This document shows positions 1 to 52,983 of a DNA stretch of 52,983 nt, in pieces. Numbering within the stretch: the stretch's first letter is position 1; every line of letters starts with the position of its first letter. The DNA comes from Sulfolobales archaeon (GTDB lineage Archaea > Thermoproteota > Thermoprotei_A > Sulfolobales > AG1). The notes under the pieces were generated by a model. The model did not search any database. It was not told the origin of the DNA and saw only the letters and a list, made by a program, of their open reading frames with translations. The translations under genes and the position numbers were made by a program. The stretch is from assembly GCA_038897115.1 (NCBI GenBank), contig JAWAXC010000005.1, positions 1-52,983 of the forward strand, read 5' to 3'.

Positions 1-55
1 TCAAAACCCCCACGAGATCAGTATCGTGGATAGCCTTAATCGTAACTTTAGCCAT
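1..55 (-). CDS. N-terminal fragment of an unidentified protein, cut by the window edge
   Basis: Only the first 18 codons are inside the window, read leftward from an ATG at 53-55. They translate as MAKVTIKAIHDTDLVGVL. A strong Shine-Dalgarno-like run (GGGAGGCGGTG) lies just upstream and an AT-rich, TATA-like stretch further upstream near 95-115, which supports a real start. The piece is too short to assign to a family. No stop is seen before the edge. Confidence 0.5.
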   Translation of the reverse strand, partial: MAKVTIKAIHDTDLVGVL

Positions 56-135
56 AGTCGAACACCGCCTCCCTAAGTCCCAGATAAGATAATCCTACTA
101 AAAATAAAAAATAATAAGCCTTGCACATAATTACA

Positions 136-403
136 GCCGAAAACCTCGCCTCACCCCTTTAGGGCGAGGATGTTGTCGATGCTTAATCTTTGATGTTAGC
201 ACTATAGCTAGGTGATGAGTAGCTATAAGCATGACAACCAAGCCCCCCGGATGACCATAGATGGGGGCTAACAACAATAGCCCCGAGCCCCCGAGAGGGG
301 ATAGGGGTAACACGCCCAAGACTGGGCGTAGGGCTAAACCAGGCAATAACATAGAATGATATAGAATGATCTATTATAGAATTGAAAGGGGAGGAGGTCA
401 GCC
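136..403 (-). mobile_element. IS200/IS605-type element remnant, copy A (both ends plus structured core, no intact tnpB)
   Basis: On the minus strand this stretch starts with GGCTGACCTCCTCCCC (rightmost, about 383-403) and finishes with a hairpin-forming CCTCGCCCT/AAAGGGGTGAGG end (about 136-170). Between them is a core (rc of about 297-341) with the stem ACGCCCA/TGGGCGT. The same core is found near 2628-2672, and the same ends recur at 16423, 17351 and 35507. Such GACCTCCTCCCC-type ends accompany tnpB elements in archaea (family knowledge), and a decayed tnpB of this kind is present at 36.8 kb. The 73-codon reading frame here is very probably not a protein. The core could correspond to the guide-RNA-like 3' part of a TnpB element; that is inference. 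Confidence 0.6.
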
Positions 404-460
404 TTCTAGCGCGAGGGAAAAAGATTGACTATCTCTAGATGCTGATCATATTTGAAATCG

Positions 461-2116
461 CTATTTGAAATATGCATATTGGAAGTATACTTGGAGGCCG
501 CTTGGATATACAAATATACCTTCTAGCGATGACGATGCTGCGAAGAACTGTTTCTGTGTGTAGAGGAATATCCATGGTGCGTCTCTCCATATTATCTCTA
601 TAGCCTTTCTATATAGCTCTAATCTTCTTGTCTCGTTAAGCTCTCTTGAAGCCTCTCTAATTAGCTGATCTACCTGGGGATTGCAATACCTAGCCACATT
701 AATCCCCTTAGGCGGTATCTGATCGCAGGTGAACTGGCTATTCAATGTGAAATACGCATCGGCAACAGGCGGGCCCACACCAACTAGGGCTGCATCCCAT
801 TCAAGCTGATCTGTGGGTTTTAGAAGTGATGCAATATAGTATGGCCAGTCACCTGTTTTAAGCTCAACCTGGATCCCTATCCTAGAGAGATATGCCTGGA
901 TAGCCTCTGCCTGTTGTTTATCCTGCACATACCCAGATCCTCCTATGGAGTGTAGAAGCACTATTTTGAAGCCATTGGGATAGCCGGCTTCTGCCAAGAG
1001 CTTCTTAGCCTTATCAGGATCATATGTATATGGCTCCATTGGGGAGTAGCCGAAGAAGTGGGGTGGGATGGGAGCATCAGCAGGTATGCCGAGGCCGAAG
1101 AGTACATTATCTATGATGGCCTTCTTATCTATGGCATAGTTGAGAGCCTGTCTAACCCTAGGATCTGCTAGGGGGCCCTTGGGAGCTAAAGCTACAAACA
1201 TGATTAGATTACTTGCCGGCGTGATTATCTTTACCCTAGGATCTGTAGATAGCCTTGGAAGATCTGGTGCTGGAGCTGCATATATGAAATCCACATCACC
1301 TGCCAATAATGCTGCTAGTCTTGTAGATGCTTCTGGTATTACTAGCCACTCGATCCTCTTTATAGGTGGTTTTGGCCCCCAATAATCATCGTTCCTCTCC
1401 AAAACAACTCTCTTACCCTTCTCCCAAGAGACAAACTTATAAGGCCCAGTACCTACAACCTCAGTTATAGTCTGATTACCAAACCTCTTAATAACATCTA
1501 GACTAGTTATTAGCAGATAGCTCGTAAGGGCCCTCAGGAATGGCGCAAATGGCTCCTTCAGATAGATCTTAACGGTATATCTATCTACAACCTCCGCCCT
1601 CTCAACCGGGCCCAGCTGGCTTCTAAGAGGCACTCTTACCGTTGGATCTATCCACCTATCTATATTCGCCTTCACAACAGTCGCGTTAAATTCAGAGCCA
1701 TCGTGGAATTTAACGCCCTTTCTAAGGTAGAATGTATATACCAACCCATCTGGCGATACCTCCCACCTCTCAGCAAGCCACGGAATAACATTACCCTTAT
1801 CATCGAACCATACTAGAGTTTCATACACGTGTCTTAGAACATTGTGAACAGTGATCGACGTTTGTCCGTGAGGATCTACTGTGTCTAGATCTGTTCCTAT
1901 TGCTATTTTGAGTATATCTTTTTTAGAGGTTATTGTCTGCTGAGGTGTTGTTATTATCTGTGTAGCTCCTCTAGCCTCTGTTCTAGCTGTTGTCTGAACC
2001 CCCGCACCAGCCTGTCCAGGGGCTTGCTGTAGCATGATTATAGATGCTGCTACAGCTATAACAACAACAGCTATTACAATCCCTGCAAGGGCAAGCCTCG
2101 ATAGACCAGACACCAT
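461..2116 (-). CDS. ABC transporter substrate-binding protein, dipeptide/oligopeptide type (SBP family 5)
   Basis: This is a 551-residue extracytoplasmic solute receptor. Residues 8-29 form one hydrophobic membrane anchor, followed by a Gln/Thr/Ala-rich linker to about residue 65. There is no lipobox Cys, so the protein is probably held by its N-terminal helix, a common crenarchaeal layout. The family-5 hallmarks are clear: TDLDTVDPHG at the start of the folded part, LAERWEVSPDGLVYTFYLRKGVKFHDG, GTGPYKFVSWEKGKRVVLERNDDYWG and DPRVRQALNYAIDK (each quoted in short form). No permease or ATPase gene is adjacent, so it is an orphan receptor here. IS605-like remnants in inverted orientation sit on both sides. 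The ligand, whether peptide or another solute such as nickel or sugar, cannot be told from sequence. Confidence 0.9.
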   Translation of the reverse strand: MVSGLSRLALAGIVIAVVVIAVAASIIMLQQAPGQAGAGVQTTARTEARGATQIITTPQQTITSKKDILKIAIGTDLDTVDPHGQTSITVHNVLRHVYETLVWFDDKGNVIPWLAERWEVSPDGLVYTFYLRKGVKFHDGSEFNATVVKANIDRWIDPTVRVPLRSQLGPVERAEVVDRYTVKIYLKEPFAPFLRALTSYLLITSLDVIKRFGNQTITEVVGTGPYKFVSWEKGKRVVLERNDDYWGPKPPIKRIEWLVIPEASTRLAALLAGDVDFIYAAPAPDLPRLSTDPRVKIITPASNLIMFVALAPKGPLADPRVRQALNYAIDKKAIIDNVLFGLGIPADAPIPPHFFGYSPMEPYTYDPDKAKKLLAEAGYPNGFKIVLLHSIGGSGYVQDKQQAEAIQAYLSRIGIQVELKTGDWPYYIASLLKPTDQLEWDAALVGVGPPVADAYFTLNSQFTCDQIPPKGINVARYCNPQVDQLIREASRELNETRRLELYRKAIEIIWRDAPWIFLYTQKQFFAASSSLEGIFVYPSGLQVYFQYAYFK

Positions 2117-2627
2117 AGAGGAACCCGCAGATAGTATAGCTTAAAAGAATTAAAAGCAATTGAAATCCCTATTTTTCAAAACCGGCATTGTCGGTGCATC
2201 TGATAATCAGATATATACAACTATCAATCATATTCCTTAGCCTGTGGCTAGCGATGGAAACGATAAAAAGTATCTATAACATAACATGTATTCAGATCAT
2301 GTGGAGACTAAGTAGGAGGGGGTTTAGTATCAGGATCGGTCTCGAGTGATCTATGCTTGCTGGATTTCTTACTGGGCTTATTAGCGGTGGGTCGTTAGGG
2401 GTTTTACAGGACTTTTTCCTAGCTTTGGCAATAAATATTATACTTATTATACTTAAATAAATATAATATAATTAATGTCTTCTCCCAATAGCAGGGCCCC
2501 TTATAATCTGGTATATATTAATGCCACTATTCAAAGGACTTATAGGAACATCAGCCCCGGTCTTCTCGGTGGTGGATATTGTGATATTTTCTTTCAATTA
2601 TATTGTAGATCATCCCAGGCTCTCGTC

Positions 2628-2861
2628 TGGCCTAACCCTATGCTCGGTTTTAGGCGTGTTACCCCTATCCCCGTATAACACAGGGCCCGGGGTTATGGCT
2701 TTCTTCTTAGCTAGTGTCACGCTCTGGTGTTGGCGGGCATAGAGATACGGGGTCAGCGCTACATGCTAATCGCTAGGGGTTAGCCCGCCAACGCCCAGAA
2801 GAAATGGGAACAAAAGGATATAAATAACAAATATTCCCGCCCTAAAGAAGGGGGCTTTCAG
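2628..2861 (+). mobile_element. IS200/IS605-type element remnant, copy B (core plus right hairpin), in the 2117-2981 intergenic region
   Basis: The 2117-2981 gap holds no convincing gene. At 2628-2672 there is a 45-base match to the core of copy A (37 of 45 identical by eye, all eight differences being transitions), in the opposite orientation. At 2836-2861 follows the end motif CCCGCCCTAAAGAAGGGGGC plus TTTCAG. The GACCTCCTCC end is not seen upstream, so this copy is truncated. Short reading frames that overlap it (about 2475-2742) look like by-products of the repeat and are not called. Confidence 0.55.
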
Positions 2862-2981
2862 TTGCAATTGCTCTTATGGTGCTATGGTATAGAATATGAG
2901 ATATAATAAGCGATATTAACCCCCTTTATCGGATTATATAAAGCATAGGGAGCATTATAAAATAGTTATGGAGAAAATACC

Positions 2982-3854
2982 ATGTCTCGGATGAGTGAGG
3001 AAGATGAGGTCCTTGTTGTAGATGGTGATTCAAAGGATAGATTTGATCTAGGTGATGTTTTGAATAGGGTTATTCATGGTGATTGCCTTGAGGTGTTGAG
3101 GAGGCTCCCCTCGGAAATTGTGGATATGGTTTTCTTCGATCCTCCATATTTTCTCCAGCTTCCTAGGAAGAGGCTTGTTAGGTGGGAGGTTAGGACTGTT
3201 GTTGAGAGTCCTGAGGAGCCTTGGGATTACTTCGATTCTTGGGATGAGTATGATTCCTTCATAGCGGGGGTTTTGAAGGAGGTTAGGAGGCTTATGAAGC
3301 CTAATGCAACTATATGGGCTATTGGGACCTATCATAATATCTATAGGATTGGGAAGATCATGCAGGATCTAGGCTTCTGGATATTGAACGATGTGATATG
3401 GTTTAAAACAAATCCAATGCCCAACTGGCTAGGGGTTAGAATGACAAACGCAACAGAAACACTCATATGGGCTGTCAAGGATAGAGGTGTTAAGAACTAT
3501 ACATTCAACATAGAGGAGGCAAGAAGATACAGCCTAAAGGACTGGGGCAACAAGCTAGCCTATAACGTCTGGAGAATACCCATATGCTCTGGAGAGGAGA
3601 GGCTGAAAGATGAAAAGGGAAAAAGGCTTCACCCAACACAGAAGCCAGAGGAGCTCCTAGAGAGAATAATACTAATATCAACAAAGCCAGGAGACATAAT
3701 CCTAGACCCAATGGCGGGTACAGGAACAACAGGTGCTGTGGCTATGAGGCTAGGAAGAAGATTCATATTAATCGAGAAGGAGGAGAAATATGTTAAAGCT
3801 ATAAGAGAGAGATTAAAAAGGGTCGAGATGGAGAGTATATCTGGGATATATTAG
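2982..3854 (+). CDS. Solitary DNA methyltransferase, beta-class N6-adenine/N4-cytosine type
   Basis: The 290-residue enzyme is predicted to transfer a methyl group from S-adenosylmethionine to an exocyclic amino group in DNA. The catalytic motif IV, DPPYFLQL, is at residues 53-60. The target-recognition region fills the middle, HPTQKPEELLERII is near 217-230, and the SAM-binding motif I, LDPMAGTGTTGA, is at 241-252. Having motif IV before motif I defines the beta class (HinfI/CcrM/MboII-like). An AT-rich TATA box (about 2933-2943) and a GGAG eight bases before the ATG support the start; Met4 is an alternative. No restriction endonuclease gene is nearby, so it may be an orphan methylase. The target sequence is unknown. 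Confidence 0.9.
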   Translation: MSRMSEEDEVLVVDGDSKDRFDLGDVLNRVIHGDCLEVLRRLPSEIVDMVFFDPPYFLQLPRKRLVRWEVRTVVESPEEPWDYFDSWDEYDSFIAGVLKEVRRLMKPNATIWAIGTYHNIYRIGKIMQDLGFWILNDVIWFKTNPMPNWLGVRMTNATETLIWAVKDRGVKNYTFNIEEARRYSLKDWGNKLAYNVWRIPICSGEERLKDEKGKRLHPTQKPEELLERIILISTKPGDIILDPMAGTGTTGAVAMRLGRRFILIEKEEKYVKAIRERLKRVEMESISGIY

Positions 3855-3979
3855 AATAGCATCTAAAAATCTGGTATGAGAGTCTTAAACCATTTTTGAG
3901 AAAAGAGTTAAAGGCAGGAGGGATTCAGAGGTTTAGAAGGATCATAGAGCTAAGATCAAAAGTCTCTATTGATCTAATA

Positions 3980-4639
3980 TCATCTAGTTACCCAGCTGCT
4001 TTGGCTTCTAACCGTGATCATCGCATAGATCATGAGTGGGTATGTTATGAATAACCCCACAGCTCCTATTGCTAGTAGCTCTTTTAGCGATATCCTCCAT
4101 AGCCCTAGCACGGCTCTCCTGATATAGCTTACTAGGGAGCTCCCAATTACTGCTAGGGCTATTGATAATGCGATATTGTTGATCCCCAGTATACTGTAGA
4201 TCGACGGTGCTAGGATCGTGTCATGTATAATGGCTATTGTGAATGATATGGGCGATAGATAGTAGAGGAATAGGTGGAGGATATATAGAGGCCTCATCCC
4301 CAGGAAGGTGCCTGTATATATTTCTCTTATGAAGAATAGATAGCCGCTTCTAGCCCATCTCAACTGCTGCCCTATAAAAGCCCTCATCGTGGGCGGGCTC
4401 GCCGTTATGGCCACTGCGTTAGGCTGATATGCTGTGAGGTATCCCCTCCTATGTGCTAGCCATGTTAGCAGCCTATCATCCCCTATAGATGTTGATACAC
4501 CAAGGAATCTATCTTCCAGGAATTCCTCTAGAACCTCGAGGAGATATTTCCTTCTCCAAGCATTGAATCTTCCATCCACTACTATTAAACCCCTACCCAG
4601 CGATCTACATACCAGATCTCTGCCCGAAATCCAAAGCAA
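3980..4639 (-). pseudogene. GT2 glycosyltransferase, C-terminal part, separated from its N-terminal part by an in-frame stop
   Basis: These 219 residues are the second half of a processive, hyaluronan/chitin-synthase-like family 2 glycosyltransferase. They contain LIVVDGRFNAWRR, IGDDRLLTWLAHRRG, the acceptor/processivity motif QQLRW (about residues 93-97), and then four or so membrane helices up to the C-terminus. The frame is the same as that of the gene piece at 4658-5251, with TAA at 4658-4660 between them. The start here would be a weak TTG at 4637-4639, with a TATA-like TTTATAA just upstream. Either the gene is broken, or the two pieces are made separately and assemble. The stretch just before LIVVDG reads unlike family members, so a small insertion is also possible. 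Confidence 0.65.
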
Positions 4640-4657
4640 GATCAGATGGGGAAACGC

Positions 4658-5251
4658 TTATAAACCCTTAAGAAAAATACTCTCAGAACAAAAATTGTAG
4701 ACCCCAAACCACCCAGTTAGTAGCTGGGTGGGGGGAGATTGAAAGGTTCTGAATACCATGTTCCTACCCTGTACACCAACAACCCTGGGGTTGTCGAAGG
4801 GCTTCACAATCTCCTCGATAGCCCTTTCTGTGAGGATCGTGTCGCTGTCAACATGGACAACTATATCGCCTGAAGCTTCTCTCCAACCTATAGCTAATGC
4901 CCTTTTCTTCCCAACCCTCCCCTTAAGCGTTATCACCTTCGCCCCATATCTCCTCGCTATCATAGCTATCTCTTCAGATCCATCGTCATGAACGATTATA
5001 GCCTCATCTGGCTTATTCATAGCCACAGATCTCATGACCCTTTCAAAGATCTCTGGCTTCTCACCATACTCAGCTATGACGACGCTGACCCTCACATCCC
5101 CCCTTCTAAGGGATCTATATTCTATTGGCTTCCTAGACGTTGCAAGAGCTATCGATGTATGAAGTATAACGAATATAAGGAAGTGTATAGGGAGGTAGTA
5201 GAGGCCCTTACCTGTTATGGTTTCATATAGCTCTATAGTCTCTACTATCAT
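4658..5251 (-). pseudogene. GT2 glycosyltransferase, N-terminal catalytic part, ending at a premature TAA
   Basis: The 197-residue piece begins with one membrane helix (about residues 14-37). It continues as a GT-A nucleotide-sugar domain: VSVVIAEYGEKPE, AIIVHDDGSEE, the DxD-type metal/UDP motif HVDSDT, and VGVQGRNMVFRTFQ. It stops at FLKGL just where family members run on into the segment found in the downstream piece (3980-4639). The gene overlaps the end of the UDP-sugar dehydrogenase gene by 29 bases, so the two are co-transcribed and probably serve one surface polysaccharide. By itself the piece lacks the QxxRW motif and the membrane channel, so it should not be a working synthase unless both parts associate or the stop is read through. 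Confidence 0.65.
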
Positions 5252-6119
5252 CCTCGAGCTCCTCGTTAGATGCTAGGGCTGTTTTTAAAATGCTACTCCT
5301 CAAAGGCGAGACTCTGGCGAGATGCGCTAGATCCTTTGGAAGGCATTTACCGTTGAAAGGCCTTCCAGCAAGCTCAGGCTTCCTCCCCCACATTCCACCC
5401 TCTAGCCTATCTAGAATATCTGATGGTGATAGGATCTCGAAGACCTTTCTATAGTCAGCCCCAAATCTCCTAGCGATCATATATAGCTCGTTGTAAAAAG
5501 CTATAGCCACGGCCCTCAAGGCGTTTGTTCCCAGTTTCACAAGCTCAGCCTCCTCATAGCCTAGACAATATATCTCAGCCCCAGATTTTCTAGCCCATCT
5601 ATATGCTAGTATATATCCCCATCCACTGGGGCATCTACCGTCTCTAGTACCTATAACTATCCTCCCAGGAGATCTCAGATCATCCTCCACATGCCTCTCC
5701 CTAAAGAAAAGGGGCATATAGATCACATCTCTTCCAAGCCCCCTAGTAGATCCTGGGGGCATGGTGCTATGGATCACCACATAGGATCCCTCTGGGATCT
5801 TCTTAACAACGCTGGGCACAGCGTCTTCGGGGACGCATATATGGTATATGTCAAAGCCGGAGACCCCATTCGCTCTACGTCCTATAGCGAGATCCTTGCT
5901 AGGATCTATGTCATAATAGTATGGCTCAACATCCATTAGATCGCTTATAAGGATAGATACAGCTCTACCACAGGATCCAGCCCCAATTATTAAAACCCTC
6001 TTGTCAGATAGATCTAGATAATCCCCAGCAAGGCCCTCTTCAACCCTTCTAAAGAGATACTGATCCCCCTCCTCAACCCGGTGAATAGGTAGATACTCAG
6101 CATTAGATCTATCCGTCAT
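5223..6119 (-). CDS. UDP-glucose/GDP-mannose dehydrogenase family protein lacking the C-terminal domain
   Basis: Members oxidise the C6 alcohol of a nucleotide sugar to the acid with NAD. The Rossmann NAD site IGAGSCG is at residues 45-51. The central helix ELVKLGTNALRA carries the expected Lys195 and Asn199, and the catalytic cysteine lies in GKCLPKD (Cys259). The protein ends at 298 residues, whereas the family usually runs to about 420-450, so the C-terminal UDP-binding domain is absent. It overlaps the following glycosyltransferase gene, which supports a role in making the uronic-acid donor. Whether it still binds a nucleotide sugar, or relies on a dimer partner, is open. Start: the ATG at 6117-6119. 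Confidence 0.8.
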   Translation of the reverse strand: MTDRSNAEYLPIHRVEEGDQYLFRRVEEGLAGDYLDLSDKRVLIIGAGSCGRAVSILISDLMDVEPYYYDIDPSKDLAIGRRANGVSGFDIYHICVPEDAVPSVVKKIPEGSYVVIHSTMPPGSTRGLGRDVIYMPLFFRERHVEDDLRSPGRIVIGTRDGRCPSGWGYILAYRWARKSGAEIYCLGYEEAELVKLGTNALRAVAIAFYNELYMIARRFGADYRKVFEILSPSDILDRLEGGMWGRKPELAGRPFNGKCLPKDLAHLARVSPLRSSILKTALASNEELEDDSRDYRAI

Positions 6120-6281
6120 AGGGCTTCACATAGATAGGTGGCCAGCTAGATGCTTAGCTATAGGGTTTTAACATCCGTGGAACTCGTGAGAAACAGATCC
6201 CAAGGATCTATGTGCTTTAGAAGGGCAGAATTTGAACAGAGATGAACAACCTGTGAACGGGATAGAGGAACAAAACGCTGT

Positions 6282-7058
6282 CTAGCCCGTCGAGAATATC
6301 CTTGATAGGGATTCGAATACCCCTTCAACATAGCCCGCTGATAGTGGATATAGAGCTGTCCCCAGCAGTATGAATAATATATATGGCACACCCCATGTTA
6401 CATAGATCCTCTCATCCCCTCTTAAGAGCCCCTTTTCAATTAGCTCCCTAACATTTCCTCTATATATGCTGGGATCCTCGTTTATATCGAATGACTCTCT
6501 ACACCTCCATATAATAGATCCGTTTTCAAGGCTTGGATATATCAGGGGGTATAGAAATCTAGTAGCTATGAACCTCTCAGCCTTGATTGGGAAGCCTGTC
6601 ATATGTACTATAACAGCTTTATAGAGGCTTCTACAGTGTCTCCTTATCTCCCCCATACTCCATAGATTCAGGATCGATATGGGGATCACTAAACCCACAA
6701 CCATTAAGATCGTTGAGATGGCTAGGATTACAAGGGATGGGGGTAGAACTAGAGATCCTGGGGGCTTCGGTATTAGAAGTGCCACGATAGCCATCGCTAT
6801 TGGATCTGCTAGACCCATCATCCCTATAAGGCTCATTGCTAGGAGAACCGCTGGTGAGATCATGCTTATAGCTATGTAGAGAGGTGTTGTCCCTGGATCG
6901 AGCTGATATCTATATATAGCTAGGGCTATTCCAATAGCTATGAATGGAAGCCATATCCTCGGATCTATCTCCCTCGTCCTCACATCTATATAGGAGGTTA
7001 TCGCGAGCATTGTTATAGCTGTTGCATATCCTATATAGAATATCGCATCTAGATCCAT
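6282..7058 (-). CDS. Archaeal prepilin/preflagellin peptidase, A24 family membrane aspartic protease
   Basis: The enzyme (258 residues) would remove the short leader from archaellin and pilin precursors in the cytoplasmic membrane. The first catalytic aspartate is Asp25 in SYIDVRTREIDP, matching the conserved D-x-x-x-R-x-I pattern of FlaK/PibD. The second is Asp85 in GLADPIAMA, where family members usually have GxGD. Six hydrophobic helices are visible, the last near the C-terminus. It faces the MFS gene, and the two share a 60-base promoter region. No pilin or archaellin gene is in the window. The extra soluble stretch around residues 140-225 is longer than in the typical 230-residue family member. 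Confidence 0.75.
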   Translation of the reverse strand: MDLDAIFYIGYATAITMLAITSYIDVRTREIDPRIWLPFIAIGIALAIYRYQLDPGTTPLYIAISMISPAVLLAMSLIGMMGLADPIAMAIVALLIPKPPGSLVLPPSLVILAISTILMVVGLVIPISILNLWSMGEIRRHCRSLYKAVIVHMTGFPIKAERFIATRFLYPLIYPSLENGSIIWRCRESFDINEDPSIYRGNVRELIEKGLLRGDERIYVTWGVPYILFILLGTALYPLSAGYVEGVFESLSRIFSTG

Positions 7059-7118
7059 CTAGAGCACCGTAGAAGATGTTATATTGGTGGAAATATATAG
7101 GTTTATTGCCTATTGAGA

Positions 7119-8381
7119 ATGCCAAGCTTATATCTCTATATAGGGTTTAGACATATGGTGTATCTAACGTCTAGGGGTGGGAGCACCTCTATCTGGGCAT
7201 GGCTCTTCACAGATATCTACCTCCCATCGATCATAGCTGCCATAGCTAGGGGCATGCTCTCCATATCCCTCCCACTATTTCTAATAGCAAGCAACCTAGA
7301 TCCAATATATGTTGGCTTAGGAGCCGCTGCAGTCTCTATAGGCAATATGGCTATGGATATGCCTGGAGGGTATCTCCTAAGGGTTTTAGGTGAGAAGCGC
7401 CTAATGAGGATCTCCCTAGCTGTAGTGGCACTCTCGTCCCTCGGCATGGCATTGCTATCCAACCCATGGGCCGTGATCCTCTTTGCTACATTCTTCGGCG
7501 CTGGGAGGAGTATGTGGCTTCTCTCGAGGAGATATGTTATAACATATTACATCCCCTACAGCTATAGGGGAAGGGCATCATCCTTCATAGGGATGAGCGA
7601 GAGGCTTGGAAGCTTCATCGGGCCAGCCATAGTCTCTATGATCGTTGGCTATGGATATCAAATGGTCTTCATAGCATGCTCCATCCTAGCCTCCATAGCG
7701 GTTATACCAAATATATTTTCTAGGGAATACCACCCAGAGGCGGTTAACAATAGAGAAGCCCCTAGAATAGATGTTAAAAGCCATGGAAAGGAGGGTGGCG
7801 AGCCCGGGATCTTGTTCCTCGCAACAGCATCGATAGCGAATATAGCTATCCAGGGGGTGAGATCTAGTAGAAATATACTTCTAGCCTTAGTAGGAAAACA
7901 CCTCTCTCTAAGCGATAGCAGTGTGAGCATAGCATCGAGCCTCTCAGGGGCATTAGATGTTATAGGTTCATACCCAGCAGGGGTTATAATGGATAGGAGG
8001 GGGAGGGATGCTGCTGTTGCGATAAGCTTCTCAATAATGGCTATAGGCTTCGCCCTCCTAGCATTCTCGAGCAGCGAATATATGTTCCTCATAGCATCCC
8101 TAGTAGTAGGCCTTGGAAACGGCTTCGGATCGGGTGTGTTGATAACAGTTGGAGCCGATATAGGGTCTAGGATGGAGAGTGGTAGAGGAGCCCTATTCCT
8201 AGCTATATGGCAGTTCATAGGAGATCTAGGGAGCGCTGTGTTCCCAGTATCAATAGGGCTTATATCATCCCTCCTAGGTGCTAGAGCCTCGTCGATAATC
8301 ATAGCATCTATATCCACTCTCATCCCACCCATGTTTAGAAGAGTTGGTAAGGGGCTTGAGAATCGCCCACGATCTTTCTAG
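7119..8381 (+). CDS. Major facilitator superfamily transporter
   Basis: The protein has about 420 residues and around twelve hydrophobic helices in two halves. They are separated by a hydrophilic loop (about residues 205-230, EYHPEAVNNREAPRIDVKSHGKE region). MFS signatures include the loop 2-3 sequence GGYLLRVLGEKRLMR and its second-half counterpart PAGVIMDRRGRDAA. I choose the ATG at 7119: a TATA box (AAATATATAG, about 7091-7100) lies about 25 bases upstream, as expected for a leaderless archaeal transcript. TTG 7113 and ATG 7155 are alternatives. The substrate is not readable; similar proteins export drugs or take up small organic solutes. Confidence 0.85.
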   Translation: MPSLYLYIGFRHMVYLTSRGGSTSIWAWLFTDIYLPSIIAAIARGMLSISLPLFLIASNLDPIYVGLGAAAVSIGNMAMDMPGGYLLRVLGEKRLMRISLAVVALSSLGMALLSNPWAVILFATFFGAGRSMWLLSRRYVITYYIPYSYRGRASSFIGMSERLGSFIGPAIVSMIVGYGYQMVFIACSILASIAVIPNIFSREYHPEAVNNREAPRIDVKSHGKEGGEPGILFLATASIANIAIQGVRSSRNILLALVGKHLSLSDSSVSIASSLSGALDVIGSYPAGVIMDRRGRDAAVAISFSIMAIGFALLAFSSSEYMFLIASLVVGLGNGFGSGVLITVGADIGSRMESGRGALFLAIWQFIGDLGSAVFPVSIGLISSLLGARASSIIIASISTLIPPMFRRVGKGLENRPRSF

Positions 8382-8425
8382 GCTATAAAATATATACCTT
8401 GGAGTATTACGATCTTTGGGGGCCG

Positions 8426-9241
8426 ATGAGGTTCTCCATAGACTATAACGATCGAAAACCCCTGGGGAGAACCGGAGAGACGGTCCCGGCTATAGGGGTT
8501 GGGACTTGGAGGATAAATGACTATTCAAGGGCTGAGGCAGCCCTTATAAGGGCTGTCGAGCTTGGGATGAATATGATAGATACAGCTGAGATGTACGCTA
8601 ATGGAGAGGCTGAGAGGCTCGTTGGAAGGGTTATAAAGGCTGTTGGTAGGGAGAATGTGTTTGTGATTACAAAGATACTCCCAGATAGATTCTCGGATCA
8701 GTCTAAGGTGCTCAGAGCATTAGAGGCCAGCCTTAGAAGGCTTGACACCTCCTACGTGGATCTAGTGCTTATCCACTGGCCAAGACCTGGAATACCTATT
8801 GAGAAACAGATCCAATATCTAGAGGCAACTGTTGAGACCGGGATGGCGAGGTATATGGGTGTAAGCAACTTCGGCCCAGAAAGCATTATGAGAGCCCTCA
8901 ACGCTGTTAAGAAGCACGAGATAGTGGCTAACCAGGTTAAATACAGCGTTCTGGATAAACAGGTTGAGAGGGATCTCCTGGATATCTCTATAAAGAATGG
9001 GATCTTGATCCAAGCGTATACCCCTCTAGAGTGGGGAGGGGTTGCGAGGAACGATGTTGTGGTTAGGATAGCATCTAAATACGGCAAGACACCGGTGCAG
9101 GTGGCCCTCAACTACCTGATCTCGAGGCCCATGGTAACGGCTATACCTAAGTCTGAGAGGGTTGAGAGGATAGAGGAGTTCAGAGGAGCTATGGGGTGGA
9201 GGCTAAGCAAGGAGGATATAGAGGCTCTCGAGAATATATAG
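8426..9241 (+). CDS. Aldo/keto reductase
   Basis: This is an NAD(P)H-dependent reductase of aldehydes or ketones with a TIM-barrel fold. Counting from the ATG at 8426, the catalytic tetrad is complete: Asp52 and Tyr57 in NMIDTAEMY, Lys83 in VITKILP and His117 in VLIHWPRP. The cofactor-binding C-terminal part includes AIPKSERVERIEE. Length (271) is typical. The ATG at 8426 is preceded by GGGGG and lies at a sensible distance from the TATA-like TATAAAATATATA at 8383-8396; a TTG at 8399 would lie too close to it. The physiological substrate is unknown. Confidence 0.9.
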   Translation: MRFSIDYNDRKPLGRTGETVPAIGVGTWRINDYSRAEAALIRAVELGMNMIDTAEMYANGEAERLVGRVIKAVGRENVFVITKILPDRFSDQSKVLRALEASLRRLDTSYVDLVLIHWPRPGIPIEKQIQYLEATVETGMARYMGVSNFGPESIMRALNAVKKHEIVANQVKYSVLDKQVERDLLDISIKNGILIQAYTPLEWGGVARNDVVVRIASKYGKTPVQVALNYLISRPMVTAIPKSERVERIEEFRGAMGWRLSKEDIEALENI

Positions 9242-9595
9242 CTATATCAACAGCCTTATCCTAAGACCCCTCATCCTAGTGATCTCATGCACCTCGCTAT
9301 ATAGCTCAACACATGTGCTTGGCCTAGAACACTCTATAGATCCAACAGCTCTGAGAAGACCCCCAGGCTGTGGGAGAACCCCCCTTTCAAGGGGCTCTGA
9401 GAAAGCTACTCTAATCATCTCACTAGATCCTCCCCATACTAGTGAAGAGGATGTGAGTAGCGAGGCCCCTCCCCACCTACCCCTGATCCTCTTATCGAGA
9501 TCCGATAGGAGATCCACCAGCTCCTGCGGTATGTTGAATAGTATCTCGAAGGATATTCTGAAGATCCCCTGCCCCCCTTGATCCTTGATATGCAT
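9242..9595 (-). CDS. Uncharacterised 117-residue protein, directly downstream of the threonine ammonia-lyase gene
   Basis: I do not recognise a family. The ATG (9593-9595) lies two bases after the stop of the threonine ammonia-lyase gene on the same strand, so the two are very probably one transcript. The sequence is soluble, with a hydrophobic beta-rich N-terminus (FRISFEILFNIPQ), a central Gly/Ser-rich part and a basic C-terminus (RMRGLRIRLLI). A competing frame on the other strand is open over most of the region but has no upstream signal and reads as a Ser/Pro-rich shadow. Function cannot be stated. Confidence 0.5.
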   Translation of the reverse strand: MHIKDQGGQGIFRISFEILFNIPQELVDLLSDLDKRIRGRWGGASLLTSSSLVWGGSSEMIRVAFSEPLERGVLPQPGGLLRAVGSIECSRPSTCVELYSEVHEITRMRGLRIRLLI

Positions 9596-9597
9596 CT

Positions 9598-10833
9598 CTA
9601 GAACACCTTATAGCCCTTTTCAATGAGCTTCTTAACCATCGCAGATCCCATATCCCTTGTGGGGACCTCGACTAGAAGATCTACTACTGCTCTTCCAGGG
9701 GGTATCTCTCTACCCCCTCTCCTATGTGTTATCTCCACAATGTTACCCCTATACTCGTAGATCACCTCTAAAACCCTCTTAAGCTCCCCCGGTGCGTCTA
9801 GGAGCTCTATCGATAGCTCCACCATCCTCCCCTCCGCTGTCAGGCCTCTAACAATGATCCTATATAGATCTGTTAGATCCACATTACCACCGCTTATAAC
9901 AATAACACACCTCTTACCCCTTATATCAACCTTACCCTCTAGAAGGGCTGCGAGCCCTACAGCCCCAGCACCCTCCGCGATAACCTTGTTCCTCTGCATA
10001 AGGAGATACACAGCCCTGGCTATCGAGTCCTCTGAAACGGTTACTATATCATCAACATATCTCCTCACAAAATCAAAGGTTATATCTCCGGGCCTCTTAG
10101 CTAGAAGCCCATCGGCTAGGGAGGGTCTAACATCTACATCAACTATCCTGCCTGCTCTGAGGGATTCAAAGAATTTCGGGGCTGCCTCGGGCTCAACACC
10201 TACTACTCTCACCCTCCTCCCAGCCTCCTTCAGCACAGATGCTATTCCAGAGATGAGCCCTCCACCACCTACAGGTACTAGGATTACATCGAATTCCCCT
10301 AGCTGCTCCATAAGCTCAATAGATATTGTTCCCTGCCCAGCTATTATATCTAGATCGTTGAACGCATGTACAAGGGGGACCCCTTTCTCCTCAGAGTATC
10401 TCACAGCCTCTCGATATGCCTCATCGAATAGCCTGCCCCTAAGGATAACCCTAGCCCCATAGCTCTTCGTAGCCTCTATCTTCGCTATAGAGGCTGTCTC
10501 AGGCATATATATAGTTGCTTCAACACCATAGATAGAGGCTGCATATGCAACGCCCTGGGCATGGTTTCCAGAGGATGCTGCGACAACTTCTCTAACCCCT
10601 TGAGAGGCTAGCTTTCCTATCTTGTAGAGAGCCCCCCTAGCCTTGAAGGATCCTGATTTCTGTAGATTCTCATATTTCAGATAGACTTCACCGCCAAACA
10701 TCTTCGAGAATGTGGTGCTCTTATCAAGAGGTGTTCTATGTATATAGCTGCTGATCATCTTAATAGCCTCTAGAGACCTCTGATACATCGATTCACCCGC
10801 CACAATAGCCACCCATGGATATCTCCTAGCCAT
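9598..10833 (-). CDS. ilvA: Threonine ammonia-lyase (threonine dehydratase) with C-terminal ACT domain
   Basis: The enzyme deaminates L-threonine (and serine) to 2-oxobutyrate and ammonia with pyridoxal phosphate. It feeds isoleucine synthesis or threonine breakdown. The PLP lysine is Lys64 in SGSFKARGALYK. SSGNHAQGVAYAA and the phosphate-binding VPVGGGGLISGIA are intact. The last 75 residues (from about 335, VELSIELLDAPGELKRVLE) form an ACT-type regulatory domain, as in the 400-residue TdcB/IlvA subgroup. The ATG at 10833 gives 411 residues; Met16 (MYQRSLEAIK) would fit the family start better. It is followed at once by the hypothetical gene at 9242. The intergenic region to the divergent FAD gene carries two small palindromes. 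Confidence 0.93.
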   Translation of the reverse strand: MARRYPWVAIVAGESMYQRSLEAIKMISSYIHRTPLDKSTTFSKMFGGEVYLKYENLQKSGSFKARGALYKIGKLASQGVREVVAASSGNHAQGVAYAASIYGVEATIYMPETASIAKIEATKSYGARVILRGRLFDEAYREAVRYSEEKGVPLVHAFNDLDIIAGQGTISIELMEQLGEFDVILVPVGGGGLISGIASVLKEAGRRVRVVGVEPEAAPKFFESLRAGRIVDVDVRPSLADGLLAKRPGDITFDFVRRYVDDIVTVSEDSIARAVYLLMQRNKVIAEGAGAVGLAALLEGKVDIRGKRCVIVISGGNVDLTDLYRIIVRGLTAEGRMVELSIELLDAPGELKRVLEVIYEYRGNIVEITHRRGGREIPPGRAVVDLLVEVPTRDMGSAMVKKLIEKGYKVF

Positions 10834-10885
10834 GCTTATTTTTAGCGATGCATCGGAGACCGATTATAGATCCATTAGATATTAT

Positions 10886-10912
10886 ATGGCGACGCCATAG
10901 TATATCGCGATA
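10886..10912. promoter_or_regulatory. Two adjacent perfect palindromes between divergent genes, candidate operator
   Basis: ATGGCG-A-CGCCAT (10886-10898) and TATCGCGATA (10903-10912) are both perfect inverted repeats, four bases apart. They lie in the 82-base gap between the threonine ammonia-lyase gene and the divergent FAD protein gene, the second ending just before the ATG at 10916. The placement suits an operator, but nothing identifies a regulator. Confidence 0.35.
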
Positions 10913-10915
10913 GAT

Positions 10916-11956
10916 ATGGAGGATAGGCCTCTGCTGATCCTTGGAAGCGATCTACCGGTATCCATCCTCGTTAGAGAGCTATGTCTAGAGGGTATCACCA
11001 GGATCCTTGTTGTGGATGCCCATATAGAGCCCGGTGGATATCTAGGCACACAATATGGTGTGGGGTTTAGATATGAGAAGCTACCCCTCCTAATCCCAGA
11101 GGGATCCTCAAAGGCTTTTGAGAGGCATGGCTTTGAGATGGTGTGTAGAGATATAAGGGTTTGGATAGCTAAGCATGGAGATCATGTCTCCAAGGCTATG
11201 TGCTGGAAGAAATCAGATCTAAAGCCCTGGTGGTACCCCGAGCTAGGTGGGAGGCTCTGCTACCCTAGAAGGGGGTGGGGATCTGCGATAAGATCTATTG
11301 TTTCTAGTAGATGCTCCGAATATACATTCTACCTCCCCAGAAGAATTGATATAGCTAGGAGGATAGCTGTTCTTAGAAATGGAAGGGTTATAAGGTATAG
11401 GCTCTTAGTATCATCACTCCCACTACCGATCCTCCTAGAATCCCTATATAGCGAGGAAAAAGAGAAAGAGATCCAGGGGCTATTGCAGAGCCTAGACTGG
11501 GTTGATATGCTCAATGTATCGCTGGGGGTGAGGGGGAGATCACCTGAATATGAGATCGTTCTACACGGTACTAGAGCCTCTAGAACCCATACATTCTATA
11601 TATGGTCAAACATAGATCCAACATCGTCTCCGCCAGAGCACTATCTCGTTGAGATGCTTATGAGCTATTGCAGAGAAAACCCACCCCCAACAGATCAGGT
11701 TTCAAGGGGTTTTGCAGAGGCTAGATGGGCGAAGCTGGTTTCTTCGAAGGAGTCTGTGGTATCTGAGAGAGTATATACAATACCATATATACAGCCCATC
11801 AAAGCCGATAAAGATCTCCTCAGAAGCTTGTCCGAATATCTCAGATCACAAGGCATATATCTAACAGGGGTTGGGGGAACCTGGGAGAATCTATCTCCAG
11901 AGAAGCAGTTAGAGCAGGGCCTCGAAATATCAAGGGAGATACTCTCACACAGCTAG
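10916..11956 (+). CDS. FAD-dependent oxidoreductase-like protein (amine oxidase/protoporphyrinogen oxidase/UDP-galactopyranose mutase-like fold)
   Basis: The 346-residue protein starts with a Rossmann-like strand-helix-strand (PLLILGSDLPVSILVRELC...ILVVDAHIEPGGY). The dinucleotide glycine motif is degenerate (GSDLPVS rather than GxGxxG), but the acidic strand end and Gly-Gly of flavoproteins remain. The C-terminus, GIYLTGVGGTWENLSPEKQLEQG, matches the family's second FAD contact (GxxGxW...Q...G). A run of Tyr and Trp in the middle (DLKPWWYPELGGR, FYIWSNID) suggests a bulky or aromatic substrate. Overall the best match is to NAD(P)-binding Rossmann FAD oxidoreductases of unknown substrate. It is monocistronic, facing the threonine ammonia-lyase gene. 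Confidence 0.65.
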   Translation: MEDRPLLILGSDLPVSILVRELCLEGITRILVVDAHIEPGGYLGTQYGVGFRYEKLPLLIPEGSSKAFERHGFEMVCRDIRVWIAKHGDHVSKAMCWKKSDLKPWWYPELGGRLCYPRRGWGSAIRSIVSSRCSEYTFYLPRRIDIARRIAVLRNGRVIRYRLLVSSLPLPILLESLYSEEKEKEIQGLLQSLDWVDMLNVSLGVRGRSPEYEIVLHGTRASRTHTFYIWSNIDPTSSPPEHYLVEMLMSYCRENPPPTDQVSRGFAEARWAKLVSSKESVVSERVYTIPYIQPIKADKDLLRSLSEYLRSQGIYLTGVGGTWENLSPEKQLEQGLEISREILSHS

Positions 11957-12008
11957 CTACTAAGGTGTTTGTTAATAAGATGCCGACGCAATAATATAAT
12001 GATGATCT

Positions 12009-12398
12009 TTGGGTAAATATAGGCTAGACCCCGAGTGGTGTGGGAAAGCCGATGTATTCCTTGAAGATGCTGCTAGACATCTCAGTGAGGGCCACTATTG
12101 GCTAGCTTGCTTTGAGGCGCATCAGGCCGCGGAGATTTATCTCAAATCCCTAATACTATCTTTAACAGCTTCACACCCATATACACATGATCTTGGAGAG
12201 CTCCTCGAGATCTTGGGGAAAATAGGGATCTCTATTGACGAGTCTCTAATGATCGCTGCAGATCTGCTGACGCCTCATTACACCCTATCTAGATATCCAA
12301 GTAGAAGATCTATTAGATATGATAGGGAGAGGGCTAGCAGATGTGTAGAGTCTGGTAGAAGGATTGTGGAGTGGGTTAGGAGGCTTGCAGATCCATGA
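12009..12398 (+). CDS. HEPN domain protein, partner of the adjacent nucleotidyltransferase
   Basis: This is a small (129-residue) all-helical HEPN protein. The family motif region is visible as FLEDAARHLSEGHYWLACFEAHQAAEIYLKSLI, followed by SHPYTHDLGELLEILGK and HYTLSRYPSRRSIRYDRE. HEPN proteins paired with MNT proteins act as ribonuclease toxins or as their partners. A clean R-x4-6-H ribonuclease motif is not evident here, so activity is uncertain. The start is a TTG at 12009, the only in-frame option before the conserved part. Its stop overlaps the start of the nucleotidyltransferase gene by four bases, a typical co-translated pair. Confidence 0.85.
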   Translation: MGKYRLDPEWCGKADVFLEDAARHLSEGHYWLACFEAHQAAEIYLKSLILSLTASHPYTHDLGELLEILGKIGISIDESLMIAADLLTPHYTLSRYPSRRSIRYDRERASRCVESGRRIVEWVRRLADP

Positions 12399-12778
12399 TC
12401 GACTATAGGGATAGATATTATAGAGAATTACGTAGGCATGTGGAGAAGTGGGAGGAGAGCTTTAGAGAGTTTATTGAGAACGTCTGTAGAAGCGGTTTTA
12501 TAAAGACACTCCTGCTTGTAGGTTCTAGGGCTAGGGGTGATTATAGGGATTCAAGTGACTTCGATGTTATAGCCATTGTAGGGGATGATGAAGATGCTAT
12601 AGAGATCATAACTAGGTTGAGGAGACTTGTTAAAGATAGGTTTCCCCTAGATCTTATAGCAATCCCAGAATCAGATCTTGGGGATCCTCTTTATAGAGAG
12701 ATGCTAAAAGACTCTATAGATCTCTGTAAAGAGGAGAGGGATATAGATACTATGTTGAGATCTAAGATGATGGTATGA
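12395..12778 (+). CDS. Minimal nucleotidyltransferase (MNT), antitoxin-type partner of HEPN
   Basis: The 127-residue protein has the polymerase-beta-like signature VGSRARGDYRDSSDFDV: Gly43-Ser44, then Asp55 and Asp57 as metal ligands. A third acidic position is likely in DLIAIPESD. MNT partners are proposed to neutralise HEPN ribonucleases, in some systems by AMPylating them. The four-base overlap with the HEPN gene shows one transcript. Its last 17 bases overlap the convergent HTH gene on the other strand. Confidence 0.88.
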   Translation: MIDYRDRYYRELRRHVEKWEESFREFIENVCRSGFIKTLLLVGSRARGDYRDSSDFDVIAIVGDDEDAIEIITRLRRLVKDRFPLDLIAIPESDLGDPLYREMLKDSIDLCKEERDIDTMLRSKMMV

Positions 12779-13352
12779 GGATCAGGATCTTCTTAATGGC
12801 TTTCCTAAGCCTATAGGATAGATTTGACTTTGGTATCCCCAGCTTCTCTGAGAGCTCTGAAAGCGATATCCTCCTAGGAGACTCGTAGAGACCTCTAGCC
12901 ATCTTCAGAAGCATATTCTCCTCCTCCGTAAGCACCGGGCTCATAGGAAGCTCTTCAACAGAGGCTTTACACCTCCCCGAAATACTGCGTAGAAAGCCGT
13001 TGATCTCACTCTCCGGAACAGCTACGATCGCCACAACCCCTTCCCTCGTAACCCTTATAGAGTTAACATAGAAGTTGGTGAGGATATCCCTTAACACACA
13101 CCCCCTTGACCTCAAAATAGTATATCCTCCTCTACGATACCTCCTCAGCCTTATGCCATGGGCACGATAAATATTTATAGCCTGTGTATTGTCTCCTCTA
13201 TTCTGTTTTTCACCAGCTCTACCCATTAATATATGGATCATCTCGTTTCTAGATAATCTGAAACCAACATGATCATGATCCCTTAGGATCTCGCTCATAG
13301 TAGGGCATAGAGGGATCACAACTTTATAGAATTTCATTATAACCCTAACCAA
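12762..13352 (-). CDS. Bat-type HTH-10 transcription regulator
   Basis: A 196-residue DNA-binding protein. The C-terminal 55 residues (LTEEENMLLKMARGLYESPRRISLSELSEKLGIPKSNLSYRLRKA, in pieces) are the HTH_10 domain of the bacterio-opsin activator family. The N-terminal 130 residues form an unrecognised sensor-like part with a few conserved-looking Cys and His (CPTMSEILRDHDH, RGCVLRD, GRCKAS). It points away from the oxidase operon and shares its 230-base upstream region, which contains a long inverted repeat. Control of the oxidase genes is therefore a reasonable inference, not a demonstrated one. Confidence 0.75.
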   Translation of the reverse strand: MVRVIMKFYKVVIPLCPTMSEILRDHDHVGFRLSRNEMIHILMGRAGEKQNRGDNTQAINIYRAHGIRLRRYRRGGYTILRSRGCVLRDILTNFYVNSIRVTREGVVAIVAVPESEINGFLRSISGRCKASVEELPMSPVLTEEENMLLKMARGLYESPRRISLSELSEKLGIPKSNLSYRLRKAIKKILILIPSS

Positions 13353-13460
13353 TGATTCTCTATCAAGGGTAAAAATGATATTAAAGATAATATTTATGTG
13401 CGATCTACCATGTCTTTGAGGCTTCTAGCTATAATGATCCTTCGAGATTATCTATGATCT

Positions 13461-13492
13461 TGTGTATATATAGATGTATGCAGATATACACA
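13461..13492. promoter_or_regulatory. Nine-base inverted repeat upstream of the oxidase operon, candidate regulator site
   Basis: TGTGTATAT (13461-13469) is matched exactly by ATATACACA (13484-13492) with a 14-base spacer, between the HTH-10 gene and the oxidase operon. The left arm runs into TATATAG, which could double as a TATA box. An arm spacing of about two helical turns fits a dimeric regulator. Confidence 0.4.
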
Positions 13493-13581
13493 TCCATATA
13501 GCATTAAACTCCAATGCATTATTGAACATGTTCAATCCACCTCTATCTTGCCACACACGGAATCATTTTAAGGTGATATAG

Positions 13582-13734
13582 GTGAGGAAACAGGTATTTG
13601 CAGAGCTCCTCGATAACCTATGGTTCTGGGGGGCTCTAGCACTAGCTATACTGGTGATCTATGGTGTGTGGGCTCTTCTAGAGGCTACCGGTATGCATGG
13701 CATGCCAGGGATTATTCCGAGGGGGTGGGGCTAG
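13582..13734 (+). CDS. Small single-helix subunit of the ba3-like oxidase (50 residues)
   Basis: A GTG at 13582 opens a 50-codon frame ending with TAG at 13732-13734. The next gene begins on the very next base. The translation has a charged N-terminus (MRKQVFAELLDNL), one hydrophobic helix (WFWGALALAILVIYGVWALL, residues 14-33), then a Gly/Met/Pro tail (GMHGMPGIIPRGWG). A preceding AGGTGATATAGG could act as ribosome site. B-type oxidases such as Thermus ba3 contain a small one-helix subunit (IIa) encoded by the same operon, and this gene fits that role by position, size and topology. Assignment rests on context, not on sequence identity. Confidence 0.7.
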   Translation: MRKQVFAELLDNLWFWGALALAILVIYGVWALLEATGMHGMPGIIPRGWG

Positions 13735-14259
13735 GTGGTTCTAACACCTAGAAGTCTGGAGGAGTGGTATAAGCCCTTTTCAAAGGAGGAGAAGATATGG
13801 TTCATACTAGCTATAGCAGTTGCCCTTACACTTGCAGCAACAACTCTCTCATGGCATATAGTAGATCCCTATCACCAGGTTCCAACAACAGCTATGGAGA
13901 TCTCTCCGAGGGAGTTCTCCCAGAGGGCATCGGCCTTCATGGCTAACTACTCTGGGAAGGTTGTGCCAGAGGGTGTTGATATATATCTAGCAGCATCGCA
14001 ATGGATTTGGAGACCATCTGAGATAAGGCTGAAGGCGGGTGTCACATATAGGATCTGGGTTTCGAGTACAGATGTGCTCCACGGCCTCTCAATAGTTGGC
14101 GAGGATGGGAGGGTTGTGTATAACATAATGGTTATGCCTGGCATGGCATATGCTATCCACATTAGATTCGACAAGCCCGGCACATATGAGATAATATGTA
14201 ATGAATACTGTGGGATCGGGCATCAAGATATGCGTGGAAAGATCGTTGTTGTGGGGTGA
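13735..14259 (+). CDS. Haem-copper oxidase subunit II with complete CuA site
   Basis: This 174-residue subunit accepts electrons from a soluble carrier on the outer membrane face and passes them to subunit I. One transmembrane helix lies at about residues 21-38. The extracellular cupredoxin domain carries all CuA ligands: His116 (DVLHGLS), Cys155, Glu157 and Cys159 in CNEYCGIGH, His163 and Met166. The CuA site argues for a cytochrome or cupredoxin donor rather than quinol. The length is close to the Thermus ba3 subunit II. Start is a GTG directly abutting the preceding stop; subunit I follows after five bases. Confidence 0.95.
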   Translation: MVLTPRSLEEWYKPFSKEEKIWFILAIAVALTLAATTLSWHIVDPYHQVPTTAMEISPREFSQRASAFMANYSGKVVPEGVDIYLAASQWIWRPSEIRLKAGVTYRIWVSSTDVLHGLSIVGEDGRVVYNIMVMPGMAYAIHIRFDKPGTYEIICNEYCGIGHQDMRGKIVVVG

Positions 14260-14264
14260 TATAG

Positions 14265-15944
14265 ATGCATGCTCCACAGGCTATCCAGGGATTCAGAACA
14301 TGCCCTGTAACAGGGCTTCTATGCCATATAGCAACTCTAAGGCTTATAACAGCTAACTATGCTATGGCCCTAATATCGATAGTCATAGGTGGGATCGCAG
14401 CTATATTCGTAGGCCTCTCAAGATCCTCTCTAGTCCTGCTAAGAGATCCAGGATCCTATTATCTATGGCTCACAGCCCATGGAGTCAACATGCTTATCTT
14501 CTGGATACTATGGTTCGAGGTGGCACTGCTATACTTCGTAGGCACGGTTCTCCTCAACGCACCAATATATAGTGTTAGAGCTGGGTGGACAGCCTTTGGG
14601 CTTATGCTGGTTGGCTGGATCTTGATCGAGTACACAGTGTTCTCTGGAAGGGCATCAGTGCTCTTCACAGCATATCCACCGCTAGCAGCAGATCCTCTAT
14701 TCTATGCTGGGTACATCGTATATGTTCTAGGAGCAGGTTTTGCTGTGGTAACATTCTTCCTAACACTCTATAGAGCTAGGGTTGAGGGTAGATACAAAGG
14801 AAGCCTTCCCCTCGTAACATGGGGGGCTGCGGTTGCAGCGATTATAGCTGTTACAGTTGTTGTCCACGGCTTGATCGCTCTAGCATATACTGCAGCCTGG
14901 CTATCAGGATCTATACCTATGAATGTAATGATCTATAGGTGGTTCTTCTGGGGCCTGGGACATGATGCCCAATATGTTAATGTCACAGCTATGGTGGCTG
15001 TGTGGTATGCATTGCTAGCACTCTCAACAGGTTTAGCGGCAGCCAAATTCGTTAACGAGAGATATGCTAAGATAGCATTCGCAATGTATGTACTCTTCGT
15101 AGTCCCTGGTATAGGGCATCACATCCTAGTAGATCCTGGGTTCTCAACAGCCCTTAAACAGGCTAGCGGGAGCGTGGGGTCCCACTTCCTATCAATACCA
15201 TCGATGCTCCACGCACTAGCCCTACTCGGAGGCCTCGAAGCCCTTTTAAGGGCCTCGGGATATTCTAGGGGTCTCTTCAGCTGGTTCAAAGCTATACCAT
15301 GGAGGAATCCCGGGACAGCTGGTCTCCTCCTATCAATGCTCCTATTCGGCATCGGAGGAATTATAGCCCAGCCCCAAACAACCCTCCAGCCTAATCTGCT
15401 ATTCCACAACACCATGTGGGTTCCAGCGCATTTCCACCTAACGGTGGTTGGGGGTACAACACTTGCGTTTATGGCTATATCCTACTATCTAATCCCACTA
15501 ATAACTCTTAGAAGGCTTTTCAGCGTTTCAATAGCTAGGATCCAGATCTATCTGGCCTTCATAGGGATCCTCATCATGACGATCTCGATGAGCATACTAG
15601 GATGGCTCGGAGCACCCAGAAGAACCCTTATCCTACCAGAGGAATTCGCTGAACACCCATACTGGGTGGCACCAGCAACAGCCCTAGGGATAGGAGCTAT
15701 TATCTTCATAGCATCCGGCGTGTTATATGTTCTCAACGCAATACTAACAATCCTAGCGGGGAGAAGAACAACTGACCCAAAGATCCTTATGGACGGACTG
15801 ATAACCCCATACGAGGTTAAGGATCCATCTGCTGCGAGGAAAACAGGCTCCCTAGTAATAGTAATTATAATCCTAGTCATCGTATTGCTGGGCCTCTACT
15901 TCGCATCATTTATAAGGCTAGCATCGCTCCCACCGATATGGTAG
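14265..15944 (+). CDS. Haem-copper oxidase subunit I, B-type (ba3-like)
   Basis: The catalytic subunit (559 residues, about 13 membrane helices) reduces oxygen to water and pumps protons. All metal ligands are present: His72 (AHGVNM) and His391 for the low-spin haem, His389 for the high-spin haem, and His233, His285 and His286 for CuB. Tyr237 sits four residues after His233, the position of the cross-linked His-Tyr pair. The numbering almost coincides with that of Thermus ba3 (72, 233, 237, 282/283, 384, 386), which places it in the B family. The CuB motif reads GHDAQYVNV instead of the usual GHPxVYFWL. It is the last gene of a three-gene operon, with an oligo-T run after the stop. Confidence 0.95.
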   Translation: MHAPQAIQGFRTCPVTGLLCHIATLRLITANYAMALISIVIGGIAAIFVGLSRSSLVLLRDPGSYYLWLTAHGVNMLIFWILWFEVALLYFVGTVLLNAPIYSVRAGWTAFGLMLVGWILIEYTVFSGRASVLFTAYPPLAADPLFYAGYIVYVLGAGFAVVTFFLTLYRARVEGRYKGSLPLVTWGAAVAAIIAVTVVVHGLIALAYTAAWLSGSIPMNVMIYRWFFWGLGHDAQYVNVTAMVAVWYALLALSTGLAAAKFVNERYAKIAFAMYVLFVVPGIGHHILVDPGFSTALKQASGSVGSHFLSIPSMLHALALLGGLEALLRASGYSRGLFSWFKAIPWRNPGTAGLLLSMLLFGIGGIIAQPQTTLQPNLLFHNTMWVPAHFHLTVVGGTTLAFMAISYYLIPLITLRRLFSVSIARIQIYLAFIGILIMTISMSILGWLGAPRRTLILPEEFAEHPYWVAPATALGIGAIIFIASGVLYVLNAILTILAGRRTTDPKILMDGLITPYEVKDPSAARKTGSLVIVIIILVIVLLGLYFASFIRLASLPPIW

Positions 15945-15972
15945 TTTCGCATAGATCCATATTTCAATAGGG

Positions 15973-15978
15973 TTTTTT
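15973..15978 (+). terminator. Oligo-T run after the oxidase operon
   Basis: TTTTTT follows the subunit I stop by about 30 bases. Oligo-T tracts are enough for archaeal termination; no strong hairpin is needed or seen. The remaining intergenic DNA up to 16420 shows no supported gene. Confidence 0.4.
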
Positions 15979-16422
15979 ATTCTATATTTGATACAATAAA
16001 AATCTAATATCTAAGTTGAGCTGAATGAAGCGTTTCCCATTAGTAGCATTAGAACTCTCATATTAAATTCCACTATACATGGTTTCTGCATAGCTAGGCT
16101 ATAGGGTAGATTATTGGAAAGCAATGTGAAACCATAATAAAGATAACAGGAAGATCCGCAAGATCTGTGATAAACTTTCCATATAAATCGTATAGTTGAG
16201 AACAATTCCTCAGAGTTCTGGTCGAATCTACTACTGTGTCGAGTGTCGCTCCCCATCTATTGACGGGAATAGGTGCCCATGCTATTCTATGTATTTTTAA
16301 TAATTTTCCATGGTAGTCTCCCTAAGATGAAACCCATAGAGGTGGGAACCGTTAGAGGATAAGAATATACTCATTGCATAGAGGATAGGGTATCTAATCC
16401 CCTAGGTATAACATAGTAGGTT

Positions 16423-16459
16423 GACCTCCTCCCCGCCCTAGAAGGGTGAGGCTTTCAGC
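16423..16459 (+). repeat. IS605-like end repeat, copy C, left of vapBC
   Basis: The 37-base unit begins GACCTCCTCCCCGCCCTAGA and ends GTGAGGCTTTCAGC, with CCCT/AGGG able to pair as a small hairpin. It matches copy D (17351-17387) at 35 of 37 positions and in the same orientation. It resembles the two joined ends of copy A with the interior removed. It sits about 170 bases before vapB. Confidence 0.75.
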
Positions 16460-16630
16460 GGTAACAGATTCTCTCAGCTTAATATCCATATGTAGTCTTG
16501 GTCGCTTATCATAATATGGATTATGTATTGTTGGAGCTTTGCTTATGGATGATTTCCGGGTACTATGACCCCTATTGAGGATAAGTGGGTTTATATATTG
16601 TAAGTGGGACTATAATCTTAGGTGGGCTGT

Positions 16631-16876
16631 ATGGAGGTTGTGGTGAGGGTTGATAGGAAGGGTCGTGTTTTGATCCCTAAACGTGTTAGAGAGGTTCTTG
16701 GAATAGATGAGGGGTCTACCCTGAAACTTAGGGTAGAGGAGGGTAGAATTGTGCTAGAGCCTATTGGGAGTATTGCTAGCAGGTTCTACGGGGTTTTCAA
16801 GGTAGAGAGGTGGCCTGAGGATCTAGATGAGTTCATTGTTGAGGCTGTGAGGAGTTGGTGGAGAGGAGGTACGTAG
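16631..16876 (+). CDS. vapB: VapB-type antitoxin, AbrB/SpoVT swapped-hairpin DNA-binding fold
   Basis: A short protein (81 residues from the ATG at 16631) whose first 45 residues are an AbrB-type domain: VVVRVDRKGRVLIPKRVREV, then LGIDEGSTLKLRVEEGRIVLEP. The C-terminal tail (RFYGVFKVERWPEDLDEFIVEAVRSWW) is the likely toxin-wrapping part. It would bind and silence the PIN toxin and repress the pair's promoter. GGTGGG five bases before the ATG at 16631 favours this start over the GTG at 16622. It overlaps vapC by 22 bases. Confidence 0.88.
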   Translation: MEVVVRVDRKGRVLIPKRVREVLGIDEGSTLKLRVEEGRIVLEPIGSIASRFYGVFKVERWPEDLDEFIVEAVRSWWRGGT

Positions 16877-17274
16877 ATGTTAATGTATTCGTTTATTGGC
16901 TTTCAGCTCATCCCATCTTCGGTGAGAGTGCTAGAAGGTGGGTTAACGAGATTGAGAAAGCCAAAGCCGGGGAGTATATTACATCGACCTTAACAGTATA
17001 CGAGACTCTAGTTATCCTAGCTGGTTTAACCGGTAGGAGTCTAAAGGATGATGAGTATGTTGGCGTGGTGATGGAAGCTATAACAGGTCTAAGCAAGCTC
17101 GCCATAGAACCCTTAACCCTAGACGACATTGTTAGAGCGGTGGAGCATATGAAGACTTATAACTTGGACTACGAGGATGCCCTACACCTAGCTGTAGCAT
17201 TAAGGAGTGGAGCTTCAAAGATAGTCTCGAATGATAGGGATTTCGATAAAACACCTCTCAAAAGGATCTTCTAG
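16855..17274 (+). CDS. vapC: VapC-type PIN-domain ribonuclease toxin
   Basis: The 139-residue PIN protein is predicted to cut RNA using metal held by acidic residues. These are all present: Asp8 (YVDVNVFVYW), Glu50 (TVYETLVIL), Asp108 (NLDYEDALHLAVA) and Asp127/Asp129 (SNDRDFD). The start is a TTG at 16855 inside the antitoxin gene; GTG at 16858 is an alternative. Tight coupling to vapB is typical of the module. The pair is framed by the 37-base repeats C and D, suggesting arrival on, or insertion beside, mobile DNA. Confidence 0.9.
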   Translation: MVERRYVDVNVFVYWLSAHPIFGESARRWVNEIEKAKAGEYITSTLTVYETLVILAGLTGRSLKDDEYVGVVMEAITGLSKLAIEPLTLDDIVRAVEHMKTYNLDYEDALHLAVALRSGASKIVSNDRDFDKTPLKRIF

Positions 17275-17350
17275 ATGACCTTGGATAGCCTTTCAACTCC
17301 ATATATCGATACTTCATCATAGATAGCGTCGCCTTAGCTTGTTTCGATCT

Positions 17351-17387
17351 GACCTCCTTCCCGCACTAGAAGGGTGAGGCTTTCAGC
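17351..17387 (+). repeat. IS605-like end repeat, copy D, right of vapBC
   Basis: The unit reads GACCTCCTTCCCGCACTAGA followed by AGGGTGAGGCTTTCAGC. It differs from copy C at two bases only. Together they bracket vapBC as direct repeats with starts about 930 bases apart. Confidence 0.75.
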
Positions 17388-17435
17388 TATAGAAAGTCCT
17401 AATATCGAGTCTTATGCGAGACGAGCGTTGGTGAT

Positions 17436-17534
17436 GGGCTAGAGACCTGGCGCGGGGCTAAACCCTTTTAAAGGGTATGTAGACCTAACCTCCTAGCATT
17501 TTAAGATGGGAAGAAGGTCGGGGAGATCTTCTTG
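17436..17534 (-). mobile_element. Degenerate IS605-like interior fragment
   Basis: On the minus strand the part from 17465 down reads GGGTTTAGCCC, like the core of copy A (TGGTTTAGCCC). On the plus strand, about 50 bases further on, comes GGGAAGAAGGTC, like copy A's GGGGAGGAGGTC. The order and spacing match copy A in its plus-strand reading, but identity is low. No gene is seen from 17275 to 17681 otherwise. Confidence 0.35.
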
Positions 17535-17681
17535 ACCATCTCTGCCTTCACACCAACAAGGCTGAGAAGATCATGGGCTCCTATATTGCTGGAAACAACA
17601 TATATTACAGTTATTACATTAGATGGAGAGGCTCCGGAGGATTTATAATCATGGTTGGGTATTCTAGGTTGAGGTGCTAGA

Positions 17682-18944
17682 ATGTCTTTGAAAGGCTATG
17701 GGGATCTGGTTTCCCGCGTTGATAGCTATAGAGGGTTTATCGTGAAGTTCCTCGAGGAGATCGTGGCTATACCAACTGTCTCGCCTTGGGGAGATGGCTA
17801 TGGGGATTTTGCTAGGGTTGCTAAGGAGTTGCTGGAGAGTGTTGGGGTTTCAGTTGAGATCCATAGGGTTCCACAGGATTATGTAGATCCTAGGGTTCCT
17901 CCTGAGGGGAGGGGCAAGGCTAGATATATAGTGTTTGCCAGGGTAGGCTCTAGAGATAATGTTGTTATTCACTTCAACGGCCACTACGATGTGGTTCCAG
18001 GTGGGCCTGGCTGGAGGGTTACCGAGCCCTTCAAACCGAGGATCGTGGATAACAGGCTCTTCGGAAGGGGATCAACTGATATGAAGGGAGGCATAGCAGC
18101 GATAGCTGGTGCGTTGGCCTCCCTATCTAGCTATGCAGATCGCCTGGGAATCGGGGTTGAAGCAGCCTTCGTACCGGACGAGGAGATCGGTGGGAGCACG
18201 GGTACTGGATATATAGTTGAGAATAGACTTGTGAGGGGTAGATACGTGGTTATCGCCGAGCCAAGCAGCCTCTCACAGATCTATATAGGGCATAAGGGGG
18301 CTGTATGGGGTGAGGTAGTTGTGAAGGGGAAAACAGGCCATGGATCTACACCATGGCTAGGGGTAAATGCTTTTGAAAAAGCCGTGGCAATAGCTAAGGA
18401 GATGTTCGAGAAGCTCGTACCATCTATAGAGGCTAAGAGGAGCAGATATACATATGATCTTGAGGAGGGTAATAGGGGCACAATAATGATCGGGGGGTAT
18501 CTAAGAGGTGGTGAGAAGATAAACCAGATACCAGGGGAGGTTGTCTTCAGCTTCGACAGAAGACTTATAGTGGAGGAGAGGGTTGAAGAGGCATGGAAAG
18601 AGATCAAGGAGTTCGTTGAGAACACAGCTAGAAGGGTGGGAGCCGAGGTAGAGGTAAGGCTAGTCCACACGATGGAGCCGGTGATAGTTGATCCAGAGGC
18701 AAGGATCTTCAAAGCGATAGAGGAGGCCTCAAAGATGGTAATAGGTTCAACACCGAGGAAAATAGTATGTATAGGAGGCCTCGACATGAGATACTATGTA
18801 GCAAAGGGCATAGAAACAGCAACATACGGCCCAGGAGTACTGGGGATGGCCCACGCACCAGATGAATATGTTGAGATAGATGATGTGGTTAGAGCAGCAA
18901 AGATCTACACCATCCTCCCCACAATACTCCATAGCAAAACATAG
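17682..18944 (+). CDS. M20-family metallohydrolase, ArgE/DapE-like deacylase
   Basis: A 420-residue two-zinc amidohydrolase, close in pattern to acetylornithine deacetylase and succinyl-diaminopimelate desuccinylase. Zinc ligands and catalytic residues are visible: NGHYDVVPGG (His, Asp), GRGSTDMKGG (bridging Asp), PDEEIGG (general base Glu plus ligand Glu), AEPSS and MAHAPDEY (final His). The dimerisation-domain signature is GKTGHGSTPWLGVN. GAGGTG before the ATG and a TATA-like TTTATAAT upstream support the start. Substrate could be an N-acyl amino acid or a dipeptide; no amino-acid biosynthesis neighbours are present to decide. Confidence 0.88.
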   Translation: MSLKGYGDLVSRVDSYRGFIVKFLEEIVAIPTVSPWGDGYGDFARVAKELLESVGVSVEIHRVPQDYVDPRVPPEGRGKARYIVFARVGSRDNVVIHFNGHYDVVPGGPGWRVTEPFKPRIVDNRLFGRGSTDMKGGIAAIAGALASLSSYADRLGIGVEAAFVPDEEIGGSTGTGYIVENRLVRGRYVVIAEPSSLSQIYIGHKGAVWGEVVVKGKTGHGSTPWLGVNAFEKAVAIAKEMFEKLVPSIEAKRSRYTYDLEEGNRGTIMIGGYLRGGEKINQIPGEVVFSFDRRLIVEERVEEAWKEIKEFVENTARRVGAEVEVRLVHTMEPVIVDPEARIFKAIEEASKMVIGSTPRKIVCIGGLDMRYYVAKGIETATYGPGVLGMAHAPDEYVEIDDVVRAAKIYTILPTILHSKT

Positions 18945-18952
18945 ATCCAAAG

Positions 18953-20179
18953 CTATCTCTTATCAAGCCTCAAAACGGTTTCTAGAAGAACCCTGAGGCC
19001 ATTGATCATATCCTCATCCCTAGTATATTCATCCCTACTATGGCTTCTACCACCAACAGATGGTACAAAGATCATACCTGTCTTCGAAATCCTAGCCATA
19101 TGCTGAGCATCATGACCAGCCCAGCTCCACATCTTCTTATAGCGAAGCCCGAGGCTTCTACATGCATCCTCAATCGCAGAGACCACATCATCGTCAAACC
19201 TAACACCCCTTATCGTGAAAGCCTCTCTAAACTCGAACTCGATGCCCTCCTCATCAGCTATCGCAGCTCCCTGCCTACCCACAAACCCCTCGAAATCCTC
19301 TAAATATCTATCCTCGGGGCTCCTAGCCTCTAGGCTGAACCTAACCTCTCCCGGGATCACATTGTGTATCCCAGGATATACATCTACCCTCCCAACAGTA
19401 GCTCTCACAAGTTTTCTCCTCAAAGCATACTCTCTAACCCTCTGGACAAGCTTTGAAAACCCTATCAGCGGATCCCTCCTAGCCTCCATAGGAGTTGTGC
19501 CCGCATGATTGCTCTCTCCTCTGAACACGCACTCCCAATTTCTTATCGATACAATCCCCAGTGGGATCCCTATCTGATATCCCTCAGAATCTAGCTCGGG
19601 GCCCTGCTCTATGTGAAGCTCTAGATAATACTTGGGAGGCCTATTCACGAGGTTATTCCTTCTATCCCCCTTAAAACCAGATCTCTCCAACGCCTCTCCA
19701 AAGCTAATCCCATCTCGATCCCTTCTAGAATATATGTAATTAATATCATAGACTCCTGTGGATAGGCCTGAACCCATTAGAGAGGGGGTCCATCTAGAAC
19801 CTTCTTCATTGGTAAAATCTATAAGCATGATCCTATGCCTAGTCTTGAGGCGAGAGAGACTTATTATTCTCAGAATCTCTAGCCCAGCTATAACCCCAAG
19901 AGCACCATCATATTTCCCACCGCCTGGTACAGAGTCTAGATGCGATCCTATTGCAATCACCTCATCCCCCTCTCTTATTTCTGCGATTATGTTCCCTGCT
20001 TCATCATATGATATGGAGGCTCCTATGGATCTTAGGATCTCTATTAAAAGCCTCCTAGCCCTTAGATCGCTTTCACTCAGAGAAAGCCTATACATACCCC
20101 TCTCACTATCCCACCCTATTTCGGAGAATCTTCTGAACGTTTCGAGAAACCTCTGCGGATCTAGGAGATCTTGGGGCAA
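18953..20179 (-). CDS. M20-family N-carbamoyl-L-amino acid hydrolase / allantoate amidohydrolase-like enzyme
   Basis: The 408-residue enzyme belongs to the amidase/hydantoinase-carbamoylase branch of M20. Motifs are GSHLDSVPGGGKYDG (His, Asp), FTNEEGSRW (catalytic Glu), ELHIEQGP (His), ESNHAGTTPMEARRD (substrate/dimer loop) and GGRSHSRDEYT (last His). It would release an amino acid from an N-carbamoyl or ureido compound. It is convergent with the neighbouring M20 gene, eight bases apart, so they are not co-transcribed. Which ureido substrate is used is not decidable, but such enzymes usually act after hydantoinase or in purine breakdown. Confidence 0.85.
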   Translation of the reverse strand: MPQDLLDPQRFLETFRRFSEIGWDSERGMYRLSLSESDLRARRLLIEILRSIGASISYDEAGNIIAEIREGDEVIAIGSHLDSVPGGGKYDGALGVIAGLEILRIISLSRLKTRHRIMLIDFTNEEGSRWTPSLMGSGLSTGVYDINYIYSRRDRDGISFGEALERSGFKGDRRNNLVNRPPKYYLELHIEQGPELDSEGYQIGIPLGIVSIRNWECVFRGESNHAGTTPMEARRDPLIGFSKLVQRVREYALRRKLVRATVGRVDVYPGIHNVIPGEVRFSLEARSPEDRYLEDFEGFVGRQGAAIADEEGIEFEFREAFTIRGVRFDDDVVSAIEDACRSLGLRYKKMWSWAGHDAQHMARISKTGMIFVPSVGGRSHSRDEYTRDEDMINGLRVLLETVLRLDKR

Positions 20180-20275
20180 GGAATCACCAACCCATCATAT
20201 CCGAGGAGAAATATATCTCTGGATCTAGAAGCAATTTAAGTGGGATCAAATCCTTTCTCGTCAGATCGTTAAACC

Positions 20276-20770
20276 CTATAGAGGGGCTGCCATTAGATAT
20301 GCATCCTCACCATCTAGATAGTAGCCCCTGAGGATCCTTACGACCTTGAAGCCAAGGGATCTATATAGGTTTATCGCAGGCTCATTACTGACCCTAACCT
20401 CTAGCACAACCTCTTGAGCGTTGTAGAGATTCTTCATCCTAGACATGCCCTCAATCATCAAGGCCCTACCAATACCCCTCCTCCTATAGTTCTCGAGAAC
20501 AGCTATGCTGACAACATGCCCCCTCCTCACAAAATCCCCTTTGAAGAACCCCTCATCCTCCTCAATCCTATTCATCATATACCCAACAACCTCACCACCA
20601 ACCTCAGCAACAAGGAAGATCCTGCCCCATTCAATTAGATGCTGCTCCCAGAAATACCTTGGATAATGCTCTGGAAGGCTCCTAAGATTGATCTCTATTA
20701 TCCTATCAAGATCGCTCATCATAGCCTCCCTAATCCTATACCCAGAACTCGAAACATTTTTAGAAAACAT
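20276..20770 (-). CDS. GNAT N-acetyltransferase, RimI/Ard1-like
   Basis: This is an acetyl-CoA-dependent transferase, most similar in layout to the archaeal protein N-terminal acetyltransferase. The acetyl-CoA loop is RRRGIGRALMIEGM, preceded by VVSIAVLENY. The C-terminal half has EVVLEVRVSNEPAINLYRSLGF and RGYYLDGEDAYLMA, both typical of RimI/Ard1. I take the ATG at 20770, which has GGGGGT five bases upstream; an in-frame ATG at 20785 gives five more residues. Acting on protein N-termini is inferred from family pattern. Confidence 0.88.
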   Translation of the reverse strand: MFSKNVSSSGYRIREAMMSDLDRIIEINLRSLPEHYPRYFWEQHLIEWGRIFLVAEVGGEVVGYMMNRIEEDEGFFKGDFVRRGHVVSIAVLENYRRRGIGRALMIEGMSRMKNLYNAQEVVLEVRVSNEPAINLYRSLGFKVVRILRGYYLDGEDAYLMAAPL

Positions 20771-20909
20771 CGAACCCCCAAGCAAATGGATATATGGAGA
20801 GTAAAAAATAAGATAGAGGTATCAGCATAAACCAGATAACATGGGGTATATAGGCTACAAACATAGGAACATAACCTCTATAAGCTCGATATATAGATAT
20901 ATTATTTGG

Positions 20910-20994
20910 GCGGGGGTGCCCGAGCCAGGTCAAAGGGGTCGGGCTCAGGACCCGATGGCGCAGGCCTGCGTGGGTTCAAATCCCACCCCCCGCA
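20910..20994 (+). tRNA. tRNA-Leu(CAG)
   Basis: The 85-base gene folds as a type II tRNA. The acceptor GCGGGGG pairs with CCCCCGC, discriminator A. The anticodon stem TCGGG/CCCGA encloses CTCAGGA with anticodon CAG (20946-20948). The T arm is GTGGG-TTCAAAT-CCCAC. A long variable arm fits leucine. No intron and no encoded CCA are seen (A is followed by CCT). A TATA-like AT stretch lies at about 20889-20905. Confidence 0.97.
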
Positions 20995-21118
20995 CCTCAT
21001 AACCTATATTCTTTATCTAGATCGACCAGCACACCCCACCAATGCTTAATAATGCCCTATAGAGCACAACTCGCTGGCCTACAGTGCTGGGGCTATCTGA
21101 ACTCATTATGAGAATATC

Positions 21119-22642
21119 CTATTTCTTCTCAATATCCTTTGTAGATGATACAAGCCCATGGTATATCTTATAGCTTGGAGCCACTGTCTTTGGATGATTA
21201 GCCCTTACAGCATCTAGCCTTGATACTGATGTGTTTCTAGGTGATCCCTTTAATACAGAGGGATCTTTATATGCCTTCTCAGCTATTCTGTTTAAAGCCT
21301 CTGCATATATATCTATAACCTCTCTAGGCTCTGTCTCTGTAAACTCTATCATTAGGGCTTCGCCAACTATTAGTGGGAAGTATATTGTTGGTGCGTGGAG
21401 CCCCTCATCTAGAAGGGCCTTAGCTATATCCTCAGCCGTAACCCCCGTCTCCCTAGCTATCTTCGAGGCGCTTATCACAACCTCGTGCTTCCTAGGCTTC
21501 TCAGGGTTATATGGGATCTCGTAGTAGGGTTTCTCCAACAGCTTCTTTATAAAGTAGTTAGTGTTGATCACAGAGATCTCAGAGACCTCTCTAAGGCCTT
21601 GGGGGCCGAGCATGGATATATAGATAAATGTCCTTATAACAGGAACTATATTTCCATAGAATGCCTTTACCATCCCTATACACCTCTTACACTCATAATC
21701 CCAGAAATATCTATCGCCCTGCCTAGCTATGAGGGGCCTTGGGAGATAGTCAACAAGCTCTCCCCTAGCACATACAACCCCTCCCCCAGGACCTCCACTC
21801 CCATGAGGCGTTGCGAATGTCTTGTGCAGGTTTAGATGAACAATATCGAAGCCCATATCACCTGGCCTCGCAACCCCTAGGATACCGTTTAGATTCGCAC
21901 CATCATAGTATAGAAGGCCTCCATAGCTGTGAACAAGATCAGATATCTCGAGGATCCTGCTCTCAAAGATCCCAAGGGTGTTTGGGTTTGTAAGCATGAT
22001 CCCAGCTGTTCTAGGGCCTAACGCGGCCTTAAGAGCCTCCATAGATACCTCACCATCATCACCAGTTGGGATCCTAACCACCTTGAAGCCCGCCATTGCG
22101 GCGCTAGCAGAGTTAGATCCATGTGCTGAGTCTGGGATCAGCATCTCATCCCTATCCTCCCCCCTATCTAGGTGGTACTTCCTAATCATTATAGCCCCTG
22201 CAAGCTCGCCAGCAGATCCTGCTGGGGGTTGGAAGGAGCATCTATCCATCCCCGTTATCTCTGAGAGCCACCTCTCGGTAGTATATATTATCTCTAGAAG
22301 ACCTTGAACCGTCTCTTCATCCTGGAGAGGATGTAGATCTGTGATCCTTGGGTCTAGGGCTATGAGATCCATGATCTTCGGGTTATACTTCATAGTACAT
22401 GAGCCCAGGGGTACAGGGCCAACATCAACCCCGTAGGACATCTGTGATAGCCTTGTATAGTGCCTCACAACCTCGACCTCGGATAGAGATGGTATTGATG
22501 GTGGCTTCGCCCTAGCTATTTTGCCCGGGATCTCGATCTCTATATCCGTGAACTGATCCTCATAGGGTATCGAGGGCCCTTGGGAGGTATACCTCTCCAT
22601 CTCTAGGATCAGCTTTTCATCCCATCTAGCCTGCCTCCACAT
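21119..22642 (-). CDS. gcvPB: Glycine dehydrogenase (decarboxylating) subunit 2
   Basis: This is the PLP-carrying half of the split P-protein of the glycine cleavage system, which decarboxylates glycine and loads the aminomethyl group on the H-protein lipoyl arm. The PLP lysine is in LNLHKTFATPHGSGGPG. Other family marks are GVDVGPVPLGSCTMKYNP, SFQPPAGSAGELAG and MLTNPNTLGIFE. At 507 residues it has full subunit length. It starts one base after the stop of subunit 1, so the two are translated together. The T, H and L components are not in the window. Confidence 0.95.
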   Translation of the reverse strand: MWRQARWDEKLILEMERYTSQGPSIPYEDQFTDIEIEIPGKIARAKPPSIPSLSEVEVVRHYTRLSQMSYGVDVGPVPLGSCTMKYNPKIMDLIALDPRITDLHPLQDEETVQGLLEIIYTTERWLSEITGMDRCSFQPPAGSAGELAGAIMIRKYHLDRGEDRDEMLIPDSAHGSNSASAAMAGFKVVRIPTGDDGEVSMEALKAALGPRTAGIMLTNPNTLGIFESRILEISDLVHSYGGLLYYDGANLNGILGVARPGDMGFDIVHLNLHKTFATPHGSGGPGGGVVCARGELVDYLPRPLIARQGDRYFWDYECKRCIGMVKAFYGNIVPVIRTFIYISMLGPQGLREVSEISVINTNYFIKKLLEKPYYEIPYNPEKPRKHEVVISASKIARETGVTAEDIAKALLDEGLHAPTIYFPLIVGEALMIEFTETEPREVIDIYAEALNRIAEKAYKDPSVLKGSPRNTSVSRLDAVRANHPKTVAPSYKIYHGLVSSTKDIEKK

Positions 22643-22643
22643 C

Positions 22644-24020
22644 TCAAGCCACCTCTGCTAGCGCCTGGACAAGCCTATCTATATCATCCCTACTATGGAT
22701 CTCTGAGAAGCAGTAGAGAGCACAATCCTCAAACCCCTTTAAAAGCCCTTTCAACCATAGCCCACCATGGATCCCTCTCTCGAGAAGATCCCTATGGATC
22801 TCACCATAGCTTTTCCCATGGAACCTCAGGGGGATCTCTCTATAGAATAGCCTGCTCCTCAAAGCTATTGAAACCTTTCCAGATAGTCTCCTCCTAATAC
22901 TCTCTACAGCGTATTGTGTTCTCCTAAGAATCGATTCACCCAGCCTTCTAATTCCGTTACCCCCTAGATAGGCTATGTAGATCGTGGCCATTATAGCCAT
23001 GAGCGAGGAGTTAGTAGTTATGTTACTCGTAGCCTTCTCCCTCCTTATATGCTGCTCCCTAGCCTGGAGGATCAACATATATCCCCTCCTACCATCAGCA
23101 TCTACAGTAGCTCCCACAAGCCTCCCGGGTAGCTGTTTCAAGAGCTCCTGATCCATCCTTATCCCCAGAATCCCGAGACCTGGACCACCATAGTTAAGAC
23201 CGAGCCCTAGGCTCTGGCCATCGCCAACAACTATGTCAGCCCCATATTCCCCGGGGGGTCTGAGGATCCCTAGGCTTGTTGGCTCTGAATATACTATGAA
23301 TAGAGCCCTCTTCTTCCTAGCTATCTCCCCAACAGCCTCTGGATCCTCTATTATATTCCCCAGAAACCCTGGGTTCTCTAGATAGATCGCCGCTGTATTA
23401 TCATCTACCCTCCCATATATATCCCCGAGATCTGGATCTCCCTTCTCATCAACCCTATACTCCTCCAGAACACCTCTAACAGGTGATAGCCATGTAGATG
23501 CAACAGATCTGTAGAAGGGGTTCATAGTGGCTGGAACAAGGATCTTACTCCTCTTAGTAGCCCTCATAGCGAGTCTGAAGGCCTCCGCAACAGCTGTAGA
23601 TCCATCGTACATAGAGGCGTTAACAACATCAACACCATATAGCTCAGCCATTATACTCTGGTACTCGAATATAGCCTGGAGCACCCCCTGGTTGATCTCG
23701 GGCTGGTATGGAGTGTAAGAGGTATAGATCTCTCCTCTGAGGGCTAGAAACCTAACTATAGATGGTACATAGCCAGCACAGACCCCACCACCTATGAAGG
23801 GCGGGGGATCTCTGAAAACCCTGTTCCTAGATAAAATCCTATCAACAATCCTATAGACCTCATACTCAGAAAGCGGCCTGCCAAACCCAACCTTTAGAGG
23901 CTCTCTAAGCCTTATACTCTCCGGAATATCCCCAAAGAGATCCTCAACATCCTTGCCAATGAATCTCAGCATCTCCCTCTTAACAATGGGATCCGAATTC
24001 GGTATCCAGCTATGATACAT
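22644..24020 (-). CDS. gcvPA: Glycine dehydrogenase (decarboxylating) subunit 1
   Basis: The second half of the split P-protein, structurally like subunit 2 but without the PLP lysine. Recognisable stretches are GGGVCAGYVPSIVRFLALRGE, TSYTPYQPEINQGVLQ (shortened), the SMYDGSTAVAEA motif, and INYGGPGLGILG-like GLNYGGPGLG. The family start, WIPNSDPIVKREMLRFIG, fits the ATG at 24020, preceded by GGAAG; an upstream in-frame ATG at 24044 adds eight residues. A TTTTTATTA promoter element lies about 20 bases before 24044. It is first in the gcvPA-gcvPB operon. Confidence 0.94.
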   Translation of the reverse strand: MYHSWIPNSDPIVKREMLRFIGKDVEDLFGDIPESIRLREPLKVGFGRPLSEYEVYRIVDRILSRNRVFRDPPPFIGGGVCAGYVPSIVRFLALRGEIYTSYTPYQPEINQGVLQAIFEYQSIMAELYGVDVVNASMYDGSTAVAEAFRLAMRATKRSKILVPATMNPFYRSVASTWLSPVRGVLEEYRVDEKGDPDLGDIYGRVDDNTAAIYLENPGFLGNIIEDPEAVGEIARKKRALFIVYSEPTSLGILRPPGEYGADIVVGDGQSLGLGLNYGGPGLGILGIRMDQELLKQLPGRLVGATVDADGRRGYMLILQAREQHIRREKATSNITTNSSLMAIMATIYIAYLGGNGIRRLGESILRRTQYAVESIRRRLSGKVSIALRSRLFYREIPLRFHGKSYGEIHRDLLERGIHGGLWLKGLLKGFEDCALYCFSEIHSRDDIDRLVQALAEVA

Positions 24021-24230
24021 ATGGCTTCCACATAACTTCATCACAGCAAAAGCTAATAAAAAGCCTATGACAAGAGATCTTCAGCCCATGGGATCAGCCC
24101 CGGCCTCCTCCTAGCTAGCTTATAGATCCCCTATCACAACATGGATCAATAGATCTAATACCCCACTAGAAGGCCCCCACATCAACCCCCAATCCCCACC
24201 AACCTATTTAACACCACCTCATAGACATCA

Positions 24231-24764
24231 TTACTTAGACCCCCGGCTTTCAAGACCTTTTACCCTATGATAGCATATAGCCTCCATATATTTTGATAAA
24301 TCACCTATATCCTGATCTCTGAGCTCCCCACCGATTCTTGATCTGAGAACATAGATCGAGCCATACATGGCCCCATAGGCTTCATAGATACCATCAGCCA
24401 GCTTAATTGGTGAGAAGTATGTGAATACACAGAGCAGAATAGGGTTGAGGAGAAATGATAGTGGAAGAGCCCTGCCCCTAACCAGGTATATGGTAGAGCT
24501 CTTACCACTCGATGTATGCACGATCTCTCCAAGCACATCAACCCGCTTATCTCCAGCATATACATATTTCCTCCCAAAATATGACGTCTGGGGACATCCA
24601 CGTATTCTATAGTATAGATACCCTGAAAGCACCATTATGAGATGGATGAGGAGGGGGATCAATATGATCACTAGCCAAATACTTAAGTAGATAGAAGCCA
24701 CTATAAGGATTAGCGATACTGGGATGGTTAGCGAGAGCACCTTCGCAGAGCTCCACATACCCAC
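24231..24764 (-). CDS. Uncharacterised membrane protein, three predicted helices
   Basis: I do not recognise a family for these 177 residues. Two long hydrophobic helices occur near the N-terminus (about residues 10-50). Next comes a soluble loop with basic residues (RGCPQTSYFGRKYVYAGDKRVDVLGEIVHTSSGKSSTIYLVRGRA in context), a third helix (LPLSFLLNPILLCVFTYF), and a charged C-terminal tail with SRIGGELRDQDIGDLSKYMEA. It lies downstream of the HTH/adhesin-like gene on the same strand with a 135-base gap, so co-transcription is possible but not sure. Confidence 0.55.
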   Translation of the reverse strand: MGMWSSAKVLSLTIPVSLILIVASIYLSIWLVIILIPLLIHLIMVLSGYLYYRIRGCPQTSYFGRKYVYAGDKRVDVLGEIVHTSSGKSSTIYLVRGRALPLSFLLNPILLCVFTYFSPIKLADGIYEAYGAMYGSIYVLRSRIGGELRDQDIGDLSKYMEAICYHRVKGLESRGSK

Positions 24765-24899
24765 TAATTAATTCCAAAGAACCTATATCTCTTTTGCAGA
24801 ATCGATCTACGTATAGGGAAACATCATACCATAGACTAGGTAGCGATCCTCAACCAAGCCCTTCTAAGTAGGTTGGTTTTAATCATGCTATTCCTAGTT

Positions 24900-26240
24900 T
24901 CACGTTACCCTTCTAAATTTTATAGATGCTAGCCCACCGCTTAATTCGATCTCTGTGTCAACAATGCCCTTGGGGTTCTGCTGCACCATGAGCTCTCTAT
25001 CGATATCTACCCTAGCCCAGCCACCTACTTTATCCAATCTATATATAACTCCAACACCGCTCGGGACCCTAGCCTCTAGATCTAGGATTCCGCCGGAGAG
25101 ATCGATGCTCACCTTCGATTTCCCTTCAAATGCCGTGTAGCCTAGATCTATATCTATCTTTCCCCCAGCAACATCTATAGACAACTCTGAATCTCTTAAA
25201 CCATCGATTCTAGTGTTTACTAGTCCACCTGAGAAGGATCCTCTGAATCTCTTGACACCATGTTGAATCTCTATAGAGATTTGAGCCCCGCTAGAATCTA
25301 AGAAAAGCTCGTCCAGCACTTTGCTAGGTGTTTTAACAGTAACGCTACATCCCGAAGCGCTGATCTTTAGAGTATTACTTCTCATAGAAACATCATAATC
25401 ACATCTATTATCCCCATATATAGATACCTCAGCCTCCGAACCCTCTCCATCCTTTATCTCAATCCTCGCCCCGCTGAGGTCTAGATGTACGGAGTTGACA
25501 CCCTGATACTTCTCTCTATATATCAGGGTCTGATCCTTGGATATGGATCTCGATATAGATGATGTAACAGCATTGAGTATGCTCGGCACTATGGAAGATA
25601 TGGTGGAGCTAACAGCCTCGATCACCTGTGACACCATTTCAGCCGAGGCTATTCTAGATGCTCCCGTCTTTATGGATACAACATTCCTTGCCTTGGCCTG
25701 GACTATAGATCTTAGTTTCTCGGGGACGGTTAGGGATATCACATTGCTTATTTCCTCAACAACCTCGTTAAAGAGATCTGGATCGATGTCTTCGGCAACC
25801 TCAACCCTTAGAGCGTCTTTTACTAGAAGCCTCTTCCCCCTAGATCTTATACTCTCTAGAAGGCCTCTATCTATAATAAGCCTGAGAGCATCGCCCAGTA
25901 TAACTAGATCGTTGCCCTTCCCAGTCTTTGCCACCGCCTCCACAGCCTCTCCAGGCTTTGAAGGCTCTCTAGATGTTGCCTCTTCCCCCCTAATCATCTT
26001 GATCGCGTTATAAGCCTTTCTACCGAGATCCGTTAGCTCGTAGAGCCCCTTCTCATTCTTCCTTATAAATCCAGCCATTTTTCTTAGATGAAAAGTCATT
26101 GTCCCAGTATCCCTTACATCTGCATCGTCCATAAGCTCGGTAAAGCTTCTAGGGCCCTTCTCGGCTATGCTCTCTATAATAGCCCTTCTAATTCTATGGC
26201 TTATCACCTCGAATATCTTCTCTGTATCGTCGCTCGACAT
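24900..26240 (-). CDS. HTH (ArsR-like) protein fused to a DUF4097-like beta-repeat domain
   Basis: The N-terminal 80 residues form a winged helix (VISHRIRRAIIESIAEKG, FTELMDDADV, GTMTFHLRKMAGFIRKNEKGLYELTDLG). A helical middle part (about 110-255) follows. The last 190 residues are short beta repeats typical of putative adhesin/DUF4097 proteins, with recurring D-L-S-G-A/G patterns (HLDLSGARIEI, LDSSGAQISIEI, IDVAGGKIDIDL, IDLSGGILDL, IELSGGLASI). No membrane helix is seen, so it is presumably cytoplasmic. I prefer the ATG at 26240, with GGAG seven bases upstream; the open frame continues to 26339. It is divergent from an ABC exporter operon and may regulate it (inference). Confidence 0.75.
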   Translation of the reverse strand: MSSDDTEKIFEVISHRIRRAIIESIAEKGPRSFTELMDDADVRDTGTMTFHLRKMAGFIRKNEKGLYELTDLGRKAYNAIKMIRGEEATSREPSKPGEAVEAVAKTGKGNDLVILGDALRLIIDRGLLESIRSRGKRLLVKDALRVEVAEDIDPDLFNEVVEEISNVISLTVPEKLRSIVQAKARNVVSIKTGASRIASAEMVSQVIEAVSSTISSIVPSILNAVTSSISRSISKDQTLIYREKYQGVNSVHLDLSGARIEIKDGEGSEAEVSIYGDNRCDYDVSMRSNTLKISASGCSVTVKTPSKVLDELFLDSSGAQISIEIQHGVKRFRGSFSGGLVNTRIDGLRDSELSIDVAGGKIDIDLGYTAFEGKSKVSIDLSGGILDLEARVPSGVGVIYRLDKVGGWARVDIDRELMVQQNPKGIVDTEIELSGGLASIKFRRVT

Positions 26241-26372
26241 GATATCTCCACTATATAGGGGTGGCTCGTCAAGCTTATAGATTATGCAGAGCCGTCTCGG
26301 CATAGGATTTGGATTGTATTTGCAGAGTCTTCTCCGCATCAGCCTTATAGATGACGATTTTGATCAAAAAGC

Positions 26373-27275
26373 GTGGTGAAACCATTGGAGGCCGTGGTCG
26401 CCGAGTCCCTTGCAAAGCAATATGAAAACAATGTATGGGGAGCTAGGGATATCAGCTTCACAGCAGGCTATGGAGAGGTAACAGTGCTTCTAGGACCCAA
26501 CGGCGCTGGGAAAACAACCACTATCAAGATGCTCACAACCATTATAAGGCCTACCAGGGGTAGGGGCTTTGTAGCGGGTTATGATATATATAGGGATTGG
26601 AGGAAGATCAGAAGAAACATAGCCCTTATGCCCCAGAACAGCGATCCAGACCCCAACTGGACCCCATACGAGGCTGTTAAATGGTATCTCGTTACAAGGG
26701 GTTTTTCTATATCAGATGCGGGTAGAGAGGCTAGGCATTGGCTTGAGGAGCTAGGGCTCTGGGATCAGAGGAATAGGTCTCTCTGGGGGCTGAGCGGTGG
26801 TCAGGGGAGAAGGGTTCTCGCAGCAATGGTTCTAGCGAGTGGAGCACAGATTGTTTTTCTTGATGAGCCGAGCTCTGGACTGGATGTCGAGGCTAAATAT
26901 AAGATCTGGGGGTCTATTAGAAGGGCTTGCAGATATGGGAGGGCTATAATATATACTACTCACGAAATGAGAGAGGCCGAGATCCTAGCCGATAAGGTGG
27001 TTATAATAAGCAATGGGGTTGTAAGAGCCATCGGAGATCCTCGAAAGCTTGTGGAGACCCTACCATATAGATATAAAATATTGGTGAGAGACGGCGGTGA
27101 AGCCCCTAACCCTGTTGCCAAAGCGAGGGTTGGAGATGTTCTCATAGCATATTATGCAAATAGATCTGACGCCCTCTCAGCTATCGAGGCCTCCTCAGCT
27201 GATAGGATCTCTATAGAGCCTGTTAGCCTCGAGGATGCCTATCTATACTATATAGGGGTGGTGGGGAGTGATTAG
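26373..27275 (+). CDS. ABC transporter ATP-binding protein, ABC-2 exporter type
   Basis: A 300-residue nucleotide-binding subunit with all motifs: Walker A GPNGAGKTT at 41-49, Q-loop Gln88 (MPQNS), signature LSGGQ at 140-144, Walker B VFLDEP at 161-166 and switch His197 (TTHEMREAE). The C-terminal 80 residues resemble the DrrA/CcmA-type extension (IEPVSLEDAYLYYIG). The start is a GTG at 26373. It overlaps the permease gene by eight bases, so both form one exporter for an unknown substrate, such as a drug, lipid or polysaccharide. Confidence 0.93.
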   Translation: MVKPLEAVVAESLAKQYENNVWGARDISFTAGYGEVTVLLGPNGAGKTTTIKMLTTIIRPTRGRGFVAGYDIYRDWRKIRRNIALMPQNSDPDPNWTPYEAVKWYLVTRGFSISDAGREARHWLEELGLWDQRNRSLWGLSGGQGRRVLAAMVLASGAQIVFLDEPSSGLDVEAKYKIWGSIRRACRYGRAIIYTTHEMREAEILADKVVIISNGVVRAIGDPRKLVETLPYRYKILVRDGGEAPNPVAKARVGDVLIAYYANRSDALSAIEASSADRISIEPVSLEDAYLYYIGVVGSD

Positions 27276-27999
27276 AATTTTAAAAGCCATTAGATCGGTT
27301 ATCGGCATAGCTAGGCTGGTTATGGCTTTCTCTATAAGGCAGCCTGCATGGATTATCCAGAGCATCTTCATACAAATCTCTATAGCTATAATACTCTGGA
27401 TCTGGGGAGGTTCTCGGGGTTTTGAGTATTTCATAACGGGTGGCACAATCATGACAGCATTTGGCTATGGAATCAACATAGTAGGCCAGGTGATTGGATG
27501 GCACAAGGTGGCGAGGATACTCGAGCTATTCATAGTATCACCAACATCGCTAAGGCTATACACCATCGGCATCTTCCTAGGCGGCATATTGTTTGTGATC
27601 CCAAGCCTCCTGGTCTTCATAGGCCTGGGAGTTGTGGTTGGCTATACATGGCTTGCAATTATATCTATAGTAACATCGATCCCTGTTATGATGGTATCAG
27701 CATTGATAGGGGTTGCCATAGCACTAAGTATCAGAAAACCTGGGAATGTATCGGCCATAACAAATCCAATAGCATCTGTATTATCATTCCTCCCACCCGT
27801 ACTATACCCAGCAACAACCCTCCCAGAATACCTCAGATACCCATCGCTACTAATACCAACCGTGGCTGGAGCCGAGCTTGCGAGGAGCATAGGAGGCTTG
27901 GGAGCAGCTGCAGATCCACAGATTCTAGTAGGAATCCTATTAATATGGATCACCATAATTCTAGTTATAATAAATAGATTAGGTGTGAAGACCCTTTAG
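27268..27999 (+). CDS. ABC-2 type transporter permease
   Basis: The 243-residue membrane subunit has six hydrophobic helices and the ABC-2 layout. An amphipathic N-terminus (RILKAIRSVIGIARLVMAF) is followed by helices around 28-48, 55-75, 95-115, 120-145 and 165-185, and one at the C-terminus. The conserved loop before the last helices reads SFLPPVLYPATTLPEYLRYPSLLIPT, similar to the P-x-x-L/P-x-x-x-x-x-P region of DrrB-like permeases. It starts with GTG inside the ATPase gene. The neighbouring divergent HTH/DUF4097 gene is a plausible local regulator. Confidence 0.88.
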   Translation: MIRILKAIRSVIGIARLVMAFSIRQPAWIIQSIFIQISIAIILWIWGGSRGFEYFITGGTIMTAFGYGINIVGQVIGWHKVARILELFIVSPTSLRLYTIGIFLGGILFVIPSLLVFIGLGVVVGYTWLAIISIVTSIPVMMVSALIGVAIALSIRKPGNVSAITNPIASVLSFLPPVLYPATTLPEYLRYPSLLIPTVAGAELARSIGGLGAAADPQILVGILLIWITIILVIINRLGVKTL

Positions 28000-28127
28000 C
28001 TGCATCGGTTAAAAGGAGGCACATTGCTAGAGCCATCTATAATCCACTCTATACAATCAATATCCACTTCGATCTATGTTTATATATCTCTCTTCTTAAC
28101 ATATGAATATGGCGATGCATCTGGAAA

Positions 28128-28760
28128 ATGATCGAATCGAAAAAAGATAGTAGAGGATCTAAAGGCGGTGTTAAGACCTTGGGTAGGTATTTGATGATGA
28201 GTGGTGAGCATCTAGAGAAGCTTTTAGATGGGAGGAAGAAGACAACGATAAGGCTTGGAAGAATAGTTCCTAAGTATAAGGAAATCATCATCCATAGCAG
28301 GGGTAGGCCAGCATGTATCGCAGAGATCATAGGCTATAGATTTAAAAGGGTATCCGAGCTAAGTGATGATGATGCCCAGAGAGACGGGTTCAGATCTCTG
28401 GAGGAGCTGATTAGAGAGCTGAGGAGGAGATATGGAGACATTTCTCTTGAGGATGAGGTAACAATCATAGAGCTCAGGGTATTGAATAAGATCCCTTCAG
28501 AGGCTGTTAGAGATCCATATAGAGGTTTAAAACCCCATGTGATAGCTAGGCTAGCGCTGGAGAGATATAGAGATGAGCTAGATGCGGAGGAGATCAGGGT
28601 GTTGGAGGAGATTTTGAGGAGCAGGAGTATTCGGAGGGCTTCTATAAGGCTATATGGCTCTATAGAGGCTAGGAGGAGGATTAGGCGTATTCTTAGGAGG
28701 ATGGCGGAGAGGATCTCAAGAGATGGTGCTTTAATGGAGAAGCGTTCTAAAGCATCCTAG
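28128..28760 (+). CDS. ASCH (PUA-like) domain protein with basic C-terminal extension
   Basis: Residues 20-120 form an ASCH domain: YLMMSGEHLEKLLDGRKKTTIRLG, then IIIHSRGRPACIAEIIGYRFKRVSELSDDDAQRDGF in family order, ending EDEVTIIELRVL. ASCH domains bind RNA or act as small nucleoside amidohydrolases. The remaining 90 residues (from DPYRGLKPHVIARLALERY) are strongly basic and helical (SRSIRRASIRLYGS, RRRIRRILRRM), fitting nucleic-acid binding. Length is about double a minimal ASCH protein. The gene stands alone between an exporter and a ZIP transporter. The start could also be the ATG-ATG around residue 22-23. Confidence 0.75.
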   Translation: MIESKKDSRGSKGGVKTLGRYLMMSGEHLEKLLDGRKKTTIRLGRIVPKYKEIIIHSRGRPACIAEIIGYRFKRVSELSDDDAQRDGFRSLEELIRELRRRYGDISLEDEVTIIELRVLNKIPSEAVRDPYRGLKPHVIARLALERYRDELDAEEIRVLEEILRSRSIRRASIRLYGSIEARRRIRRILRRMAERISRDGALMEKRSKAS

Positions 28761-28787
28761 GATAATCTGTCCTTCCCATTGTTGGGG

Positions 28788-29654
28788 CTATATCGGTAGG
28801 TTCATAGATGCAAGAGCTGTTTCCACAGCTATTGCTATTAGGAAGCCCAGGAATATTGAGAACCAGAATTTCACCGGATCCCCCCTCAGCTGACCCATGG
28901 CCGAGAGGTTCATGTTAAACACAGAATATATTATCGAGGCCGCTGCAGATGTCATAGCAACATCTATTATAAGCTCGTTGGGAGGTGCTGATGATAGTAT
29001 TAGGGCTCCAACAGCTGTTGGTCCACCAGCTATGAGGCCCAGGATCAGGAGCTTCGTAACAAGCCCCCTAGATGTTATAGCTATCGCCTGCTCACCATTT
29101 GGGAGCGTCTTTGCCAGCCTCACAGCTAGGAGGGGTGATGAGATCGCGAACCCCTCTGTCACATTATGTATCGCGAATCCTATGGAGAGCAGTATTGCTA
29201 GCCCTAGATCTGCTATGGATAGAGCCGAGCCTATCCCTAGCCCCTCACCCAGGTTATGTATTCCAAGGCCTATGGAGAGTAGGAGGCTCAGAGTCCATGG
29301 ATCCATTCTGAGGCCGAGCTTAGCCCACTCCTTCGCCGCTGCACTCCTCGTCTTAAGCCTCCTCTCGATATACGCTAGGATCAGGAGGGTTGCTATCAAT
29401 GCTATACTAGTTGTTACAGCATATACTGTGTAATCCAACCACCTACCCTCCCTAGCCATCTCCTCAGGCTTCTCAACAAGCTCCACAGAGATCTCTGCAA
29501 AGAGATATCCCAGAAGACCCCCGGCCATGGCGTTTAGCATTCCCAGCCTCTCCCTACTTATATTCCTAATAGCGAGGATTGCGAAGCCCAGATATACCGT
29601 TAGCCCTGCGTAGAGGCCCATCGCAACTCCTAGGAGGTTCAAATACTCTCCCAA
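28788..29654 (-). CDS. ZIP-family divalent metal transporter
   Basis: The 288-residue membrane protein carries the ZIP metal-binding helices in series: GLGIHNLGEGLGIG and GFAIHNVTEGFAISSP, each with the H-N-x-x-E-G pattern. About eight helices are visible, and the loop between helices 3 and 4 is charged (YIERRLKTRSAAAKEWAKLG). ZIP proteins move zinc, iron or manganese into the cytoplasm; the exact ion is not decidable. The stop lies close to the convergent ASCH gene. No metal-responsive site is evident upstream. Confidence 0.9.
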   Translation of the reverse strand: MGEYLNLLGVAMGLYAGLTVYLGFAILAIRNISRERLGMLNAMAGGLLGYLFAEISVELVEKPEEMAREGRWLDYTVYAVTTSIALIATLLILAYIERRLKTRSAAAKEWAKLGLRMDPWTLSLLLSIGLGIHNLGEGLGIGSALSIADLGLAILLSIGFAIHNVTEGFAISSPLLAVRLAKTLPNGEQAIAITSRGLVTKLLILGLIAGGPTAVGALILSSAPPNELIIDVAMTSAAASIIYSVFNMNLSAMGQLRGDPVKFWFSIFLGFLIAIAVETALASMNLPI

Positions 29655-29723
29655 TGATTAAAGCTGTTATGGGGCTAATATTTACTACTCCGAGGATCAG
29701 TAACCATTACCCATTGATCCCAG

Positions 29724-30581
29724 CTATTCTCTGCCCTTGAGGATATCCTCTATAGACATTACATGCCTCTTACCATCCCTACCCTGTAGAACCACCTCAT
29801 TACCTGAGACGCTTTCAACTATATATGGGTTGCCCCCCACCTTTATATACATCCCCTCCCTCAGATCCGCTATTCTGAGGCTTATAACCAGCTTAGACCT
29901 CTTATTACCCCTCATACCACCTCTAATCTCGCCCTCCTCAGATGTCTTGATAACCCCTCCCAACTCCTTCCTAATGGTATTTGCTATTGAGTGCGCAGCC
30001 TGTCTAGATGCGAGCTTAAGATCTATCCCCTCTCTAGATGATTTGAACTCAACCACCATAGATCTTATTGCCTCTGGCATGCCAGCGATTATATTCTCAA
30101 CCCTCCTCCTAAGATCCTCACCCATCGATGGATGCCCTCTGATCTGGAGGATAGCCTGGTAACCCCCACCCCTAGCCATATGACATACAGGGCATAGCCT
30201 CCTAACCCTGGAGAGTCTAAGTCTTCTAGACAGCGTATAGATCCTACCTCTGATAGATACCCTCAGCCTAGCCTCCATAGCCTCTCCATATTCAGTGCTA
30301 TATACCCTGAGATCCTCCACCTCAGCTGATTCAAAACCCTCTGGCATGGATATGCTCTCCTCAACAATATATGCTAGCAAAACCCTCTCCTCACCCCCAA
30401 TATCTATAGGGGCTATCCATCTATCGCCAATCCTATAGCTACCACATGATGGGCATTGAACAAGATCAATAGATCTGGGCACTAGATCGACTCCATAGAG
30501 CTCGAGATAGCATTCAACACATAGATGTCTAACCATGGGGATAACAGACTCCTCCCTCCCACATCGAGAGCAGAACCTCAT
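29724..30581 (-). CDS. NMD3-related large-subunit ribosome maturation protein
   Basis: The first 45 residues form a zinc-binding knuckle pair (CSRCGREESVIPMVRHLCVECYLELYG), followed by a second CPSCG around residue 45 and CPVCHMARGGGYQAILQIRG in the middle, as in archaeal NMD3 homologues. In eukaryotes NMD3 escorts the large ribosomal subunit; the archaeal form is thought to act in subunit assembly. The C-terminus (LREGMYIKVGGNPYIVESV, GRDGKRHVMSIEDIL) is an SH3-like RNA-binding fold. I choose the ATG at 30581, preceded by GGAG; an earlier in-frame start (30629) adds 16 unlikely residues. Confidence 0.85.
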   Translation of the reverse strand: MRFCSRCGREESVIPMVRHLCVECYLELYGVDLVPRSIDLVQCPSCGSYRIGDRWIAPIDIGGEERVLLAYIVEESISMPEGFESAEVEDLRVYSTEYGEAMEARLRVSIRGRIYTLSRRLRLSRVRRLCPVCHMARGGGYQAILQIRGHPSMGEDLRRRVENIIAGMPEAIRSMVVEFKSSREGIDLKLASRQAAHSIANTIRKELGGVIKTSEEGEIRGGMRGNKRSKLVISLRIADLREGMYIKVGGNPYIVESVSGNEVVLQGRDGKRHVMSIEDILKGRE

Positions 30582-30813
30582 CCACAGAGCTCCATATGTA
30601 TACAGATATGAGAGGATATATCTTTCCAAAACATAGATAACATGGATGATTAGAGAACCCGGACCTGAGGAGTGATGAGGTCCCGCATATATGACTAAGG
30701 CTATTCACAGCTCTACAGCTCTATAGTTATCATCACAATCATATCTATTATCAATAATGTTTTTACAGCATCAAGGGCTAGGACCCTGTGCTTTTAGAAG
30801 TAGAGGTTGGAAC

Positions 30814-31176
30814 TCACACAATAGAATCTATATTCTTTTCAGAAATAGGATTGCTCCTTATCGTATGCATTTTTATATGCCTTCTTATATTATATAGGAT
30901 CCTCTCGATACCTGCTATGCTTCTAAATAGCTCCACAGCGTTCTTTATATGATCGCCGAGCTCAATCCTCTGGATGAATATCTCATAGGGTGCTCCATCC
31001 CTCTCCTCAACTCTATAGAGATCTGCTACTATGTTAAGCGGGTTCTCCATACACCATATCACCAGCTTTCTATCGCCTATAATAGCTTCTAGATAGCTGT
31101 GACCATAGTTGATCCCTGCTATTTTTTCTAATAGCCTCTCCACCTCTCTATATAGATCTGTGCAGGGGCTGGGCAT
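30814..31176 (-). CDS. Uncharacterised 120-residue protein
   Basis: No family is recognised. The translation looks like a real small soluble protein: an amphipathic helix (DLYREVERLLEKIAGINYG), a beta-rich centre (IIGDRKLVIWCMENPLNIVADLYRVEE), a second helix (IKNAVELFRSIAGIERILYNIRRHI) and a basic tail. Codon use (AGA/AGG, ATA) is like the neighbours. It lies between NMD3 and Pus10 with gaps of 230 bases on either side, so it has its own transcript. Confidence 0.5.
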   Translation of the reverse strand: MPSPCTDLYREVERLLEKIAGINYGHSYLEAIIGDRKLVIWCMENPLNIVADLYRVEERDGAPYEIFIQRIELGDHIKNAVELFRSIAGIERILYNIRRHIKMHTIRSNPISEKNIDSIV

Positions 31177-31412
31177 CGCTTCACCCCTAGCCCTGCTAGC
31201 GACCCTCGGGTCTCTGTGGATTTGTTATCAATAACTCATCTGTTATCTTCATAGCCTTCGATGCACCCCTTATAAGGGATTTTTCTCTTGGGATCTATAT
31301 TTATGTCTTTCCCCTAATGAGCCCTTCTAACCTCTTTCGCTTCAGGCCTAAACATCTCTATTGATCCATACTATTTCTGCCTTAGATTTGGCTATGCCAT
31401 GTATATTATGGG

Positions 31413-32699
31413 ATGGGGCTGGAGGGGCTTATAGAGATCTCTAGGAGGATTCTTAAGAGCTATTCTCTATGTGATAGGTGTTTGGGTAGGCTATATGCTC
31501 GTCTCGGCTATGGATGGGATAATGCTGAGAGGGGCTCTGCTGTTAAGACAATGCTTGTGATGAGATATCACCAGGCTATAGAGATGGGGGATGCTGGTGC
31601 TAGGGAGGAGTTTCTCGAGATGGCTCCTAGGATTGGTGTTAGGGCCTCTGGCCTATATAGAAGGCTGACAGGCTCTGATCTATCCCTTGTTCCATGCTCG
31701 ATATGCGGTGGATCCCTGGATCTATTTATAGAGGAAGCAGCTAGAAAGGCTATGGATCTTCTGAGGAGCTGGGATATCTCGAGATTCCTAGTAGGGGTTG
31801 TTGTTGAGGAGCCTGTAAAGTCTATCGAGGCTGAGATCATCAGGGCCTCTGGATCTATCTATTATGAGGAGCTCAAGGATGAGATAAGCAGGGAGATAGG
31901 CAAGAGGGTAGAAGCCCTCGGAGGGTTTACAGCTGATTTAAGGGATCCTGAGGCAACCATTGTTGTGAGATATCCTAGCGGAGGGATCGATATAGAGGTT
32001 AGAAGCATATTGATAAGGGCTAGGTATTGGAAGAAGTGGAGGATGATAAGCCAGTCAACCATATTGAAGAACGGAAACCCCAAGTACTTCTCGGTACAGG
32101 AGGCATCGAAACCCCTGGCAGAGCTCTTCAGAGGATCCGAGGTAGTTGTGCATGCCTTCGGGAGGGAGGATATAGATGCTAGGATGCTTGGAACCGGTAG
32201 GGGAGCTGTGATCGAGGTTAGATCTCCTAGGAGGAGAAGAGCCAGCCTAGAAGAAGTTCAGGAAGCCCTAAACAGATATAGAGAACTAGTGGAGTTCAAG
32301 GTAGAGGGATGGGGCAGGAAAGGCGAGGTAAGGATAAACAAGAGGAGATCCAGCATTGCAAGGAAGATCTATAGAATCCTAGTGCTAGCCGAAAGAGAAG
32401 TGGGGGAAGAGGAGATCAGGAGACTCGAGAAGGAGATGAGAAACAGAACAATAAGGCAGAGAACACCAACAAGAGCACTCCACAGGAGAAAAGATATAGA
32501 GAGGATAAAACACGTATACCAAGTAAAATGCACCAAGATAGCCGATAACCTCCTCGAATGCCTAGTAGAAGCCTCAGGAGGACTATATATAAAGGAGCTG
32601 GTAAGCGGTGACGACGGAAGAACAAAGCCCAGCTTCGCAGAAATATTAGGGACAGATGTAACATGTATAGAGCTAGATGTGGTTTGGACGGAACTCTAA
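31413..32699 (+). CDS. pus10: tRNA pseudouridine synthase Pus10 (U54/U55)
   Basis: The enzyme makes pseudouridine in the T-loop of archaeal tRNA (positions 54 and 55). The N-terminal part is a THUMP-like RNA-binding domain with the zinc cysteines CDRC (20, 23) and CSIC (95, 98). The catalytic aspartate is Asp255 in AFGREDIDARMLGTGR. The C-terminal block HVYQVKC...ASGGLYIKELVSGDDGRTKPSFAEILG is characteristic of Pus10. The length of 428 matches family members. It faces no partner genes. Confidence 0.93.
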   Translation: MGLEGLIEISRRILKSYSLCDRCLGRLYARLGYGWDNAERGSAVKTMLVMRYHQAIEMGDAGAREEFLEMAPRIGVRASGLYRRLTGSDLSLVPCSICGGSLDLFIEEAARKAMDLLRSWDISRFLVGVVVEEPVKSIEAEIIRASGSIYYEELKDEISREIGKRVEALGGFTADLRDPEATIVVRYPSGGIDIEVRSILIRARYWKKWRMISQSTILKNGNPKYFSVQEASKPLAELFRGSEVVVHAFGREDIDARMLGTGRGAVIEVRSPRRRRASLEEVQEALNRYRELVEFKVEGWGRKGEVRINKRRSSIARKIYRILVLAEREVGEEEIRRLEKEMRNRTIRQRTPTRALHRRKDIERIKHVYQVKCTKIADNLLECLVEASGGLYIKELVSGDDGRTKPSFAEILGTDVTCIELDVVWTEL

Positions 32700-33048
32700 A
32701 ACCTATTCAGATCGACTAAGCCAACAACAAAAACTATTAAAGCTATATTATTTATTAAATATATTTATAAGGTATCAACGAGGTCAAGCTAGTATATGGT
32801 GTGAACGGAAAAGCCTCAATGAAAGAAGGGCATTGATAAAGCATTACTTAGGTATATCCTCTTAACCAAGAATAGCTCGAGAGGAGAGGGATACTAAGTG
32901 AGATATTATCATAGGAAGTCCTAGAATACTTTGAATACCTTGGAGACTTGCTGGCTTTAGAATGCTTTTAGTTATTGGCTCAAAGATTGATGTATAGGGT
33001 ATTTGTGGTTTATAGGGGTGGCTACGATAATAGCCTGGGAGAAGGATC
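32700..33048. other. Intergenic region without a supported gene
   Basis: The 349 bases are AT-rich near 32735-32775 (TTATTTATTAAATATATTTAT), probably promoter DNA. A 62-codon frame that starts inside pus10 and runs to 32865 has no ribosome site and no family look. Nothing else is seen. Confidence 0.5.
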
Positions 33049-33918
33049 TTGATCTCTGTGGGGGGTTCTGAGAGTTTCTTGGCTACGGCCTATGAGTTTC
33101 TATCTAAACTCCCTGGGAAAATAGGTCTAGGAGATATATGCTCAGTAGTGGTCTTCGGTTCAGCTGCAAGACCCTCTGACTTTGTGCCAGGGGTCAGCGA
33201 TATCGATGTTCTAGTTCTGGTGGAGAAAGCTCCGGAGAAGCGCTTCCACTTCTTAGAGTTTATGGGTACTAGAGTCAACATAGTTGTCTTCACTCCAGAG
33301 GATCTGAATCTCTTGATCGAGAAGGGTGATCCCCTGGGCTTCATGCTTAGATACTCCATAGTCCTACTAGATCGTGGATGCCTTGCTCTGATAAAGTCTA
33401 GGCCCAGAATAACCCAGTATACTATAAGGACTCTGAGGAAATCAATTTTCGCGGCTCTAGGGCTAGCAGTAGAAAGTTACTATCTAGAAACGCCTAAAGA
33501 ATCTGTCTCATACCTCTACCACTCGGTGAGGCATCTAGCTAGATATCTCTACTCGCTCAAAGGCGATGAAGAGGGCTTTCCAGTCTCTGATGAGGAGCTG
33601 CTATCCAGAAGCCCAGAGGATCTGAGGGAGCTCCTCAAAAAGCTCATCGAAATGAGAAGAAGAGAAACCAGGACAGAAGAACTTAGAAAAGCTATAGAAG
33701 AGTCGATAGAGTTGATAGCAAGAAAGCTAGGCCTAGAGAAGACGGGGATCGAAGTGCTTGACAGCCTTGCAGACAAGCTATTAGCAGTAGTAGCCTGTGA
33801 AGAGGATACATGGCTTGTATTCCGTGTTGAGTTAATGAGCACTACAGGTTTAAAGAGACTGAGGCTCAGAGGATCCGAGGCTACAGAGGTAGAGGATATC
33901 TTATGCAATCAAAATTAA
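33049..33918 (+). CDS. Nucleotidyltransferase (MNT) domain fused to a helical HEPN-like domain
   Basis: The first 110 residues hold a polymerase-beta-like nucleotidyltransferase: VVFGSAARPSDFVPGVSDIDV with Gly37-Ser38 and Asp51/Asp53, and VNIVVFTPEDL for the third strand. From about residue 120 the protein becomes helical (RTLRKSIFAALGLAVESYY, SYLYHSVRHLARYLYSLKG), like a HEPN partner domain. It ends with a charged coiled-coil-like stretch and a short beta tail. Such fusions combine both halves of an MNT/HEPN toxin-antitoxin-like system. The start is a TTG at 33049; GTG 33058 is possible. Confidence 0.7.
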   Translation: MISVGGSESFLATAYEFLSKLPGKIGLGDICSVVVFGSAARPSDFVPGVSDIDVLVLVEKAPEKRFHFLEFMGTRVNIVVFTPEDLNLLIEKGDPLGFMLRYSIVLLDRGCLALIKSRPRITQYTIRTLRKSIFAALGLAVESYYLETPKESVSYLYHSVRHLARYLYSLKGDEEGFPVSDEELLSRSPEDLRELLKKLIEMRRRETRTEELRKAIEESIELIARKLGLEKTGIEVLDSLADKLLAVVACEEDTWLVFRVELMSTTGLKRLRLRGSEATEVEDILCNQN

Positions 33919-34038
33919 CGTGTTCAACACAAATGCCTCCAGATCCGATAGGCTATAAAGAGAACCATCTAAGTTAGAATGCTCCCGACGTAATTAACAT
34001 ACTATATAGCCCTATAAAACATTTATAGGGGGAATTAT

Positions 34039-35289
34039 TTGACAGAGCAATGCGACATTCTCATAAAGAATGCGCGTATAAGGGGCTATCCAAGTGACAA
34101 GATGTTTAACATAGCGGTTTCTGGAGACAAGATAATCTATATAGGTGAGACTATACCCTGCAGAGCATCTATCGAGATAGATGCTAGAGGAAACCTAGTT
34201 ACTGAATCTCTTGCAAATCCACATATACATCTATGCAAGGTATATACTCTTGATTTCGTAGGGGATGAGGCTCTTAAGCGTTATCAGAGCAATATGATGG
34301 AGGATTCATTGTTGGCAATCGAAATTGCTAGTCGCGTAAAAGAGAGATATAGAGAGGATTGGATCTATAGAAATGCTAGAAGAGCTATAGCTGAGATGAT
34401 CAGATATGGAGTTCTGCATGTGAGAGCCTTTGCTGATACAGATAGCAAAGCCAGGTTAGAAGCTGTAAAAGCCCTTCTAAAGCTTAGAGAGGAGTTAAGG
34501 GGTATAGTAGATCTTCAGGTAGTGGCATTTCCCCAGGAAGGCCTTGTAAGGGATGAAATGGCTTATGAATATGTAGCTAAAGCCTTAGAGATGGGGGCAG
34601 ATGTCGTAGGAGGGATCCCATGGATAGAGTTCGAGGAAGATGTGGAAGAACATATAGAGAGAGCCTTTACCCTTGCGAAGAGTTTCAATAGAGATATAGC
34701 TATGCTTACAGATGATGCGGGAGATCCGGGCCTTAGAACAACTGCTAAGCTGGCTAGAGCTACTATAAGGAATCAGTGGTTTGGAAGGGTATCAGCATAC
34801 CATGCCAGGGCTCTAGCACTGTATCCAAAGCCCTATTTACACAAGGTGATCGAGCTGTCTAAGCTTGCAGGCATCTCATATGTTATAGCCCCACATACAG
34901 GGCCCCTCTATGCCCCATACAGATCTATGTTGGCCTCAGGGATCAACGTTGCGTTAGGGCAGGACGATATTGAAGACGCATATTACCCTTATGGCAGGGG
35001 CAACATGCTCGAAATAGCATTCCTGGCTAGCCATATAACAAGGTCTATGGGGATGAGCGATATAGAAATTCTCATGGACATGATAACATGGAGGGCCAAG
35101 GCGGCAATGAATCTAGGTAGATGCGGTCTTAACGTGGGATGCGAAGCCCTAATCGTAGTCCATAGGGCTAAGAACACGCGCGAAGCCATATCAAGGCACG
35201 ATGCACCACTATACGTTATAAGAGGCAGTAAAATAGTTGCCGAAAATGAAGAGATATCTAGATTATATATAAAAGGTTGGACTTCATAG
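34039..35289 (+). CDS. Amidohydrolase, cytosine-deaminase-like, with an altered metal site
   Basis: The 416-residue TIM-barrel protein follows bacterial cytosine deaminase (CodA) throughout. The first metal pair is His62/His64 in NPHIHLCK, His255 is in SAYHARAL, and GQDDIEDAYYPYGRGNM carries the catalytic Asp. The expected H-x-x-E segment of CodA (HCDE) is replaced by LTDDAGDP (about 223-230), so one metal ligand and the proton-shuttle Glu are missing in the usual places. Related enzymes act on cyclic amides and triazines. GGGGG nine bases before the TTG at 34039 supports this start. The divergent site means deamination of cytosine should not be assumed. Confidence 0.75.
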   Translation: MTEQCDILIKNARIRGYPSDKMFNIAVSGDKIIYIGETIPCRASIEIDARGNLVTESLANPHIHLCKVYTLDFVGDEALKRYQSNMMEDSLLAIEIASRVKERYREDWIYRNARRAIAEMIRYGVLHVRAFADTDSKARLEAVKALLKLREELRGIVDLQVVAFPQEGLVRDEMAYEYVAKALEMGADVVGGIPWIEFEEDVEEHIERAFTLAKSFNRDIAMLTDDAGDPGLRTTAKLARATIRNQWFGRVSAYHARALALYPKPYLHKVIELSKLAGISYVIAPHTGPLYAPYRSMLASGINVALGQDDIEDAYYPYGRGNMLEIAFLASHITRSMGMSDIEILMDMITWRAKAAMNLGRCGLNVGCEALIVVHRAKNTREAISRHDAPLYVIRGSKIVAENEEISRLYIKGWTS

Positions 35290-35506
35290 AGGCTAATGCA
35301 TTTTGATATTAGACCTCTGCCTTTACCTCTTACAGTCCTCACCCCTTCCATCGGGATCCTTTAGCGATCTAGCAAAGACTCCGCAGGAGTATATAGAGTA
35401 CTCAGAAAGAGGCTTCTATATGGTAGATCTTGCCTCGAGAAGCCCTATGCATCAGCATGTATGATCATATGAGATAGCTGGGCATGGAATACACAGCAAG
35501 GTATCT

Positions 35507-35541
35507 GACCTCCTCCCTGCCTCGAAGGGCTGGTTTCCCTT
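35507..35541 (+). repeat. IS605-like end repeat, copy E
   Basis: GACCTCCTCCCTGCCTCGAAGGG is a diverged form of repeats C and D, followed by GCTGGTTTCCCTTGGGG. It lies downstream of the decayed tnpB gene (which reads leftward) and just beyond the decayed vapC, as the right end of that element would. From 35290 to 35506 no supported gene is seen; a 53-codon frame with a TTG start near 35301 is too short to judge. Confidence 0.5.
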
Positions 35542-35608
35542 GGGGCGGTTCACTGGTTTGTGGTTTACCGCTATCGTTCTCATTAGCTTAGCTAGATGAT
35601 ATCCTGGT

Positions 35609-35945
35609 TTAAGCTATTAGCTTGAGCTTAAAGTCATAACCTAGCTCTTTATCCATTGTGGCTAGCTCTTCTCTAAGCCTTATTGCTAAGCTGCTATGAT
35701 AAGGTCTGTTGCTTGTTGAGGTTTGCCTTTCTCTATTAGTTTTAGCTATAGCCTGCGGGCTAAAATACAGTCTTCTCCCACTGGAAACTTTATGCTACCT
35801 TTAAATTTCCTGTAATAGATTCAATAGATTATCTTCGGGTATTCGACTAGCGTTATGGCTGTTATATCTCCATCTATGGATTCCCCCTTTCTAGCTCTAT
35901 CCATTACTACATATTTATCGTATATGCTCAAGGCTTGTACGGACT
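35609..35945 (-). pseudogene. Decayed PIN-domain (VapC-type) gene
   Basis: Joining frames on the minus strand recovers a PIN-domain pattern: DRARKGESIDGDITAITLVE, YPKIIY (stop) then FKGSIKFPVGEDCILARRL (stop), GKPQQATDLIIAA (frame change), AIRLREELATMDKELGYDF and KLKLIA before a TAA at 35609-35611. The acidic residues of the active site (Glu in LVEYP, Asp in ATDLIIAA, Asp in TMDKE) are still visible. At least two stops and one frameshift break it, so no toxin can be made. The antitoxin partner is not found. It lies between repeat E and the broken tnpB. Confidence 0.7.
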
Positions 35946-35989
35946 CTTCAACCTCTCCTTTCCCTCAAGCTCCATCCAATCAATGGCTC

Positions 35990-36874
35990 TAGTCGATCCA
36001 CATGCAGAACCTTCTATAGCCTATTATGATCAGCTAGCCCTGTGATCCTTGCTAGTTATCATTCTCAGCCTATTCAGAAGCCCCCTAAGATCTTCTCTAG
36101 CTACTGCTTTCCTAGATCCAACGCTACCCTGACAATTCCCGAGGATATCTTCCTTTGGCGATCATCTAGGATGTTTCTGGCTCTCCTATGGTATGCTCTG
36201 AATCTGTTGAGTATATCCTTTCTCCTCCTCTAAGCCTGTGTCAGGCGATGAGTACTTGGCTTGCAGAGCCTCAGCCAACAGGACGTATCTATATGCTCTC
36301 TCGATCCCAGTATTCATTTCAAATGTATGTTCTCATCCCCATAAACGATTTTCCTCTCATTAAAATCCATTGCAGTGGCATCCTTGGAGATACACTCAGA
36401 TTGTTTCGGGATCCTCTTTGAGATCCAGAGGATCATCTTTCTATCTTTATAGACAAGCATTGCCTCCCCGTTCTCATACTGATCGTATCTCCTGTCCCAG
36501 CCGATGAGCTTAAGCCCCCCTACCCACGATCTCCACATAGCCATCCTCAACCCTATAGCTAGATCCCGGGCGAAGCATCATCGATAGCTCCTTAACTCTT
36601 GGTTTCTTTCCCCTCTAGGCTTCCTCTACCAAGACATGGCTATTGCCAGTGCATCCCTATAGCAGTCCAAAGCCATTTTCAATGGTAATCCGAAGACCTC
36701 CTTTGATCTCTCTGTAGAAGGCTCTGTAGACATATCCCTAAGTGTTTTTAAGTTTGAGCTCAGGATCTTATAGAGGACATACTTCAGGGCCACCCTGTAT
36801 CTCTCAAGGAGCTCCACAGTCCCCAGCTCTGGACTACCCTCACACCTATTGAAAAGGATTAGCCTCCTCAACAC
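35990..36874 (-). pseudogene. tnpB: Decayed tnpB gene of an IS200/IS605-type element
   Basis: Reading leftward from the ATG at 36874, TnpB segments appear in order but in shifting frames: YRVALKYVLYKILSSNLKTL, FGLPLKMALDCYRDALAIA, GKKPRVKELSMMLRPGSSYR, GLKLIGWDRRYDQYENGEAM, LVYKDRKMILWISKR, ATAMDFNERKIVYGDENIH (first RuvC Asp region), IERAYRYVLLAEALQ, RAYHRRARNILDD, AREDLRGLLNRL (RuvC Glu) and IGYRRFCMWIDW. Several frameshifts and stops interrupt it. The zinc ribbon and the last RuvC aspartate are gone; the gene breaks off where the vapC remnant begins. It is the probable source of the repeats A to E. Confidence 0.8.
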
Positions 36875-37555
36875 TAGAGACCATAGAGCATCTAGAAGGA
36901 AATCTTAGAAGCCTTAGAAGCATCTATCCCTGTCATAAATGTCAGGGCTTCCAGTTATAATTGAGTCGATCGAGGATAGACCCTTCGTCGAGACGCTAGA
37001 GTTTGAGTATAGGAACAAGAATAGGCTAATTGCTATTTCTTTCCAGTAATAAAATTAGCTGGTATATAGCTATGGAAGAGGTATCCATAGAATTTTCTAT
37101 AGTCTCTTAATTTCATGAAGTGATTGTGCTCATTTTCTCATTAATATCACTCCTATATGTCACTATTGCAACCTCAAACCCCATTAACCACTTTAATAAC
37201 TTCTAAGCGCAATACATAAAAATATGTAGAAAGCAGCATATAATTCTCATAATATATATTATATAATTTGTATATTATATAATTATTAATGGTCAAGGCG
37301 TTAACTATAGAATCAACTATGAAGTGATTATAAAGTACTCACCACAAGAGCCAGGTCTATTGGGGTGCCACTGTTACAGGGAACTAATATTGTGGCCAAG
37401 CAAATCTAGGTCTCATGAGTCTCGGAACTTCAGGTTCGCTACTAGCACTAGGTTTTAGATGCCCAACTATAACTAAACACAAGTTCACAGTATTAGTGTA
37501 TTGTAATTATTTAGAGTATAGGATCTTATATTAAGGCATTTTATCTAGCGTGCCT
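36875..37555. other. Intergenic DNA with an AT-rich direct repeat, no supported gene
   Basis: A 36-codon frame (36939-37049, plus strand, MSGLPVIIESIEDRPFVETL...) could be a gene fragment but has no family look. At 37255-37268 and 37271-37284 the 14-base unit TATATTATATAATT occurs twice with a two-base spacer. The rest is unremarkable AT-rich DNA downstream of the DUF1177 operon. Confidence 0.4.
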
Positions 37556-38476
37556 CTAAGATCTGACCCTTCTGCTCATTATCTCCTTAAGATCTCCGTG
37601 GTACTTCAGTAAGGTTTGATACTCGTTCTCGTAATATATCTCAATAGATCTAGATGTGTACTTCTTGGCTATCTCTAAAACAAATCTAGATGCTGGTTCT
37701 AAGGAGCTTAAATCTGTTACCCCCGTAGCAGATCCAGGTATAACGCTCTCAGAAGTTATTGCAACACCCATCACTGGTGTATCTGTATATAGCCATGGTT
37801 GTAGAATGCTGTTAATATGTTTCACAGGTGTTGAAAAGGGGACTATATCTTGCATAGTTATAGGCACAAGGATCGGGGGCCTACCAGCTATCCAGCTATA
37901 TATCTCAAGCACCTCTTCAGTAGGCCTCAAGATCCACCCCCTGACAACCACAGGTGTTATGGCGAACCCCCTTATCTTTATAACCTTATTCCCCTTGGTG
38001 GCATCGATCGAGATATGGGCGTCGACACTCTCATCGACTTCCCTCATTAACAGCTGATCTAGATCCACCGGTGAATCCATCATGGGAGCAGGCTTCTCGG
38101 GCCTTATAGGCGAGTTTGTAGATATATGAGTCGCTATAACAAATCTACCCATAAGCTCTTCTCCCCGAGAGCACATTCTCCCAAGCTTTTCTGCAACAGC
38201 GAGAGCCACTATAGCCCCATCAGCATCCGACACCATGCCTATTAAATGGGGTCTAGCACCCACACCTCCTAATCTACCTATGATACCTATTCCCCTTCCC
38301 CCGCCGAAGTCGAATACTATTTTCGTAAATAGGGTTTCTCCTTTTTCACCTTTTAATCTCTCGAAATGTATTGATGCTTCTCTGCACCCACTCACCAACT
38401 GTTCTATATCCTCTTCACCAACTCTTGGCGCGTCGAGGATATCTATTACTCTGATCACGCTCGGTGCCATAGACAT
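37556..38476 (-). CDS. DUF1177 family protein
   Basis: The 306-residue soluble protein matches DUF1177, whose function is unknown. The conserved feel is in KIVFDFGGGRGIGIIGRLGG, GMVSDADGAIVALAVAEKLG, VIATHISTNSPIRPE and VMGVAITSESVIPGSATG. The Asp/Gly-rich segments and the THIS/TPVMD-type loops suggest a hydrolase or metal-binding enzyme, but this is inference. It is the last gene of a four-gene operon, two bases after DUF917. In the families as I know them, DUF1177 genes often sit beside aroM-family genes, as they do here. Confidence 0.85.
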   Translation of the reverse strand: MSMAPSVIRVIDILDAPRVGEEDIEQLVSGCREASIHFERLKGEKGETLFTKIVFDFGGGRGIGIIGRLGGVGARPHLIGMVSDADGAIVALAVAEKLGRMCSRGEELMGRFVIATHISTNSPIRPEKPAPMMDSPVDLDQLLMREVDESVDAHISIDATKGNKVIKIRGFAITPVVVRGWILRPTEEVLEIYSWIAGRPPILVPITMQDIVPFSTPVKHINSILQPWLYTDTPVMGVAITSESVIPGSATGVTDLSSLEPASRFVLEIAKKYTSRSIEIYYENEYQTLLKYHGDLKEIMSRRVRS

Positions 38477-38478
38477 TG

Positions 38479-39579
38479 CTATCCCACCAGGAGCTCCTTC
38501 AAATAGACCCTTATATCTCTTCCAATAGCCCTTACCACCTGATCGTAGGATTCCGGATATCTCAGCCCAGAGCCTAGTCTAAGTTTCTTCCACCTTATTA
38601 CTACTATATTGAATCTAGATCCTTCTTTCAGATCTTTGCTCAATAGGGGAAGCCCAGTTGTTAGATCGATCATGGATATGAGATCAGGAAATACAGCTAT
38701 AATCCCACTAGAATCTTCTAGATATATGTTTTCATTAGCATATACTAATATATAGTCCATATTACCACATTTAATTCTCACTCTCCCATAGTCCAGGCCT
38801 TCTCTTATCTCAGAGAAACTTTCAATAACTTGACACCCCTCTATAACTGCTCCAGAGTATTTCTCAGCTATTCTATAGCTAAGCTCCAGGGGATCTGATC
38901 TATAATTAGAGATCATAGATCCTAGCTCGAAGGCTAGGGCAATAGCTCCGGGAGCACCGTTATCCTTGACATAGCTAATATATATAGGGTTTCTCGCAGT
39001 AGCCACCACACCCTTCATGGATACTATGCTTCTGAGTATATTGATGACTTCTTCCAGAGAACCCTTTAATACAGCAGATCCTCGGGATCGATCCCCAGCT
39101 ATTCCCCACCTAGCAGCGATAATCGACACATAGCCTGAGAGCCTTTGGAGCCCCATAGAACCCATTAAAACTGTTGGATGAGCTCTGCCATTACATGGTG
39201 CATCTATAACTGGGATTTCCAGTAAAATAGATGCTGGGAAAGGAGATAACGTGTTCACAGCACCTATTTCAGAGCTTATTAAACCATCAATAGGTTTTCC
39301 AATAGCTTTCTCCAAATCTCTAACCGATCCTACAAGGTTAGCTATTAAGGAGGATCTTGTCCATGTATCTATGCTCTGAGGCCCCACAATAGATGTGGTA
39401 ACTACTATCGCATCTGGCCTTACCTCATCCACAGATCTTATCTCAACATATCCTAGTCTAGCAAATATCTTGGCTAGCTCAAGCCCAAGCACTAGATCGC
39501 CCCCACCTCCACCGCCAAGAAATGCTGAGCCGAGTACAAGCTTTTCCATCTTATCCTCGCTATCTATGAGAAGAACCAT
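38479..39579 (-). CDS. DUF917 family protein
   Basis: A 366-residue protein with the DUF917 start (VLGSAFLGGGGGGDLVLG) and the conserved GLISSEIGAVNTLSPF and PVIDAPCNGRAHPTVLMGSMGL. DUF917 proteins are frequently encoded next to HyuA-type hydantoinase/oxoprolinase genes and are counted with that functional group, although their own activity is unproven. The C-terminal third (GRVRIKCGNMDYILVYANENIYLED) is beta-rich, as in the family. The gene lies one base after the M29-like gene and two bases before DUF1177. Confidence 0.85.
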   Translation of the reverse strand: MVLLIDSEDKMEKLVLGSAFLGGGGGGDLVLGLELAKIFARLGYVEIRSVDEVRPDAIVVTTSIVGPQSIDTWTRSSLIANLVGSVRDLEKAIGKPIDGLISSEIGAVNTLSPFPASILLEIPVIDAPCNGRAHPTVLMGSMGLQRLSGYVSIIAARWGIAGDRSRGSAVLKGSLEEVINILRSIVSMKGVVATARNPIYISYVKDNGAPGAIALAFELGSMISNYRSDPLELSYRIAEKYSGAVIEGCQVIESFSEIREGLDYGRVRIKCGNMDYILVYANENIYLEDSSGIIAVFPDLISMIDLTTGLPLLSKDLKEGSRFNIVVIRWKKLRLGSGLRYPESYDQVVRAIGRDIRVYLKELLVG

Positions 39580-39580
39580 T

Positions 39581-40570
39581 TTATATCCTCCATATACCTT
39601 TCTCTATTATGATTTTTCTATCAGCATATAATGTAGGTTTTAAGAGAACCATATCTATGTGGATCCCTGCTTTTACCCTACCCCCAAAGGTGCTGTTATC
39701 GCCCAAAGCTAGATGTACAGTTCCAAAAATCTTCTCATCCTCAAGAACAACACCGCTCAACCTTGCTGCGGAGTTGCATCCTATGCCAAGCTCAGCTGGA
39801 AAGTTAAAGGCGTCTTCGCTTCTCATAGATGCTAATAACTCATATAGTCTTCTAGCCTCGGAACCTCCACTGATTTCCTTGGCACGCCCACGCTCCACAA
39901 TAATTTTAACATGTTCTTTAACCACCCCTATTCCTCCTGAAATGCTTCCATCAACAACAACGACACCATTAGCTGTCCCCTCAAGAGGTGCCACATAAAC
40001 CTCACCAGCAGGTAGATTTCCCCACATGCCAGGCTTATCATATATGCCCCCGTCTAGATGGAATTCTCTACCACTAACAGAGAAGGATATATCTGTTCCC
40101 TGCTCACTCGTTATCCTTATCTCGGAGCATCCCTTCAGAGCCTCAAAAAGCTTTTCGCATAGAGGTATAACATCGGCTTTATAGTTAATCGAAAGTGTTC
40201 TAAGAAATATTTCTTCAGTTATACCTGGCATCGTAGCTCCTCTAGATCCTTTATCTGTAACCTGTCTCCTAGCTTGGGTATGTGTTAAACTATATTTAGT
40301 AGGCGCTATAAATACATCGCTTTCTAGCCACGCTGCCCTTACAGGGTCTGGAGGCTCCTCACCATTCCTGCTTCTCGGCTTCATAGTTATTAAAACGGCT
40401 TCAGCCCCTAGCTCGAGACCTGCTTGGAAGAGGGCATAGCCGATGTTAATCTTCTCTGTGTCTGTGATTACTAGAAACCTCTCTCCTGCTGATAGGCCTA
40501 GATTTATTTTAACTATATTTTTCGCTATATCTAGAAGATCCTTTCTATGAATGCTTAAAACCTGGGTCAT
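39581..40570 (-). CDS. M29 (aminopeptidase T)-like metalloprotein with the canonical metal ligands
   Basis: This 329-residue member of the aminopeptidase T family (COG2309) keeps the metal-binding motifs in order: NLPAGEVYVAP (Glu), ELGIG (Glu), IFGTVHLALG (His) and IHIDMVL (His and Asp). M29 enzymes remove N-terminal amino acids. The fold is shared by 2,5-dihydroxypyridine dioxygenase NicX. At 329 residues it is shorter than the roughly 400-residue peptidases. It is second in the operon, with a paralogue ten bases upstream and DUF917 one base downstream, which argues for a shared pathway rather than general peptide trimming. Confidence 0.8.
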   Translation of the reverse strand: MTQVLSIHRKDLLDIAKNIVKINLGLSAGERFLVITDTEKINIGYALFQAGLELGAEAVLITMKPRSRNGEEPPDPVRAAWLESDVFIAPTKYSLTHTQARRQVTDKGSRGATMPGITEEIFLRTLSINYKADVIPLCEKLFEALKGCSEIRITSEQGTDISFSVSGREFHLDGGIYDKPGMWGNLPAGEVYVAPLEGTANGVVVVDGSISGGIGVVKEHVKIIVERGRAKEISGGSEARRLYELLASMRSEDAFNFPAELGIGCNSAARLSGVVLEDEKIFGTVHLALGDNSTFGGRVKAGIHIDMVLLKPTLYADRKIIIEKGIWRI

Positions 40571-40580
40571 CGATCTTACC

Positions 40581-41606
40581 CTAATATCTTCTAAGTTTTT
40601 TATCTAACTCGACTAGATCTCTATGAACGAATCTACCGCCACTTGCTATAAGCTCATCATCGTAGTAGACGTCCGGATTATAGACGCCAAGATCTGTATG
40701 TGCCTTAGCCAGCCCTATTTTCCCTTTGAATTTAAGGCTCTGCGATCCGAAGCCAAATTCTATTCCACCATATATCCTTTCATCCTCTAGCGGGAGGCCT
40801 CTTAGCCTTGCTCTTGGATGAAAGCCCCATGAAACGTGTGCGATATAATACATTTTATCATCTTTAAAGGAGGCTAGCCATTTCTCAAATATCTTGGCTT
40901 CGATACCCCCCTCAATCTTTACAATCCTTCCTTCCTTAACAACCAACTTGACAGGGTTCTTCAGAACTCCTAGATCACTTGGAGGCCATATAAATGTATC
41001 AGCCACTATTACGCCTTCAAAACTATCCTCCTTAGGCGCCCATGATATTTGACCTCCTAGAGGCTTGTAGATCCCCTTCTCACGTAATATTCCATCGTTG
41101 TGGAATACAGGTCTCGATGGATCGTTCTCAAAAGCTATATCTGTTCCAGACACACTTTTAATTCTAATAATCTTCGCTTGCCTAGTAAGCTCTGTTAACT
41201 TATCACCTAGTTCACACATTGTGCTATAATCAACCCTCCCTATAAGTCTGATCATCATATCAGGATCCATCCCCGTGAGCTCTAATATCCTAGCCCCCGC
41301 TCTCATTGCTTCATTATATGCTTTTGTATGCAGTATATACATGAGTGGCAAGCTTATTATCACATCGCTGGATCTCATCGCCTCTGCAACATGCCTAGGA
41401 GGCTCGATATCTACTTCATCTCTCGTCTCATATATCGTGATCGATGGTTCTGCACCAAGTGTATACGATGCAGATGCTAAGGCTTTAATCATCTCCCAAT
41501 CAATAGCTGTATCTGCTAATATCAAAATGTTTTCTCCTTGCTTCACAAGAGCTAGATCCTTTACAGTTTTCATAGCCGCCTTGTAGAGCTCCATGAAGTA
41601 GCTCAT
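40581..41606 (-). CDS. M29/NicX-like protein with exchanged metal ligands
   Basis: The 341-residue paralogue of the next gene has the same overall pattern, but the ligand positions differ: GEV becomes GGQISWAP (Glu to Gln), ELGIG becomes IAHVSWGF (Glu to His) and GTVH becomes GGIEFGFG (His to Glu). AHTDLGVY keeps His-x-Asp. A His plus His-x-Asp set is reminiscent of the 2-His-1-Asp iron site of NicX-type dioxygenases; this comparison is from memory and inference. It may be a different enzyme or a non-peptidase subunit of a pair with its neighbour. It is first in the operon and divergent from aroM. Confidence 0.75.
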   Translation of the reverse strand: MSYFMELYKAAMKTVKDLALVKQGENILILADTAIDWEMIKALASASYTLGAEPSITIYETRDEVDIEPPRHVAEAMRSSDVIISLPLMYILHTKAYNEAMRAGARILELTGMDPDMMIRLIGRVDYSTMCELGDKLTELTRQAKIIRIKSVSGTDIAFENDPSRPVFHNDGILREKGIYKPLGGQISWAPKEDSFEGVIVADTFIWPPSDLGVLKNPVKLVVKEGRIVKIEGGIEAKIFEKWLASFKDDKMYYIAHVSWGFHPRARLRGLPLEDERIYGGIEFGFGSQSLKFKGKIGLAKAHTDLGVYNPDVYYDDELIASGGRFVHRDLVELDKKLRRY

Positions 41607-41767
41607 ATAGACCGCCGAGATTCAATAATAGACCAGGAATATATATTATATTGTGATTATAATTATAGCATAGTTAGTTATTCTCAGCTATTTAAGAGAA
41701 GAGGTTCCCATTATACATTGGCATATATTTATTACATCTAAGGACTATGTATTGCGTGGGGAACCAT

Positions 41768-42463
41768 ATGGTAAGAATAGGTCTTGTTACAATAGGTCAG
41801 TCACCTAGAAAAGATATAACGGATGATCTGATCAAGATCCTGCCTCCAGAAGTAGAACTAGTAGAGGCTGGAGCGCTAGATGATCTCACATTAGAAGAGA
41901 TTAAGAGGAAACTGTCTCCTGACCCTGGAGATGTTGTATATGTAACGCGGTTGAGGGATGGAACAGAGGTTAAGGTTTCAAAAGAGAAGATCTTAGATCT
42001 GATGAGAGTTAAGATAGATCTTTTAGACTCAAAGGGAGTCGATATAATAGCTATACTCTGCTCTGGTGAGTTCCCAGAATTTAAAGCAAGTGTTCCAATA
42101 CTATATCCAGATAAAATATTGAAAGGCATAGTATCAGGAGTTAAATATAGAGGCAAAACAGCGGTTCTAATACCGGCTAGAGAACAGATAAGCTATGCAA
42201 GGGATAAGTGGTCTCCATATCTAGAAAATCCAGATATAATAGCAATATCGCCATATACCTCTACACCAGAGGATTTTATTAGAATTGGAAGAACATTTAA
42301 AGAGCATATGGTTGGATTTGCCGTTATGGATTGTATGGGGTATTCACTAAATCATAAGAGGATCATAAAACAGATATCACCACTAACAAGGATTATAACC
42401 TCGAGAGGAGCCTTAGCCAGAGCTCTTTCAGAGATGGTTGATAGCCTGAATCTAAATAAGTAA
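41768..42463 (+). CDS. AroM family protein (racemase-like fold)
   Basis: The 231-residue protein begins with the AroM signature VRIGLVTIGQSPRKDITDDL. Two cysteines in matching halves, ILCSGEFPEF and VMDCMGYSLNHK, recall the paired catalytic cysteines of Asp/Glu racemase-type enzymes (inference). AroM has no proven reaction, despite its name. I choose the ATG at 41768, preceded by GGGG, rather than the ATG at 41747. It is transcribed away from the M29-DUF917-DUF1177 operon from a shared 160-base region and converges with the importer genes. Confidence 0.85.
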   Translation: MVRIGLVTIGQSPRKDITDDLIKILPPEVELVEAGALDDLTLEEIKRKLSPDPGDVVYVTRLRDGTEVKVSKEKILDLMRVKIDLLDSKGVDIIAILCSGEFPEFKASVPILYPDKILKGIVSGVKYRGKTAVLIPAREQISYARDKWSPYLENPDIIAISPYTSTPEDFIRIGRTFKEHMVGFAVMDCMGYSLNHKRIIKQISPLTRIITSRGALARALSEMVDSLNLNK

Positions 42464-42494
42464 ATAAAAACAGTTGCAATTGAAAGTTAAAAGC

Positions 42495-44324
42495 TCATCT
42501 CCTTCTTAGTCTAAGTGCTATAAACAGCGCTACTATTATAACTATAATTGCTATAGCGATATAGATCATCGTGTTAGCTGTGGGGGCACCTATTAGAGGT
42601 GTTAGAGTTGGGGTAGGTGTTAATGCCGCTGTAAGAGTAGCTGTAGCTATGGGTCCAGGTGCTGGTGTAGTGGTAGCTATAGGTGTAGGTGTTTGTGTCG
42701 CTAGTGTCTTTAGAAATACCTTTTCAGGTCTCATGTAGTTTGTACCAAATCCGTTCTCCCATACACCTGGCTGTAGCTCGTCCGAAAATGCTGCATTTAG
42801 TAGTGCTACAAAGGTTCTCGAAACAAGCCACACAGCTGGCTGGTCATTAACTATTATATTTAGGGCTTGTCTGACAAGCTCTATCTGCTTAGCTCTATCC
42901 AGCTCTTTCTCAGCTGCGAAAAGTAATTGCTCGGCCTTTGGATTGCTATATCCCATCGCATTCGACCAGGATGCCCTTACTATACCTCTGCTCGTGTAAT
43001 ACTGGATAAAGTACGCAGGGCCTGGGCCGTGTACGAATGGGAATATACTCATATCGAAATCCCAGTTTCTGAAAACCGTTTGATGCCATGCAGCAGTATC
43101 TAATGTTATTATTTGCACATCTATTCCAACCTGCCTTAGAAAGTCTCTTATAAGTTCTGCCTCCTTTACATACCATGGGTAAGATGTTGAATCTATTGTT
43201 AGTCTCAGCTTAAATCTTATTCCGTCAGGACCTCTCTTATATCCTGCCTCATCTAGAAGCCTGTTAGCCTCTTCAGGATTATAGCTGGGCTGCTTAGCAT
43301 CTGGATAGAACATTGCGGTAGCAGGTGCTCGTGAAACCATAGTGTCTAGAGGTTCTACCTTGCCAAAATATACGACCTCAGCAATCGCTGATCTATTTAT
43401 AGCCATCGCAATAGCCTTCCTAACCCTTACATCCTTCAACGGTGCAGCCCCTTCTGGATGTAGGTTGAATCCCAGCACATCTAGCGAGCCTCCAGGGCTT
43501 GGGAAGAACCAAACCTTCTTTCCAGGTAACTTACCCTCTTTTATCATCCTTTCTAGTTGTACAGCATGTGCAAAGGTTATACCGTAGTTCCATACAAAGT
43601 CTATCTCTCCTCGTTGGAATGCTAGCATCATAGCCTCAGAGCTCGGTATTATTTTATAAATAATCCTGTCGAGATATGGAAGACCCTTCTTCCAATACTT
43701 ATCATTCCTCTCAAGAACTATATATTGTCCCTTAACCCATTCTTTAAATTTAAAAGGTCCAGTTCCTACGGGCTTTGTATTATATGGATTAGTAGCTATA
43801 TCTGTCCCCTCATAGAGGTGCTTAGGACTTATACATGTGCCCGACCCTCCGAAATATCCTGGATAGAGGATTAACCCCCATGTTGTGTTAAACCTAAATA
43901 CAACTGTATAGTTGTCAGGTGTATCTATACCCTCGAGATATTTCCACATACCAGCTATAAAGCTATTAAAGACAGGCCCTATTTTCTCATATGAGAACTT
44001 AACGTCTTGGGATGTAAATGGCACGCCATCATGCCATGTAGCGTTTCTCACAAGGTAGAAGACCACGAGCATTTTGCTATCGTTGGTCTTTATAATCTGC
44101 CATGATTCCGCTAGATCTGGAACCCATTCAAGAGTTTGTGGATCGAAATCTACTAGCGAGTTACAGATAGGAGTTACAACCTGGTAGTAAGTCCATGTAG
44201 GGCTTCCTGTGAGGACTAGGTTGGGGGGTTCAGAAGGTATGCCTATAACAAGGGTGCCACCATATACAGGAGTTACACTTTGAGATTCAGCATTAATAGT
44301 ATTTATAGCTATTCCCATCCCCAT
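42495..44324 (-). CDS. Dipeptide-type substrate-binding protein with C-terminal anchor; signal sequence shifted out of frame
   Basis: A 609-residue family-5 binding protein: GGTLVIGIPSEPPNL, VPDLAESWQII, GTGPFKFKEWVKGQYIVLERND, DVRVRKAIAMAINRSA and WLVSRTFVALL. The Thr/Pro-rich linker (TPTPIATTTPAPGPI) followed by a C-terminal helix and RLRRR is the usual crenarchaeal anchor. From the ATG at 44324 the protein lacks a proper signal peptide. Upstream in the same frame there is a good one (KILGILSILALIMG) without any start codon; an ATG (44395-44397, MVKRY) sits in another frame. One base too many near 44379-44380 explains this, so the real gene probably starts at 44397. It is last in the importer operon. 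Confidence 0.88.
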   Translation of the reverse strand: MGMGIAINTINAESQSVTPVYGGTLVIGIPSEPPNLVLTGSPTWTYYQVVTPICNSLVDFDPQTLEWVPDLAESWQIIKTNDSKMLVVFYLVRNATWHDGVPFTSQDVKFSYEKIGPVFNSFIAGMWKYLEGIDTPDNYTVVFRFNTTWGLILYPGYFGGSGTCISPKHLYEGTDIATNPYNTKPVGTGPFKFKEWVKGQYIVLERNDKYWKKGLPYLDRIIYKIIPSSEAMMLAFQRGEIDFVWNYGITFAHAVQLERMIKEGKLPGKKVWFFPSPGGSLDVLGFNLHPEGAAPLKDVRVRKAIAMAINRSAIAEVVYFGKVEPLDTMVSRAPATAMFYPDAKQPSYNPEEANRLLDEAGYKRGPDGIRFKLRLTIDSTSYPWYVKEAELIRDFLRQVGIDVQIITLDTAAWHQTVFRNWDFDMSIFPFVHGPGPAYFIQYYTSRGIVRASWSNAMGYSNPKAEQLLFAAEKELDRAKQIELVRQALNIIVNDQPAVWLVSRTFVALLNAAFSDELQPGVWENGFGTNYMRPEKVFLKTLATQTPTPIATTTPAPGPIATATLTAALTPTPTLTPLIGAPTANTMIYIAIAIIVIIVALFIALRLRRR

Positions 44325-44463
44325 TATTAATGCTAATATACTTAATATCCCAAGGATCTTTATATATGGTCTAGATCCAACGATACCTCTTCACCATGTT
44401 AAGTATTAAATAGTCCCTTAATATACTTAGTTATAGATCTTCTGAGGGGTTAGTGGGAAAAGC

Positions 44464-45336
44464 CTATCGAACCCTTAAACGAGGATTTATATAATCTATT
44501 AATCCATCTCCGAGTAAGTTAAAGCCTATTATAAGCAAAGATAGTATAAGCCCTGGAAAGGCTGCTATCCACCAGGATGTTGTGAGGTATTGCTGGGCTA
44601 TATTTAGAAGCTGTCCTAGGCTAGGGATATTGGGATCACTAATGCCTAAGAAGCCTAAACCTGCCTCTATAAGTATATTATTGCTCATTTGGAGAACAAC
44701 ATAGGGTATTATAGCTGGTAATGAATTAGGTAATATATGTACAAATATGATCCTACGATCACTGACCCCTAATGCTCTTGCAACCTCCACAAAAGCTTGT
44801 TCTTTCACTCTTAGAAACTCTGCTCGTGTCATTCTCGCAATCCCTGGCCAACTTGTAACCCCTATCGCAAGCATTATATTATATATATTCGGGCCAAGTA
44901 TAGTTGCTATTAATAGAGCTAAGAGGAAGGACGGAATTATAAAGGCCATATCGGTTATCCTCATAAGCACGTCTCCCAGAACCCTTCCATAATAACCTGC
45001 CACAGCTCCTATCAATATTCCTATTAATGTTGCTATTGTTGTTGATAAAGCTCCCACAATAAGAGAGGTTCTTAATCCATAAATAGAATTAGTATAGATA
45101 TCCCTACCGAGATCATCTGTGCCAAACGGGTTACTCGGGTTAGGAGGTAGAAATGGATTTGCTACAAGGGTCTTAAGCGGTGGATACCAGGTTATTAGGG
45201 GTGCTGCAGCAGCTATAATTATTAAAGACGATACAATTGTTGCTCCTGTTAAGATTCTTTTGTTTGATAAAATAGCCTGTGTCAATATTGAGAAAAAATA
45301 TATCGTCTTTTTCATAAGCTTTTTCATGCTTCTCAC
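44464..45336 (-). CDS. dppC: Dipeptide/oligopeptide ABC transporter permease, DppC type
   Basis: The 290-residue inner-membrane permease has an N-terminal helix, NPFGTDDLGRDIYTNSIYGLRTSL, and five further helices. The cytoplasmic EAA loop for ATPase docking is EVARALGVSDRRIIFVHILPNSLP. It starts with GTG, one base overlapping the dppB stop and preceded by GGGGGGTG, so translation is coupled. No ATPase gene (dppD/dppF) is in the neighbourhood; the importer must borrow one from elsewhere. Position between dppB and the binding protein confirms the type. Confidence 0.93.
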   Translation of the reverse strand: MRSMKKLMKKTIYFFSILTQAILSNKRILTGATIVSSLIIIAAAAPLITWYPPLKTLVANPFLPPNPSNPFGTDDLGRDIYTNSIYGLRTSLIVGALSTTIATLIGILIGAVAGYYGRVLGDVLMRITDMAFIIPSFLLALLIATILGPNIYNIMLAIGVTSWPGIARMTRAEFLRVKEQAFVEVARALGVSDRRIIFVHILPNSLPAIIPYVVLQMSNNILIEAGLGFLGISDPNIPSLGQLLNIAQQYLTTSWWIAAFPGLILSLLIIGFNLLGDGLIDYINPRLRVR

Positions 45337-46307
45337 TACACCCCCCTCCTAGTCCTTGGATCTAGGATCATATATAGAAGATCAACTATGAAATTAGCAA
45401 TAATTATTATTAGGGATCCATAGATGAATATCCCAAGCATTACCGGATAATCCCTAAGCTTTAACGAGCTATAGAGAAGCGATCCCATACCTGGCCATGA
45501 GAATACGGTCTCCGTCACTATCGCTCCTACTAGTAAAACTCCTGTGTTAAACCCTATGAAAGTAGTTATAGGTATGAGGGCTCCTCTTAAGGCATATCTA
45601 TATAGGATCTTTTTTTCAGACATTCCTATGGCTCTCACGGTTGTTATATAGTCTTGAGCTAGCTCATTGATTATGGCCCCTCTTGTTATCTTAGTAACAT
45701 ACGCTATGTTGAATATAGCAAGTGTTGTGGCTGGGAGGAAGAGATGATATAGTATATCGATATAATATAGTATACCCTCATAGCTCCCTCTGACAGATGT
45801 CATCCCTCCTGTAGGAAAGAGACCTAAATATACTGCAAAAGCTATGAGCATAATCTGGCCAAGCCAAAAATATGGTATAGATATTCCTACAATAGATGTT
45901 ATTGATATGAAGGTATCGATAGCCCCTTTTCTAGAGGCTGCGAGCACCCCTAAGAATATTCCTAGAGCTGATGCTATGGCCATGGCGCTAAATACTAAAA
46001 GAAATGTAGCTGGAATCCTACTTATTATAAGAGATACTACAGGCTCTGATCTCAGATATGAATAACCCAAGTCTCCTCTAAGCACATTTCCTATGTATAT
46101 GAGAAGCTGTTCATGTAAAGGTTTATCAAGGCCAAATTTCTCCCTTACAGATCTTATAAACTTTTCATCTGTAACCTCACCAGCAAGTACATATGTTGGA
46201 TCTCCAGGTGCTAAATGTATTAATATGAATGTAACTACTATAACTCCAAAGAATAGAGCTATATAGAGAATCGCCCTCCTAAGAATAAATGATCTAATAG
46301 CTGACAA
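45336..46307 (-). CDS. dppB: Dipeptide/oligopeptide ABC transporter permease, DppB type
   Basis: The 323-residue protein shows the DppB N-terminus (FILRRAILYIALFFGVIVVTFILIHLAPGDP shortened), the conserved KFGLDKPLHEQLLIYIGN, and the EAA loop TTVRAIGMSEKKILYRYALRGALIP. Six helices are visible. It is first in the operon dppB-dppC-binding protein. The start is a TTG at 46305-46307, preceded by AGGGGC. The upstream 315-base region (46308-46622) is shared with the divergent ornithine-cyclodeaminase-like gene. Confidence 0.93.
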   Translation of the reverse strand: MSAIRSFILRRAILYIALFFGVIVVTFILIHLAPGDPTYVLAGEVTDEKFIRSVREKFGLDKPLHEQLLIYIGNVLRGDLGYSYLRSEPVVSLIISRIPATFLLVFSAMAIASALGIFLGVLAASRKGAIDTFISITSIVGISIPYFWLGQIMLIAFAVYLGLFPTGGMTSVRGSYEGILYYIDILYHLFLPATTLAIFNIAYVTKITRGAIINELAQDYITTVRAIGMSEKKILYRYALRGALIPITTFIGFNTGVLLVGAIVTETVFSWPGMGSLLYSSLKLRDYPVMLGIFIYGSLIIIIANFIVDLLYMILDPRTRRGV

Positions 46308-46622
46308 TTATAAGCCCCTGCTATAGTAAATAATACGTCTTAATATATTCTTCTAAAACATAACAGCTATAAAAATTACCACGGATAGAAACCTGCATAA
46401 TTCAAGACACTAGGATAAGAAATAGAGCTATTCCTCCTTAATAATAAAACACATTTTGAAGCACAAAGGAAATTCTAGTAACGAGTCACAGCTAAGCCTA
46501 TAGAGACCCTCCTACTTTTAAAGATGCTAAGAAGATCTAGAGTTAGAATCAATTTCTATAAGCTAGTTGTCCTGCTCGATTTGATTTAAAAGGGTATTCA
46601 CGTAATTCCACTTGGTGCTTCT
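46308..46622. other. Divergent promoter region between dppB and the ornithine-cyclodeaminase-like gene
   Basis: The 315 bases hold no open frame worth calling. AT-rich TATA-like stretches occur at both ends (about 46325-46345 for dppB, TTTAAAAGG near 46585 for the gene on the right). No repeat or hairpin is evident. Confidence 0.4.
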
Positions 46623-47597
46623 ATGGTTCTTCTGATTTCTGAGGGGGATGTTCTAAGGCTCTTGGATTTTAGCGATGCTATTGAGGCTATTGAAAATGCT
46701 ACTCGTATGCAGTCTGAGGGTGTTGCCCATGTTAATCCAAGGTCTAGGGTTTATTCTAAGTCCTCTGTGCTTCATGTTATGTCATCTACTATCGAGCCTC
46801 TGGGTGTTAGTGGTGTTAAGGCCTATCTCTCTACCCCTGCCAGGACTGTTTTTGTGATCCTCCTATATAGTATCGAGGATTCTAGGTTGTTGGCTGTGAT
46901 TGAGGGTGATATTCTGAGTAGGATTAGGACTGGGGCTGCGAGTGCCCTTGCAACTAGGTATCTAGCTAGAAGGGGTGCCTCTAGGCTTGGGATCATTGGT
47001 TCTGGGAGGCAGGCATATACACAGGCTCTAGCTATTGCCAAGGTTATGGATCCCGAGAGAATCCTTATATACTCCCTCAACAGGGATCACGCGGATTCCA
47101 TGGCTAGAAAGCTCTCTGAGAAGGGTTTGAAGGCCCTTGTAGCCCAGAGCTATAGGGAGGTTATAAGCTCGAGCGATGTGATCTCAACAGCTACAAACTC
47201 TAGAGAGCCCTTTGTAAGGGCTGAGTGGGTTGAAAAGGGCTCCCATATAAACCTCGTGGGATCTAACCACCCCTCGAGATCGGAGGCCTATCCAGAGGTA
47301 TTCCAAAAAGCAGATCTGGTTGTAACTGATAACAAGGAGCAGGCCCAGAGAGAGTCTGGGGATATAATAAATGCTGTGAGCACGGGCTATATATCGTGGG
47401 ACAGGGTTTACGAGCTCTGGGAGGTTGTTACTGGCAGGGTTGGCAGGGGCTCTGAGGATGATATAACGATCTTCAAGTCCCACGGAATAGCACTATGGGA
47501 TGTAGCTGTTGCAAAGCTAGTCTATGACAGGGCTAGGGAGAGGGGGTTGGGGAGGGAGGTTGAGTTCAAGGGCTACTGGGAGGATAGGTTCTTCTAA
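46623..47597 (+). CDS. Ornithine cyclodeaminase / mu-crystallin family NAD(P)-dependent protein
   Basis: The family includes ornithine cyclodeaminase, archaeal alanine dehydrogenase and imine reductases. The 324-residue protein has the substrate region GVSGVKAYLSTP with the family's catalytic Lys, the helix RIRTGAASALATRYLARRGA and the dinucleotide site LGIIGSGRQAYTQALAIA. Motif GSNHPSRSEA replaces the common GAxxPxxxEL form. The length is normal. It is transcribed away from dppB. Whether it works on ornithine, alanine or a ketimine cannot be told. Confidence 0.85.
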   Translation: MVLLISEGDVLRLLDFSDAIEAIENATRMQSEGVAHVNPRSRVYSKSSVLHVMSSTIEPLGVSGVKAYLSTPARTVFVILLYSIEDSRLLAVIEGDILSRIRTGAASALATRYLARRGASRLGIIGSGRQAYTQALAIAKVMDPERILIYSLNRDHADSMARKLSEKGLKALVAQSYREVISSSDVISTATNSREPFVRAEWVEKGSHINLVGSNHPSRSEAYPEVFQKADLVVTDNKEQAQRESGDIINAVSTGYISWDRVYELWEVVTGRVGRGSEDDITIFKSHGIALWDVAVAKLVYDRARERGLGREVEFKGYWEDRFF

Positions 47598-47650
47598 CAC
47601 AGTTATAAGCCCTCTAACACCTGAGGCAATGGGATAGAATCTATTTGAAG

Positions 47651-48376
47651 ATGAAGATCCCAGCAGACTATAGATTCATGAGGACATCAGATAGAGAGCT
47701 AGCAGTATCCGAGATGTTCAAGAGCTACCAGGGGGAGGGGCCCACAGCTGGCTACCCAGCTATATTCCTAAGACTCCAGGGATGCAACCTACTATGTAGA
47801 TGGTGTGATACAATAGATATATGGGTTAGGGGTGAGATATACAGCATAGATCATATACTAGATATGTGGGAGGCGAGAGGCTGGATCAAGGATCTATTGA
47901 ATGGATATATGCTAGTAATAACAGGTGGAGAACCCCTCATGAGGCAGAGCTCAATAACAACCCTTCTAAAAACATTTATAGAGAGATATGGCTTCAAACC
48001 AAGGGTAGAGATCGAGACGAACGGCACTATAGAGCCTCGGAGAGAGCTGATAGAGCTTGTAGATCAGTTCAACGTATCACCAAAACTATCCAACTCAGGT
48101 ATGCCCCTCAGCATAAGATATAGAGAAGCCCCTCTGAGAACCCTGGTAAATAGTGGGAAGGCGATATTCAAATTCGTAGTTATGGATGAGAGCGATATAG
48201 AGGAGGTTCTCTGGTACATAGATAGCGTGCCACTGCCAAGGGATAGGGTGTACTTAATGCCTGAGTCCAGATCCAGGGAGGAGTATCTCTCTAGGGTGGA
48301 GATGGTTGAGAAGCTATGCAGAGAATATGGTTTCAAGCTATCTCCAAGGCTACACCTGGTATATGGGTGGAAATAG
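47651..48376 (+). CDS. queE: 7-carboxy-7-deazaguanine synthase, radical SAM
   Basis: The enzyme converts 6-carboxytetrahydropterin to 7-carboxy-7-deazaguanine, the precursor of archaeosine in tRNA. The radical SAM cluster cysteines are Cys45, Cys49 and Cys52 in GCNLLCRWCDT. The typical N-terminus EMFKSYQGEGPTAGYPAIFL and the SAM-binding ITGGEPLMR are present, as is VEIETNGT. The ATG at 47651 is preferred over the TTG at 47645. It lies after the cyclodeaminase-like gene with a gap of about 50 bases. QueC and QueD are not in the window. Confidence 0.92.
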   Translation: MKIPADYRFMRTSDRELAVSEMFKSYQGEGPTAGYPAIFLRLQGCNLLCRWCDTIDIWVRGEIYSIDHILDMWEARGWIKDLLNGYMLVITGGEPLMRQSSITTLLKTFIERYGFKPRVEIETNGTIEPRRELIELVDQFNVSPKLSNSGMPLSIRYREAPLRTLVNSGKAIFKFVVMDESDIEEVLWYIDSVPLPRDRVYLMPESRSREEYLSRVEMVEKLCREYGFKLSPRLHLVYGWK

Positions 48377-48484
48377 TATATAGAGCTGAATAAGGGCTAG
48401 AATAGTTATAGAGGATCCAATGAGATCTGAGAGCCCCTAGAATAAAATATTTTAAGTCAATGTTTTGTGTAGAGGCTGAATGGG

Positions 48485-50071
48485 ATGAGATACGATATAG
48501 TTATTAAAAATGGAATCATAGTCGATGGAACAGGATCCCCTCCCTTCAGAGCTGATATAGGTATTGTTGGTGATACTATAGCGGCTATAAAGGATCTCTC
48601 AGGCGTAGAAGCAGAGATCACTATAGATGCTAGGGGCCTCTATATATCACCTGGATTTATCGATATCCATAACCACAGCGATCTATCGATAATGGAGATC
48701 CCGACTGCGGATAACTATGTGTTGCAGGGAGTCACTACGATTGTAACGGGTAACTGTGGATCCTCGCCAGCCCCTCTAAGCGATCTAAATAGGGATGAGT
48801 ATACGAAGAATGTTAACAGAATACATCCGAATATAGATATTAGATGGAGGAGCTTCGGAGAATACCTAGACGCTCTTGAAGATGTAGAGCCTGGCATCAA
48901 CATCGCCCCTCTAGTTGGGCATGGAGCCATAAGATCAGCTGTTCTGGGCTATAGCGATATAAAGCCTAGCGAGAGAGAGCTTGAGGAGATGAAGAGATAT
49001 GTTGAGGAGGCGATGAGATCCGGGGCCTTCGGGCTGAGCACCGGGCTTATATATGTGCCCAGCATGTTTGGAGATGCTAGGGAGATTATAGAGCTTGCAA
49101 AGGTTGCCGCGAGGTTCGGCGGGTTATATGCAACCCATATGAGGAACGAGGGTGTAGGTCTCATAGACTCTATCATTGAATCTATAGGTGTTGGTTTAGA
49201 GACAGGGATCTCGGTGGAGATCTCCCATCTAAAGGCTAGTGGGAGGCCTGCATGGGGTAAGATCACGGTAGCTCTAGATCTGATCTCGGAGTATGTATCA
49301 AGGGGATATGATATATCTGCTGATGCATATCCATATACAGCATCTTCAACCAGCATGACAGCACTACTCCCTAAACACATTAGAGAAGGGGCTGGGGAGG
49401 AGGTTCTAGAAAGGCTTAGAGATCCCAGGGTTATCAACTATATTAGGGAGAACCTAGGAGGAGAGATCATAGAGGGGAGATATCTATCCTGGTCAGATAT
49501 CTCGATCTCGTTCTCCCCAAGGCATAGAGAGTATGAGGGCATGAGGATCGATAAGATCGCGGAGAAGCTAGGTCTAGACCCGGTTGAGGCGATCGTGAAA
49601 ATACTCGTGGAGGATGAGCTCAGCACAAGAATAATTATATATGGTATGAGGGAGGAGGATGTGGAAAAGGTTATCTCACACCCACTTATAGCAATTGGAA
49701 GCGATGGATCCATAACGAGGCAAGGAGTAGGAAAGCCCCATCCAAGAAGCTATGGGACATTTCCGAGGATTATAGCTAGATATGTTAGGGAGAAGAAGCT
49801 GATATCGCTCCAAGAGGCTATAAGGAAGATGACATCGCTACCAGCAAGAAAACTAAGACTGCTCGATAGAGGGATCCTTAGGCCAGGGATGAAGGCAGAT
49901 ATAACTATATTTGACTATTATAAGGTAGAAGATACTGCTACATATGAGAACCCCCATTCATATCCCAAGGGGATTATATATGTCATTATAAATGGATGCA
50001 TAGCAGTTGATAATGGAAGGCTAGTGGGTAGGAAGAGATGTGGGAGGGTATTGAGACTAGGAAAAGCCTAG
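48485..50071 (+). CDS. D-aminoacylase / N-acyl-D-amino-acid deacylase family amidohydrolase
   Basis: A 528-residue amidohydrolase of the D-aminoacylase group, which frees D-amino acids from N-acyl forms. Metal-site motifs are DIHNHSDL (His62, His64), TGNCGSSPAP (Cys91, a bridging ligand in this family), YATHMRNEG, EISHLKASGRPAWGK and IGSDGSITR. Also typical is DAYPYTASSTSM. The C-terminal beta part (GILRPGMKADITIFDYYKVED) is normal. The substrate could equally be an N-acyl dipeptide or a cyclic amide. It may feed on products of the peptide importers (inference). Confidence 0.88.
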   Translation: MRYDIVIKNGIIVDGTGSPPFRADIGIVGDTIAAIKDLSGVEAEITIDARGLYISPGFIDIHNHSDLSIMEIPTADNYVLQGVTTIVTGNCGSSPAPLSDLNRDEYTKNVNRIHPNIDIRWRSFGEYLDALEDVEPGINIAPLVGHGAIRSAVLGYSDIKPSERELEEMKRYVEEAMRSGAFGLSTGLIYVPSMFGDAREIIELAKVAARFGGLYATHMRNEGVGLIDSIIESIGVGLETGISVEISHLKASGRPAWGKITVALDLISEYVSRGYDISADAYPYTASSTSMTALLPKHIREGAGEEVLERLRDPRVINYIRENLGGEIIEGRYLSWSDISISFSPRHREYEGMRIDKIAEKLGLDPVEAIVKILVEDELSTRIIIYGMREEDVEKVISHPLIAIGSDGSITRQGVGKPHPRSYGTFPRIIARYVREKKLISLQEAIRKMTSLPARKLRLLDRGILRPGMKADITIFDYYKVEDTATYENPHSYPKGIIYVIINGCIAVDNGRLVGRKRCGRVLRLGKA

Positions 50072-50240
50072 ATGAGAACATATTCCCCACGCTAAAGACA
50101 TCTATGGCTAGAGATCTACAATTGCTTCTCAGATAATAACGCTAGATCAAGTGATGCTGTGAGTGGTTTAAGAATTTCAGAGCTACAGTAGCATTTATCA
50201 TAAACTATCTTATTAATATGGTGGATAGGGGGCTTATGTT

Positions 50241-51389
50241 GTGTCTAGCGGGAAGAGGCTGAGGTTCTTCGCAACCACTATCCCGGGTATTGAGGATATT
50301 GCTGCTGAGGAGCTCTCATCACTCGATGCATCGATCCGTGGGTATGGCCGTAGTAAGGTTTTTTTCGAGGGTTATCTCGAGGATATCTATAGGCTTAACT
50401 TCTCTGCCAGAACGATCAACAAGATCTTTATAGAGCTTGCCCATGAGAGGTTCGAGAGGCTAGAAGATATATATAGAGTTGCAAGGGGTATCGAATATAC
50501 AGGGATCCTAGATCCTGGCAGGAGTTTTGCTGTTAGATGTGAGAGGCTGGGCGAGCATAGCTTCACGAGCATAGATGTTGCTAGGGTTGTTGGTGCAGCT
50601 GTGATAGACTCCTACCTATCTAGTAAAGGCGTTAGACCTAGGGTAGATCTCGAGAACCCCGATGTCCTTATCGAGGTCTTTGTAAGAGATGATGAGGTTT
50701 TAATCGGTGTGAACACCACTGGAGAGACCCTCGCTAGGAGGAGATATAGGGTTTATAACCACCCCGCAGCTTTGAAGACCCTTCTAGCAGCGGCTATGAT
50801 CAGGCTAAGCGGTTATAAGGGCGAGCCCCTCCTAGACCCTCTCTGCGGCGGCGCCACAATACCTATCGAGGCCGCCCACATGGCTAGAAAAATACCCACG
50901 GTGCTCTTTAGACAGGACTATCTATTTAGAAAGCTACCGCTATACGACCCCCTGCTCGAGAGGGAGATCGCGACAAAGCTGATCGGGGAGATTCGGATGG
51001 ATAGCTATAAGATAACATGCCTAGATATAAGTCCTCAACACCTAGCAGGGGCTTATGAGAATGCTAGATCAGCTAAGGTTATAGATACAATAAAATTTGT
51101 CCTTGGAGATGCTACGAGGAGAGAGAGCTATAAAGATATAGATGCTGAGGTCATCGTAACAAACCCACCCTATGGAATGAGATCCCATAGGCTGGAGAAG
51201 ATAGATAAATTCTACACAGATCTACTCGAAACGTTGAAGAACCTCTACAGAGGATCTAGATTAGTTCTGATAACAGCATCAACAAAGCAGTTCGAAGAGG
51301 CATCCCAAAGAGCTGATGTAGAGATAAAGGCTTCTAGGGATGTGATGCACGGAGGCCTATGGGCAAAGATATATAGTTTAAAGCTCTAG
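50241..51389 (+). CDS. THUMP-domain tRNA guanine-N2 methyltransferase, Trm14-like
   Basis: Residues 1-165 form the ferredoxin-like and THUMP RNA-binding part (TTIPGIEDIAAEELSSL, VFVRDDEVLIGVNTTGETL). The Rossmann methyltransferase follows, with SAM motif DPLCGGATIPIEAA at 199-212 and catalytic NPPYG at 308-312. Family members methylate N2 of guanosine in tRNA (position 6) or rRNA. The length of 382 matches archaeal Trm14. The start is GTG at 50241, following AGGGGGC. No operon partner is evident. Confidence 0.85.
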   Translation: MSSGKRLRFFATTIPGIEDIAAEELSSLDASIRGYGRSKVFFEGYLEDIYRLNFSARTINKIFIELAHERFERLEDIYRVARGIEYTGILDPGRSFAVRCERLGEHSFTSIDVARVVGAAVIDSYLSSKGVRPRVDLENPDVLIEVFVRDDEVLIGVNTTGETLARRRYRVYNHPAALKTLLAAAMIRLSGYKGEPLLDPLCGGATIPIEAAHMARKIPTVLFRQDYLFRKLPLYDPLLEREIATKLIGEIRMDSYKITCLDISPQHLAGAYENARSAKVIDTIKFVLGDATRRESYKDIDAEVIVTNPPYGMRSHRLEKIDKFYTDLLETLKNLYRGSRLVLITASTKQFEEASQRADVEIKASRDVMHGGLWAKIYSLKL

Positions 51390-51583
51390 ATACAATCAAC
51401 ACTGAAGATCTTCTAAAATCTCTATAGCTGTAAAACACCTTAGAACCGCCCCTACGACCCATTCTAAATAGTGTTGACTTTAAAAGGATCTGTAGCTGAA
51501 GACCTAGCCCTTTGGGCTGAAAAGAGATCAGCAATATAAATAGCGGCTGGGAAACCCTGGAAAATCCTAATCAAGCCAGCCTT

Positions 51584-52042
51584 CTATGGCCTTCTGACCA
51601 AGGCTTCTACAAGTCTGTTTATTATCAGGTCTCTCAGGCTATCCATGCTTGCCCTCAACTGCTTCATATCAGTCTCCAAGCCCTCAACCCTTTTCTCTAG
51701 GAGCTCGATCCTCATGGTTAGGTTCTTCTCAACCTCCCCAATCCTCTTCTCAAGCATATCCATCCTCTTCTCAATAGAATTCATTCTCTCTGATAGACTC
51801 TTCTCAAGAGACTCCATCCTAGTCTTCAGGCTCTCTTCAAGGCCTGCCATTCTCTTCTCAATAGCATCCATTCTAGCCTCTAAGGTCCTCCTAGTAGCCT
51901 CCATAAGTAGGAAGCCTACCTCCCAGTCACTTAGCTTCTCACCCCTAACAGCCTTATCAATGATCTTCTTAGCATACTCTGTAAGGATAGAAGCTATAAC
52001 ATCTAACCCGATAGATGTAACATGCTCAGCCATAGACCTCAT
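51584..52042 (-). CDS. Coiled-coil protein of unknown function
   Basis: The 152-residue protein has a helical head (about 1-50) containing VRGEKLSDWEVGFLLMEATRRTLEARM. It then becomes a nearly continuous coiled coil (50-140) built from repeated EKRM-x-x-LE-x-x-L units (IEKRMAGLEESL, LEKSLSERM, IEKRMDMLEKRIGEVEKNL, LEKRVEGLETDM). Such proteins are widespread in Crenarchaeota as family-wide paralogues, but none has a known role. Met4 is an alternative start. No membrane helix is seen. Confidence 0.75.
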   Translation of the reverse strand: MRSMAEHVTSIGLDVIASILTEYAKKIIDKAVRGEKLSDWEVGFLLMEATRRTLEARMDAIEKRMAGLEESLKTRMESLEKSLSERMNSIEKRMDMLEKRIGEVEKNLTMRIELLEKRVEGLETDMKQLRASMDSLRDLIINRLVEALVRRP

Positions 52043-52215
52043 AGAGATAGATGCTATAAGAGTTAATAAAAAACATAGCCTCTCTATGCCAAGAAGATCT
52101 CCGGACTTAGAGAGAACTTATAGGCATTTACCTAACTTTATACATAGTTGTTAGGCTTGGTCAAACGAATAGGGTTTATTAATGGTCTTTCTAGATGTTA
52201 TTAGGGGTATTCTAT

Positions 52216-52983
52216 ATGCCGTTTACATCATATCACATCGCATCTGGTTTACTGGCTGGCTTGCCTATTAAGAGATGGATCCATCTACCTACCTTATTGA
52301 TAGTAACGGCTATTATTGTTGATATAGAGCCTATCATGGTTATGCTCGGCGTTATTGAGGGTAGGGTTCACGGCTATTCCCATACTCTCTTACTAGGGGT
52401 GTTTATGGGATCTATAGCTGGATCTGCTATGTATTTTCTTGAGAGGCGCGTTGGTTTTCTAAGAGCTCTATATAGATCCCTGTATCTATCCCATGGATCT
52501 GAGGGGCTTTTCAGCTATATCTTCGCAGGGATCTTGGGATGGCTATTACATATTATCCTCGATTCTCTCATCTATAGCGATATTAGGCCTTTAGAGCCTT
52601 TCATATCGGGTTATAACCCTCTTAATATATCGCATATCATACCCCTTCCCATGGTATATCTCTCATATGATGTGATCCTATTTGCTGGCCTCTCACTCTA
52701 TACAGTCTATTTCCTCCGATCCTCTCTCACTGAAGACGGCTTTGCCCTCGCATTATTTAGAATAGGTATTTTGGCTATACTGGTATCGCTGATCATAGCT
52801 CCTGTTGAGATCAATAGAGAAGATGATCTCCATAGTGTGCTTATAGCTGCGGCACCTGCGACAATAGTGCTGGGTGTTCTAGGCATCGCTATATCAGCAT
52901 CATCGCTATATATCCTAAACCTTCTCTCTATCAGGAGATTAATAGCTATTCTATCTATACTCTCCATAATAGCCCTTTTCTCC
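52216..52983 (+). CDS. Membrane-bound metal-dependent hydrolase family (YdjM/DUF457-like), cut by the window edge
   Basis: From the ATG at 52216 the frame stays open for 256 codons to the window end. The N-terminal part has the family pattern of His and Asp on membrane helices: YHIASGLLAG, IIVDIEPIMVM, GYSHTLLLG and LLHIILDSLIYSDIRPLEPF. Several further helices follow after residue 145, so the C-terminus is longer than in simple YdjM. The family is annotated as LexA-binding or putative hydrolase, without a proven reaction. The gene is missing its end here. Confidence 0.75.
   Translation, partial: MPFTSYHIASGLLAGLPIKRWIHLPTLLIVTAIIVDIEPIMVMLGVIEGRVHGYSHTLLLGVFMGSIAGSAMYFLERRVGFLRALYRSLYLSHGSEGLFSYIFAGILGWLLHIILDSLIYSDIRPLEPFISGYNPLNISHIIPLPMVYLSYDVILFAGLSLYTVYFLRSSLTEDGFALALFRIGILAILVSLIIAPVEINREDDLHSVLIAAAPATIVLGVLGIAISASSLYILNLLSIRRLIAILSILSIIALFS

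Follow-up and report, generated by a model that had tools for sequence, protein, structure and literature searches.

Cyclic dipeptides are described in PMC3852281 as abundant and bioactive compounds whose microbial breakdown is little understood. The closest described gene neighborhoods surround non-biosynthetic cyclodipeptide oxidase (CDO) genes, at which passages of a 2024 paper report enrichment of DUF917, AroM, hydantoin racemase, OPT and dipeptide ABC importers, and peptidases, and state that no substrate has been proven for CDO-like enzymes that are not part of a biosynthetic cluster (PMC11055893). Part of the association analyzed here is already noted in those passages, which leave DUF1177, the M29/NicX pair and two DUF917 clades unmentioned; they also cite the sequencing of aroM in E. 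coli in 1986. A nitrogen-limitation transcriptome includes a hydantoin racemase together with DppB and names neither DUF917 nor AroM (PMC4617892). The literature that we searched contained no described gene cluster for diketopiperazine degradation, no paper on thiohydantoin desulfurase and essentially nothing on DUF1177, for which a single incidental mention was found.

The locus studied here lies in a window of 52,983 nucleotides from a contig of a heat-loving Sulfolobales archaeon. Four tandem genes on the minus strand, separated by gaps of 10, 1 and 2 bases, stand opposite a divergently transcribed aroM gene and beside dppB, dppC and a binding-protein gene, an arrangement that the original prediction had given and that open reading frame coordinates reproduced exactly to the base. 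The importer genes, all on the minus strand, encode a family-5 (dipeptide/oligopeptide type) solute-binding protein with a C-terminal membrane anchor (42495..44324; PF00496, SBP_bac_5, 293.5 bits), a DppC-type permease (44464..45336; PF00528, BPD_transp_1, 118.5 bits) and a DppB-type permease (45336..46307; PF00528, BPD_transp_1, 125 bits). Orthologues occur in two other DUF1177 clusters, L011 and L025, with identities of 82% and 68%, respectively, for the binding protein (next best 26-29%), 68% and 66% for DppB (next best ~40%) and 65-69% for DppC, whose orthologues were found only there. Thus far the locus resembles the DppABCDF dipeptide importer, but it lacks both DppD and DppF, as predicted: neither an ATPase gene nor a recognizable remnant of one was present in the cluster or the adjacent 2.27-kb gap (35290-37555), where matches were at chance level. 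The genome holds five DppD/DppF-type pairs, one of which is an orphan pair on contig C26 with no adjoining permease; either the importer draws on ATPases made in trans or it does not function.

Two genes proposed as fitting neighbors fared differently. D-aminoacylase-like genes, of the kind found at 48485, lie beside DUF1177 in four other loci, whereas the cytosine-deaminase-like gene (34039) has no relative in any other of ~90 loci and was rejected as a module member. An ornithine-cyclodeaminase/alanine-dehydrogenase-like gene (46623), likewise with no relative in any other locus, was also rejected.

The remaining genes form a recurrent module. Within 3 kb of 80 DUF1177 genes, AroM was found at 48, the DUF1177-linked DUF917 clade at 33, a hydantoin-type racemase at 22 and an M29/NicX-fold protein at 19; these partners are concentrated within 2 kb and almost none lie 6-10 kb away, indicating that the association exceeds chance. 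Among 147 related genomes, AroM was present in 12 of the 14 DUF1177 genomes outside family f11, in which DUF1177 occurs without AroM, versus 2 of 133 others (Fisher 6e-14), and Haloferax volcanii, a laboratory archaeon amenable to genetics and a control in this survey, carries all three core families. In 72,556 plasmid records AroM occurred in 8 and DUF1177 in 7, with both in 5. Three partner families were all missing within 5 kb at 18 of the 80 loci. The neighborhood survey (80 loci, 147 genomes) confirmed that DUF1177, AroM, DUF917 and M29/NicX-fold proteins repeatedly occur together and alongside peptide importers, and the set recurs in distant bacteria and archaea, so the lack of recurrence that would have told against the original prediction was not observed. 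Transporters at the 57 loci with AroM or DUF917 were of the OPT (20), Dpp (14, with one locus holding both) and NCS1 (5) types, and at 19 loci there was none or the locus was cut. Peptidases of the M29, PepE and M20 types and hydantoin-type racemases were also neighbors of DUF1177.

Two of the tandem genes encode the proteins previously grouped as M29/NicX-like, and that grouping stands in part, since one has the M29 residue set and the other a NicX-like set and they are not duplicates of one function. The protein at 39581..40570 (minus strand) is an M29-type exopeptidase-like protein by its Pfam match (39.9 bits, cut-off 27), which is shared by 12 of 12 members of its family, and the profile of that family retrieves PepS, AmpS and AmpT. 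Its EEHHD signature (E190, E260, H286, H304 and D306), present in 17 sequences, retains all five M29 metal ligands, which we take from AmpS and AmpT to be E, E, H, H and D. However, the protein has ~330 residues rather than the ~410 of these aminopeptidases, and its resemblance to them is remote and at the level of sequence. The protein at 40581..41606 (minus strand) was rejected as an M29 peptidase because it has no Pfam match, as was the case for all 10 family members examined, and because a QHEHD signature (Q186, H257, E283, H303 and D305) replaces EEHHD. It matches the 2,5-dihydroxypyridine dioxygenase NicX (PDB 7cn3) with an E-value of 3.1e-19 as a single sequence and 5.5e-30 as a profile.

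The relationship to NicX raises the question of whether this protein oxidatively opens a pyridine-like heterocycle, as in nicotinate degradation, with the other genes acting downstream. Three of the four Fe(II) ligands of NicX, which are His265, Ser302, His318 and Asp320 (PMC7910607), are kept, with H257, H303 and D305 corresponding to the two His and one Asp of the metal triad. A terminal oxidase subunit is encoded in the window (14265-15941), making oxygen use possible, and the AroM fold is common to maleate isomerase. However, Ser302 aligns with an invariant glycine (Gly285), Glu283 stands where M29 enzymes have a metal His, and of the NicX substrate contacts His105 is kept (as H93) whereas Glu177 is replaced by Asn and His189 is gone. 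Moreover, further NicX-pathway genes were not noticed in a general reading of the listed neighborhoods and annotated plasmid loci, the importers are of peptide type, and the M29 type is commoner than the NicX-like type among M29/NicX-fold proteins. Pyridine ring opening as such, one of the processes first suggested, is thus very improbable.

The DUF917 protein (38479..39579, minus strand) matches S-Me-THD_N/_C (formerly DUF917; PF06032 and PF20906) at 86.9 and 70.9 bits. The original prediction held that none of the families DUF917, DUF1177 and AroM has an established reaction; for DUF917 this is out of date, as NCBIfam names relatives (S-methyl) thiohydantoin desulfurase. Although the window protein aligns with these models over its full length, it scores far below both cut-offs (170.1 bits versus 440 for NF058529 and 168 bits versus 450 for NF058532) and was rejected as that equivalog; the models match all 22 tested members of the DUF1177-linked clade. 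In the DUF917 tree, 30 DUF1177-adjacent rows, including the window protein, split from 7 HyuA-linked or other rows with support of 100/100. By this phylogeny the cluster DUF917 is a clade apart from the hydantoinase-linked one, which is a new finding and does not agree with its proposed role as a hydantoinase companion.

AroM (41747..42463, plus strand; PF07302, 213.9 bits) carries two cysteines of the racemase type, as originally noted: C105 is present in 100% and C196 in 96% of 55 sequences, and both align with cysteines of the hydantoin-type racemases of the clusters (C78 and C177 regions; 97.2%). Structure prediction, proposed earlier as a check, was run on AroM and DUF1177. The AlphaFold2 model of AroM (pLDDT 96.4) matched aspartate, allantoin, glutamate and hydantoin racemases in Foldseek (E 5e-7 to 1e-5), as well as maleate isomerase. 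AroM is thus newly recognized as a protein of the Asp/Glu/hydantoin racemase superfamily with both catalytic cysteines present.

These features could also be explained by catabolism of hydantoins or N-carbamoyl amino acids, in which AroM would racemize a 5-substituted hydantoin, DUF917 would open it, and DUF1177 or an M20 or carbon-nitrogen hydrolase would remove the carbamoyl group. Such systems share with the module a racemase superfamily member and a ring-amide theme, and DUF917 often lies beside HyuA. The hydantoin-type racemase of DUF1177 clusters is closest among solved structures to Pyrococcus hydantoin racemase (2eq5, E 1.5e-98), an N-carbamoylputrescine-amidase-like hydrolase occurs in three loci, NCS1-type permeases occur in a few, PucR regulators are also found, and Salipiger has AroM, DUF917, HyuA and a peptide ABC importer together. 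The named relatives of DUF917 act on thiohydantoins, a point that also stands against DUF917 as a diketopiperazine hydrolase. Nevertheless, OPT and Dpp importers greatly exceed NCS1 permeases, a dihydropyrimidinase-type hydantoinase was not identified as a recurrent neighbor, and several peptidase types recur. The window cluster itself lacks HyuA and HyuB, its DUF917 belongs to the separate clade, and it has instead a peptide importer and two peptidase-fold hydrolases. We therefore regard hydantoin catabolism as unlikely, though a serious contender.

The DUF1177 protein (37556..38476, minus strand) matches PF06675 at 323.6 bits (cut-off 25) over profile positions 4-270 of 272. Sequence searches of the PDB returned nothing and profile-profile comparison with M20 profiles was not significant; matches came from fold comparison alone. 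The best Foldseek matches of the AlphaFold2 model (mean pLDDT 90.4, pTM 0.92) were M17 leucine aminopeptidase (4zi6; E 1.7e-7), M28 aminopeptidases, glutaminyl cyclases and DapE, with probability 1.00 and TM ~0.5, and 53 sequences share invariant D84, D86, D158, D210, H220 and E268, with H117 in 96% and E146 near-invariant. DUF1177 is thus newly predicted to have the zinc-exopeptidase fold of clan MH (M17/M20/M28/M42). D84, D86, H117, E146, D158, H220 and E268 are candidates for the canonical dinuclear metal site of that clan, which has five residues. An exopeptidase fold would also suit salvage of unusual linear peptides without a ring step (dipeptides that contain a D-residue, are of the beta-aspartyl type or are N-blocked), in which AroM would act as an epimerase on a residue or on a free amino acid, hydrolysis of the peptide would fall to DUF1177 and the M29-type protein, and DUF917 would be accessory. 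The OPT and Dpp importers, the neighboring PepE dipeptidase, M20, D-aminoacylase-like and M29 proteins, and a Klebsiella/Sodalis version of the cluster (OPT-DUF1177-AroM-PepE-racemase) that lacks DUF917 are consistent with such a pathway. However, DUF917 and the CDO pairs described below are hard to account for without a cyclic substrate, and the nearest solved racemase is of the hydantoin rather than the Asp/Glu type. We regard linear-peptide salvage as about as unlikely as hydantoin catabolism.

A CDO-A/CDO-B pair is present in the DUF1177 clusters L011 and L021, in common with the non-biosynthetic CDO clusters of PMC11055893; L011 is also the closest orthologous cluster, with the importer orthologous to that of the window. 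The nearest matches of the CDO nitroreductase are 9exv and the albonoursin synthase structure 8uc3, and its gene overlaps a DUF6092 gene with the E-P-x2-Y-x3-R motif of AlbB. DUF6092 adjoins DUF1177 in 4 of the 10 genomes holding above-cut-off DUF6092. Together with the hydantoin-type racemase and the thiohydantoin-desulfurase-like DUF917, these pairs uphold the originally proposed theme of cyclic amides and D-residues. The window's own genome has no CDO-A match, no DUF6092 and no intact hydantoin racemase, and the link to cyclic dipeptides consequently rests on relatives.

The gene set probably imports and degrades cyclic or mirror-image peptide leftovers, most likely compounds resembling cyclic dipeptides or hydantoins. 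Our tentative preference, at somewhat short of even confidence, is for a catabolic module, mobile and patchy in its distribution, by which a small compound derived from peptides is imported and broken down to amino acids. The likeliest substrate would be a 2,5-diketopiperazine (cyclic dipeptide) or another cyclic amide of this sort, with a five- or six-membered ring and D or L residues. The observations are the genes present, their recurrence, the folds predicted for them and the residues they conserve; from these we infer the substrate, every reaction and the order of steps. The Dpp-type importer, with energy from ATPases whose genes lie outside this locus, would provide uptake; AroM, with its two-cysteine racemase fold and accompanied in relatives by a hydantoin-type racemase, would invert or equilibrate the acidic alpha-carbon, either in the ring or in the product of its opening; and DUF917, as a thiohydantoin-desulfurase relative, would add water to a ring C=N or C=O carbon, opening or activating the ring. 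The clan-MH DUF1177 and M29-type proteins would then cleave the linear dipeptide or N-terminal amide so formed, and the NicX-like protein may carry out a further step of its own, an oxidation or a hydrolysis at a mononuclear metal.

DUF1177 and AroM, both with no assigned reaction, share one recurrent module with DUF917, peptidases and peptide importers, and each has a recognizable catalytic fold, so that their function can now be tested directly. A more specific and rather doubtful extension is that archaea and bacteria share an undescribed diketopiperazine salvage pathway in which AroM would be the ring epimerase, the DUF1177-linked DUF917 the ring-opening hydrolase, and DUF1177 and the QHEHD proteins two new families, of metallo-dipeptidases and of NicX-like metalloenzymes, respectively; if true, it would give three unassigned families functions at once.

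ORF calls on the window placed all eight genes of the cluster and importer at the positions of the original prediction. Four reverse-strand genes encoding a NicX-like protein (40581-41606), an M29-type protein (39581-40570), DUF917 (38479-39579) and DUF1177 (37556-38476) lie in tandem with intergenic gaps of exactly 10, 1 and 2 bases, and 140 bases separate this set from the divergent aroM gene on the forward strand (41747-42463). The adjoining reverse-strand importer genes encode a binding protein (42495-44324), DppC (44464-45336) and DppB (45336-46307) and, as predicted, lack ATPases. Pfam returned the predicted families for all but 40581-41606, which matched no model, leaving 39581-40570 as the M29 member of the supposed M29/NicX-like pair. 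A signal-peptide-like segment of the binding protein (YIKILGILSILALIMGMG; 44325-44463) runs in frame upstream of its first ATG and contains no ATG, GTG or TTG, indicating an unusual start codon or a sequencing error. No convincing gene or similarity was found in the 2.27 kb between DUF1177 and the cytosine-deaminase-like gene (35290-37555). Elsewhere in the window, two convergent M20 peptidase genes are followed by glycine-cleavage P-protein subunits (17682-20179 and 21119-24044), making the handling of amino acids and peptides a theme that runs through the window; a further family-5 solute-binding protein gene lies at its edge (461-2116; 360.7 bits), and a COX1-type terminal oxidase subunit (14265-15941) suggests that the organism may respire oxygen.

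Examined in four ways, the families proposed to form one module were found to recur together in other genomes. Among the best 80 of 554 DUF1177 relatives in GTDB species genomes, whose loci span Thermoproteota, Bathyarchaeota, Nitrososphaeria, Thermoplasmata, Bacillota, Synergistota, Bipolaricaulota, Actinomycetota, Enterobacterales and others, AroM lay within 3 kb of DUF1177 in 48, DUF917 in 33, hydantoin-type racemase in 22, M29/NicX-fold proteins in 19, OPT in 17 and PepE in 8. At least one of the three partner families was present within 5 kb in 62 of these 80 loci and none in 18, many loci being truncated by contig ends; in the 38 full 20-kb loci 23/26 AroM and 12/16 DUF917 genes were within 2 kb of DUF1177. 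DUF1177 occurs in 32 of 147 genomes of the window's class, 18 of these in one family (f11) in which it occurs by itself; the control genome of Sulfolobus acidocaldarius shows the same pattern. Of the 14 DUF1177 genomes outside f11, 12 gave a strong AroM match, compared with 2 of the remaining 133 genomes (Fisher 6e-14), and the DUF1177-AroM spacing was at most about 4 kb in nine of them, not counting the window's own. In the same 147 genomes a low-scoring DUF917 subset goes with DUF1177 (11/12 genomes) and ordinary DUF917 does not track it. Of 72,556 plasmid records, eight carried AroM and seven DUF1177, the five with both having them side by side. Genome G014 (locus L013) repeats the order AroM< M29b> DUF917> DUF1177> beside an importer. 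Four Bathyarchaeota loci (L035, L036, L057 and L059) place DUF1177 in another conserved setting, adjoining a universal stress protein and an M24 peptidase, with neither AroM nor DUF917 in the neighbourhood. The lone DUF1177 of the 18 f11 genomes (G034, G048, G049 and others) is divergent, lacks AroM and possibly has another function; the divergent DUF1177 of locus L002 has GRLGAIQVRQEK in place of GRLGGIGARP.

No relative of DUF1177 was found in the PDB by sequence, and our literature search found no paper treating it. Its predicted structure (pLDDT 90.4, pTM 0.92) matches metallo-exopeptidases of clan MH, among them M17 leucine aminopeptidase, BotP, M28 aminopeptidases, glutaminyl cyclases and DapE (E from 1.7e-7, TM about 0.5). 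The invariant D84, D86, D158, D210, H220 and E268, with H117 (96%), could form a metal site.

The two racemase-type cysteines expected in AroM, which are those of the Asp/Glu/hydantoin racemase superfamily, are conserved (C105 in 55/55 and C196 in 96% of 55 sequences). Both are matched in a profile alignment with the clusters' hydantoin-type racemases (97.2%), and the structural neighbours of the AroM model (pLDDT 96.4) include maleate isomerase as well as racemases of aspartate, allantoin, glutamate and hydantoin. The separate racemase of related clusters, closest to Pyrococcus hydantoin racemase 2eq5, is missing from the window's cluster, and its profile gave only weak matches in the window's genome, one broken by stops. 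A second DUF917 locus in this genome (contig C61, about 5000-13773) encodes an M20 deacylase, a DUF917 of another clade and a complete Dpp importer with both ATPases, with racemase-like fragments containing stop codons between DUF917 and the binding protein. DUF917 had been viewed as a hydantoinase companion, a view not supported here: a tree parts 30 DUF1177-adjacent sequences from seven HyuA-linked or other ones (100/100). All 22 members of the DUF1177-linked clade align to the NCBIfam (S-methyl) thiohydantoin desulfurase models, and the window's protein scores far below their cut-offs.

The proteins at 39581-40570 and 40581-41606 are homologous (hhalign 100%). Proteins of this fold nevertheless split at five metal-site positions into EEHHD (17 sequences), QHEHD (11) and QHVHD (one) types; EEHHD is the M29 ligand set of AmpS/AmpT. 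Pfam M29 was matched by 12/12 EEHHD members tested and no Pfam model by any of 10 QHEHD members. QHEHD proteins share His265, His318 and Asp320 with NicX (ligands from PMC7910607; numbering checked), but they lack Glu177 and His189 and have Gly in place of the Ser302 ligand. These differences point to two proteins of unlike function, 39581-40570 being best seen as a putative exopeptidase and 40581-41606 as an unassigned putative metalloenzyme rather than a dihydroxypyridine dioxygenase. Both types also occur together in Bipolaricaulota (L032), Clostridiales (L042) and Chloroflexi (L046, where the second is QHVHD) loci.

No ATPase gene or remnant was found in the cluster or adjacent gap. Importer relatives at 65-82% identity are confined to L011 (G004, window's family) and L025 (Ca. 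Geocrenenecus), both DUF1177 clusters; the next best are at about 40% or less. Four of five DppD/DppF-type pairs in the window's genome lie beside their own permeases and the fifth (contig C26, L114) has none. The D subunit of this fifth pair shares 54% identity with the ATPase of L025, whose importer is orthologous to the window's, about as much as the L011 ATPase does (55%), so the pair could plausibly power the importer in trans; its F subunit is not comparably close.

L011 and L021 each carry overlapping genes for a nitroreductase and a DUF6092 protein of about 100 aa. The overlap, the nearest PDB entries of the L021 nitroreductase (9exv and albonoursin synthase 8uc3) and the AlbB motif E-P-x2-Y-x3-R (E33, P34, Y37, R41) in both DUF6092 proteins identify a cyclodipeptide oxidase (CDO) pair. 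DUF6092 exceeded the cut-off in 10 of 147 genomes, five of which have DUF1177, a few kilobases away in four (Fisher 7e-4 when f11 is left out of the DUF1177 genomes, 0.04 when every DUF1177 genome is counted). No CDO was found in the window's own genome. According to PMC11055893, CDO genes outside biosynthetic clusters have neighbourhoods enriched in DUF917, AroM, hydantoin racemase, OPT and dipeptide ABC transporters and peptidases, so part of the association, approached there from CDO and here from DUF1177, is already published. To this the present analysis adds DUF1177, as a core component for which an exopeptidase fold is predicted, together with a distinct DUF917 clade, the pairing of EEHHD with QHEHD proteins and the distribution among archaea.

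From the genes, their recurrence, predicted folds and conserved residues, we propose that the importer would take up a peptide-derived cyclic amide, such as a cyclic dipeptide, which AroM may epimerise and DUF917 may open by hydrating a carbon of the ring. The linear product would then be a substrate for cleavage by DUF1177 and the M29-type protein, with the QHEHD protein performing another metal-dependent step. OPT and Dpp importers far outnumber NCS1 near the module (best 80 of 554 relatives), which supports peptides as substrate; hydantoins and linear peptides of the D- or beta-type are serious rival candidates. The module is readily testable, since DUF1177, AroM and DUF917 are all encoded by Haloferax volcanii, one of our control genomes.
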